Origin: an uncultured Candidatus Saccharibacteria bacterium
GTDB taxonomy: Bacteria > Patescibacteriota > Saccharimonadia > Saccharimonadales > Saccharimonadaceae
Assembly: GCA_947570505.1 (NCBI GenBank)
Contig: CANOTH010000006.1
Span: 1-41,366 of the forward strand
Length of the DNA: 41,366 bases
Direction of reading: 5' to 3'
Under the pieces are notes generated by a model. That model saw only the letters and a list, made by a program, of their open reading frames with translations. It had not been told where the DNA came from and ran no database searches. The translations under genes and the position numbers were made by a program. This document shows positions 1 through 41,366 of this stretch, piece after piece. Each line of letters begins with the position of its first letter. Position 1 is the first letter of the stretch.

Positions 1-55
1 CCCCCCCCCCCGCCCCCCCCCCCCCCCCCCCCCCGCCCCCCCCCCCCCCCCCCCC
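1..55. repeat. Poly-C run at contig edge
   Basis: 53 of the first 55 bases are C, with only two G interruptions, and ordinary sequence starts abruptly afterwards. A homopolymer exactly at the edge of a contig is most easily explained as a sequencing or assembly artefact; a real C tract cannot be excluded. Confidence 0.8.
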
Positions 56-150
56 ATTTTAAGGGGTAAAAACCGCCACATCATCCATTGACAAAATAAA
101 TAAAAGTTCAAAAACTACGTTGAAATCTACACCAAAAACCATAAAAACTA

Positions 151-179
151 TTGACAAAATCAGGAATCTGTGATACAAT
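151..179 (+). promoter_or_regulatory. Promoter of the family TTGACA-17-TACAAT (copy 1)
   Basis: TTGACA at 151-156, a 17-nt spacer ending in TGTGA, and TACAAT at 174-179. It precedes a leader of about 115 nt that contains the small palindrome GTGTCTAGACAC near 226-237, and then the gene at 302. The same architecture recurs at 2446, 7184, 12214 and 18626, and at 38330 on the minus strand. Confidence 0.8.
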
Positions 180-301
180 GAGAACATAAGACGAAACAAT
201 GTGTTTGCGCCACGAGTTTTTGATGGTGTCTAGACACAAAAAGCTGTCTTGGGCACATTACAAATTTGTGATGCTAGATTTTAGAAAACGGAGGGATTTC
301 T

Positions 302-943
302 ATGATAAAGGAAAGAACCAGAAAAAAGTTTACCTATAATGAACAACAAAACATAAAAAATGCCGATCTTGTATTTACGGAGTTTAAGGTTCGTATGCAC
401 GGCGCTAATGCTAACTATAATAGTCGCTTTATGCAGACAGCAGCTAATTATTTATCCACATCATATGTCGATGAACGGAACTCAATTCTTATTGAGGCAT
501 TTTGTGAGATTCTTCTGAAAAAAGATCTTGATTCACCATGGGAGATAGACGCAATTCAGCCATTACCGGGTATGCTAAAAATTCAACTACGACATCAGTA
601 TGCTTTTCAATTTGACTGTGATGGTGAGGAATCGTGCAAGCAGGAAATGAACGCAAAACAGTTCACGGAGGCTAAGAAGATTTATGAGTTGTTCGAAGGG
701 TATACTGCAGTAATTACGTATACAGCTGATGCGTCACATGAATCTTGGGGTGATTTCGTCCTCGATATTGATAATGGGAGTTTAGTGGTATTTGACGTGG
801 AACAAGAACGAACCACTATAAAGATGCATGATGGTCGATTTCCTCGAACGGAGCGCAAATATGTTCTGACCTGGAAGAATCAGAAGCACAAAAAATTCTA
901 TGCTAATATTACTTCGACCTTTGTCTTAGAAAATATCACCTAG
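302..943 (+). CDS. Hypothetical protein, 213 aa
   Basis: I do not recognise this family. The protein is soluble by eye, with no signal peptide or membrane segment. It has a basic N-terminus, a central acidic part and a C-terminal half that looks beta-rich (many alternating aromatic and charged residues, ending in FVLENIT). The start is set by GGAGGG at 290-295, six nucleotides before ATG. It is transcribed alone from the strong promoter at 151-179 and ends in a hairpin shared with the convergent glyQS gene. Its promoter and leader resemble those of the unrelated genes at 2545 and 7274, so it may belong to the same regulon. Function unknown. Confidence 0.75.
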   Translation: MIKERTRKKFTYNEQQNIKNADLVFTEFKVRMHGANANYNSRFMQTAANYLSTSYVDERNSILIEAFCEILLKKDLDSPWEIDAIQPLPGMLKIQLRHQYAFQFDCDGEESCKQEMNAKQFTEAKKIYELFEGYTAVITYTADASHESWGDFVLDIDNGSLVVFDVEQERTTIKMHDGRFPRTERKYVLTWKNQKHKKFYANITSTFVLENIT

Positions 944-965
944 TACCACCGCTACCTAGGTAGCT

Positions 966-993
966 AAAAGCCGACACGAACGTGTCGGCTTTT
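966..993. terminator. Bidirectional terminator between 302-943 and glyQS
   Basis: A perfect stem AAAAGCCGACACG / CGTGTCGGCTTTT with an AA loop. It is flanked by A and T runs, so it can work on both strands between two convergent genes. Confidence 0.85.
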
Positions 994-1006
994 AAACGTT
1001 TTAGTT

Positions 1007-2317
1007 TTACAACTCTTCAATCTTCACTCGTACCTGCTCGGTCGTATCCCGATCCCTTACCGTGACCGTTCCATTTTCTAACCCCTCAAAATCCACCACC
1101 ACGCACTTCGGTGTACCAATCTCATCTTGCTTCTTATACCTTTTACCGATATTACCAGAATCATCCCAAGTCACAAAGGTATACTTACTTTTTAGCAACT
1201 CATACACCTCGCGCGCCTTCTCTACTAGCTCCGGCTTATTCTTTAGCAGTGGACTGACACAATACCGATACGGCGCCAAATTCTCTGGCAGCCTCAAAAC
1301 CACCCTACTCTCTTCCTCGCAATACGCACTACTCAGTACCGCGAGGAACAGCCTTTCTACCCCAATACTCGGCTCAATCACGTGCGGCACAAAACTCTCG
1401 CCAGTCATCTTATCGCGATATTCCATACTCTTACCCGACTCTCTCTGGATATTGCTAAGATCAAAATCCGTCCGATAAGCTAGGCCCATCAGCTCTTCCT
1501 CACCATTCGGATAATCAAACATAAAATCAATCGTGCGCTTAGAATAATGCGCTCGATCTTCTTCTGGCACCTCCAGCTCATGAATCATCTCGGCTGGCAA
1601 ACCAATCACATTCTCCAAGAAATCATGTTGCCCAGCACGCAGCTGCTCAAACTGTTTTTCCCAATCCTCCGGCCGTACAAAATACTCAATCTCCATCTGG
1701 CTACACTCACGATCGCGCAAGATAAAATCGCGCGGCGAAATCTCATTCCGAAAAGCCTTACCTTGCTGCGCCAAGCCAAATGGCAAATCTGGGTAAATCG
1801 TATCCACGACATTCCGAAAATTCGTAAAAATCCCTTGCGCCGTTTCTGGGCGCAGATAAGCAACATGCTCATCATCCTCAATCGGCCCCACATGAGTCTG
1901 GAACATCATATTGAACTTCCGAATCTCACTCCAGTCTTGCTTGCCACAGGTGGGACATTTCACATCCGCCTGCAGAAACTCATCAGTAGTAATGCTCTCT
2001 GTCGCTCCTTCTACTAATTTATCCGCTCGAAAGCGTCCATGGCACTCTTTACACTCCACCAGCGGATCGGCAAAAGTTGCCACGTGCCCCGAAGCTTCCC
2101 AAGTGCGCGGATTCATAATAATGGCTGCATCCACTCCGTACATATCGTCGCGCTGATCCACCCAATAGCCCCACCAAGCATTCATAATATTGCGCTTCAA
2201 AGCCACACCTAGAGGACCAAAATCCCAAGTACCAGCCATCCCATCATAAACCGCCGACCCAGGGAAGATGAACCCCCGGCGCTTACACAAACTTACAATA
2301 TCCTCTAATTTACTCAT
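1007..2317 (-). CDS. glyQS: Glycyl-tRNA synthetase, dimeric alpha2 type
   Basis: Charges tRNA-Gly with glycine using ATP, in the cytoplasm. It is a class II synthetase of the archaeal/eukaryotic and Gram-positive single-chain type, not the bacterial GlyQ/GlyS heterotetramer. Visible are the N-terminal signature GFIFPGSAVYDGMAGTWDFG, motif 2 around residues 187-212 (FRNEISPRDFILRDRE), motif 3 EPSIGVERLFLAVL near 317-330, and a C-terminal anticodon-binding domain. CKECHGRF and CPTCGKQ form a possible zinc site. 436 aa is close to the usual length. The ATG lies only 6 nt after a -10 box (TAAGAT at 2324-2329) and has no Shine-Dalgarno, so the mRNA is probably leaderless. Monocistronic. Confidence 0.96.
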   Translation of the reverse strand: MSKLEDIVSLCKRRGFIFPGSAVYDGMAGTWDFGPLGVALKRNIMNAWWGYWVDQRDDMYGVDAAIIMNPRTWEASGHVATFADPLVECKECHGRFRADKLVEGATESITTDEFLQADVKCPTCGKQDWSEIRKFNMMFQTHVGPIEDDEHVAYLRPETAQGIFTNFRNVVDTIYPDLPFGLAQQGKAFRNEISPRDFILRDRECSQMEIEYFVRPEDWEKQFEQLRAGQHDFLENVIGLPAEMIHELEVPEEDRAHYSKRTIDFMFDYPNGEEELMGLAYRTDFDLSNIQRESGKSMEYRDKMTGESFVPHVIEPSIGVERLFLAVLSSAYCEEESRVVLRLPENLAPYRYCVSPLLKNKPELVEKAREVYELLKSKYTFVTWDDSGNIGKRYKKQDEIGTPKCVVVDFEGLENGTVTVRDRDTTEQVRVKIEEL

Positions 2318-2323
2318 GCTACT

Positions 2324-2352
2324 ATCTTATCATAGGTTGACATTTGTAGCAA
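2324..2352 (-). promoter_or_regulatory. glyQS promoter, leaderless start
   Basis: On the minus strand, TTGCTA (2347-2352), a 17-nt spacer ending TGA, and TAAGAT (2324-2329). The ATG of glyQS follows after 6 nt, so transcription should begin at or next to the start codon. Confidence 0.65.
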
Positions 2353-2445
2353 TTAAATGTAAAATATCATCCGGAAACCTTGCGAGCAGTGAGGTAGTTT
2401 TTTCTCAAAATTCTTGTCTAGAATGACCTAAATCTGCTCTATCTA

Positions 2446-2474
2446 TTGACAAAAAGACAAATCTGTGATAAAAT
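2446..2474 (+). promoter_or_regulatory. Promoter family copy 2
   Basis: TTGACA 2446-2451, 17-nt spacer ending TGTGA, TAAAAT 2469-2474. It drives the gene at 2545 through a short leader with the weak hairpin GGAG/CTCC near 2483-2500. Confidence 0.8.
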
Positions 2475-2544
2475 GGTAGTAAGGAGTCCTATTCTCCCCA
2501 GATTTTGAAGTTTTGGTCTTGAAAATAGTAAAGGAGGGGTGTAT

Positions 2545-3339
2545 ATGACCAAAATAAGCACATTAAATCCCAGTCGGGCCGCCACTAATTACTTGGTGGG
2601 GCTCTGTAGAGTGGCGCGTGATTTTCAAATCGACAAATACTGTCGGTTTGTAGATGATTATGCGCATACCGATGGTACCTGGATTGAACGTTTGCGCGAA
2701 CAAGCACGTTTAACGGGCAGTCCGTGGTCCGAGTGGCATAAATTCCGGATTGCTGTGGCAATAAATTTTTTCCAGTCAGAAATGCCCTGGGTGACTAATG
2801 CAAAATTAGGCCTAGCCGATGATCTGGTGACGGTTCAGGGCTTAATTTATGCTTGTGACACCTTGGCTTCCAACAATTTCAGCCTAAAAAACGGCATCTC
2901 CAAGGAGCTAACTTGGTATGTCAGGCAGGGCAAACAGCGCGCTGACTATGAGCTCTGGCAAGAAGAAGTGCGTCGGGCTGGTGACATTTACGACAATTTA
3001 TTGTCTGATATTATCACAGTCTATCGTGAGGCGGAGAAAGAATTGGAAAAACTGCGTCGCGAAATCATCTGCCAGGCCTACATGAGTCAGGCTTTACCGG
3101 CCTTAGATAAGTTGCGCAGTCAAACTAACGATGGCGCCTACCTATTAAGCTATGCGCGATTGCGCCAGATTGTACAGCCAGTGCGTCGTCTTGGAGCCGA
3201 TTCATTTCAATATCGTATCGCGCAGCTGGAACAAAGTATTAGTCAGCACCTTGCAATCTTGAATAAAAATCTACATGAGGTGGATGGTACCTATTTGAAG
3301 ACACTGCACCTCGTAGAAAGCGAGGCTCGCCGAGCCTAA
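2545..3339 (+). CDS. Hypothetical helical protein, 264 aa
   Basis: Not recognised. The sequence is rich in A, R, L, Q and E with few glycines and looks almost wholly alpha-helical. The part around residues 135-180 (EEVRRAGDIYDNLLSD and following EAEKELEKLRRE) and the last 50 residues look like coiled coil. No signal peptide or membrane segment. The start is the ATG at 2545 behind a strong AAGGAGGGG at 2531-2539; a GTG two codons earlier lies inside the Shine-Dalgarno and is unlikely. Monocistronic, from the promoter at 2446-2474 to the terminator at 3342-3369. Function unknown. Confidence 0.75.
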   Translation: MTKISTLNPSRAATNYLVGLCRVARDFQIDKYCRFVDDYAHTDGTWIERLREQARLTGSPWSEWHKFRIAVAINFFQSEMPWVTNAKLGLADDLVTVQGLIYACDTLASNNFSLKNGISKELTWYVRQGKQRADYELWQEEVRRAGDIYDNLLSDIITVYREAEKELEKLRREIICQAYMSQALPALDKLRSQTNDGAYLLSYARLRQIVQPVRRLGADSFQYRIAQLEQSISQHLAILNKNLHEVDGTYLKTLHLVESEARRA

Positions 3340-3341
3340 AT

Positions 3342-3369
3342 AAATACCCCTTTGTCGAGGGGTATTTTT
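3342..3369 (+). terminator. Rho-independent terminator
   Basis: Stem AAATACCCC / GGGGTATTT with an 8-nt loop followed by TT. It closes the 2545-3339 gene. Confidence 0.85.
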
Positions 3370-3417
3370 CACCCCCCCTGTCTCCTAATAATACTCATAA
3401 GGTTCCTTTAGCACTTT

Positions 3418-3501
3418 TCTATAAAGAGACTTGCAACTCTAGGATAAGTGAGCAGTAGGGTGATACTGTTCACTTCTAGTTTCTTTTAGTCTCTTACAGA
3501 A
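3418..3501. repeat. Long imperfect hairpin next to cassette A
   Basis: Outer stem AAGAGACT (3425-3432) with AGTCTCTT (3488-3495). Inner stem CTAG plus AAGTGAGCAGTA (3446-3457) with TACTGTTCACTT plus CTAG (3464-3479). It lies directly behind the 3' end of cassette A when read on the minus strand. Confidence 0.6.
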
Positions 3502-3507
3502 TAGGAA

Positions 3508-3747
3508 CTAAAGAAGCACTAGTACTAGTATTACCAAACAGCGGACGGGGAAACCGTTGTAACGGCTAGTAATATTGGATGGGTTTATATTTGTTATACC
3601 TACTTCCAAATTACAACTATAGTAATCATTCATCGTATTAGACCAATTTCGTCCATTAGATCCAGAACTTTTTATAACCCCAATATCAAAACGAATTATC
3701 CCGCTACGGACGAAGCCTATCCGAATAGATAAACTAATGATAAAGGC
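3508..3747 (-). pseudogene. Start-less FISUMP/CLec-like C-terminal cassette A
   Basis: An open frame bounded by stops, without a plausible start codon. It reads GFVRSGIIRFD at the N-terminal edge, then a variable middle with NWSNT, and ends RYNGFPVRCLV before a short hydrophobic tail and TAG. This matches the end of the Fibrobacter major paralogous (FISUMP) type domain, a C-type-lectin-like fold found at the C-terminus of many surface proteins. The edge codons are conserved as DNA (anchors at 3531-3551 and 3700-3714). It begins right after the DUF2000 gene, in another frame. It is either a remnant or a silent donor cassette. Confidence 0.65.
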
Positions 3748-4180
3748 TCAATTTCCTAGTTAGCGGATCGATCTCCTTCTTCTCTCCGAATGCCGCTACA
3801 CAAAAGTATTTCATATCATCTTCAGATGTAAGCAAAGTCTTGTCTAATTGTTCTTTATAAGTTTCACCGGTCATAGTTTCAGTAAAATCAGTATATAGCA
3901 CGTTATTCTCAGCCAAAGCTTTTCTTAGCTTCTTGAGCTCAGAGTTTTTGCCTTTTAGTACGATCAGAGAAAGCCCTGAGATGCTTCTGTGTTCAGAGCC
4001 GTCTTTATCTACAAAATCAACAAAGCTCATTTCACGTTTGGCTTCTTCTGGAGACATAGCAACGAGCCCAGCACAAGCATGTGCGACAGCGTTCAGCGCT
4101 TTACCTATTTCCAAATCCTTATTTACTACGGCAATAAACTTATGAGTTTCGTTATATACTTTTGGCAGGCTTCCTATCAT
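3734..4180 (-). CDS. DUF2000 family protein (peptidyl-tRNA hydrolase 2-like fold)
   Basis: 148 aa, matching DUF2000 by eye: an N-terminal KFIAVVNKDLEIGKALNAVAHACAGL segment, as in the Pth2-like fold where a strand is followed by a helix, then LSLIVLKGKNSELKKLRK and YTDFTETMTGETY. The family is structurally related to archaeal-type peptidyl-tRNA hydrolase but its function is not established. It lies just behind tRNA-Ala (14 nt gap) on the same strand, so both may share a transcript. Its stop overlaps the region where cassette A starts. No signal peptide. Confidence 0.8.
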   Translation of the reverse strand: MIGSLPKVYNETHKFIAVVNKDLEIGKALNAVAHACAGLVAMSPEEAKREMSFVDFVDKDGSEHRSISGLSLIVLKGKNSELKKLRKALAENNVLYTDFTETMTGETYKEQLDKTLLTSEDDMKYFCVAAFGEKKEIDPLTRKLSLYH

Positions 4181-4193
4181 ATCATATTCCTAG

Positions 4194-4269
4194 TGGTGGA
4201 GTAGATCGGACTCGAACCGACCACCTCAGCAATGCGAATGCTGCGCTCTACCAGATGAGCTACTACCCC
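4194..4269 (-). tRNA. tRNA-Ala (anticodon CGC)
   Basis: A 76-nt cloverleaf with encoded CCA (4194-4196). The acceptor GGGGTAG/CTACTCC contains the G3:U70 wobble pair that is the alanine identity element. The anticodon stem CAGCA/TGCTG encloses loop TTCGCAT, giving anticodon CGC, which reads GCG codons. Confidence 0.93.
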
Positions 4270-4313
4270 GTCGCATCTATTATACTATACATCGATCACT
4301 TTTTGGCAAATAA

Positions 4314-4343
4314 TTGTCCAATTTGCAGAATCTATGCTATAAT
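4314..4343 (+). promoter_or_regulatory. Promoter of tRNA-Thr
   Basis: TTGTCC (4314-4319), 18-nt spacer, extended -10 TGCTATAAT (TATAAT at 4338-4343). The tRNA begins 10 nt later at 4353. Confidence 0.7.
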
Positions 4344-4352
4344 ACAACCAGT

Positions 4353-4427
<75 letters not shown>

Positions 4428-4445
4428 TAAGAAACTTGTTTACCG

Positions 4446-4465
4446 GACTAGAGTAGTCTTTTTTT
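4446..4465 (+). terminator. Terminator of tRNA-Thr
   Basis: Short stem GACTA / TAGTC with loop GAG, followed by a run of seven T. Confidence 0.75.
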
Positions 4466-4557
4466 GTTTCTATTAAAACTTAAATTCGGTTCAACTTTAA
4501 CTTCAGTAGACCTAATGTATGGTTAAGAGTTAATTACTTGTATAACCATGCTCAAGT

Positions 4558-5061
4558 ATGGAGGACGGAAATGTCACATTTGAGTTAGCGATCAACTGTG
4601 ACCACTCTATCACTTGCTTGATACCACCTAAGTATTGGCGCATTAACGATCAACATGAGGTGCTTAATCTCGCGAGCTTTGGTTATCCGCACGACTACAA
4701 AACGCACAAAGCAGTTTTGCCTAGCTTGGTAGAACATCCGCGACTTATTGAGAAACTCAATGATGATTTCGTGGAGCTGCTTTTCGTAACAATAAGAGAA
4801 GAACAAAAGTTCGTCGTTGCTTCACCGAAAGATGCCACACATGTTTTAGTGAAATTAGAGTATATTTTCCATTCAACTTATCAAGATTGGCTAGGTGATG
4901 TTGCGCAGACATTCTATGGTAGTAAGTATGAGCAGCCGAGTACTCAAGATGTTATTAATTTCTTTTATGGCAAAGAAGGACAGACAAAATTCTTCCCGCA
5001 CTCGTCGGATCCCTGCAACCGAGCATTTGAACTCCATTTACAATGCAGTAAATGGCACTGA
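4558..5061 (+). CDS. Hypothetical protein, 167 aa
   Basis: Not recognised. It is a soluble, mildly acidic protein with many His and aromatic residues and no signal peptide. A stop at 4543 precedes it in frame, so ATG 4558 is the only normal start, yet no clear Shine-Dalgarno lies upstream and the GGAGG at 4560-4564 is inside the gene. The start is therefore uncertain, or the gene is decaying. A TATAAC at 4541-4546 lies 11 nt before the ATG and could give a very short leader. An overlapping frame of 62 codons near its end is taken as a shadow. Function unknown. Confidence 0.55.
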   Translation: MEDGNVTFELAINCDHSITCLIPPKYWRINDQHEVLNLASFGYPHDYKTHKAVLPSLVEHPRLIEKLNDDFVELLFVTIREEQKFVVASPKDATHVLVKLEYIFHSTYQDWLGDVAQTFYGSKYEQPSTQDVINFFYGKEGQTKFFPHSSDPCNRAFELHLQCSKWH

Positions 5062-5149
5062 AGTTGTGCGACAGGCCGACTAGTCAAAACATACAATATC
5101 TTCACATTATAGACCCTGACCAATCCAGTCATGGTCGTCCTATCTGCGC

Positions 5150-5536
5150 CTAATCTTTTCCGTAAACTGCAATTCCTACCAAAGTCACCGCATCAATCAA
5201 CATAATAATTAACCCGGCTAACTCACTGCCCATCAACATCAAAGCCCCGCCTAGCACTCCTGCTGCCAAAGCCAGAATAAAGAAAGTCACCTGTTTCAGA
5301 TTCGCTGTGCGCGCCTTAGTAATTACTGCCTTGACCTCTACTTCTTGCTGATGTCGTGCCTGCAATTCTGCCATTTCCAAAATTCGCTCTGCCCCGCCCG
5401 GAATAATCTTTTCATACTTCGCCAAATCCTCAGGGTCCGGTAAATCTACCAATAAGTTCTGCACTTTCTGCTCTGCACTCTCTACTAATTGATTCTTGTT
5501 TTTTGCCACCCTGCCACCCGACTGCCGTGTTGCCAT
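5150..5536 (-). CDS. DUF2335 predicted membrane protein
   Basis: 128 aa. The middle part carries the DUF2335 signature: LPDPEDLAKYEKIIPGGAERI, then a helix LEMAELQARHQQEVEVKAVI, then two hydrophobic segments near residues 83-102 and 104-124, ending in a short charged tail. The family is found in phage and bacterial genomes and has no settled function. It is the second gene after glyA on the minus strand (24-nt gap) with its own Shine-Dalgarno, AAGGAGAT. Co-transcription with glyA is likely, but no functional link is known. Confidence 0.75.
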   Translation of the reverse strand: MATRQSGGRVAKNKNQLVESAEQKVQNLLVDLPDPEDLAKYEKIIPGGAERILEMAELQARHQQEVEVKAVITKARTANLKQVTFFILALAAGVLGGALMLMGSELAGLIIMLIDAVTLVGIAVYGKD

Positions 5537-5560
5537 TATATCTCCTTCTATCTCTTTATC

Positions 5561-6874
5561 TTAAATCCCCGGCACAGGGAAGTCAAGAGCCAGCCTTCGT
5601 ACTTCCTCACGCAAGGCTTTTAGCTCGGCTTCATGCGAACCTAGACCATTCTCATTGCCGGCTTCAACGCAAATATCTAGCACTCGTTTCATCCACTCGG
5701 CTACCTTCATCATCTCCTCTGTCCCGAGACCGCGTGTCGTCATAGCTGGAGTTCCCAGTCTCACTCCAGACGGCCGGAAAGCTCCACCTTTATCTGTTGG
5801 TAAAGCATTAGCATTCAGAGTCAATCCTACTTTATCTAAGGCTACTTCATAAAACTTCCCGTCAATTCCAGCAGTACTCTTCACGTCAACTAGAATCAAG
5901 TGATTTTCGGTACCATTACCTTGTAGCTTAAAACCTAGCCGCTTCAATTCTTCGGCTAACACACGCGCATTCTCGACAATCTGATGAGCATAATCCTGAA
6001 ACTCCGGCTGCAAATCTTCCTCAAAGGCCACAGCTTTGGCGGCAATCACGTGCTCCAACGGACCACCTTGCGTGCCAGGGAAGACCGCTCGATCAATCAA
6101 GGTCGGGACATTCTCTAAAGTATGCTCCGGGCGCTTCAGCGGGCTACTAACCTTGCCCATACTCATAATCAAGCCTCCACGTGGGCCGCGCAAAGTCTTA
6201 TGAGTGGTAGAAGTAATCACCTGGAAACCGTGCTCCAGCGGGTTAGGGTGTACACCACCAGCAATCAAACCAGCCACGTGCGCCATGTCCGCCATCAACA
6301 GAATTTCGTAATTATGCTCAGCACTCACCTCCGCGGCAATTTTCGCCACTCGGTCAAAATCCGGAATCTTCATAAAGGCCGAATAACCCACCAAAATCAA
6401 CTTCGGTCGATGTTCACGAGCCAATCGTTCTAGCTCATCATAGTCGATATCACCCTCGTCTGTCACTCCATAGCCGACAAAATTGTAAATCTTCGCACTC
6501 CGGGTCACCGGGGAACCATGGGTTAAGTGTCCACCTGCCGGCAAAGACATGGCTAGAATTGTATCTCCTGGCTGACACCAAGCGAAATAAACCGCCTCGT
6601 TAGCATTCGCCCCAGAATGTGGCTGCACATTCGCATGGTCAGCTTTGAATAGCTTTTTTGCCCGCTCAATCGCCAAGCTTTCAATCTGGTCGACATTCTC
6701 ATTACCGCCATAATAGCGCTTGCCCGGATAGCCTTCACTATATTTATTGGTCAAAACTGACCCCATAGCTTTCAACACGTTGACTGAAACATAATTTTCA
6801 CTTGGAATCAACTCTAACCCCTCACTTTGGCGCTGCTTCTCTAAATCAATTAGCCGAAAAACTTCATCTGTCAT
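5561..6874 (-). CDS. glyA: Serine hydroxymethyltransferase
   Basis: A PLP-dependent cytosolic enzyme that interconverts serine plus tetrahydrofolate with glycine plus 5,10-methylene-THF, supplying one-carbon units. 437 aa, slightly longer than the usual 415-420. Seen are the substrate-binding start [27 protein letters not shown], the PLP region [10 protein letters not shown] and the Schiff-base lysine near residue 226 in [14 protein letters not shown]. The start ATG follows GAGAGGT. A -10 TATAAT with extended TG sits at 6957-6962 on the minus strand, divergent from the tRNA-Phe promoter. DUF2335 follows. Confidence 0.96.
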
Positions 6875-7010
6875 TTTTAATTACCTCTCTTCAGATTACT
6901 AATATTTACCTCGCCAAAGCTCTTAAATCATAATCACACTCCACTAAGTTGACCCCATTATAACAAACAAATTCTACGAAATAAACCCTTCTCAAAATAA
7001 TCATACGTGT

Positions 7011-7016
7011 TATAAT
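7011..7016 (+). promoter_or_regulatory. -10 box of tRNA-Phe
   Basis: Extended -10 TGTTATAAT with TATAAT at 7011-7016, 10 nt before the tRNA. The -35 region is weak. It is back to back with the glyA -10 at 6957-6962. Confidence 0.6.
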
Positions 7017-7026
7017 AAAAACAAAT

Positions 7027-7102
7027 GGTTCTGTAGCTCAGTTGGTAGAGCAGAGGCCTGAAGAGCCTTGTGTCGACGGTTCAAGTCCGCCCGGAACCAC
7101 CA
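7027..7102 (+). tRNA. tRNA-Phe (anticodon GAA)
   Basis: 76 nt with encoded CCA (7100-7102). Acceptor GGTTCTG with CGGAACC. Anticodon stem GAGGC/GCCTT with loop CTGAAGA gives GAA. Confidence 0.93.
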
Positions 7103-7183
7103 TACTAGAATGAGATCATGAAAAGCCCCAGCATATCGCCGAGGCTAATTTGAATTCACCGCTGACTGATAACTCGATTAATA

Positions 7184-7212
7184 TTGACATTTTTGAGAAA
7201 GTGTGATACAAT
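7184..7212 (+). promoter_or_regulatory. Promoter family copy 3
   Basis: TTGACA 7184-7189, 17-nt spacer ending GTGTGA, TACAAT 7207-7212. It serves the gene at 7274. Confidence 0.8.
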
Positions 7213-7273
7213 GAAAAGACAGGGTAGAAAAATTAGCTACTCTAGTTTTCTCCATATCAGAGGAGGTGATCAA

Positions 7274-7915
7274 ATGGAGAAGAAAATTAGTGCAAAAACA
7301 TTTTTTAACAGGATTGACCTGAACGAGACCATTAACTACATCGTGGATCAGGGCCGAATCGCAAAAGACAAAATACCAGTTTTTAGAGAGACTGGTAATG
7401 GCTGTATCCTAATCGTGGCACGTCCGCTCTGTAAAGAGGCGGATGTCTGGTTGGGTAATCTCAGCCACTATGATTCACACGGTCTGCCCATTGATGTAAA
7501 TGAATATGTCTTTGCGCGAACTATTATGCCTGGCCATAGTCACACTATTCAGTGGGAAGACCCTAATGATGGGCATACAGAACCGGTGAACTGCTTTGCT
7601 TATGCGATGATGAAAGTGGCATACCTGTCGCGCTTGGCGAAGCTCAGAATTACCAGTGAGCAAGATACAGAAGCTAACAGCACGGGGTTCTTCTGCGAGG
7701 AGAATGGCTATTCGCGACACAAAGGTGCAGTCTGCACAACGGTTTATCTTGGTACTAAACCGTTAATGCGGCTCTATATCTGCTTCTCGGGAGCCACCGA
7801 AGACGAAGACCTTGAATGTGCTGAAGAGGTAACAATCAATGTCCGTCATTACTTACAGGCATATTGTGAAGAGCTGGAGTTCGAATCGCGCACGGTTAAC
7901 GGCCTGCTGTCTTAG
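7274..7915 (+). CDS. Hypothetical protein, 213 aa
   Basis: Not recognised. Soluble, mixed alpha/beta, Cys-containing (about nine Cys) and His-rich in the middle (MPGHSHTIQWEDPNDGH). The longer open frame starts earlier, but AGGAGGTGAT at 7261-7270 is an unusually complete anti-16S match and fixes the ATG at 7274. It is expressed from the promoter at 7184-7212 and ends at a terminator at 7936-7970. No similarity to the gene at 302 is evident despite equal length and a similar promoter. Function unknown. Confidence 0.75.
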   Translation: MEKKISAKTFFNRIDLNETINYIVDQGRIAKDKIPVFRETGNGCILIVARPLCKEADVWLGNLSHYDSHGLPIDVNEYVFARTIMPGHSHTIQWEDPNDGHTEPVNCFAYAMMKVAYLSRLAKLRITSEQDTEANSTGFFCEENGYSRHKGAVCTTVYLGTKPLMRLYICFSGATEDEDLECAEEVTINVRHYLQAYCEELEFESRTVNGLLS

Positions 7916-7935
7916 TACTTTGCAATTGAACGGCG

Positions 7936-7970
7936 AACCCTGGGGTCTGGCGACTCTGGGGTTTATTTTT
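7936..7970 (+). terminator. Terminator of 7274-7915
   Basis: AACCC pairs with GGGTT, with an inner GGTC/GACT pairing, followed by TTATTTTT. Confidence 0.7.
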
Positions 7971-8568
7971 CTTTGCGCTTAAAATATTCTTTACCTAGGC
8001 CACAAAGTGGACATTTATAATCCTCCGGCACCTCGTCGCCGTAATAGACATATCCGCAGACTGTACACACCCAAGCAGTTTTATTTGCTTCAGTGGCTAC
8101 TTTTGCTAAATCGTTCTTATGCTCTTGATAATAAGCATAGGACATCGGCTGACCGTCATTTAACAAATCGCCCTCAATCATTTTGCCAATATATAAAGTA
8201 TGTGTCCCGGTATCAATCGCGTCAACCTTTTCGAGTACCATATATCCCAAAGTATCTTCGAGAACTGGCACGTCTTCCACTTCTTTAGTCTTGACCTGGG
8301 AAATCTTGTCGCAATCTTTCGAGCAGTTAAAGCCAAATATCTGGATAATCTTTGGCGAAACTTTTTCTCCCAAAACCGACAAAGCAAACTTCTCGTTACC
8401 AGCTAAAAGCTTATGTGAATGGTTGGTTTTGGCTACCGAAACCGCGATTAAGGCTTGGTCTCCACTATTGCCCACGCGTGCTACAGCATCAACCACGCAG
8501 CCGCCACCCTTGGTGGTCAGCACGTACATGCCCTGAGTGATCTTATGGGTAATTTTAGAGTTTTTCAT
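7963..8568 (-). CDS. Flavin reductase-like protein with C-terminal rubredoxin domain
   Basis: 201 aa. Residues 1 to about 150 resemble the FMN-binding flavin reductase (flavoredoxin) domain: GMYVLTTKGGGCVVDAVARV, then LIAVSVAKTNHSHKLL and a typical KFALSVLGE. The end is a rubredoxin: WVCTVCGYVYYGDEVPED and KCPLCGLGKEYF hold the four iron ligands. Such fusions (high-molecular-weight rubredoxin type) pass electrons to oxygen or reactive-oxygen reductases in anaerobes. The start is MKNSK behind AGGAGG; a GTG-type start six codons earlier would overlap that site. Monocistronic. Redox partner unknown. Confidence 0.88.
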   Translation of the reverse strand: MKNSKITHKITQGMYVLTTKGGGCVVDAVARVGNSGDQALIAVSVAKTNHSHKLLAGNEKFALSVLGEKVSPKIIQIFGFNCSKDCDKISQVKTKEVEDVPVLEDTLGYMVLEKVDAIDTGTHTLYIGKMIEGDLLNDGQPMSYAYYQEHKNDLAKVATEANKTAWVCTVCGYVYYGDEVPEDYKCPLCGLGKEYFKRKEK

Positions 8569-8652
8569 AATTCCTCCTATGAACAATCTTATTTTAGGCT
8601 AAAGAATAAGAAAAGTCCAGCGGTTTCCCCTATTTACCATCTCATACTATCA

Positions 8653-8820
8653 ATTTTCAGAAAGCAGAAGGACTTATTTGTGGCACGCAGTCACATCAGC
8701 CCGCCGCCCTGGGTGCCGTGCTGCTTCCTCCGACCAGCCTACGGCTGGCTGCGTCCCAAGGGGCAGTTCGCTCGTAAGCTCCGAAAGATCCACAAATAGG
8801 TGTTTCTGCTTTCTGACAAT
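8653..8820 (-). ncRNA. ffs: Probable SRP RNA (4.5S-like)
   Basis: One long irregular hairpin on the minus strand. The outer arms (8653-8684 with 8790-8820) pair through CAGAAAGCAGAA and CCACAAATA; the middle pairs CCTTGGG with CCCAGGG and GCCGT with ACGGC. The apex region reads CTGGTCGGAGGAAGCAGC (plus 8720-8737), very close to the universal SRP domain IV (CAGG ... GGAAGGAAGCAGC). A TGCTATTTT -10-like box lies upstream near 8830-8838. Deviation: the 5' side has CTGG instead of CAGG, and the tetraloop would be GGAG. It would bind Ffh for membrane protein targeting. Confidence 0.65.
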
Positions 8821-8861
8821 TCATGCCACAAAATAGCAAAAGTTCTAGATTCCTGACGGGC

Positions 8862-8975
8862 TAATCTTTTGCATACTACTTTTGAAGTCGTGACGGCTCG
8901 AAGGGCTGGAGCTAAGGCGCATCTTTAGATAAGCCTTGCTCCACCCAGACTGAAAAAGTAGTATGCAAAAGATTA
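8862..8975. repeat. 114-nt hairpin with 22-bp perfect arms next to cassette B
   Basis: Arms 8862-8883 and 8954-8975 are perfect inverted repeats of 22 bp. The loop contains a second stem set (AAGGC/GCCTT, GGAGC/GCTCC, GGG/CCC). It starts 6 nt behind the stop of cassette B. It could be a structured RNA, a small palindromic mobile element or a recombination site. Confidence 0.75.
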
Positions 8976-8980
8976 ACTAG

Positions 8981-9256
8981 CTATACCAAACAGCGGACGG
9001 GTAAACCGTAATAACGATTGTCTGGGCCGCTAGTAGTATAAGTACTAAGGTGATCAAAATGCAAATCATAGGCATGCGCACGAGCAGGTAACGAATAATC
9101 CGCGGCTACACTTGACCAATCGTTGCTGTATGTTCCAGCATGTCTTAAAGCATCATGATCTAAGCGCAGCCACCCGCTACGGACCATATTCCTAGAAATT
9201 GAGTCACTAAGCAAAGACCAGAACCAACAAAATAACACCACAATTGGTGTTATCTG
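8981..9256 (-). pseudogene. Start-less FISUMP/CLec-like C-terminal cassette B
   Basis: An open frame between stops. The domain begins NMVRSGWLRLD, contains NDWSSVAADY and AYDLHF, and ends NRYYGLPVRCLV then TAG at 8981-8983. The 5' anchor is at 9174-9184, the 3' anchor at 8985-9001. A GTG at 9241 could start the frame formally, but it lies inside the terminator of tRNA-Leu and lacks a Shine-Dalgarno, so I take the cassette as headless. Flanked by tRNA-Leu upstream and the 114-nt hairpin downstream. Confidence 0.65.
9227..9253 (-). terminator. Terminator of tRNA-Leu
   Basis: Minus-strand stem ATAACACCA / TGGTGTTAT with a 4-nt loop followed by TTTT, 12 nt behind the tRNA. Confidence 0.75.
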
Positions 9257-9264
9257 TCAATAGC

Positions 9265-9350
9265 TGGTGCCCGAAATGGGACTTGAACCCATATGGATTT
9301 CTCCATTCGATTTTAAGTCGAACGCGTATACCAATTCCGCCATTCGGGCA
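9265..9350 (-). tRNA. tRNA-Leu (anticodon TAA)
   Basis: 86 nt, class II with a long variable arm and encoded CCA (9265-9267). Acceptor TGCCCGAA with TTCGGGCA. Anticodon stem TTCGA/TCGAA with loop CTTAAAA gives TAA. Confidence 0.92.
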
Positions 9351-9472
9351 ATCCACTATCAAAATCAATTATATCACAATAAGCGCGGAATTGGAGGAGA
9401 AAAATAGTTGGTGACTGTTAACAAGCTAAAGTTGAAAAATCGCTACAGATAAATTTATGGTGGATCGAAATC

Positions 9473-9501
9473 TTGACGATCTTAAAACGGCATGCTAATA
9501 T
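9473..9501 (+). promoter_or_regulatory. Promoter of the NYN-HEPN operon with leader hairpin
   Basis: TTGACG 9473-9478, 17 nt, extended -10 TGCTAATAT (TAATAT 9496-9501). The short leader holds a hairpin CCCTGG/CCAGGG (9514-9541) directly before the first gene, which may hide or expose its start. Confidence 0.7.
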
Positions 9502-9551
9502 ATAGCCATAGCCCCCTGGTCTGGATTCGTTCCCGCCAGGGATTTTAAGTA

Positions 9552-10181
9552 TTGGAGGTAAACATAAAGACTATAGCATACATTGATGGACAAAACTTTC
9601 TCTACAAAATTGCAGAAAGGGTGGTTGCCTCAGGTCTTACTACTAGCAAACAGGAAGTTAATGCAGTTGATATTCCATATTTGTTAAACCAAGTTTTTCC
9701 AGATGAACAACTGGAAATCCGTTATTATGGTGTTGCTAAGATTCGTCAGCAGCAAGACTATGGCGAAGAAATGAGAGAGAAGTCTATTCAATTTGCCGAT
9801 AATTTACGTCGTATGCGAAACTGTCTGGTTAAGACCGGTGTAGAGTTCCGAGCGACTGGTGTTCTCAAAGTTCGCGACCGCGACGAGTGCAAACGTTGTG
9901 GTGTCACCGACTATAAATTTCAAGAAAAAGGCGTAGACGTTGGATTGGCTGTAGATATCGTTGCTGATTCATTAAGGAACCAAGTCGACCACATTATTCT
10001 AGTTAGTTCCGATACTGATTTGGCGCCAGCCATCAAGATTGCTAAAGAGACTGGTAAACACGTCACTTATGTTGGCTTCGATAATCAAATTACTAGACTT
10101 TTGTCGTCGCTAGCAGATTCCACTCAAATCATTCGTGGCAGTGAAGTTGTTGAGGCATATAGAAGGATGTACGACAAATGA
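9552..10181 (+). CDS. NYN domain (PIN-like) putative ribonuclease
   Basis: About 205-209 aa. The NYN/LabA-like fold is clear: first acidic site AYIDGQNFLY, second QEKGVDVGLAVDIVADS, third IILVSSDTDLAPAI, with three to four Asp that would bind metal for RNA cleavage. A CKRCG pair near residues 113-117 may bind zinc. Start unclear: TTG at 9552 has AGGGA 9 nt upstream, while GGAGG at 9554-9558 would point to an ATA at 9564 as start. The stop overlaps the ATG of the next gene (ATGA), so the two are translationally coupled. NYN proteins act in RNA turnover, maturation or defence; the target is unknown. Confidence 0.85.
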   Translation: MEVNIKTIAYIDGQNFLYKIAERVVASGLTTSKQEVNAVDIPYLLNQVFPDEQLEIRYYGVAKIRQQQDYGEEMREKSIQFADNLRRMRNCLVKTGVEFRATGVLKVRDRDECKRCGVTDYKFQEKGVDVGLAVDIVADSLRNQVDHIILVSSDTDLAPAIKIAKETGKHVTYVGFDNQITRLLSSLADSTQIIRGSEVVEAYRRMYDK

Positions 10182-11515
10182 GCTCAGAACGTGCTAGGCA
10201 GCTTTTCGGACAATGTAAAGACACATACAATAAGTGTATTGGCAGGTATGACGTTCAATATTGCTTCAAGGGTATTGAGATGATGGGCCCCAATGAATTT
10301 GATGACGAATTTAATGTCCCGGCAATATTATTGTTTGAAGAATTATGCAAACACCACAGAAAAATTAACGGCCATTATGATAGCTTCCGATATAATCTAT
10401 TTGAATCTATTTATTTAAATAAAGATTTTAATGAACAGCAGCTCATGCACATATCTCTACCGGCAGCATCATATCAGAAATACAAAGTGCATTTCGAAAT
10501 ATTTTTTAGGAAAGCAACTACTTCTGCTAAGCTTCCGTTTAGATACGAAATTACCGCTAATAAGATAAAGTTTGCATGGTGTAGTCAACATACTGTTACG
10601 GCGGCATTCAATAGTTATCAGACATGTTGTAAAAAAAATTCTAGTATACCTCCATTTACTATAGATCAACAGAGATCTTTATATTTCCCAAAGCTCACGG
10701 AAGTGGACAAAAAGAATATTTATTCTATTACAACTACCGTTAATGCTACTGATGCCTTCGATGCTATGGAAATAGCGCTGTCAAGCTTTGAAATAGTAAG
10801 AAATGCCATTGATATTGCACAAGCCCTGGGCTCCCAAAGTATTCAATTCTTCGGTAAACGTCAAACAGGTCCCGCAGTGCTATATACTGGAATTTGCATT
10901 GCGACCAATATATCAAATCGTAACGATTCACTGTTGAGCAAGCCAGCTGAAAAAGTCTATGAGCTTCCTAAACAGAAGTTGGATTTTACCAATGCTTCTA
11001 GTCGTATGCAATTATTCCGAGATATTATAAAAGCCTTGAACGACAATGATGCCGTAATTAGTAAACGCATACGACCTGTGGCTAACGAACTATCTTTAGC
11101 ATATTCCACGTATAATCCTGGACTGCGTCAGTTGAGTTACTGGCGGTGCCTAGAGATTGCTACCGTCAAGTCTGGCGAAAACAGAAAAGAAAAAGATATA
11201 ATAAAAATTTTTCAGAATTATTATTCCAACCAATTTTGGAAGCAAATGGGAGAAGTGGTACTAAAATTGCGCAACACATATGTACACCAAGGCGAATTGA
11301 TAGATTCTGGTGGTTTTTCTAGTGACTACTATCTAAATTGGTCTCAACAATATGCCGAGAAAGCACTTCTTATCCTGCTTTACTTGTATAAACATCGGGC
11401 GATTTGGGGCAACGAGCAACAAATTAATAATTTTTTTGATCACTATGCAGAGTCGAACGATTCACTTAAGGTTGCTCAGCAAATTCTGTCTGCCCGATTA
11501 AGACACAAACCATGA
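10178..11515 (+). CDS. Protein with HEPN-like RX4H motif, partner of NYN nuclease
   Basis: 445 aa, no signal peptide. Most of the protein is not recognised. The C-terminal helical part has RNTYVH (residues 365-370), the RX4H arrangement of HEPN ribonucleases, after a helix YSNQFWKQMGEVVLKL and before a long helix with AEKALLILLYLYKHR; this order resembles ApeA-type HEPN domains seen in defence systems. It overlaps the NYN gene by 4 nt, which argues for a joint function and fixed stoichiometry. A two-nuclease RNA-targeting defence or RNA-processing module is an inference. The HEPN assignment rests on motif and helix pattern only. Confidence 0.7.
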   Translation: MSSERARQLFGQCKDTYNKCIGRYDVQYCFKGIEMMGPNEFDDEFNVPAILLFEELCKHHRKINGHYDSFRYNLFESIYLNKDFNEQQLMHISLPAASYQKYKVHFEIFFRKATTSAKLPFRYEITANKIKFAWCSQHTVTAAFNSYQTCCKKNSSIPPFTIDQQRSLYFPKLTEVDKKNIYSITTTVNATDAFDAMEIALSSFEIVRNAIDIAQALGSQSIQFFGKRQTGPAVLYTGICIATNISNRNDSLLSKPAEKVYELPKQKLDFTNASSRMQLFRDIIKALNDNDAVISKRIRPVANELSLAYSTYNPGLRQLSYWRCLEIATVKSGENRKEKDIIKIFQNYYSNQFWKQMGEVVLKLRNTYVHQGELIDSGGFSSDYYLNWSQQYAEKALLILLYLYKHRAIWGNEQQINNFFDHYAESNDSLKVAQQILSARLRHKP

Positions 11516-11551
11516 ATTTGCCTCATTAAATCTCTCTCTATAGTAAGCAAG

Positions 11552-11636
11552 TTAGCGACTTCAACCCTAGCACCGCTCGCTAAGCTCGTTATTTGTGCTA
11601 AAGCCTTTTCAAGCTGATATTTCATAAGGGTAGCAA
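11552..11636. repeat. Hairpins behind cassette C
   Basis: TTAGCGA (11552-11558) pairs with TCGCTAA (11577-11583). Further on, TGCTAAAGCCTT pairs imperfectly with AAGGGTAGCA, ending about 11636. Weaker than the hairpins at cassettes B and D. Otherwise 11516-11720 holds nothing I can support. Confidence 0.4.
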
Positions 11637-11721
11637 GAAGAGAGAAACGTAGGAGTAAAAACACGGAATTAATCTGAAGAAAAATGCCGACCAGATCAAT
11701 TCAAAATAATCAACTGATTCA

Positions 11722-11943
11722 TTACCAGTATACCAAACAGCGGACGGGGAGACCGAACCAACGATCCCATGGGCCGTGGGACGGGCGAGATACAGACGAA
11801 TTAAACTCAAACCAGTAAGAGTTAGCCGAGGTCGCAGAGTAGTAAGCTACAGAGGTACGTGACCAATCGTTGCCATTGAGGCCCAAGTACCACAGTAAGC
11901 CGTGGTACAAGTTGACACCCCCGCTACGGACGAAGCCACTCCG
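11722..11943 (-). pseudogene. Start-less FISUMP/CLec-like C-terminal cassette C
   Basis: Stop-bounded frame without start. It reads SGFVRSGGVNLYHG, then NDWSRTSVAYYSATSA, YWFEF, and RPSHGPWDRWFGLPVRCLVYW before TAA at 11722-11724. The TGA stop upstream (11944-11946) is only four codons before the first anchor (11920-11934). It lies between the 3' end of the NYN-HEPN operon and a terminator of a small RNA candidate, so no promoter reads into it directly. Confidence 0.7.
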
Positions 11944-11965
11944 TCATTTCATTGATCGTTTTCAG

Positions 11966-12092
11966 CAAAAAGTTTCGCCAAATCTCTTCAGCGAAACTTA
12001 TCTCAAATAGCACATTTAACTTCACCCGGTGCTAAAATTATTAATTTCGAACTACCGGCATCTCTCAACGTCAGACTTGCCCGAGTTCTTAA
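11966..12092 (-). ncRNA. Candidate small RNA of about 125 nt with own promoter and terminator
   Basis: On the minus strand: -35 TTGACT (12119-12124), 16-nt spacer, -10 TAGAAT (12097-12102). The transcript would fold into a stem GAACT/AGTTC with inner GGCA/TGCC, a stem TAGCAC/GTGCTA (12008-12013 with 12029-12034), and a terminator AAGTTTCGC/GCGAAACTT (11970-11978 with 11991-11999) followed by TTTTT. No open frame of note. I do not recognise the family; it ends just upstream of cassette C. Confidence 0.55.
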
Positions 12093-12213
12093 CTTTATTC
12101 TACCACGGTGATAAGCATAGTCAATATTGAAATTACGGATTTTTAATACTATAATAATAATCTCTCAAAGCCAAAATAACAGGGGTAAACTCCAAAAACC
12201 GAACAAACATCTA

Positions 12214-12242
12214 TTGACTAATCTAGCAATCTATGATACAAT
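12214..12242 (+). promoter_or_regulatory. Promoter family copy 4
   Basis: TTGACT 12214-12219, 17-nt spacer ending TATGA, TACAAT 12237-12242. The leader has the hairpin CCCTCAGCGAGGG (12252-12264). A second, extended -10 (TGCTATACT, box at 12312-12317) lies only 6 nt before the ATG at 12324. Confidence 0.75.
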
Positions 12243-12323
12243 AGAAATATAACCCTCAGCGAGGGCTGGTTCTTGACGGGGAAATACATAGTAAATACAT
12301 GGTTTTTGTGCTATACTAGTTAT

Positions 12324-13001
12324 ATGACAAATGGAGGAAAAGATTGGGGACAGCGGCTTAGCCGTTGGCTGGATGAGTGGAAAATAGCCGCATCTGGCAT
12401 TGTATTGGCAACCAGGAGTGCTAGGTTTCTGGCCGTTTTTGCTGTTACTTTTGTCTTGTTTGGCATTTTGATGAATTTACTTTCTGGTAGCTCAGCGGCT
12501 CTCAGCCTCTTCTGGACGACCGATTTGGGTGGCAAAATGCAGATTCTGAGCCAAGCCTTTTTGGCGATTTTTGGGGTGGGGCGAAATTTCTGGGATTGGG
12601 CTCTAACTTTTGTGATTGTTGTGCTACAAAGCTTACTCATCGGTTTGGTGGCTCTAGTTTGGCAGAAAAAGCGACATAACCGTAAAGAGCAGGTCGCAGC
12701 GACTGCTAGCAACTCTGATAACGTCCAGAGCGCTGGCCTCGCAGCTGGATTAGCTGTGCTCGGATCGGGCTGTCCGACTTGTGGCACTACTTTACTGGCA
12801 CCGGTGATCGGCACTTTGTTTAGCACTAGTAGTTATGCTCTAGCTAGTGCGATTTCAGTGGTCTTGACTTTGGCCGCTATCATAGTCTCGTTATTAACTC
12901 TCAAGAAACTGGGGAACGATGCCTATGCTTTGATCGTGAGTGAGCGATTTTTGCGGCGGCGATCTCAGCATAAGCAAGAAAGTGAGGAGAAAAATGAATA
13001 A
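12324..13001 (+). CDS. Polytopic membrane protein with CPTC motif, partner of DsbA-like protein
   Basis: 225 aa with about four to five membrane segments (residues near 34-52, 65-90, 92-112, 135-160, 165-190) and a charged C-terminal tail. GSGCPTCGTTLLAPVIG at the edge of the fourth segment holds a CxxC pair. It overlaps by 8 nt the gene for a thioredoxin-fold protein with CPYC. I infer a DsbB/VKOR-like role in reoxidising that partner, but the sequence is not a recognisable DsbB or VKOR. ATG 12324 is chosen because an extended -10 lies just before it (leaderless); a TTG at 12273 would add 17 residues. Confidence 0.7.
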   Translation: MTNGGKDWGQRLSRWLDEWKIAASGIVLATRSARFLAVFAVTFVLFGILMNLLSGSSAALSLFWTTDLGGKMQILSQAFLAIFGVGRNFWDWALTFVIVVLQSLLIGLVALVWQKKRHNRKEQVAATASNSDNVQSAGLAAGLAVLGSGCPTCGTTLLAPVIGTLFSTSSYALASAISVVLTLAAIIVSLLTLKKLGNDAYALIVSERFLRRRSQHKQESEEKNE

Positions 13002-13689
13002 AACAGTTCGAACAATTGGCATTGTAGCTGTAGCGATAGCCTTGTTTGCCATTATTATTGCCAATTCATCCACTAAACAAGCTGCAGCTGACCAAGTTTG
13101 GAACATGGAGATGACCGTGGGCGATGCCGAAGCCTCTAATTATTATGTGATGTATACTGATCTTATGTGTCCGTACTGTGATTTCTTCTCTCGGGCCGTG
13201 ATGGATAATTGGGACAAATTCACTGAATATCTCGACGAACACAAAATTCTCTTTGAGGTGCGTTTAACTGATTATTTGCATGTCGCTAGTGGTAGCCAAT
13301 ACTCGCGCGATGCCGCCGAAGCAGTTTATTGTGCTAAGCGCGAGGATAAATTCTGGGATTATTATCATGCTGCACTCAAGGCTCTTTGGGATGATTACCA
13401 CTCCAAGGGAATTGGCGATAGTAAGACCTCGCCTGCCATTACGAACATGCCTAGCGATTATTGGACGAAAATTGGCCATAAAGTGGGTCTAGGAGAACAG
13501 TTTGACCGCTGTGTGGCGGAGCACGAAGCGGGTGATGAGCTAGACACTAATACCACGAAAGCTTTGCAAGTCGCCGAAGGCATGCCATATTTCAAGTTTA
13601 ATGATTTTACCACGGCGGGATTCGATAGCTCTTGGGGCTGGGACTATGTCAAGATGTACCTTGATGCTGGACTAAAGAAGAAATCGTAG
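12994..13689 (+). CDS. DsbA-like thioredoxin-fold protein, membrane-anchored
   Basis: 231 aa. N-terminal signal anchor (residues 4-23, IGIVAVAIALFAIIIANS), then a thioredoxin_4/DsbA-like domain: YYVMYTDLMCPYCDFFSRAV carries the active-site CPYC near residues 54-57, and the cis-Pro region is probably VAEGMPYFKFND. It acts outside the membrane, making or reshuffling disulfides in surface proteins. The start follows GTGAGGAG and overlaps the upstream CPTC membrane protein. Downstream is a hairpin shared with convergent hisS. Confidence 0.85.
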   Translation: MNKTVRTIGIVAVAIALFAIIIANSSTKQAAADQVWNMEMTVGDAEASNYYVMYTDLMCPYCDFFSRAVMDNWDKFTEYLDEHKILFEVRLTDYLHVASGSQYSRDAAEAVYCAKREDKFWDYYHAALKALWDDYHSKGIGDSKTSPAITNMPSDYWTKIGHKVGLGEQFDRCVAEHEAGDELDTNTTKALQVAEGMPYFKFNDFTTAGFDSSWGWDYVKMYLDAGLKKKS

Positions 13690-13701
13690 GCACTGTCTTC
13701 C

Positions 13702-13750
13702 GGGGCTAACTGTATCTGTGTGGGCTACACAACTACTGTTAGTAAGCCCC
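13702..13750. terminator. Hairpin between convergent DsbA-like gene and hisS
   Basis: GGGGCT (13702-13707) pairs with AGCCCC (13745-13750), with inner TGTGT/ACACA and AAC/GTT. No long T run, so its efficiency as a terminator is uncertain. Confidence 0.6.
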
Positions 13751-13757
13751 CAACTTC

Positions 13758-15053
13758 TTAGAACTTACAAGTCTCTATAGTACCGCTCTCAAGATCCTTG
13801 AGTTGGTAGCTGCCACTCTCTACTTCAGAACTACCGATGGCACTGGCATACTTCGCTACCTTGGCGGCATATTTCAGCTTATCGCCGATCTTCTTCTCGG
13901 TCAGCACCAAGTCTACGGACCTACCTTGCCTACGCAAATTCTCAGCCAGCCGAGCTGCGGCTGGGACCTCGTGGAGGCTCATCGGTATTAAGCAAATATC
14001 AACTGGCTTTAGCTCCTCTGGCTTGACCAGGCCATATTCATGTAGAATCCAAAACAACCTAGTGAGACCAATCGATCCTCCCACTCCGGGTAAAACCTGA
14101 TCCGTATAATTACTGGCCAAATTCTCGTATCGCCCTCCCGAACAAATAGAACCAATCGCTCGATAATCTGGTACGATCGTCTCGAACACTGTACCGGTAT
14201 AATAATCCAAACCGCGCACAATTAGCATATCCGCCACTACCTCGACCTCTGGAGCCAAATCCTTTAGCAAGGACAAAACTGTTTCTAATTCCTCAATTCC
14301 TTCCTGAAACACTGGATTTTGGAAACCAAATCCACGCAGCTCCGGCAAAACTTGCTCAGATGACCCCTGCAAATTCATAAATGTTGTAATTTTTACAACG
14401 TTTTCGCTACCAATCCCAAGGTCGCCCAAAGCTGCCGTAGTCTTCTCAGCTGGCATCTTTTCGGCATGATCAATGATATCAAAAATCTCACTGGCTTGGT
14501 GATCCAAATTCAGCTCGGCTAGCAGACCTGATAATAACTTACGGTTGCTCACCCGCACCACGAAACCTGGCAAAGGCAAAAGCTTCATCGCCTCGCACAA
14601 GGTAGCAATCACTTCGGCATCATAAGCCACTGGCAAATTATTCCAGCCAATTACATCCACATCGCATTGGTAGAACTCACGAAAACGGCCCTTCTGCGCT
14701 CGCTCCCCGCGGTAATTGCGATTAATCTGGGTGGCTTTAAAGGGAAAAGCTAAATCATTCAAATGCTCCACGGTATAACGCGCTAGCGGCACGGTATGGT
14801 CGAAACGCAGGGCCTGATCGGCATCGTCGGCCAGCTCGGCCGTTTTTACCACTTTGTAGATTTGTTTCTCGGTGTCACCGCCAGCCTTGGCTAACAGCAC
14901 CTCAGTGCGTTCAATCAGCGGAGTCTCTATACTCAAGAATCCATGCCGAGCATAGACTTCCGCAATCCCATCCTTCAGACGGTCAAACTCAGCCTGCAAG
15001 GCCGGTAATAATTCTTGCGCACCACTAATCGGAGCAGTATTGAACTTTTTCAT
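13758..15053 (-). CDS. hisS: Histidyl-tRNA synthetase
   Basis: A class II synthetase that charges tRNA-His in the cytoplasm. 431 aa, normal length. Motif 1 region GFLSIETPLIE, motif 2 YRGERAQKGRFREFYQCDVD, histidine motifs RGLDYYTGTVFE and CSGGRYENL, motif 3 GGSIGLTRLFWIL, then the C-terminal anticodon-binding domain (VDICLIPMSLHEVPAAARLAE onwards). ATG is preceded by TGCTATAAT at a distance of 7 nt and no Shine-Dalgarno, so it is another candidate leaderless gene. Monocistronic. Confidence 0.96.
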   Translation of the reverse strand: MKKFNTAPISGAQELLPALQAEFDRLKDGIAEVYARHGFLSIETPLIERTEVLLAKAGGDTEKQIYKVVKTAELADDADQALRFDHTVPLARYTVEHLNDLAFPFKATQINRNYRGERAQKGRFREFYQCDVDVIGWNNLPVAYDAEVIATLCEAMKLLPLPGFVVRVSNRKLLSGLLAELNLDHQASEIFDIIDHAEKMPAEKTTAALGDLGIGSENVVKITTFMNLQGSSEQVLPELRGFGFQNPVFQEGIEELETVLSLLKDLAPEVEVVADMLIVRGLDYYTGTVFETIVPDYRAIGSICSGGRYENLASNYTDQVLPGVGGSIGLTRLFWILHEYGLVKPEELKPVDICLIPMSLHEVPAAARLAENLRRQGRSVDLVLTEKKIGDKLKYAAKVAKYASAIGSSEVESGSYQLKDLESGTIETCKF

Positions 15054-15060
15054 ATTCTAT

Positions 15061-15066
15061 ATTATA
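15061..15066 (-). promoter_or_regulatory. hisS -10 box, leaderless start
   Basis: Minus-strand extended -10 TGCTATAAT, box TATAAT, with only ATAGAAT between it and the ATG at 15053. Confidence 0.65.
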
Positions 15067-15071
15067 GCAGA

Positions 15072-16601
15072 CTAGCGCACGTAATGGTCAAAAATAAACT
15101 TCATTAGCCCCAAGAAAACAATTATTCCACCAACAATTAAGGCGAGATCGCTAAAGCTAACTGCTTTCTTGGCGGAGGCAGTAACTGTACTAGGACTTTC
15201 GAAGCTCGTACTGGGCAATTCTGGTGTAGGGGTAGTCGCATCAGCTGGACCAGCGACTGGCTGATTAGAACTAGTTGCGTCTTCAGGCTCTTTGGTTGCT
15301 GTGTCGGCGATGGTCTGCCCTGAGCTTACTCCTTGCTGCGGTCGGTCGAAAATCCCCACTACGGGCCGCTCCAAAGGTTTTTCCGGTTCAATCGCTGGCG
15401 GGCGCACCGGTAAAATCGGCTCTACCGTGATCGGCGGATCAGGCTCATTTGGCTCTGGTAATTCGGGAGTGGGATCGGTTGTTCTCAGATCGATAATTTG
15501 GATCTCTAATTCTTTTTGCGTCTCATTTTCGTCGCTGTCTCTAGCTACAATTTCCACAGTGTAGGTCCCGACCTTATAATTATCAATTTCTCCCCTAATC
15601 TGCACCCGACTAAGCACAATCTCGCCATCCTCACTATCAGTGACGGATAAATATCGTAATAAATCGATTTCGGCCCCTAGCTCATATTCTGTGGGCCCGA
15701 TGTATTGAATCACCGGCGAGCCACCTCTACGCAAATGCTCCATAAATTCAGCATACGGAGCCTGATCAGCTACTTCCAGCAAATAATATGACAACATCAC
15801 CCGACTTTTGTTAGCCAGATCTAAATTTTTATTGTTCAGAACTTCGTCCGTAACATTTGCTTTATAAGCTTCAATTATCTCCACGATGTAGTCGCGTAGC
15901 AGGCCATACATCTGTTTTTTGCCTTCAGCTTCGCTCCAGCTGGTCTTACGTAGTCCATTTTCCATAACTACATAGGTTTCACTCTGAGCTTTCGCAGGGC
16001 GAAAATTCACTGCTTCGCGCCAATCGAGGGTACTGTAAAAACACCCACTCGCCGTCCGCAATTCAATTAGATAGCCCGGTTTCAGGGGCAAAGTATAATG
16101 TTTATCCTCCTCCGTCAATAAATACGTAATCTGATTAATTTCAGTTTGTGCTTGGCTCAAAGCTTCTCCGGATTCATCTCTACTCAGCTGATCTATGGTT
16201 TCGTCCGGAGGCAGTGCAGGTTGCTCCTGGTCTTGCATGGTGGTATATTCACCCACCAGTAGTTGCCCCTGTTCATCAAAAATTCGCACGTAAGCTTCCG
16301 CCGCCAAGGGATTGTTCTTCACTATGACATTAGCCCTCTGGAATTCTGCCTCAAAGCTCAAGGAATAGCTAGGTTGCTGATTCTGCCCATAAATTACTAA
16401 ATAGAGGCTATTATTGTAAGCTAATTCTGGATTAGTCTCCGTGAGACGAGCAGTTTTCGCTTGGGGCCAAGTCAGATTCAGGTGCGAGCAAGTCAATACG
16501 GCTGACGTGACCGCCACTATTAGTGCCACCAAAAGCGGTTTTCTCCTCATCAGGTAATCCCAAACTGCACTAATTTTCCTCATCGACGGCGCGCCCTCCA
16601 T
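15072..16601 (-). CDS. Membrane-anchored surface protein with Ig-like (DUF5011/cadherin-like) domain
   Basis: 509 aa. Basic N-terminus then a membrane segment (LLVALIVAVTSAVLTC), a long exported part, one Ig-like domain near residues 305-375 (YELGAEIDLLRYLSVTDSED to YTVEIVARDSDENE), a Pro/Glu/Thr-rich spacer (residues 385-470, many Pro) and a C-terminal membrane segment ALIVGGIIVFLGLMKFIF followed by DHYVR. This is the layout of a wall-spanning surface protein held at the membrane. The start is the ATG behind TAGGAGAT; promoter TTGTAT-17-TATAAT (-10 at 16615-16620) leaves a very short leader. Ligand unknown. Confidence 0.8.
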   Translation of the reverse strand: MEGAPSMRKISAVWDYLMRRKPLLVALIVAVTSAVLTCSHLNLTWPQAKTARLTETNPELAYNNSLYLVIYGQNQQPSYSLSFEAEFQRANVIVKNNPLAAEAYVRIFDEQGQLLVGEYTTMQDQEQPALPPDETIDQLSRDESGEALSQAQTEINQITYLLTEEDKHYTLPLKPGYLIELRTASGCFYSTLDWREAVNFRPAKAQSETYVVMENGLRKTSWSEAEGKKQMYGLLRDYIVEIIEAYKANVTDEVLNNKNLDLANKSRVMLSYYLLEVADQAPYAEFMEHLRRGGSPVIQYIGPTEYELGAEIDLLRYLSVTDSEDGEIVLSRVQIRGEIDNYKVGTYTVEIVARDSDENETQKELEIQIIDLRTTDPTPELPEPNEPDPPITVEPILPVRPPAIEPEKPLERPVVGIFDRPQQGVSSGQTIADTATKEPEDATSSNQPVAGPADATTPTPELPSTSFESPSTVTASAKKAVSFSDLALIVGGIIVFLGLMKFIFDHYVR

Positions 16602-16728
16602 ATCTCCTACTTTAATTATATCACAGATAGCATAAAAATACAAGTGTAATTAGAGATTTTTGCTCTAAAAACGAGAAAATTGTATAATTCTTATGCTAAA
16701 ATCGCTACTTTTCAGCCCAAATTCATGC

Positions 16729-16734
16729 TATAAT
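16729..16734 (+). promoter_or_regulatory. -10 box of the GtrA operon, leaderless start
   Basis: Extended -10 TGCTATAAT (TATAAT 16729-16734) followed by CATTAAC and the ATG at 16742. No Shine-Dalgarno. Confidence 0.65.
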
Positions 16735-16741
16735 CATTAAC

Positions 16742-17266
16742 ATGGCAGGGAAAAAAGGTGGCAAAAAGGGGGATATTATTGATCAGATGGTGGCTTGGGG
16801 CTGTGAGCTCCTGCACCTTAGTAAATATGAGAAATTTTTCCAACAAATCGCTAAGTTTGCCATCGTAGGAGTGATTACGACGGCGATTAACTGGACGATT
16901 TACGCGATCGGACTAAAAATTTTGCCGACTAACGAAGAAATTGTCAAGGTAGCTCTTGCCAGTGCGATTGCTTTCATAATTTCTACCATTTTTAGCTTCT
17001 GGGCTAATACTAAATGGGTATTCGACACCACTACCAAGAAAACTCGTCGTCGCCTTTTTACAGAGTTTCTGATCTTTAATTGCATCTCTTTTCTAGTGTT
17101 CGATGAAGCCCTGCTGACGGCTCTGGTGTCGGTGGAATGGCACCCGATGATTAGCAAAGTCATCACGACGGCCTGTAGCATGATCTTTAATTTCATTACG
17201 CGTAAGATTTTTTTGGAAGATCATAGCGCCCAAAAGTCTCAGGGGAAGACTCGGAGGAAGCGCTAA
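16742..17266 (+). CDS. GtrA-like membrane protein
   Basis: 174 aa. A lysine/glycine-rich N-terminus, then four membrane segments of the GtrA family: KFAIVGVITTAINWTIYAIG, VALASAIAFIISTIFSFWAN, TEFLIFNCISFLVFDEALLT and VITTACSMIFNFITRKI. TKWVF after the second segment is the typical family motif. GtrA proteins are thought to move or bind polyprenyl-phosphate-linked sugars for cell-surface polysaccharide. The next gene starts directly at its stop codon, so it is an operon with the EamA transporter and probably the PNPOx-like protein. Confidence 0.88.
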   Translation: MAGKKGGKKGDIIDQMVAWGCELLHLSKYEKFFQQIAKFAIVGVITTAINWTIYAIGLKILPTNEEIVKVALASAIAFIISTIFSFWANTKWVFDTTTKKTRRRLFTEFLIFNCISFLVFDEALLTALVSVEWHPMISKVITTACSMIFNFITRKIFLEDHSAQKSQGKTRRKR

Positions 17267-18187
17267 ATGGTCCTGGCCATTATGCTCGCGGTTCTCGCGA
17301 GCTTTTTGTGGTCTATTACTAACCATACTGATCGCTTCCTAGTGAATGGTGTTGATCGGGCCGCCAGCAGTATTAAGACCTTGATGGTCTTTTCGACTCT
17401 AATTGCCGGGATCATGGCGGCAACGATTTGGCTATGTTTTAATGGTTGGCAGATTCCGAGTATTAATTGGCCGGCTTTTACGTTGATTTTTGGCTCGGCC
17501 GGCTGCTACGTGGTGGCCTCTTATCTTTATTTTCGGGCTTTGGACGGTAATGAGACCTCGCGCATTGTGGTATTGTATCAACTGATTCCAATGTTTAGCT
17601 ATGTGCTGGGTTTAATTTTTCTGCACGAAACCTTAAATTTACGTCAAATCGGAGGCTCGTTAATTATCCTGGTGGCGGCGGTGATTATCTCCATTAATTT
17701 TCGTCAAAAGGCCAAAACTAACCAGCGCCAGGCTTTGCTATTCATGCTGCTTTCGTGCTTGGCTTTTGCTCTCGATTATCTCTTATTTGACTTGGCTAGG
17801 GAGCAAAGCAGCTACGATAGTTGTGCATTTTGGTACCAGATCGGCATGGTGATCTTTGGCCTGGGTTTCATAATTGTGCCCAGCTTTCGGAATAATTTCA
17901 CTCAGGCAATTCGCCGTAACGGTAAAATTTACGTGCCGCTCAACTTGATGAATGAGTTGCTAAACTCGGCTGCGGTCCTAATGTCTAACTATGCTGTGAT
18001 TGCTCTACCTCTAGCTCTCGCCAATGTCATGAACGGTTTGCAGCCCGCTTTTACCTTCATTCTAGGTGTGATCGGCATGAAGCTGATGCCGAAATATTTC
18101 GAGGAAGATCTGAGTCGCCCTGCGGTGATTCAGAAGTTGGCCTGTATTGTGCTGATTGGGATTGGTATAGCCGTAATCTTTGTATAG
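17267..18187 (+). CDS. EamA/DMT superfamily transporter
   Basis: 306 aa with about ten membrane segments in two five-helix halves, the layout of the drug/metabolite transporter superfamily. Characteristic pieces: the start LAVLASFLWSITNHTDRFL, YFRALDGNETSRIVVLYQL with LHETLNLRQIGGSLIIL closing the first half, and ALANVMNGLQPAFTFILGV near the end. The ATG directly follows the stop of the GtrA gene, with GGAGG inside the end of that gene. The transported substrate cannot be told; sugar or amino-acid-like metabolites are typical for the family. Confidence 0.85.
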   Translation: MVLAIMLAVLASFLWSITNHTDRFLVNGVDRAASSIKTLMVFSTLIAGIMAATIWLCFNGWQIPSINWPAFTLIFGSAGCYVVASYLYFRALDGNETSRIVVLYQLIPMFSYVLGLIFLHETLNLRQIGGSLIILVAAVIISINFRQKAKTNQRQALLFMLLSCLAFALDYLLFDLAREQSSYDSCAFWYQIGMVIFGLGFIIVPSFRNNFTQAIRRNGKIYVPLNLMNELLNSAAVLMSNYAVIALPLALANVMNGLQPAFTFILGVIGMKLMPKYFEEDLSRPAVIQKLACIVLIGIGIAVIFV

Positions 18188-18211
18188 TATAATAAGAAAA
18201 AGGAGCGCAAG

Positions 18212-18616
18212 GTGCAGGAAGTATTTGAGTTCTTGAAGAAACTCGAGGTTAATTACGTGGCTACAGTCACAGAGGAGGGATTGCCCAGCTGTCGACCGTT
18301 CGGCGATCCAGTGTGGTTTGACGGCAAAATTTATCTATTGACCAAGGCGCATAAAGCCGTGGCACGGCAATTAGCGGGGAACGACCATGTTTGTATTGTG
18401 GCTTATGATGGTCGGGAGTGGCTACGGATTCATTGTCGTGCGCTTGATGATAGTGAAAATATTGCGGCTAAAGAGGCGATTATTCAAGAGTTTGACTGGG
18501 CTGAAGAGGCGGGTTATACTCTCGATAATCCGGATTTTAAGTGTTACTATTTAGCGGAAGCTCATGCCGAAGTGCGTGATAGTGATGGTCAAGTGCTGGC
18601 GGAGTATGATTTTTAG
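18212..18616 (+). CDS. Pyridoxamine 5'-phosphate oxidase-like flavin-binding protein
   Basis: 134 aa split-barrel protein. EVNYVATVTEEGLPSCRPFG and KIYLLTKAHKAVARQL, then VCIVAYDGREWLRIHCRA, follow the PNPOx-like pattern of FMN- or F420-binding small proteins. GTG start at 18212, set by AAAGGAG. It has 24 nt to the preceding transporter gene, which contains a TATAAT near its end, so it may have its own promoter. It is unlikely to be the vitamin B6 enzyme itself (too short); probably a flavin or heme-binding reductase. Confidence 0.8.
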   Translation: MQEVFEFLKKLEVNYVATVTEEGLPSCRPFGDPVWFDGKIYLLTKAHKAVARQLAGNDHVCIVAYDGREWLRIHCRALDDSENIAAKEAIIQEFDWAEEAGYTLDNPDFKCYYLAEAHAEVRDSDGQVLAEYDF

Positions 18617-18625
18617 CATAAGCTA

Positions 18626-18654
18626 TTGACAAGATAGACAATGTATGCTACAAT
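18626..18654 (+). promoter_or_regulatory. Promoter family copy 5 with leader hairpin
   Basis: TTGACA 18626-18631, 17-nt spacer ending TATGC, TACAAT 18649-18654. The leader then forms CACCTCC/GGAGGTG (18666-18680), a perfect stem placed 10 nt before the Shine-Dalgarno AGGAG at 18690. Confidence 0.8.
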
Positions 18655-18705
18655 GAAAGTATAGGCACCTCCTGGAGGTGGAGATTTTGAGGAGTAAAAT
18701 GAACA

Positions 18706-19296
18706 ATGATAGTGCAGAATGGGGGGCAATTAGCAGGAAACGGGCGCACGGCGGCAGGGCCTGAACTTTTTGATGTTTTGGATGAAAACGGACATAAGAC
18801 GGGCAAAACTAAAGAGCGCAGTCAAGTCCACCGGGATGGGGATTGGCACCGAGCAGTCAATATCTGGGTGATCAATGATCATGACGAGGTCTTGTTGCAG
18901 AAGCGCGCCGCTCACAAGGATAGCTGGCCGGGTTATTGGGATATTTCGGCTGGTGGACACATTGTGGCGGGCGAAGATTCGCTGACCGCGGCGCTGCAAG
19001 AATTATATGAAGAACTAGGACTGGTGGTGCGGCCAGGCGAGTTGGAATATCTTGGGAGTTGGAAAAGCTCAACTCGCCCGGCCCCCAATTTTATCAATAA
19101 CTCCTTCAATGATCTATATTTGCTTAGAACTTCCAAAACTGTGAACGAGTTGGTTTTACAGGACGCAGAGGTCTCAGAAGCGAAGTTTATACCACTTGCT
19201 GAGCTCAAGAAATTGCTAGAAAACCCGCAGGGAGATGCTATGCGCTTAGTATCACATAGTTGGGCTTATCGGAGGCTGCTAGAGGTTGTCGGATAA
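18706..19296 (+). CDS. NUDIX hydrolase (IDI/YfcD-like)
   Basis: 196 aa. The NUDIX box GHIVAGEDSLTAALQELYEELGL is complete (G-x5-E-x7-REUXEEXGU with Q for R). The first half has ELFDVLDENGHKTGKTKERSQVH, usual in proteins related to isopentenyl-diphosphate isomerase and YfcD, followed by AVNIWVINDHDEVLLQKRA. It hydrolyses a nucleoside-diphosphate-linked or similar compound, substrate unknown. Start uncertain: AGGAG (18690-18694) is 11 nt from ATG 18706, but only 4 nt from ATG 18699, which opens a 21-codon frame MNNDSAEWG... that overlaps the NUDIX start in another frame. Confidence 0.85.
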   Translation: MIVQNGGQLAGNGRTAAGPELFDVLDENGHKTGKTKERSQVHRDGDWHRAVNIWVINDHDEVLLQKRAAHKDSWPGYWDISAGGHIVAGEDSLTAALQELYEELGLVVRPGELEYLGSWKSSTRPAPNFINNSFNDLYLLRTSKTVNELVLQDAEVSEAKFIPLAELKKLLENPQGDAMRLVSHSWAYRRLLEVVG

Positions 19297-19384
19297 TCCT
19301 AACTAGTAATATGGGTTTTATGTATTTCTGCTACTACTTTCTCAGTCCGGGTGAGCCTCTCGCAAGCGAATCTATCATTCGTTT

Positions 19385-19547
19385 TTATTACTAACTATTG
19401 TAGGATGAGTGCTTCGCGCAGAGGGCTAGTTGCTAATTTTCCTGACGGACGCAAAAGTTCCCCGGACGTGACCGTGCTGACTTTTGCTAAAATTAGAAAC
19501 TAGCCCTCTGGCTCAACACTTTTATATCCTACAATAGTTAGTAATAA
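19385..19547. repeat. 163-nt multi-step hairpin behind cassette D
   Basis: Perfect 22-bp outer arms (19385-19406 with 19526-19547), then a 12-bp stem AGAGGGCTAGTT/AACTAGCCCTCT (19420-19431 with 19498-19509), CTAATTTT/AAAATTAG (19433-19440 with 19489-19496) and an apical GCAAAAGT/ACTTTTGC (19451-19458 with 19480-19487). In all about 50 base pairs. It may be a small palindromic transposable element, a structured RNA or a recombination target. Confidence 0.8.
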
Positions 19548-19784
19548 CAACGAAGGCTGATACAAAACTAGTATTACCAAACAGCGGACGGGGTAACCAT
19601 TCCAACGTCCATAGGGCCCACCAGAAGGCATGGTGGTTGAGTTGTTAATGACTAAGTAATGTGCTTGGAAGTTATCTGTTGTGGTGTTCGACCAATTGCT
19701 AGCATGTCGACCGCCATATCTTAGGGAGTCATGAGGTAAATCAACACTCCCGCTACGGACGATATCCCCCTGGGACGGATCATT
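19500..19784 (-). pseudogene. Start-less FISUMP/CLec-like C-terminal cassette D
   Basis: Frame from just after a TAA (19785-19787) to TAG at 19500-19502, no start. It reads DPSQGDIVRSGSVDLPHDS, then SNWSNTTTDN, and MPSGGPYGRWNGYPVRCLV. Unlike B, C and F the frame does not stop at the anchor but runs on for 23 residues (starting ILVLYQPSLLLL) through one arm of the 163-nt hairpin. Anchors at 19573-19592 and 19749-19762. Confidence 0.68.
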
Positions 19785-19936
19785 TTACCACGGGCCAGAG
19801 GCAGTAGAGATTCTACTTTCGTTTAATTTCTGACTTAATCCCCAGATTGATAGAAATTTGACACTTTGATTTTTTGAGAGTCTGAGTTTTAATTTGTCAC
19901 AAATTTTGTTATATAGATTGAAAGGATTTGTAATTA

Positions 19937-20316
19937 ATGAAAGCTAAGAGAACTCAAGTGAAAAAATAATGATATAGAGTTGTACTACGATAAATGTTTA
20001 GAATTTATGGAGCAAATTAAAAATCCAGTCTTAAAGGAATGTTGCCAAACCATTTTATAGGGACTTTAAGGAAAAACTAATTAATAAACCAGCAACTACT
20101 GGAAGTCATATGAATTAGTATGGTGAATGGGGTGCATTAGTAATGTCAAAGATGCTGTAGGTAATCATTATTAACTTTGCAGATGAACTGGATGCCTATA
20201 TTGAACCTGCTCATCAAGCCATCAAACATACTAATAAGGGAGAATTATATAAAATTAATAATGCACCTAGAGAATATTATAAATCTTTAAATCCTTTTTA
20301 TAGTCCTAGGAGTTAA
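19937..20316 (+). pseudogene. Decayed HD-type or related gene with frameshifts and stops
   Basis: A start MKAKRTQVKK behind AAAGGA, then a frameshift in an A run (19970-19977), NDIELYYDKCLEFMEQIKNP, a second shift near 20060, LINKPATTGSHMN, an in-frame TAG, YGEWGALVMSKML, another TAG, and an intact end FADELDAYIEPAHQAIKHTN ... SLNPFYSPRS-stop. The mix of lesions shows a dead gene. The parent may be an HD-type phosphohydrolase, but the histidine/aspartate signature is not intact. It is more AT-rich than its neighbours, which suggests acquired DNA. Confidence 0.65.
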
Positions 20317-20351
20317 CCAGTTGTGTAGGACCACTGTAGATGTTGCTAAAA

Positions 20352-20380
20352 TTGACAAAAAGTCCTTAGAATGATAGAAT
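20352..20380 (+). promoter_or_regulatory. Promoter of the L,D-transpeptidase gene
   Basis: TTGACA 20352-20357, 17-nt spacer, TAGAAT 20375-20380, 44 nt before the ATG at 20425. Confidence 0.7.
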
Positions 20381-20424
20381 AAGGACATGTGTGGGGAGTA
20401 CATTTAAAGAAAGGGTGAGAAGAA

Positions 20425-21336
20425 ATGAAAAAATTTTTCTTAACATGTTTGATTATGAGCTTATTATTCGGTAGTATCGTGGCTCATGCAGAAGATCTGA
20501 GACCAGATTATTTAATTATGGTCAATCGAGCTGCTAATTGTATTACGGTTTATCAACAGGACGTGAACAGGGAATTTACTATTCCGGTCATTGCCTTTGT
20601 CTGCTCTACGGGTAAGAATAATAAAACTCTGACCGGTAGTTTCAAAACCGGTAGTCAATATAAGTGGCGCAAAATGGACGGCGGGGTCTATACTCAATAT
20701 GCTACGAGGTTTGATGGCAGCCGATTATTTCATTCTGTGCCATACTATCATCAAAAACCTAATCAGCTGGAATGGGGTCATTACAATCGCTTAGGCGAAC
20801 AAGCTTCGGCGGGTTGCGTCCGGTTATCTTGTATTGACGCGAAGTGGATTTATGATCATTGTAAGCCAGGCACTCAGGTCGTAGTTTATGATGATGCTGA
20901 GAATCCTGGACCATTAGGTAAACCGACTAGTATGCAGATTGCGTCTGATAATCCTCATCGCAGTTGGGATCCTACGGACCCCAACCCAGCTAATCCATGG
21001 ATCACAGTTTTACCCCATTTACAGCTGACTACTAATACTTTAGGAGGCAACGTGCTGTATGTGCCTGCGGGGTCAAACTTAGAGACTTTGCAATCCGCTA
21101 TCGGCTTATTTTCGGCTGACGGCACACCATATCTCCCAGGCACATATCAACTGGAAGTTTATGGATACTATGATTTAAATCAAGTGGGTAGCTATGAACT
21201 ATATGTTCGGGGATTTGACCTCGCAGCTGGTTTGCGTGCCGACCAAAGCTTTACTCTAATAGTTAATCCAATCTCAGAGAATGCTGAGGTCATGCTATCT
21301 TCTATAGAGTCAATGGCTAATACCGTGGATGGCTGA
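20425..21336 (+). CDS. Secreted L,D-transpeptidase (YkuD family)
   Basis: 303 aa. Signal peptide at residues 1-22 (KKFFLTCLIMSLLFGSIVAHA). The YkuD domain follows at about 26-155: ITVYQQD, PVIAFVCSTGKNN, His103 in LFHSVPYY, and the catalytic SAGCVRLSCIDAKWIYDH with Cys131. The last 100 residues look like a beta-sandwich of Ig type. It would crosslink or anchor to peptidoglycan outside the membrane. NPGPLGKPT and the general style recall Bacillota enzymes, so transfer is possible, also because a dead acquired gene lies upstream. Own promoter and terminator. Confidence 0.9.
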   Translation: MKKFFLTCLIMSLLFGSIVAHAEDLRPDYLIMVNRAANCITVYQQDVNREFTIPVIAFVCSTGKNNKTLTGSFKTGSQYKWRKMDGGVYTQYATRFDGSRLFHSVPYYHQKPNQLEWGHYNRLGEQASAGCVRLSCIDAKWIYDHCKPGTQVVVYDDAENPGPLGKPTSMQIASDNPHRSWDPTDPNPANPWITVLPHLQLTTNTLGGNVLYVPAGSNLETLQSAIGLFSADGTPYLPGTYQLEVYGYYDLNQVGSYELYVRGFDLAAGLRADQSFTLIVNPISENAEVMLSSIESMANTVDG

Positions 21337-21364
21337 CAAAACATAGAAAATCACCCCATACAAA

Positions 21365-21392
21365 AAGACCACCAGCTCTACCGGTGGTCTTC
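21365..21392 (+). terminator. Terminator of the L,D-transpeptidase gene
   Basis: Stem AAGACCACC / GGTGGTCTT with a 9-nt loop, followed by CTCATTTT. Confidence 0.8.
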
Positions 21393-21625
21393 TCATTTTC
21401 AAAATCATGTGTCTAGACGTCACTGATGATACAAGGATAATTACTTATATCCCTAATTTACACGTTTCTACACGGTTTCTTATGTAATGAATATAGGCGA
21501 AGTATTCCTAAAATAGTTAAGAGATTTCGTCCTAATGACGATATATCTATTAAGATTCATAAAGAATCTTGTTTTAGTAACTATCGTTTTATGTGTCGAC
21601 GTATTAGAGAGGTTGGTGGTTATGT

Positions 21626-22810
21626 ATGTCAAGAAGCCACGAATTAGACAGGCTGAAAGCTGAGCAAGATGCAGCATTTCAGCGCAAACAGGAAGCATAT
21701 CAGAATTACAAATGTGCCAAAGAAAGCACAGACATTGCCCATGATGTTATGCAGAGAGCATGGGACGAACGTGTTCGTGCACGAGAGAAAATGAATGAGG
21801 CTTTTGAACAACGCAAGGAGTCCTTTGAACATCACGATTCCGTTTGGGGAGAGTATGCGCGTATTCGAGATTATAATAATTCGCAGATTGAATCGCTGAA
21901 GTATGATGCTGATTACGAGCATCGTGCCATGCAAGATTGTTTTGACCGAGCTAGTGATGCTTATACATATGGCAACAAATCGGAGGCTCCAATATTGTCT
22001 CAAGAAGGACATGAACATAAGGAACGTCGAGATGAACTTAATGCAGAAATTAGCAGGCTTGCCAATGAAGTAAAATCCGCCAAGGCATCTGCCGAGATGC
22101 GTGCACCAAAAGTAGATTCTTCTAGTTTTGAATCTGCCAAAGCAGAATTTGAGCGGTTAAAAGAAATTCATGAATCCGCTCAAACAGAATTTAAGAACCA
22201 GAAAGCGGAAAGAGATAGATTGAAGTGCATATTTGATGCGCTCCAAGAAGAACATATGCGATGCCAGAAAGCCTTCCAAAATAGACTCGCGCTGATTAAA
22301 TCAGATAATCAACGTGAACGCGATACAATTCTAGATAAAGCGGGGATTGCTTATTACGAACGAGAAGATGCTAAGATTGTTCAAAAGAATGATGGTACTA
22401 CCCAAATCTATCACGGTGGGGTTGGTGGAGGCGATGGTTTAGGACATGGTCACACAGCTATTGATAATAATGGAAATGTAACTTATGCTCGAGGAGCATT
22501 TGAGGAGCATGGTGGGGAGAATTATGTGGAGAGTCGTCTTGCTATTGGGACAGATTATTTCGATGGCAAACCAGCTAAGGTGCGTCAAAAACCCGGAAAA
22601 CCTGAGGGGTGGCGGGATGTATTTTTTGTCAATTCAGGAAATATAGGCGACGACATCGGCCATGGGCACATCGTTCTTGACCCCGATAATAATGTACACT
22701 ATTATCGAGATGTATGGCAAGAGCATCGCGATGAGAATGGACGGCGGGATGATTTTTTAATAGACGAAGATGCAGATATAAAAAAACAAGGTGATACTCA
22801 TAGAATATAA
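21626..22810 (+). CDS. Coiled-coil protein with two C-terminal GHGH repeats
   Basis: 394 aa, no signal peptide. Residues 1-245 are long charged helices (E, K, R, Q, A rich, His and Met interspersed) typical of coiled coil. The last 145 residues hold two copies of a short unit: GLGHGHTAIDNNGNVTYAR with FEEHGGEN, and DIGHGHIVLDPDNNVHYYR with WQEHRDEN. The pattern GxGHGHxxxDxxxNVxYxR...EH could bind metal or a ligand. I do not recognise the family. No clear Shine-Dalgarno (GGTTGGTGG lies upstream), and an ATG 4 nt earlier is in another frame. Ends in a strong terminator. Confidence 0.8.
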   Translation: MSRSHELDRLKAEQDAAFQRKQEAYQNYKCAKESTDIAHDVMQRAWDERVRAREKMNEAFEQRKESFEHHDSVWGEYARIRDYNNSQIESLKYDADYEHRAMQDCFDRASDAYTYGNKSEAPILSQEGHEHKERRDELNAEISRLANEVKSAKASAEMRAPKVDSSSFESAKAEFERLKEIHESAQTEFKNQKAERDRLKCIFDALQEEHMRCQKAFQNRLALIKSDNQRERDTILDKAGIAYYEREDAKIVQKNDGTTQIYHGGVGGGDGLGHGHTAIDNNGNVTYARGAFEEHGGENYVESRLAIGTDYFDGKPAKVRQKPGKPEGWRDVFFVNSGNIGDDIGHGHIVLDPDNNVHYYRDVWQEHRDENGRRDDFLIDEDADIKKQGDTHRI

Positions 22811-22815
22811 TATCT

Positions 22816-22842
22816 AAAGCCAGCAACAATTTGCTGGCTTTT
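22816..22842 (+). terminator. Terminator of 21626-22810
   Basis: Perfect stem AAAGCCAGCAA / TTGCTGGCTTT with loop CAAT. It touches the -10 box of the next gene. Confidence 0.85.
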
Positions 22843-22846
22843 ATAG

Positions 22847-22852
22847 TATAAT
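22847..22852 (+). promoter_or_regulatory. -10 box of 22859 gene, leaderless start
   Basis: TATAAT 22847-22852 followed by GTGCGT and the ATG at 22859; no Shine-Dalgarno. The preceding terminator stem occupies the spacer region. Confidence 0.6.
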
Positions 22853-22858
22853 GTGCGT

Positions 22859-23155
22859 ATGGAACGTTCAAAAGACCAATTGGAAAGAATTATGAAGGCA
22901 TATGGTTGTAGTGATTTTGTCTTTGACGGCTCAATGAAAGTCGACCCAGATACATTTTTGTATTTTTACCATAAAGACGCAAAGCAATATGTGCTTTTGG
23001 AAACAGATTATTTAGGACGTGAATATATGACAGATTACCCATATATATTGGATTATGATTATTATGAAAACAAAACTATTAGCATAATGGTCAAAGGCGA
23101 TATACCAATCAAAGATAAAACTTATGCTGGAAACACAATACTCTTCGAGAGATAA
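22859..23155 (+). CDS. Small hypothetical protein, 98 aa
   Basis: Not recognised. Acidic, Tyr- and Asp-rich (DYPYILDYDYYENK) with a predicted alpha helix first (RSKDQLERIMKAYG) and beta strands after. No membrane segment. It starts 6 nt behind a TATAAT, so the mRNA is probably leaderless; a GTG two codons earlier is possible but would lie at or before the likely transcription start. Last host-type gene before the mobile element. Confidence 0.6.
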   Translation: MERSKDQLERIMKAYGCSDFVFDGSMKVDPDTFLYFYHKDAKQYVLLETDYLGREYMTDYPYILDYDYYENKTISIMVKGDIPIKDKTYAGNTILFER

Positions 23156-23170
23156 TTTATAGGGTATGTA

Positions 23171-23215
23171 CGGTATAATTATAAAATACAATGAATTGGA
23201 AGGAGAGAATAATTT
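23171..23215 (+). promoter_or_regulatory. Orphan promoter and Shine-Dalgarno at the left element edge
   Basis: TATAAT at 23171-23176, a second TACAAT-like box near 23187-23192 and GGAAGGAGAG at 23199-23208, but no open frame follows on the plus strand. The gene may have been cut off by insertion of the mobile element that starts within the next 100 nt. Confidence 0.45.
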
Positions 23216-23248
23216 TTAGTAAAATACCGCTGTCTCTACCATGCATAA

Positions 23249-23272
23249 AGCCCACAGATTTCTCTGTGGGCT
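23249..23272 (-). terminator. Terminator at the end of the recombinase operon
   Basis: Stem AGCCCACAGA / TCTGTGGGCT with a 4-nt loop; in minus direction it is followed by TTTATG. It closes the serine recombinase operon. Confidence 0.65.
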
Positions 23273-23309
23273 AATATTAAGACAATTTTGTCTTCTAAGG
23301 TGCTTAGTT

Positions 23310-24929
23310 TTATTTTGTGGATTTTGGTGTTTCTGCGGATAAATCTATGGTTATAACTGCTCCGTCATAAAACCTGAAGCTCAATGTTTTATCCAACGAT
23401 ACCGTAACATTTTCTATCATGGCATTCCAAAGGTCAGCATCAAATTCAGCTATATAGTCAGTTTGTTCCACTAGGAAACTCATAGAACGTGCGACCTGTT
23501 CCTTCCGTGTCTGTTGGTCAAGGAGCTGCTTCCTGATACTGGCTATTTTTTCCTCCTGTTCCTGACAGGCCGCATCCATTTCGTTAAACTTACGGTTGTA
23601 TTCAGTCTGGTCCTGTATCTGCCTTGTATTTTCCTCCATGTATTGACGAAGGTTTGCCAGAAGCCGGGCGTGTTCAGACGTCGCCGCATGAAGCTGTTCT
23701 TCCAGGAGACTGGTGTCACTTAGCTCTGTCTGTATTTCTTTTAGTCTGGCGATATGGCTGGCTTTGTCATCTAACAACTGGTTAAAGGCTGTTACAAAAG
23801 CATTTTTAATCTCATCTTCATTTAAGTTTGGAGTACTACAATGAGACTCATTATCATATTTACAGTTGCACTGCCAGATAGATTTACGGTATTTACTGTT
23901 ACTGTGCCAGACTTTTCTGCCATAGAATCCGCCACATTCACCGCAGATAATCTTTGCATTGAGCGGGCTGCTGCGGTGCAGCTGATGGCGGTGTGGTCTT
24001 CGTCGTTCAATCTCTTTCTGCACCAAGTCAAAAGTTTCAGCATCAATAATGGCCGGGTGCGAGTTTTCAATATAATACTGCGGAACCTCGCCACAGTTCT
24101 TTTTAACCTTCTTGGTTAAAAAGTCTGCTGTATAAGTTTTCTGGAGTAGAGCATCACCTTTATATTTCTCATTTTGGAGAATGCTCATAATAGTAGAAAC
24201 ACTCCATTTTTTCTTCCCGGCTGGTGTAGGTATGCCCTTCGCAGTAAGATGATCGGCAATTGACCGTACTGTCGAACCGCCAAGAAAAAGCTGGTAGATT
24301 TCACGGATAATTTCAGCCTCATGCTCCACAATCCTAGGCAGTCCGTCCTCGCCTTTCTCATAGCCTAGAAAATGTTTATAGGCAAGCGAAAATTTGCCTT
24401 CCTCCATTGACCGCCGCTTGCCCCATGTCACGTTTTCGCTGATGGAACGGCTTTCTTCCTGTGCCAGACTCCCCATGATGGTCAGCATCACTTCGCCTTT
24501 GGTACCAAGGGTATAAATGTTTTCTTTCTCAAAATACACCTCTACTTTATGATCTTTCAGGGTACGGACGGTCGTGAGGGTATCGACCGTATTGCGAGCG
24601 AAGCGGCTGATGGATTTTGTTAAAATCAGGTCGATTTTGCCGCTTAATGCGTCATTAACCATCCGGTTAAACCCTTCCCGTTTTCTGATATTGGTACCGG
24701 AAATACCTTCATCGGTGTATACGTCAATAAACTCCCAGCTAGGATTGCCTTTGATGTAGCGGGTGTAAAATTCCACCTGTGCTTCGTAGCTCGAGAGCTG
24801 TTCCTCGGAATCAGTAGAAACACGCGCATAGGCGGCTACTCGTTTTCTGGGCTGTTCTATGTCTGGAGTACTTGATGTCAGGCTGGCCCGGCTTTCGATT
24901 TTCTGTACCGTTCTAATTGTTTCTGCCAT
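23310..24929 (-). CDS. Large serine recombinase 1 (integrase)
   Basis: 539 aa. Resolvase N-terminal domain with VAAYARVSTDSEEQLSSYEA (catalytic Ser near residue 38) and LTKSISRFARNTVDTL, a recombinase domain (KGIPTPAGKKKWSVSTIMSI), a zinc ribbon (CGECGGFYGRKV, then CNCKYDNESHC) and a long coiled coil (about residues 395-490). It cuts and joins attachment sites to insert and excise the element. Last gene of the operon, overlapping recombinase 2 by 17 nt. Its 3' end next to host-type DNA marks the likely left attachment end. Bacillota-type sequence. Confidence 0.93.
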   Translation of the reverse strand: MAETIRTVQKIESRASLTSSTPDIEQPRKRVAAYARVSTDSEEQLSSYEAQVEFYTRYIKGNPSWEFIDVYTDEGISGTNIRKREGFNRMVNDALSGKIDLILTKSISRFARNTVDTLTTVRTLKDHKVEVYFEKENIYTLGTKGEVMLTIMGSLAQEESRSISENVTWGKRRSMEEGKFSLAYKHFLGYEKGEDGLPRIVEHEAEIIREIYQLFLGGSTVRSIADHLTAKGIPTPAGKKKWSVSTIMSILQNEKYKGDALLQKTYTADFLTKKVKKNCGEVPQYYIENSHPAIIDAETFDLVQKEIERRRPHRHQLHRSSPLNAKIICGECGGFYGRKVWHSNSKYRKSIWQCNCKYDNESHCSTPNLNEDEIKNAFVTAFNQLLDDKASHIARLKEIQTELSDTSLLEEQLHAATSEHARLLANLRQYMEENTRQIQDQTEYNRKFNEMDAACQEQEEKIASIRKQLLDQQTRKEQVARSMSFLVEQTDYIAEFDADLWNAMIENVTVSLDKTLSFRFYDGAVITIDLSAETPKSTK

Positions 24930-26247
24930 TTTTCTTCATCCTTTCTCTAAATTGTAATTGGCGGTCGCGTGCTTCCTGTTTCATACTCTCAGTCCAGCTT
25001 TCTTTTCTGGAAGGGTGATGCCACGGTACCTCTATGATACGGCCGTCAGTCAATACGTAAATTAGCTGGTTGTGTGCTGGCACCTGTATTTCTTTAATAT
25101 GCTGAAGCAGCATCTCACGGTCTAATTCTGTTACGTTCAAAACTGCTAAGGTTATGCTAATGAGAATATTTTCTGGAATTTGCTGTGAGGGGCATTTACT
25201 TTTTCCATGAGTGTTATAGGTTTCACAAATCCAGACCGGCTTGGCATATTTACTGTTGTTATTGGCTGTTTTTCTCCGGTATGTCCGTCCACAAATTCCG
25301 CAGTATAGCATTCCTGTAAACAAATGTGGATCGGATGACCCATGTTTCCAGTAATAGGTTTCTTCGCGATGTTTTAACTCCAGTTGAACCTGTCTGAACG
25401 TTTCCCGGTCAATGATCGCTTCGTGATTATCCTTAACCAGATACATTGGAAGTTCGCCGTGGTTTATGACTTTTTTCTTACTGATATGGTCTGACTGATA
25501 GGTTTTCTGTAACAATAAATCGCCGACATACCGCTCATTGCGCAAGATCCCGTATATGGTGCTTATGCTCCAGAATTTACTGGACTTAGCTGGTATCCCC
25601 ATATTGGTGAGTTTTTTGGCGATGGCTCCCCTGCCCATTCCGGAGAGAAAATCCGTAAATATCATCTGAACAATCTGGGCTTCTTCCGGTACGACATAAA
25701 TCAGGCCATCCTTTAAACGATATCCCAGCATATTCCCATTTACAGGATGTCCCTGCTCGAACATTTTACGGATGCGCCATTTACAGTTTTCTGAGGCTGA
25801 CCGGCTCTCTTCCTGCGCAAAGGATGCCAAGAGCGTCAGCATCAGTTCGCCGTCCATGCTCATGGTGTGGATATTTTCTTTCTCGAAATAAATATCTATC
25901 CCCAAAGATTTCAGTTCACGTGCAGTTTCCAGTAGTGTCAGGGTATTGCGCGCCAGTCTGGTGACGGATTTTGTAATCACCATGTCAATTTTTCCATTTC
26001 TACAGTCTGTAAGCAGCCGTTGGAACTCTGGTCTGCCTTCTTTGGTGCCAGTCAGGGCTTCATCAGCATAGATTCCGGCAAGCTCCCAGTCCCCCCGATT
26101 ACCAATATAATTATTGTAATAACTGATCTGAACAGACAGTGAATGGAGCTGGGCATCTTTTCCCGAAGATACACGGGCATAAGCTGCAACTTTCTTGCGC
26201 TTTACAGGTGCAGGTGCGGTCTGATTTAGTTTTGTAATTTTTCTCAT
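24913..26247 (-). CDS. Large serine recombinase 2
   Basis: 444 aa. Same family: VAAYARVSSGKDAQLHSLSV (Ser near 27), ITKSVTRLARNTLTLLETA, NMGIPAKSSKFWSISTIYGI, zinc ribbon CGICGRTYRRK with a later CETYNTHGKSKC. After the ribbon only about 90 residues follow, so the long coiled coil of recombinase 1 is missing. In clostridial elements two or three such genes stand in tandem and may act together. Start behind GGAGG. 81 nt from the DUF4314 gene. Confidence 0.93.
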   Translation of the reverse strand: MRKITKLNQTAPAPVKRKKVAAYARVSSGKDAQLHSLSVQISYYNNYIGNRGDWELAGIYADEALTGTKEGRPEFQRLLTDCRNGKIDMVITKSVTRLARNTLTLLETARELKSLGIDIYFEKENIHTMSMDGELMLTLLASFAQEESRSASENCKWRIRKMFEQGHPVNGNMLGYRLKDGLIYVVPEEAQIVQMIFTDFLSGMGRGAIAKKLTNMGIPAKSSKFWSISTIYGILRNERYVGDLLLQKTYQSDHISKKKVINHGELPMYLVKDNHEAIIDRETFRQVQLELKHREETYYWKHGSSDPHLFTGMLYCGICGRTYRRKTANNNSKYAKPVWICETYNTHGKSKCPSQQIPENILISITLAVLNVTELDREMLLQHIKEIQVPAHNQLIYVLTDGRIIEVPWHHPSRKESWTESMKQEARDRQLQFRERMKKNGRNN

Positions 26248-26328
26248 AATACTGCCTCCATTTCGTTTTGGGTTTTCGCCACCCTAAAGTTGGAGGGGAT
26301 TCTAAAGAATCCCCTCATAAATAAGGTT

Positions 26329-26559
26329 CTACAGTTTTCTTATACGGTCGATGCCATAAACAACACCGAGGTGGGAGCCGCAGTCCCAGTCTACAAATAC
26401 AGTGCCGGTATCATCTACCAAATTGACTGTACCTTGTTCGCCGGGAGACAATCTGCTGTATGGGTCATCCATATTTATCAGCTCCACCCGACAGCCTTCA
26501 GGATACTGTTCCCGTATCCGTTCCACTGTTTTTTTGCTGGAAAAGCTGTTATTTCCCAT
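26329..26559 (-). CDS. DUF4314 protein
   Basis: 76 aa. KTVERIREQYPEGCRVELIN, then DDPYSRLSPGEQGTVNLVDD and GTVFVDWDCGSHLGVVYGID, is the full DUF4314 pattern, a small beta-barrel-like protein common in Bacillota conjugative elements and phages. Function unknown. The start MGNNS follows AAAGGAT and overlaps the preceding gene by 11 nt. Confidence 0.85.
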   Translation of the reverse strand: MGNNSFSSKKTVERIREQYPEGCRVELINMDDPYSRLSPGEQGTVNLVDDTGTVFVDWDCGSHLGVVYGIDRIRKL

Positions 26560-27301
26560 AAGGATTATCCTTTTTGTTTTCTGATTTGGGTGTATCAATG
26601 ACAGTAACTTCAAATGTAATCATTTCTGTGTTTGTCTCGGTCTGTTCTGGTCGGTGTCCTGATTTCCAGCTGCTGTTTCCGGTGAGGCTGCCAAGCAGTA
26701 TCTTTCTGGCTGTTTTATATTCATCGCCGATAAACCCCAGACGGATTAAGAAAAGACGCAGGGTAAATTTATCATTCTGGGTATTTTTTTCTTTTGCTGT
26801 GACACGTTTCTGTGTCCGCGCCATTTGACAGAGGGCGGTAGCTAACTGACAGTAAGCTTTTACCTCTCCTTCCAGCCCATGCAGGGTAAACCAGGGGAAT
26901 TTAAGGGAAGTGCCAGTGTCAATGATTTTAAGGGTGTCGGTCTGAAGCGCCTTCTTTAGTACAGTACTTTTGCTGGCAATAATCCTTTTGAGGTTCAAAA
27001 TCTTCTCATCGGTCAGTCCATTCTTTGGTAGCTCAACCGTGAGGGTATTAGTATCTGTCTCATCACTTGCAGGCTCATAACCCTGTTCCTTGAGGCAGTT
27101 AAGCAGCTGCTCAATTTTCTCAGGTTCTGTATCTTCCCGGAAGGACAGGATACCATTTTTATCGACACTACAGTAGCCGATGTCATAGGTAAAAGTCGGG
27201 GCTTTCAGGTAAACAGGAGCCTCACCTAATATATTGCTGACTGCCTGCACCAGTGCCTTGCGTTCTGCGCCTGTCCGGTTATAGCTATATTGAATGCTCA
27301 T
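26549..27301 (-). CDS. Virulence-associated-type protein of mobile elements
   Basis: 250 aa; resembles proteins annotated as virulence protein in clostridial conjugative elements (SIQYSYNRTGAERKALVQAV, PTFTYDIGYCSVDKNG, LPKNGLTDEKILNLKRIIAS). That name has no functional proof. Its C-terminal part (RLFLIRLGFIGDEYKTARKI, GNSSWKSG) matches the C-terminal end of the amidoligase gene of the same operon, so both seem to share one small domain. Start behind AAAGGAG. Soluble. Confidence 0.75.
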   Translation of the reverse strand: MSIQYSYNRTGAERKALVQAVSNILGEAPVYLKAPTFTYDIGYCSVDKNGILSFREDTEPEKIEQLLNCLKEQGYEPASDETDTNTLTVELPKNGLTDEKILNLKRIIASKSTVLKKALQTDTLKIIDTGTSLKFPWFTLHGLEGEVKAYCQLATALCQMARTQKRVTAKEKNTQNDKFTLRLFLIRLGFIGDEYKTARKILLGSLTGNSSWKSGHRPEQTETNTEMITFEVTVIDTPKSENKKDNPYGK

Positions 27302-27397
27302 AGCATTTACTCCTTTCTTTCTGGCTTACACTATCTATCACTCAGACCATGTAAAAAAGCAAGTCTGATGATCAGAATCATGTAAAAAATCTGTGGA

Positions 27398-27577
27398 CTA
27401 ACTGCGGCCGCCCCTAAGAATAAAATCTATGTATTCTTCACGGTTAGCCTGAATAAACACTACCAGTTCATAAAAGCCTTCACGGTTGGCAATATATTGG
27501 ACAGCATAGGCATCAAACATATTGGTTTCGGCTGTTGCCCGGATGGCTAAAATCTGCTGTTTAACGATTTCGGTCAT
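27398..27577 (-). CDS. DUF5049 protein
   Basis: 59 aa: MTEIVKQQILAIRATAETNM, then FDAYAVQYIANREGFYELVV and FIQANREEYIDFILRG. This matches DUF5049, found in Bacillota elements; function unknown. ATG 27577 lies behind GGGAG; a GTG three codons earlier is too close to it. Starts 6 nt after the end of the broken GGCT gene. Confidence 0.8.
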   Translation of the reverse strand: MTEIVKQQILAIRATAETNMFDAYAVQYIANREGFYELVVFIQANREEYIDFILRGGRS

Positions 27578-27582
27578 AGCAA

Positions 27583-28068
27583 TCACACTCCCTTCATGGA
27601 TTCATCTGCCGCCTGATGTAAAATGTTTTCATCAAATCCGGCACTTTTGTAGCCTGTCATAATCGTCTCAAGGTAGCCCGTGGATGGGACACCATAAGGA
27701 TGATTTTCCTCATTCATGATGTAGGCCATTGCAGAAATCTGTCTGTCATTCAGGATGATTTTTAGAGTCTCTTTGCGGTAAAGATATGGCCAGCCCTAAT
27801 AACGGTCAAGAGCCTGCTCATCCTGTGAACGGAGTTTCCAGACCAGGACTGGTACATGATATCCGGGGCTGCGTTCAATGGTAGTAACCGCAGAATTGTT
27901 AGCACCACGGAACATCAGCCGCCAGTTCTTCAGGATTGTCTGTCCGGCTACCTCTGCGGTGGGACAGCGGTGTGCCATCTGGGTGAGATTTAAGTTGGAA
28001 CCATAGGCGATATAAAATCTTTCTGTATGATTATTCAGGTTACTGGTTTTAGCTGGATTATTCTTCAT
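27583..28068 (-). pseudogene. Gamma-glutamylcyclotransferase-like gene interrupted by an in-frame amber
   Basis: The first 91 codons give a GGCT/AIG2-like start (RFYIAYGSNLNLTQMAHRCP, then VWKLRSQDEQALDRY) and stop at TAG (27796-27798). Translation in the same frame continues directly with GWPYLYRKETLKIILNDR and AYIMNEENHPYGVPSTGYLE for 70 codons to TGA at 27583-27585. The usual family text at the stop is RYEGWP, so a GAG to TAG change is likely. Alternatives are readthrough or a base error. In intact form it would cleave gamma-glutamyl amides, next to an amidoligase, a known pairing. Confidence 0.85.
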
Positions 28069-29020
28069 TGCTGTTTCCTCCACTTTCTACATGATGTGTG
28101 CTAATATGGCTTCTGACGTTCTCACGTGAGCCGTACCGCCAGGCAGCATTACCATCAAGGTGCTTGTACAGATGTTCCCGGCAACTCTTAAACTCATCGC
28201 CGATAAAACCGATGCGGTTTAAGTAGGTGCGCATGGCAAAACGTTCATTCTCTTCCTGGACTTTATGATATCTGGCACTTTTCTGTGTCAGTGCCTGATG
28301 ATTAAGTGCCAGGGCAAGGACAACATATGCCCTGATTTTTCCGGCATGCAGTGTGCCGTTAAACCCCCTGAGTTCTACAGTGTGATTTCCATGGAAGAAA
28401 CTGCGCAGGTTCAGAAAGTGATAACGGCTGTCATGATAATGCGTATTCCGGTTACGGGGATATCCCTCGTACCAGATATTCTCAACCTGCTTGAGGGATA
28501 CGGGTTTTACCTTGTTAATCCTCTCTACCAGATAGGCATCCATCTTTTTGCAATACCTTATCCTTTCCGGCGCAATCTGCAAGGCCTTATAGAACAGGTC
28601 ATTGCGGCTGGCAATGATATTGATGAAGTTGCGGATGCTTCTGGTCGTGTGTTCGTTTCCGTCCAGATGGATATGGATACCGCAGGAGTTATTGCAAAAT
28701 CCTCCGGCCTTCCTCAGCCTCCTGGCCAGTCCCTGCAAGGTGTCAATGTCCTCGCGGTAAAGCAGGATGGGGCTGACTAACTCCACACTATATTTGTTGT
28801 TAGCGGCGATAATCTGTCCGTTCTCTTTGCGCTGGCATTTGAGACTTCCATCATACATGAACTTCCAGATTCTCCCGTCTTCAGCCCGGACTTCGTAGAC
28901 TTCATAATATCCGCCCGTAAAGCTGGCGCTGCATCCGAGATAGCCTGCGGCGGTTTCTGCCGCTTTCTGACGGGTAATACCCGTAAATTCGATTTCGATC
29001 CCAAAACTCTTAGTAAACAT
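28058..29020 (-). CDS. Amidoligase family enzyme (COOH-NH2 ligase type)
   Basis: 320 aa. FGIEIEFTG at the start and VELVSPILLYREDIDTL, then FCNNSCGIHIHLDG and FHGNHTVELRGFNGTLHAGK, are the hallmarks of the amidoligase_2 family, glutamine-synthetase-like ATP-dependent enzymes that join carboxyl and amino groups, possibly on peptides or modified metabolites. Downstream lies the GGCT gene with an 11-nt overlap, the classical neighbour. A C-terminal extension (RTYLNRIGFIGDEFKSCREH, GNAAWRYG) is shared with the virulence-associated-type protein. Start behind AAAGGAGGG. Confidence 0.9.
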   Translation of the reverse strand: MFTKSFGIEIEFTGITRQKAAETAAGYLGCSASFTGGYYEVYEVRAEDGRIWKFMYDGSLKCQRKENGQIIAANNKYSVELVSPILLYREDIDTLQGLARRLRKAGGFCNNSCGIHIHLDGNEHTTRSIRNFINIIASRNDLFYKALQIAPERIRYCKKMDAYLVERINKVKPVSLKQVENIWYEGYPRNRNTHYHDSRYHFLNLRSFFHGNHTVELRGFNGTLHAGKIRAYVVLALALNHQALTQKSARYHKVQEENERFAMRTYLNRIGFIGDEFKSCREHLYKHLDGNAAWRYGSRENVRSHISTHHVESGGNSNEE

Positions 29021-29299
29021 TTGGCTCTGCCCTCCTTTTTTTGCAGCCTGATGTCAGTCGCTAAGAGGGCATCCTGCGATGCACCTCATGAACTGAGCGC
29101 ACCGTAGCTGCCAAAACTGTTAATTGGTTACTTTTAGCTTATAATCCTGATACCTCCTCTCAAACTCATTTATTCTGCCAGTTTGTCCAGATAAGACAGC
29201 AGGCATTGTATTTTGCGGTATATAGCTATAAAAAATGAGTAATATTGCCGCGCATATACCGCTGTTATAAGAAGCCGGCTACAAGTTAGCGCCTTGTCA

Positions 29300-29692
29300 T
29301 TATGGTAATCCCTCCCCGTAACGGCTGAGATTGTAGCAGTCCCGTCCGCAGTATCGGCGATTTTTATTTCCAAAACTGATAAACTTTTCTCCGCACTGGC
29401 GGCAGGTCAGGATATATGGCTGTTTATGCCGGCTGTGATTCCACCACGCATAGCGGCACTGGTCGCAACAGAAAATTCTTTTTCTGCCCCCGGAAATCTC
29501 GATAAGCGGTTTCCCGCAGTTTTTGCACGCAGCAACATCTGTATCCTTCATAGGAAGTGGTTTAAGGCCGCTGCGGCGGCAGATTGATTTAACTGTATTT
29601 TTGGACATGAGCAGCGATTCCGCAATTTCTGCATATGGCTGTCCCTGCTGGTACAGTGTCAGGACTGCCTGTTTCTTTATCTCCGGTGTCAT
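29300..29692 (-). CDS. HTH protein with two zinc-ribbon-like motifs
   Basis: 130 aa. First a helix-turn-helix (QAVLTLYQQGQPYAEIAESL, then MSKNTVKSICRR), then CKNCGKPLIEI...FCCDQCR and CRQCGEKF...YCGRDC, two zinc-binding ribbons. Likely a DNA-binding regulator of the mobile element; similar proteins occur in clostridial conjugative elements. Start behind AAAGGAG. About 280 nt separate it from the amidoligase gene; there I see only a possible second promoter region (29040-29299) and no further gene. Confidence 0.75.
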   Translation of the reverse strand: MTPEIKKQAVLTLYQQGQPYAEIAESLLMSKNTVKSICRRSGLKPLPMKDTDVAACKNCGKPLIEISGGRKRIFCCDQCRYAWWNHSRHKQPYILTCRQCGEKFISFGNKNRRYCGRDCYNLSRYGEGLP

Positions 29693-29784
29693 ATCGATTC
29701 TCCTTTCTCATTACCACTGCAAAATAATATAAATCATATAGATTTTCTCAATCCTGTCACCAAGTAGCATGTGCCCAAGCCCTG

Positions 29785-30261
29785 GGCGCAGCTAAACGGG
29801 TAAAGACCGGATTACCTGACAGAAGTTGTTTTGCTTTCCGCCTATTTTCTGTCCTTTATTTCTAGCTCCAGCCTGAGCAGATGCCTGCAAAGTTCGTCTG
29901 CCTCTTTGGCTGTTTTATAGTCCCCATTTTTTAATGCTTCATAGAAAGCTTCCCGTAGAAACGTGGTCAGACTGTTACAGTCAAGTGTGATATCTACATC
30001 AGCCTGCAGCAGTATTCCAGACACTTTTTCTATAATCAGCGCATCTATGTTTTTCATACGACAGTATTCTTCGCGGGGATAGCATTCATTTATAAAAGCA
30101 ATGATTCTTTCGTTTAGCATGGCTATGCTGCCCAGCAATGAAATAGCCTGGTTAGTAGTTGTTCGCATAGTTGTCTTCTTTGGATTAGATTAATTACTAA
30201 AAATTGCATCAAGCAAAACGGTTCTCCTGTTCTGGGTTCTGTCTGCCCGTTTAGCTGCGCC
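29785..30261. repeat. 16-bp perfect inverted repeats flanking the 108-aa gene
   Basis: GGCGCAGCTAAACGGG at 29785-29800 and its exact reverse complement at 30246-30261. The enclosed piece carries the whole gene 29842-30168 and nothing else. Confidence 0.85.
29842..30168 (-). CDS. Hypothetical element protein, 108 aa
   Basis: Not recognised. Soluble and helical, with MLNERIIAFINECYPREEYC and a C-terminal DELCRHLLRLELEIKDRK. The Shine-Dalgarno is weak (AAAGAAG). It lies between the Replic_Relax and HTH genes and is enclosed by 16-bp inverted repeats. Its place in a conserved type of operon suggests a mobile-element accessory role. Confidence 0.6.
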   Translation of the reverse strand: MRTTTNQAISLLGSIAMLNERIIAFINECYPREEYCRMKNIDALIIEKVSGILLQADVDITLDCNSLTTFLREAFYEALKNGDYKTAKEADELCRHLLRLELEIKDRK

Positions 30262-30286
30262 AGAGGTTTGGATACAGCCAGGTGGT

Positions 30287-31237
30287 CTAGCACAGCATGT
30301 CTCCTTCGCCTCCCTGACAGATAAGTTCTTCCAGTTCATCAGCAGTGATTACCGCAAACAGTCGTGGCTGTTTATCAAAAGCTGCGCGGATATGTTCCAG
30401 CAGATGCTGCTTTCTTACGGTGTCCGGCACAATCCAGACAGTTAAGGGAAAGACACCTGATTCTTTCTGTTCCAGACCACTGCGGTAATACTGGTGGTAT
30501 CTTCTGCATTTTTCTATCACTTTGGTGGGCGATTCCGTATCAAGGTCTATTTCCAGAAACCAACGGTCTTCATATTCACCGGATACCGTAATGGCATAAA
30601 GATCAGGTTTAAGGGAAAGACAGATCCCGCGGTCACTGTAAGACCGCCAGCATTCCGGCTCCGGCTGTAACTCAGCCAGCTCCATCTGATGTTTACGGCA
30701 TAGTTCCATGAGCTGTATGGAAACTTCGGCAACTGCAAGGGTGTGTGCCAGAAAATAGGGGGAAGGCTCAAAGAAGCGTCTGTTTGCCGCCTCTTTCTGG
30801 TCATGTAGCCGCAGCAGTCGTTCTCCGGCATGGGAAAGATACCAGATAAGCGAACTCGACCCAGCCCTCACTCCGCCAATCCGCCGGGATAAAGTGTCAA
30901 TCAGTCCTAATTCCTTTAGCTTTTTGAGGCAGCGGCTGGCAGCTCTCAGGGCGGCGGTAGAAGTAACAGCCTCCATGAACACCAGTCTCTGCACCTGCCC
31001 TGTCATCAGGTAGCGATGCCGCTGGATAGCAAGAAGCGCCTCCTTATCTTGGGCTTTCAGGCATGCGTCCAGTTCCTCAAGCTGCCGACGGGAAAGCCGG
31101 TGCCTCCCACCAGCGGGAGTATCAGTAGCAGAAGGGGGATTACAATATGAATCGCATACCTTATATCGGGAAAAGTCCGTAAGCTGGGGCTTTCTGGGTT
31201 CTGTTTTACTGTCCTGGCTGGTCATACGGTTAGTCAT
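30287..31237 (-). CDS. Replication-relaxation (Replic_Relax) family protein
   Basis: 316 aa. RHRLSRRQLEELDACLKAQD, then LLAIQRHRYLMTGQVQRLVF with a winged-helix pattern, AASRCLKKLKELGLIDTLSR and FLAHTLAVAEVSIQL, later FLEIDLDTESPTKVIEKCRR. This is the Replic_Relax family linked to plasmid replication or transfer in Gram-positive elements. It overlaps the coupling protein gene by 4 nt (ATGA), so translation is coupled; together they may recognise and deliver the element DNA. Start at MTNRM behind GGAGG. Confidence 0.85.
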   Translation of the reverse strand: MTNRMTSQDSKTEPRKPQLTDFSRYKVCDSYCNPPSATDTPAGGRHRLSRRQLEELDACLKAQDKEALLAIQRHRYLMTGQVQRLVFMEAVTSTAALRAASRCLKKLKELGLIDTLSRRIGGVRAGSSSLIWYLSHAGERLLRLHDQKEAANRRFFEPSPYFLAHTLAVAEVSIQLMELCRKHQMELAELQPEPECWRSYSDRGICLSLKPDLYAITVSGEYEDRWFLEIDLDTESPTKVIEKCRRYHQYYRSGLEQKESGVFPLTVWIVPDTVRKQHLLEHIRAAFDKQPRLFAVITADELEELICQGGEGDMLC

Positions 31238-33396
31238 AAGCGCTTCCTCCTTCCAATAGCTGCGCCCTCCCATTCCTCTTCGGGAATACATCCATCGGCA
31301 AACATTTTGAGGTATTCTTCCTCAACCTGGCTGGCGGGTATGCCATAAGCTGACTGGCTCAGGGCTTTAAGCTCGGCCGCCTCCCTGATGGCAGGAATGG
31401 GCGGCAGAGTGCGTCCCCTCACCCAGCCGGTATTACGTCCGCCGGACTGGAATGAAGTATAAATCTCATAACGTGGTAAGCTCATAAAATCTTCTGGTGT
31501 CAGTTCTGGTGCCATCGCCGCAAAATCTTTTGCATCCTTAGCATTTAATCCGAACACAATTTTGTTCCTGGCATTCGCATCAATTCCTGCCCGTATTTCT
31601 GTAGGCAGCTGGTCGCGGTACTGATGAGCCAGTGTCAGTGCCATGCCGAGTCCTCTGGCCTGGGCTAATGCGTCCGACAAGTCTGTAGGAAGGCTGAGGT
31701 AATTCTGCAGCTCATCTATATATACTCCAACAATGTGCCTGCGCTCCGGCGGCACGTTTGCCCGCGAAAGTGCCAGTGTCCAGGTTAAGCCGACAATGAG
31801 GCTGCCGATGAGCCGGGCTGATTCACTCCCTATCAGACTTTTGTTCAAGGGTACGAGTACAATTCTGCGTTTATGGAACAGGTCTGTCAGATTGAACTTT
31901 GGTTTTGCCTGTCCGAGGACACTGCGCAGCCCTTTGCGGAATAAGAGCTGGCGCAGCTTGTTTAGGACAGGTTCGATCCACTGGTGGCGCTCAGTCTCCC
32001 TAAGGGCATCAAACTGCTCCCAGAATGGGCAAAGAGCAACTTTGTCTTTCACTTGGCCGGTGATTTTTTGGCGGAAACCATCATCTGTGAGCAAAGGCGG
32101 CAGCCAGAGAAGTGTAGCGCCGTCTATATCCGCCAGTGTTATCAAGGCAGCGCTGAGCACATCCTGGATCCTTACACCCCATGAGTCTGACCATATTTCT
32201 TTCAGGACACCCAAAACGGCATCGGCAATTAAAGCCGGATTTCCATAGTCCCTGAATGCCAGAGGGTTAAAGCCTGCCGGGCAAGGATCGGATGGGTCGA
32301 GTACTACCACCTCATCTGTCCGCTTTTCTGGAATTCTAGCCAAGATATCATTAACCATATCTGTTTTGGGATCAATGACGAGTACACTCCGTCCAGCCCT
32401 GATATCCGCTAAAATCAGATGCTGCATCGCTGTGGATTTACCGCTGCCCGTCGGTCCGATCAAATGTACGTGTTCCAGTCCATCACGTGGAGAGATACTG
32501 AGTTTTTTAGGTGCTGCGATATCCATGCTGATGGCGAAACTGCGGTCATTCTGTAAATTAGTTGGAGTCCTGTACCATTCAGGCGGCAATGTCAGTTTAG
32601 GGTGAAGTCCCGGAAGTCCGGGCAGTTCTTCCTCGCCTGTCGGAAGTAGCAGGAAGTTTGCCAGTTCTTTAATTGATAATCGTAAAGGGAAGTGCCAGGG
32701 GATATGGGCAGTGTTGAGATGAATGGGGTTTTCTACTTCTTCACTGATTCGTACCCCGGCGGATTCCAAGACTTTAAGGGCACTGATGATACTTCGACAG
32801 TGCGTAGCGGCTCCGCTTCCAGCAGATCCAATCCGTACTATAGTCTGGAAAGCCTGCTGTTCGGCTTTCTCTCTGATGGTTTTACGGCTCTCTGCTGAGG
32901 CTTTTTCTACATCTCCAAGTATGACACTGAGCCACGAGGCATGGGGGTCAGACAGGTTGTTCGAAACTGGGGAGGGGGCATAAGCCCGTCCCAGAATTAC
33001 CTGTAATACCGTTTCTGTATCCCCCTTACTTTCTGTCAATGCTGCCAGTCCTGCCCGTACCACCGCTTTGGTCATGTCTGTCCGAAGCGATAGTGATGGA
33101 TGACTGATTTTGAGCTGTCTTGCGGTATCAACTAAAGAACGGTCATTTACACGGATGTTGCTAAACTGGGCTTCCCCATGTGCCTTAAAGACTGCTTCAA
33201 TACTGTGAATGTATTGCTGGTCAGCCCCCAAAAGATAGCTGACTGTTCCTTTTCTCCCTCTTACTTCCAAGATGACTACTCCACGGGGCGAGAGGGCGGC
33301 CAGATGGGAAAGAACTTCCCAGACAGTTTCCAGTTCATAAGGTCTGTGTAAGTAGACCTCCCTCCAGCAGATGTTTTCTATTTTGTGTTTTCTCAT
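31234..33396 (-). CDS. VirD4/TraG-like type IV coupling ATPase
   Basis: 720 aa. Walker A GPTGSGKST at residues 314-322, then VLVIDPKTDMVNDI, Walker B-type VYIDELQNYL, and ALAQARGLGMALTLAHQYRD with RNKIVFGLNAKDAKDF, all as in conjugation coupling proteins. The N-terminal 300 residues are not membrane-like, so it lacks the usual VirD4 anchor; a separate 65-aa membrane protein is encoded just upstream and could replace it. It would bring DNA to a transfer channel, possibly one from another element, as no VirB4 gene is visible. Start MRKHK behind AAAGGAG. Confidence 0.9.
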   Translation of the reverse strand: MRKHKIENICWREVYLHRPYELETVWEVLSHLAALSPRGVVILEVRGRKGTVSYLLGADQQYIHSIEAVFKAHGEAQFSNIRVNDRSLVDTARQLKISHPSLSLRTDMTKAVVRAGLAALTESKGDTETVLQVILGRAYAPSPVSNNLSDPHASWLSVILGDVEKASAESRKTIREKAEQQAFQTIVRIGSAGSGAATHCRSIISALKVLESAGVRISEEVENPIHLNTAHIPWHFPLRLSIKELANFLLLPTGEEELPGLPGLHPKLTLPPEWYRTPTNLQNDRSFAISMDIAAPKKLSISPRDGLEHVHLIGPTGSGKSTAMQHLILADIRAGRSVLVIDPKTDMVNDILARIPEKRTDEVVVLDPSDPCPAGFNPLAFRDYGNPALIADAVLGVLKEIWSDSWGVRIQDVLSAALITLADIDGATLLWLPPLLTDDGFRQKITGQVKDKVALCPFWEQFDALRETERHQWIEPVLNKLRQLLFRKGLRSVLGQAKPKFNLTDLFHKRRIVLVPLNKSLIGSESARLIGSLIVGLTWTLALSRANVPPERRHIVGVYIDELQNYLSLPTDLSDALAQARGLGMALTLAHQYRDQLPTEIRAGIDANARNKIVFGLNAKDAKDFAAMAPELTPEDFMSLPRYEIYTSFQSGGRNTGWVRGRTLPPIPAIREAAELKALSQSAYGIPASQVEEEYLKMFADGCIPEEEWEGAAIGRRKRL

Positions 33397-33412
33397 AACC
33401 CACTCCTTTCTG

Positions 33413-33610
33413 CTACCATTTTCCCATGCCACTGCGAATGAACTTCCAGATGCGCCAGCCGATAATGATAGCAAGCAATATGGCGGCAATAATCAGCAGT
33501 ACCGGCCAGATTTCTATCAGAATGTTGATGCCTGCGCGGATTAAGAGAATACTGAGCAGGAAGATAAAAGCACATTCCAGCAGGCGGTTTAATAATCCTT
33601 TTGGCTCCAA
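33413..33610 (-). CDS. Small membrane protein, 65 aa, TTG start
   Basis: Two hydrophobic stretches, FIFLLSILLIRAGINILIEI and WPVLLIIAAILLAIIIGWRI, then a basic tail WKFIRSGMGKW. The TTG at 33610 is chosen because AGGAGG lies 8 nt upstream; an ATG 6 nt earlier starts a different frame without membrane pattern. It sits between the MT-A70 gene and the coupling ATPase, and may serve as membrane partner of the latter. Confidence 0.65.
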   Translation of the reverse strand: MEPKGLLNRLLECAFIFLLSILLIRAGINILIEIWPVLLIIAAILLAIIIGWRIWKFIRSGMGKW

Positions 33611-33613
33611 ACA

Positions 33614-34225
33614 TCACACCTCCTTTTTTAGTGCTTTAGAACTGTAGTTTGGTACGGGGTAATCTCCACCAGGCATAATAATGTCCGAAGGTACTTCATT
33701 CCCCCAGCAGTCCCAACCTGGCTGTTTTCTCCGTGCGAAGAGCTCAAGATACGGACCATCCGACAAACGTTCGATAATAGCAAACTGCTCTTCTGGCTTA
33801 TGGCTGTGCTCTTGTTGCGGCGCGAACAGCCAGTTGGGTTGGGCATGGAATTTGACAGGAGCTTTCCCACGGGTGGCAAAGAGAAGTGTTTCACTGGCAT
33901 TCCGGACATAGTTTCCTAATGAAAGACGCGGTTTGATCCAATAAATCGGACTGCGGAAAGTAAATCCCCAAGCTTTAATAACATCCAGTCCTTCTTGCAA
34001 CAGGCCATTTGGTACCCATAGATATAGGTGGGCATTTTCTTCACATAAACTAGCCACTGGCATAGCTTTGATGCGGTCAACTGGCATCAGTTCATAATGG
34101 CTTTCTGCACTGCGTCTGTTGTATTTTCCCCTTTGATTTATGTCCCAAGGCGGGTCAGCCATGACTGTCTTATATTTCTTGATAGAGTGGTTTTTGTCTT
34201 CTGCGCTGGTAATAATTTTTTCCAT
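33614..34225 (-). CDS. MT-A70 family adenine methyltransferase
   Basis: 203 aa. The catalytic DPPW is at residues 24-27 (VMADPPWDIN), followed by ESHYELMPVDRIKAMPVASL, LYLWVPNGLLQEGLDVIKAW and a C-terminal EIFARRK-like piece ELFARRKQPGWDCWGNEV. This group adds methyl to N6 of adenine; in mobile elements it is thought to protect the DNA from host restriction. Start behind AAAGGAG. A 13-bp inverted repeat lies 20-57 nt upstream. Confidence 0.9.
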   Translation of the reverse strand: MEKIITSAEDKNHSIKKYKTVMADPPWDINQRGKYNRRSAESHYELMPVDRIKAMPVASLCEENAHLYLWVPNGLLQEGLDVIKAWGFTFRSPIYWIKPRLSLGNYVRNASETLLFATRGKAPVKFHAQPNWLFAPQQEHSHKPEEQFAIIERLSDGPYLELFARRKQPGWDCWGNEVPSDIIMPGGDYPVPNYSSKALKKEV

Positions 34226-34244
34226 GTAATCTCCTTTCTGTTAT

Positions 34245-34282
34245 GGCAAGGTTTTGACGGTATTTAAGCTCAAAACCTTGCC
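34245..34282. promoter_or_regulatory. 13-bp perfect inverted repeat upstream of the MT-A70 gene
   Basis: GGCAAGGTTTTGA (34245-34257) pairs with TCAAAACCTTGCC (34270-34282), 12-nt loop. It sits in the leader of the MT-A70 gene, so it is an operator or an RNA hairpin. Confidence 0.75.
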
Positions 34283-34413
34283 AAACAAAACCATAAAAAC
34301 CTTATAATATCAAGGCGATGCGACAAACTTTGACAGAGGTCAAACTGCTAATAAGCCCACAAAGAAAACGACATTGTAAAAATGTCAATAATATGTTGAC
34401 AAGGGCACAGTTG

Positions 34414-34647
34414 TTATCTTTTCTTGCTGTTATGTTCGTTCCAGAGATTGCCTTCACGGCAAGCTTCGTTGAGCATGGAAAGATAAGTATCAAAGCTCTC
34501 AGCCTGTAGGATAAACTGGTCTTCCAGCACTTTCTCTAGCTCCCGGTTTTCTTCCTGCATTTGTGCGTAGCCGTTATAGTAAGACAGTAGGATAGTGGCC
34601 AGCAGTAGGAAAATGCCTAGTGCCACCAGAATAATAGTCTCTGTCAT
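34414..34647 (-). CDS. Small single-pass membrane protein, 77 aa
   Basis: One membrane segment at residues 4-22 (TIILVALGIFLLLATILLSY), then a charged helix QMQEENRELEKVLEDQF that looks like coiled coil. Not recognised. Strong GGGGAGGTG before the ATG; 4 nt from the end of the previous gene. Likely an accessory membrane protein of the element. Confidence 0.65.
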   Translation of the reverse strand: MTETIILVALGIFLLLATILLSYYNGYAQMQEENRELEKVLEDQFILQAESFDTYLSMLNEACREGNLWNEHNSKKR

Positions 34648-34651
34648 AAGT

Positions 34652-34966
34652 TCACCTCCCCCCGATCATCTCTATGGCTTTCTGCGCATAGGCATCCAGC
34701 AAAGCCTGATAGTGGTCATTGCCCCTTGGTGAAACACTGCCTAGATGATCTGCCATAGCTGCCAGCATGCCACAGTTCTGCATTGCTGACTGTGTAGTCA
34801 GAGCAAGGCATTTGTCGCTCCCGATCTGCAGCATGGCATTCTTGACCATCATGCTCCCAGTGCGCGATGACATCATCGGCTCAATGGTGCGCCTTGGAAA
34901 AGTCTCAATGACCTCTCCTCTAAAGACCTGCTGGTTGGTTGATGTGTTGCTGTTTGCTTTACTCAT
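34652..34966 (-). CDS. Hypothetical first gene of the element operon, 104 aa
   Basis: Not recognised beyond being of a type seen in clostridial elements. SKANSNTSTNQQVFRGEVIE, then TIEPMMSSRTGSMMVKNAML, helical middle and a C-terminus YQALLDAYAQKAIEMIGG. No membrane segment. ATG behind AAAGGAGG. It is the most upstream gene of the minus-strand block, and host-type DNA begins within about 200 nt. Confidence 0.65.
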   Translation of the reverse strand: MSKANSNTSTNQQVFRGEVIETFPRRTIEPMMSSRTGSMMVKNAMLQIGSDKCLALTTQSAMQNCGMLAAMADHLGSVSPRGNDHYQALLDAYAQKAIEMIGGR

Positions 34967-35145
34967 AAGCAAAACCTCCTTTGATTAATTTTTATAGAAG
35001 AATCTGTTTCTGTGCCAAAAATATTTGGTGTAAATTTTCCTCTATACTTAACCAATGACCGTTTTGGGAATGGTGAGTAACAAAACTTAAAAATTCTATA
35101 TCATTTTTATGAAATTTTTTTGACAGTAGTGTTTTATGGCAAACA

Positions 35146-35177
35146 AAAAAAGACACTTAATTAAAGTGCCTCTTTTT
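35146..35177. terminator. Bidirectional terminator at the right side of the block
   Basis: AAAAAGA and CACTT pair with AAGTG and TCTTTTT around an ATTA-rich loop; A and T runs on both sides. It ends the surface protein gene 35200-36495. Confidence 0.8.
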
Positions 35178-35199
35178 AGGAACAAATCATACTACGGGT

Positions 35200-36495
35200 T
35201 TATTTTCTTCTGTTGAACTTTATTATTTTGTAAATTAGTAGCATAAGACAGAATAGACAAATTAGGATTCCTGCGGACAACAAAATAATTTTAGTTATAA
35301 AGTCTTTGGGACGTTTTTGTACAATTACTTTAGCATCATCTTTTAAAAGCTTTTCACCATTAACCGAAGCACGGCCCCAGTTGATCAGTGTGTTCTGACC
35401 ATTAGCTAAACTATCATCAACCACTTCAGCGGTGAAGATTACGTAGACATTTGCGTCTGGACCGTAATCACCAACTTGAATACCATCATCAATGATATGA
35501 TCTTCATTTACAGTAGCACCGTTTGGGTGGCTGGAATTCTTGATTTTGGTAGAGCCAGAAATATAAGACAAATTTGGTGGTAGGATATTCCGAATGACTA
35601 CATTGTTTTGCCACTCGTCACTGATATTTTGATATTCAATTTGGAATTCTACCTTGTCACCAACATTGGCAGTAATAGTATCCTGCCATTCCTTGTCGCC
35701 AGCATGTCGAACTTGCGTTTTTGCCATAAAATCATCAAAGACCGCTTTAACCTGAATGGTCACAAAGCTGTCATATTGATAGCAGCCTGGGATACGACCA
35801 TCAAGCTTATCATAACCAATAAGCATACCACCGTTAGCGGCATTGGTAACTACCTCGTCACCAATGGATAGACCGCCTTTGCCAATACCATTATTGGTAA
35901 ACAGGGCAGATCCGTAGACATACTCTAAATGAAAAAGCCGCTCACTCTTAAAAACTACATCGTCCCAATATTTACTTGGAGTAGCATTGCTAGAACTAAT
36001 GATGCCGTTTACTTCAATTTCTTTTGCAGAATCTGTGGGGACAATAAATGATACCATGGTATTCTCCGCTACGGCATCTTCGCCATTGGGATTATTGTTG
36101 TGTATGTAGGCACGGATGATGTAAGTCTGACCATCTTTAACGGTAATCTCATTGGCATTCCAAATGGTTTCCTTAGTGGCTGCATTACAGCGACCATTAG
36201 CCTGGATGGTACACTCACGAGTGCCGACAAAGTTCTTCTCATTACCAATTGCACTATCGGAGATACTGTTGAATACAATTATGCCTGGATAGTTGTCACT
36301 TTCTTTGTAATTTTCTCCATCGGAAATCTCAGTAGCACCAATTGCACCCTTATTGATTTCTTCTTTGGTATAGCTTGGACGGCCACCGCCATTATCGCCC
36401 CAAGCCCACGCAGTTAATGAAAACCTTCCATAGCTTAGGATTGCTATAATAGCTATTGTAAATAAAATGTATTTGATTTTAATATACTTCTTCAT
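35200..36495 (-). CDS. Surface protein with DUF11-type domain and two membrane anchors
   Basis: 431 aa. N-terminal signal anchor (YILFTIAIIAILSYGRFSL), an exported domain with VKDGQTYIIRAYIHNNNPNG, TMVSFIVPTDSAKEIEVNG, KYWDDVVFKSERLFHLEYVY and FVTIQVKAVFDD, then a DUF11-type repeat domain (NVGDKVEFQIEYQNISDEW, NILPPNLSYISGSTKIKN) and a C-terminal membrane segment LLSAGILICLFCLMLLIYKI with a basic tail. Adhesin or stalk-like surface role inferred. The first exported domain has a paralogue in the gene at 39409. ATG behind GGAGG (9-nt gap). Confidence 0.85.
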   Translation of the reverse strand: MKKYIKIKYILFTIAIIAILSYGRFSLTAWAWGDNGGGRPSYTKEEINKGAIGATEISDGENYKESDNYPGIIVFNSISDSAIGNEKNFVGTRECTIQANGRCNAATKETIWNANEITVKDGQTYIIRAYIHNNNPNGEDAVAENTMVSFIVPTDSAKEIEVNGIISSSNATPSKYWDDVVFKSERLFHLEYVYGSALFTNNGIGKGGLSIGDEVVTNAANGGMLIGYDKLDGRIPGCYQYDSFVTIQVKAVFDDFMAKTQVRHAGDKEWQDTITANVGDKVEFQIEYQNISDEWQNNVVIRNILPPNLSYISGSTKIKNSSHPNGATVNEDHIIDDGIQVGDYGPDANVYVIFTAEVVDDSLANGQNTLINWGRASVNGEKLLKDDAKVIVQKRPKDFITKIILLSAGILICLFCLMLLIYKIIKFNRRK

Positions 36496-36656
36496 TAATA
36501 TAAGCCTCCTCAAAATATAAACAATTTTAAGAATAATGCCACTAAATTTAGCTGTTCACCATAGCTAAACTATTTCGAATGTCGTATGACTAGAAAACGG
36601 TTCAATAAGTTTATTATATTGATTGTGTTCTTTTATTTCATCGTTTAATAACACAT

Positions 36657-37493
36657 CTATTTTACGGAACTTAGTATGGATGGATCAGCTTCAGTCCAAA
36701 TGCTTCCATCATTTTCTAGATATTCGTTATATTTATGACCATTTTCGTATATGTGATTAAATTCGTTCCTTGTATTCATGCACCAAATTAGAAGTACAAC
36801 TAAAAACACTTCTACTAATGTGACAATGGTAATTTTAATAACAGGTCGTTCAACATTCTTGGCTGTATTAGGGTTGATATTATTGCGTGTTATATTTTTA
36901 AATAAATGTATCCGATGTTTTGAGTTTTGATAAGTTTTTCTTACCACGTAACTTGGGGTAGGCAAGATAGCAATCTCATCTTTTTCTATTTTAGCTATAT
37001 AGTCATTCGTTTCGGTAATATATTCTTCCATATTATTCTTATGACTTAGTATGGATTTAGCCAAAAGTAAAAATCTTGGATCTTCCTCGCTTTTTCTAAG
37101 CCGCTCTTGGTAGGTCGACTTAATGTTTTTATTAGCATCGTCATACGGAATACTCTCATTACTTAAATAATCAGTTTCTCTTAAATATTTTGCTCTACGA
37201 TCTGCAATCTTCTTGGTAACATGACAATTATGATCATAGCCATCCATTAATCCCAAAGCCATAAGCATAATATCAGTCTCAATGTTCAATGTGCCAAATT
37301 TTTCATGAACAGCCTTGATTAAGAATGCATCTATCCGATTCGTAGTCCATTTTGATGTTTCAAATCCTAGCTGTTTTAGCATTTCTTTCCTTGCTTCTTC
37401 CCAAGAATCTCCATGTGTGCTTATAGGATCACGTAAATTTTTTAAAGCTGAGCAAAGATACTTTGCTTTAACGTCTTCATTCAATATCAGCAT
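36657..37493 (-). CDS. Hypothetical protein with C-terminal membrane segment, 278 aa
   Basis: Not recognised. Residues 1-215 are soluble and helical with many charged residues (NIETDIMLMALGLMDGYDHN, TYQERLRKSEEDPRFLLLAK), then one membrane segment near residues 222-242 (ITIVTLVEVFLVVLLIWCMN) and a 35-residue tail. The start is uncertain: ATG 37493 directly touches GAGGGG, and a GTG at 37502 is upstream. Minus-strand -10 TGTTATAAT at 37518-37523. Host-type codon use; monocistronic. Confidence 0.6.
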   Translation of the reverse strand: MLILNEDVKAKYLCSALKNLRDPISTHGDSWEEARKEMLKQLGFETSKWTTNRIDAFLIKAVHEKFGTLNIETDIMLMALGLMDGYDHNCHVTKKIADRRAKYLRETDYLSNESIPYDDANKNIKSTYQERLRKSEEDPRFLLLAKSILSHKNNMEEYITETNDYIAKIEKDEIAILPTPSYVVRKTYQNSKHRIHLFKNITRNNINPNTAKNVERPVIKITIVTLVEVFLVVLLIWCMNTRNEFNHIYENGHKYNEYLENDGSIWTEADPSILSSVK

Positions 37494-37593
37494 CCCCCTC
37501 ACGTCATAATATTTAGAATTATAACATATTTTTTATGATTAAAAAATAGGCCACAGAACATCTGCAGCCTAATTTTTCAATTTGCATCCATAC

Positions 37594-38181
37594 CTAACGA
37601 TATTCTATTACGTAAGCATATCTGTAGTCACTATCTGAGCATTCCGTGTGGAATAAATTTCCATGTTCAAATATGATCTCACGTCTGCCTTTGGGTTCAT
37701 ATTCGGTCACTTTTAGGAAACGAATTTGCTCGCCAGTAGTGGATGCAACGTCCGTTGACATCTCTACAAGGTATGCGTCAATGCTTCCATCATAAGTCGG
37801 AGCCTCAATTCTAAGATGCAACCAAGGGGCTGAATTAATGTGAAGAAACTCGATTCTATAGGTAGATTCGCATGTAAAAAGTAATGTAATATCATCCATG
37901 TTAATGCGCACACCAATCAGTTTCCAACCATCCAGTTCACCATGTAATGCATCAATATAATGAATCTTAAAATCGAGATCATCGATTCCGCCAAGGCTTT
38001 CCTTACTAATACAATCATCGATATTTCCCACAATCTTACCATCAAGAGGCTCATTGCTCACTCGAATAGCAGGTGCTTCAAAGTTTGCCGGGGACGGCAT
38101 TGCTTCCCAACCGACTTCTGCATTGGCAATGATATATCCGTCCGAACTGTCTAAAGTAATCCTGTGACTCATCATTCTCAT
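37594..38181 (-). CDS. Hypothetical protein, 195 aa
   Basis: Not recognised. Soluble, acidic and beta-rich: HRITLDSSDGYIIANAEVGW, LDGWKLIGVRINMDDITLLF, ESTYRIEFLHINSAPWLHLR. ATG behind AAGGGGG; a second ATG pair lies three codons on. It is driven by a promoter of the shared family (38330-38358), with a leader of about 140 nt, as for the genes at 302, 2545, 7274, 12324 and 18706. Confidence 0.65.
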   Translation of the reverse strand: MRMMSHRITLDSSDGYIIANAEVGWEAMPSPANFEAPAIRVSNEPLDGKIVGNIDDCISKESLGGIDDLDFKIHYIDALHGELDGWKLIGVRINMDDITLLFTCESTYRIEFLHINSAPWLHLRIEAPTYDGSIDAYLVEMSTDVASTTGEQIRFLKVTEYEPKGRREIIFEHGNLFHTECSDSDYRYAYVIEYR

Positions 38182-38329
38182 TCTATTTCCCCCTTATTTT
38201 ACTAAATTCATGATAATTGTGCTTTCGCCGGTTCTCCAGAAAGAGGACAAGCGAGTCACACAATCATCAAGAGGAAAATAGTGGACACGAAAATGCTAAA
38301 GAGCATAAACAAACTAGTTTATGTTAACC

Positions 38330-38358
38330 ATTGTAGCACACATGTTTGATTTTGTCAA
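38330..38358 (-). promoter_or_regulatory. Promoter family copy 6
   Basis: Minus strand: TTGACA (38353-38358), 17-nt spacer ending GTGTGC, TACAAT (38330-38335). It reads toward the gene 37594-38181. Confidence 0.8.
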
Positions 38359-38441
38359 TATGCATCACCTTTTACTTACTAAAGTCAATTGCAACTTCTT
38401 TGAAATATGTTTTACAAAGGTATAAAGAAAACTTTTTTCCA

Positions 38442-38481
38442 TAGCTTTCCGCTAAATTCCGTAACTTTCCGTAGCTTTCCA
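38442..38481. repeat. Iteron-like array, four 10-bp units
   Basis: TAGCTTTCCG, CTAAATTCCG, TAACTTTCCG and TAGCTTTCCA follow each other without gap, so the repeats lie on the same side of the helix. They are about 300 nt upstream of a mobile-element type sigma factor gene. Candidate binding site of a replication, transfer or regulatory protein. Confidence 0.65.
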
Positions 38482-38660
38482 TACGGATTGAAAATACTTG
38501 AAAGGTGTTTTAATGTAATATCAAGCAAGGGCTCTGCTGTAGAAAATAATAGGGAGGTGACTTAGCAGACTGGTATTTAACCAATTTGAAGCGCGCTAAT
38601 ATATGTACTAATAAATCTGACAAGCTTGGTCAAAAGAACACATAAATCTAAAGTTTAAAT

Positions 38661-38766
38661 GATCCGCAGGATAAGTGCATAGTAGAGGGAATGCCGATTT
38701 TGGCATTCCCCTGCTGGATTTAATCTCTACGGATCGCCATATAAGACAAACTGACTCCTGCGGATC
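38661..38766 (+). promoter_or_regulatory. Structured leader of the sigma factor gene
   Basis: GATCCGCAGGA (38661-38671) is the exact reverse complement of 38756-38766. Inside lies a perfect hairpin GGGAATGCC / GGCATTCCC (38687-38710). The outer stem ends 5 nt before the GGAGGG of the sigma factor gene. The rest of 38182-38660 holds the promoter at 38330 and the iteron-like array. Confidence 0.65.
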
Positions 38767-38785
38767 GCATGGAGGGAGTCATTTT

Positions 38786-39277
38786 ATGTACTTATATAAA
38801 GAAAATAACCAATACTTTGTTCAGAATAGCAAAGATGATCGAGATGGGAGACAGATTATATCAGAAGCAGTATATTATGAGTATATGCGTCCTGAGTGGA
38901 AAGAAGCTAAGCGCCAGAGCAGAGAGAAAATCTGTCGGGATGGTAAAGGCAACCGTTGTAAAGGTGATTGTAGCACATGCCCTCACAAACCAAGCGGTAA
39001 ACCGCTTTCGGTGGAATCGCTTCAAGAAGTCGGTTTATTGCCAGCCAGTTCTTTTTCTATCGAAGAATATGTGATACATAAAGAATTACACCAGGCCTTA
39101 AATACTGCTGTCAATTCGTTAGATGAAGAGGAAAAGGACATCATTTGGCTGTATTTTTACGAAGGCAATACAGAAGCGGTAATTAGTAAAATACTTGGTT
39201 GTAGCCAAAAAACCGTCAATAACAAAAAGCGGAGTATCATAGAAAAGTTGAAAGAACTTCTAAAAGATTATAGATAA
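38786..39277 (+). CDS. Sigma-70-like factor of mobile-element type
   Basis: 163 aa. N-terminal MYLYKENNQYFVQNSKDD, a Cys-rich middle (ICRDGKGNRCKGDCSTCPHK) that may bind zinc, and a region-4-like end: HQALNTAVNSLDEEEKDIIW, then LYFYEGNTEAVISKILGCSQ and KTVNNKKRSIIEKLKELL as helix-turn-helix. Such short factors occur in clostridial integrative elements and prophages near the recombinases. ATG behind GGAGGG. It stands alone on the plus strand, 3.8 kb from the main block, with host-type genes between. Confidence 0.8.
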   Translation: MYLYKENNQYFVQNSKDDRDGRQIISEAVYYEYMRPEWKEAKRQSREKICRDGKGNRCKGDCSTCPHKPSGKPLSVESLQEVGLLPASSFSIEEYVIHKELHQALNTAVNSLDEEEKDIIWLYFYEGNTEAVISKILGCSQKTVNNKKRSIIEKLKELLKDYR

Positions 39278-39333
39278 AAAAATACTCAACTGGCACAGAA
39301 GTGTCCTATGTATATTAGGAGCTAAGTTTATGG

Positions 39334-39362
39334 GGTGGCACATCAACATTCCATCTGCCACC
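39334..39362. repeat. Hairpin upstream of the 39409 gene
   Basis: GGTGGCA (39334-39340) pairs with TGCCACC (39356-39362) over a 15-nt loop. It stands between the sigma factor gene and the next start, so it can be a leader structure. Confidence 0.55.
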
Positions 39363-39408
39363 TCGTAAACAGGGCAGCTTCAAATTAGAATATATGGAGG
39401 TATCGAAC

Positions 39409-40038
39409 ATGGAACCAAAAAGAAACAACAGAAACAGAGCAACTAGCAGTAAAACAAGCAATAGGCACAAAAAAGCTGGAAAGATAGTTTATTTTCCAGG
39501 GCTGCATGATCAACCTGCCATTGAGGTAGCAGAACAGAACATTCCGCTCACTCTCAAGCTATGTCCTGATGCTGCTGACAAAACTCCTACGTTTGTCGAC
39601 CAAGAGTACTATAAAAAGGTCTATACCGTAGATAATGGTCAAACCTACACCCTGAGACTAGGAATACATAGCAGTGGGCTAGGAGTGCCAGCAATGGACG
39701 TAGACACTATTGTAGCCTGTTATATTCCAACCGTGTCAGATAAGTTGCAGCACATTGTGAGTCTATTTTTGATCGATGAGCTGTACCCGGCAAAATACAT
39801 GGATTCGGTTTGGTTCAAAGCGAGAGAAAACCAATCTTTTAGAATAGAATATGTATTTGGATCTGCCGTACTGGAAACTAGTCATGATTCATGTTCGCTT
39901 CCGCTGAGCAATGATTCGGTAAAAGTTAAAGATGATACGGTCATTATTTATCAAGATGGAGTTAGGGACAAAATTCCAAACTGTTGTACTTTTTTCTTTG
40001 ATTTCTTAAGAATACAGATTAAAGTGATTTATGAATAA
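39409..40038 (+). CDS. Signal-less paralogue of the first exported domain of the DUF11-type surface protein
   Basis: 209 aa. A basic, Asn/Arg/Ser-rich N-terminus (MEPKRNNRNRATSSKTSNRH) without a hydrophobic segment. The rest follows protein 35200-36495 piece by piece: VDNGQTYTLRLGIHSS, DTIVACYIPTVSD, KYMDSVWFKARENQSFRIEY, VFGSAV, DGVRDKIPNC and IQIKVIYE. No signal peptide and no C-terminal anchor are seen, so it may act inside the cell or leave it by another route. The start is set by GGAGG at 39396-39400. Function unknown. Confidence 0.75.
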   Translation: MEPKRNNRNRATSSKTSNRHKKAGKIVYFPGLHDQPAIEVAEQNIPLTLKLCPDAADKTPTFVDQEYYKKVYTVDNGQTYTLRLGIHSSGLGVPAMDVDTIVACYIPTVSDKLQHIVSLFLIDELYPAKYMDSVWFKARENQSFRIEYVFGSAVLETSHDSCSLPLSNDSVKVKDDTVIIYQDGVRDKIPNCCTFFFDFLRIQIKVIYE

Positions 40039-40376
40039 CGCAACTCAGTATCTAATTGCCACCGCGTTGCGGTGGCAATTCTGCCTGATAAAAAGATCGG
40101 CACCGAACCGCGACATAACGGGCGGACGGGGAAACCGTAGTAACGATAGTTCGGGCCGTTTGACGGGTAGACACCGGAGACATTTGCGTAGAGGCCGTAA
40201 GCTGTAGCTGAGGTAGCTGAGGCATAGCCTACACCAGTACGAGACCAACCGCGAGCAACAATACCGAAGCTACGTACAGAACCGTTGTTCAAGTTGACGT
40301 TCCCGCTACGGACGAAGTCGTCAAAGGCAACCTGGAAATAGCAATTATATTTCGGACTGGTCGTTGGGTAAAGAAG
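40029..40376 (-). pseudogene. Start-less FISUMP/CLec-like C-terminal cassette E
   Basis: Frame from after TAA (40377-40379) to a stop at 40029, no start with Shine-Dalgarno. It reads YFQVAFDDFVRSGNVNLNNG, ARGWSRTGVGYASATSA, VYPSNGPNYRYYGFPVRPL, then a tail CRGSVPIFLSG through the strong hairpin at 40054. It is the only copy whose 3' edge differs (CCGTCCGC then CCGTTATG), giving PVRPLCRG. The 5' anchor is at 40302-40316. Confidence 0.65.
40054..40080. terminator. Terminator of the 39409 gene
   Basis: 12-bp perfect stem AATTGCCACCGC / GCGGTGGCAATT with loop GTT, followed by CTGCC; only one T after the stem. It also overlaps the tail of cassette E. Confidence 0.7.
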
Positions 40377-40574
40377 TTAATTTTCATCAATCAAAACCTT
40401 GATATCGATTAATATCCATCTAGCCCTCAGTGACTCTCTTCTAAATGATCTTAGAGGGTAACTTCACGATCTTTATTAACAAGAGAGCCTCGGGGTGCTG
40501 GAGCCTTAACCTCAAAATAGCCCCTCTGGATCCCATAAGCGGTTGTGCTTACTGTTCAATTTTATCACACATAA

Positions 40575-40859
40575 TTAGTATACCAAACAGCGGACGGGGA
40601 AACCACGGTAATAATAGTAATAATCATTCGGTCGTGTTTCTTTGACATTGATATATAAATAGCCTGCTCTAGCATTGGTTGGTGAGGTGTAGCTAAATGC
40701 TGTATTAGACCAACCGAAGCCAGCAAGACCAAGAGCACTCAAGGCGCTAGTATCAAGAGGAACGTTACCGCTACGGACGAAGGTAGGTACTTGACAATGA
40801 AATCTTGCTAATTTTAGTTCCGGTTTATCTGGGTTAGGGCAATTGTAGAAAACAGCATG
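40575..40859 (-). pseudogene. Start-less FISUMP/CLec-like C-terminal cassette F
   Basis: The longest open copy toward the N-terminal side: after TAA (40860-40862) it reads HAVFYNCPNPDKPELKLARF, then HCQVPTFVRSGNVPLDTSAL, GFGWSNTAFSYTSPTNA, GYLYINVKETRP and YYRGFPVRCLVY before TAA at 40575-40577. No start codon in a suitable place. 5' anchor 40768-40782, 3' anchor 40579-40600. Only 200 nt from cassette E, same orientation. The gap 40380-40570 holds weak hairpins (CTCTTCTAA with TTAGAGGG; CCTCGGGG with CCCC) and no gene. Confidence 0.66.
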
Positions 40860-40862
40860 TTA

Positions 40863-41366
40863 AAATGGCAAGTAGGCATCTGGGGATTTAGGCATCTAAG
40901 CTATTATGCTAAGTAGTCGATTTTCTCGGCCACTCAGCATAAATAACGAGTTTTTTGTAATTATGGATGTGACTAAGGGTTGATTTTGTTTGAAATTAGG
41001 AGTAAAGTATTTGGGTTTGGTGATAGAGGTTATGGCTTTCTTTTTTGTTATTTTTAGTATTTTCTATTATTTTTTTGCTATTTTTAGTTATTGGATTTCT
41101 TCTTTTTGAGTTTTATTATGGTTATTGTTTTTAGTTGATTTATCTAATTGTATTGTTTCGATTTTCTTTGTTATTTTTTTGCTTTTCTTATCTGTTGGAT
41201 GCCGTTGCGCCTTTTGTTCATTGTGCTTGTGGTTATAGCTAACGTGCACTAAGCATCGTTGCTATGTATACTCCGTTCGGTATAATTTTCCCTTTCTTCA
41301 TTTTGCAGTTGTAGCACAAAAAGGACACTCAGTTAAGAGTGTCCAGTCTGATGAGGATACGTTTAG
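40863..41366. other. T-rich intergenic tail without a supported gene
   Basis: No coding frame I can defend. A hairpin TTATGCT / AGCATAA at about 40905-40945 and a long T-rich stretch from 41030 to 41210. At 41321-41343 a hairpin GGACACTC/GAGTGTCC is followed in minus direction by TTTTT, so it is probably the terminator of a minus-strand gene lying to the right of the window. Confidence 0.6.
41318..41343 (-). terminator. Minus-strand terminator of a gene outside the window
   Basis: Stem GGACACTC / GAGTGTCC with a 5-7 nt loop and TTTTT behind it on the minus strand. Confidence 0.7.

Follow-up and report, generated by a model that had tools for sequence, protein, structure and literature searches.

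Type III toxin-antitoxin systems (ToxIN, CptIN, TenpIN, and AbiQ) are arranged in the order of a promoter, a structured small RNA, and a nuclease gene. Their four recognition elements are the promoter, the repeats, the terminator, and the nuclease gene (PMC8860590). AbiF, an Abi_2-type HEPN protein of C. difficile, is a non-ToxN RNase-type protein and is also preceded by a small RNA, RCd22. This RNA carries two motifs, has its own promoter and terminator, and is an antitoxin neutralizing AbiF both in cis and in trans (PMC12373285). HEC-09 of PADLOC, a family of NYN proteins of the LabA/DUF88 type, is only a candidate defense family and had no link to phage resistance in one survey (PMC12447246). 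No associated RNA is described for these NYN proteins in the literature searched. ApeA-type HEPN proteins have a large N-terminal part and a C-terminal helical domain with RX4H. ApeA is also found in operons of restriction-modification systems (PMC3710099).

The window analyzed here is a stretch of 41,366 nucleotides, contig C6 of the 72-contig, 1.23-Mb genome of an uncultured Candidatus Saccharibacteria bacterium (completeness 96%, contamination 6.5%). The most important feature of the locus is its promoter with a leader hairpin, both of which the first-pass annotation had recognized. The promoter is of the sigma-70 type (9473–9501, + strand). TTGACG at 9473–9478 and TAATAT at 9496–9501 are separated by 17 nt, and the promoter scan finds an extended −10 (TGC TAATAT). 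The hairpin (9504–9550, + strand) pairs 9514–9520 with 9535–9541, contains an inner stem GGA/UCC, and ends in a U-rich tail. Its folding energy is −16.3 kcal/mol (z −2.8), and it receives 46.5 bits from a covariance model that includes the window hairpin among its 19 sequences. An Rfam search with the hairpin gave no match. In the tail, AUUUUAAG, the U-run is weak and the terminator scan makes no call; most relatives have a U-run after the hairpin.

A Shine-Dalgarno sequence, GGAGGT (9554–9559, + strand), lies directly 3' of the hairpin and is also apparent in the alignment of leaders. The gene at 9552–10181 (+ strand) encodes a LabA/DUF88-like NYN-domain ribonuclease. Pfam NYN (PF01936) matches the product with an E-value of 9e-16 and 59.1 bits against a curated cut-off of 24.2, and the HEC-09 profile matches with an E-value of 5.6e-17 over positions 3–147 of 203. 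The motifs YIDGQN (residue 10), DVGLAVD (residue 129), and SSDTD (residue 152) were the basis on which the NYN fold had been assigned at first sight. Their acidic residues D12, D129, D154, and D156 are invariant in an alignment of 18 relatives, and with the Pfam match they confirm the assignment. The protein also has a CxxC pair (CKRCG, residue 113) and an EKGVDVG motif. The position of the start is uncertain because TTG at 9552, the only usable standard start, runs into the Shine-Dalgarno sequence, and close homologues have their ATG where the window has ATA (9564–9566). The same genome has a second NYN copy, and in both copies ATA stands behind a perfect GGAGGT (9552–9566 in the window and 5827–5841, minus strand, in L031, the locus of the second copy). 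From these sequences it is possible that ATA initiation is kept in both.

The pairing of the hairpin is conserved. In a plain MAFFT alignment of 19 NYN leaders, none of the six core pairs is broken and 23 changes are two-sided. The covariation scores 0.56, compared with 0.23 for shuffles, and is destroyed when the pairing partners are shifted by 1–3 columns. Among 34 hairpin copies aligned by fitting to the model, 55 cells are changed on both sides. A promoter with at least 9 of 12 matches precedes 34 of 36 hairpin copies, compared with about 12% of shuffles. Almost all NYN relatives in the family, down to about 28% identity, share one upstream layout: the sigma-70 promoter, the hairpin within about 12 nt of it, and then a U-rich stretch.

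The covariance model made from NYN leaders was applied to 199 genomes of the family with a threshold of more than 30 bits. Genes of this NYN family are patchily distributed and found in 25 of these genomes, the hairpin is found in 27, and the two are shared by 21 genomes (3.4 expected, p 3e-19). There are 32 matches over the threshold, and 24 of them adjoin a NYN gene. Clear members of the NYN family without the hairpin are rare. In the same genome, genes of other NYN families (L056 and L057) do not have the hairpin. Model matches below about 27 bits in the family are seemingly ordinary terminators at gene ends, as are most of the weak matches inspected outside the family.

An independent test used 27 NYN loci from other families, which were collected by protein profile and of which none was used in the model. 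With filters off, the 12 best matches (E < 0.06) all abut a NYN gene. By eye, a promoter and a hairpin are seen in about 19 of 24 NYN loci of other families. A promoter with a 40–50-nt hairpin adjoins the NYN family throughout Patescibacteria, and the hairpin is the conserved partner of the nuclease. The papers searched, which did not take in most subscription papers and preprints, describe no partner RNA for a NYN nuclease.

In other phyla, plasmids carry NYN relatives with about 25% identity. Such genes on plasmids of Carboxydocella, Leptospira, Microbacterium, Klebsiella, Serratia, and E. coli, and one in a gut phage, are preceded by strongly structured RNAs (z −3.3 to −7.3). The upstream structure is weaker in Methylobacterium and Cobetia, and no structured leader is seen in Rhizobium (z 0.2). 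The covariance model found no match in the plasmid NYN leaders of other phyla; these RNAs share the layout, not the sequence. In the E. coli plasmid CP057950 (L183 1296–2148), which belongs to small mobilizable plasmids, a promoter, about 3.5 hairpin repeats of about 33 nt, and a terminator hairpin precede the ATG of NYN. The last repeat carries paired changes, from CCTGTGG/CCGCAGG to CCTACGG/CCGTAGG. The terminator was recognized visually and in the fold; a simple scan made no call.

The comparison with type III systems gives a mixed picture for the window. The promoter lies upstream of the RNA, and a structured non-coding RNA adjoins the nuclease gene. Unlike in type III systems, the window has a single hairpin in place of a tandem repeat array, no pseudoknot is seen, and the nuclease, whose activity is predicted, is NYN/PIN-like and does not have the ToxN fold. 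A true repeat array is present in the E. coli plasmid relative only, which also has a terminator hairpin and so shows all four elements used for recognition of type III systems (PMC8860590). The locus may work like a type III system and is not filed as a member because it has neither the repeat array nor the ToxN fold. As at AbiF loci, a small RNA stands before the gene of a non-ToxN protein of the RNase type, but AbiF is a HEPN/Abi_2 protein rather than NYN, and the RNA motifs are unrelated.

By analogy with type III toxin-antitoxin and AbiF systems, the following logic is proposed. The hairpin RNA gene (9473–9550) would be paired with the NYN ribonuclease (9552–10181), and its strong promoter would make the RNA in excess over the NYN mRNA. 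The RNA would bind the nuclease and hold it inactive. Shutdown of host transcription or destruction of RNA, for example by a phage, would free the nuclease, and the freed nuclease would cut cellular or phage RNA, with toxicity or defense as the outcome. The HEPN-like protein encoded by the next gene may be a second, exchangeable effector or sensor that this genome has added. Whether the locus is such an RNA-neutralized NYN ribonuclease module with an added HEPN-type protein is an even call. A defense or toxin role of the NYN part is plausible because of the type III-like linkage with a small RNA and the match to HEC-09. Some features do not fit well: the single hairpin with its weak U-run, the hairpins without NYN at dnaJ, ileS, and galU, the Rhizobium NYN without a structured leader, and the standing of HEC-09 as a mere candidate family (PMC12447246).

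Orphan hairpins occur in six genomes, some before Fic (L108) or CdiA_C (L114) and others before housekeeping genes. Together with the rarity of NYN genes without the hairpin, this is the pattern of an antitoxin and was counted in favor of the neutralized-nuclease reading. The two orphans before toxin-like genes are at 4542–4588 in L108, before Fic, and at 4590–4635 in L114, before a CdiA_C nuclease-like gene, and no NYN gene of the family is present in either genome. They hint that the RNA leader may serve further toxin-like genes.

More tentatively, hairpin-controlled NYN nucleases might represent an undescribed superfamily of RNA-antitoxin systems, conserved throughout Patescibacteria, also carried by plasmids and phages of other phyla, with repeat arrays in E. 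coli, and able to acquire exchangeable second effectors such as the HEPN-like protein of the window. To our knowledge, NYN nucleases of the LabA/DUF88 type occur widely, and most have no known function; a partner RNA conserved with them, if true, would give them a mechanism. It would also add a nuclease fold to the RNA-neutralized toxins beside ToxN, AbiF, and AvcD, and Patescibacteria, which are poorly understood, would gain an RNA-based toxin or defense system. The natural E. coli plasmids with the repeat-array version offer a convenient setting in which to test for type III-like behavior.

The best surviving alternative, still an unlikely one, is that the hairpin is an autoregulatory leader. 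It would be a cis-acting 5' UTR or attenuator, and the NYN ribonuclease, with a housekeeping or a stress function, would bind or cut it to control the NYN mRNA, in the manner in which RNase E and RNase III control theirs. At most loci of Patescibacteria the hairpin is directly upstream of NYN on the same strand, at the 5' end of the mRNA and often with a U-run, as would be expected of a purely cis-acting leader, and in the window the Shine-Dalgarno sequence follows it directly. However, in L032 the hairpin and NYN are oriented divergently, in L033 (whose NYN gene has an internal TGA) and L040 the hairpin lies downstream, and in L133 of Dojkabacteria it is convergent with NYN at the 3' end of that gene; all these copies have a promoter of their own. 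They indicate that the hairpin is not just a 5' UTR but a small RNA gene. Tandem copies, as spaced pairs, are seen in L049, L110, and L111. By eye, a second −10 box is seen at many loci between the hairpin and the ATG, and the NYN mRNA therefore need not contain the hairpin. The patchy distribution of NYN, in 25 of 199 genomes, also speaks against this reading.

It is less probable again that the RNA is a guide or cofactor which activates or directs the NYN nuclease as a ribonucleoprotein effector, rather than inhibiting it. The one-to-one linkage of RNA and protein across the phylum would suit such an effector, as would the upper stem and loop of the hairpin, which are conserved in groups. 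But the RNA of 40–50 nt is nearly all hairpin and has no obvious variable segment for a guide, and orphan RNAs without the nuclease are tolerated.

The first-pass annotation saw the core of the locus elsewhere, in the pair of the NYN gene and the gene behind it, taken together as a possible defense operon. If this pair is itself a defense system, the hairpin would be incidental. The second gene (gene 2; 10178–11515, + strand) encodes 445 aa and is translationally coupled to NYN. As had been described, its start at 10178 lies inside the NYN stop (CAAATGAGC), making a 4-nt ATGA overlap. This overlap, the shared promoter, and the RNase-type character of both proteins speak for a pair, as does a HEPN relative near a restriction-modification system. 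However, among the 199 genomes of the family gene 2 is found here only, and the phylum sample of 380 and the class sample of 86 genomes yielded one relative, in Dojkabacteria, without a NYN neighbor. The family, class, and phylum samples showed no other case in which homologues of both genes occur together. The pair is rejected as a conserved module because its partners do not co-occur, the very observation that the first-pass annotation had named as counting against it, and a NYN-HEPN defense system with an incidental hairpin is very improbable.

The paralogous NYN block also has another partner. The second NYN copy of the genome, on contig C1, is 83% identical in protein, and the duplicated block consists of the promoter, the hairpin, and NYN only (9473–10171 in the window), with leaders 94% identical. 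A different second gene, for a 285-aa protein, stands behind it. This gene (L031 4272–5129, minus strand) has a GC content of 0.36, low like that of gene 2, and adjoins a C-terminal piece of a C5-methylase. A guess that its product is a DUF4238 protein was unsupported. Elsewhere, the genes after NYN resemble uvrC, ileS, dnaJ, galE, gpmA, efp, and others, as named by eye.

Least probable of all is a generic promoter with a 5' hairpin that many unrelated genes of the lineage use, NYN being one user, for although 8 of the 32 strong matches are away from NYN (at Fic, CdiA_C, dnaJ, ileS, galU, and a coiled-coil ORF), the only two strong copies in the window's own genome are both at NYN, the enrichment at NYN is estimated as roughly thousand-fold, and the best matches in other families are again at NYN.

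For gene 2, searches of Pfam, NCBIfam, PADLOC, and PHROGs gave no family that passes the threshold. Its large N-terminal part and C-terminal RX4H resemble ApeA, to which it had been thought worth comparing; unlike ApeA proteins, it has no match to the ApeA profiles of Pfam and PADLOC at E-values up to 10. The RX4H motif, RNTYVH, is present as first described (residues 365–370; 11270–11287, + strand) and is predicted to be catalytic. By itself RX4H is weak evidence, since it turns up in 39% of shuffled versions of the protein. The sole detected relative, a Candidatus Dojkabacteria protein of 423 aa, is 26% identical over 244 aligned columns and conserves R365, N366, and H370 (RNSLVH). A restriction-modification system, with a DNA methylase and an endonuclease of the ScaI type, is encoded about 2 kb away from it. 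Searches of 84,980 species genomes, of plasmids and phages, and of viral contigs gave no further relative. Apart from G309, the weak tblastn matches seem spurious; one of them, G355, proved on inspection to be an unrelated membrane protein.

HEPN domains have RX4-6H at the end of helix 3, in which R is followed by a polar residue, typically N (PMC3710099). In gene 2, N follows R, and in an AlphaFold2 model of the C-terminus built from the two sequences, RX4H is at the end of helix 81–100. The model is all-helical and of low confidence (pLDDT 58, pTM 0.59). With it, VIA-align puts HEPN domains in the top four rows with Z-scores of only 6.1–5.6, and Foldseek found no significant match. Single-sequence folding (pLDDT 34) was uninformative. 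A HEPN-like helical domain is thus predicted at residues ~295–405 (11060–11392, + strand), and the C-terminal ~150 residues are likely, not proven, to be HEPN-like. The HEPN-like C-terminus suggested earlier is upheld by the conserved residues and the first rank of HEPN, and the low confidence of the model keeps it provisional. The HEPN-like part takes up roughly the C-terminal 150 residues, which leaves ~290 residues, not 360 as first given, for the N-terminal part without a family match.

A surface-protein-like module, NDWS...RYYGLPVRCLV, is present in three fragments on the same strand (8981–9241, 11700–11940, and 40020–40310, all minus). The NYN-HEPN operon and its neighboring tRNA lie between two of them, as though the operon were placed among the remnants of a recombining cassette. 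At 20425–22810, the window encodes a YkuD L,D-transpeptidase and a DUF1771 coiled-coil protein. An element of the integrative or conjugative type at 23310–34225 contains two large serine recombinases, an amidoligase, a replication-relaxation protein, a T4SS coupling ATPase, and an MT-A70 methylase. Its position inside a Patescibacteria contig points to either horizontal transfer or a mis-binned contig.
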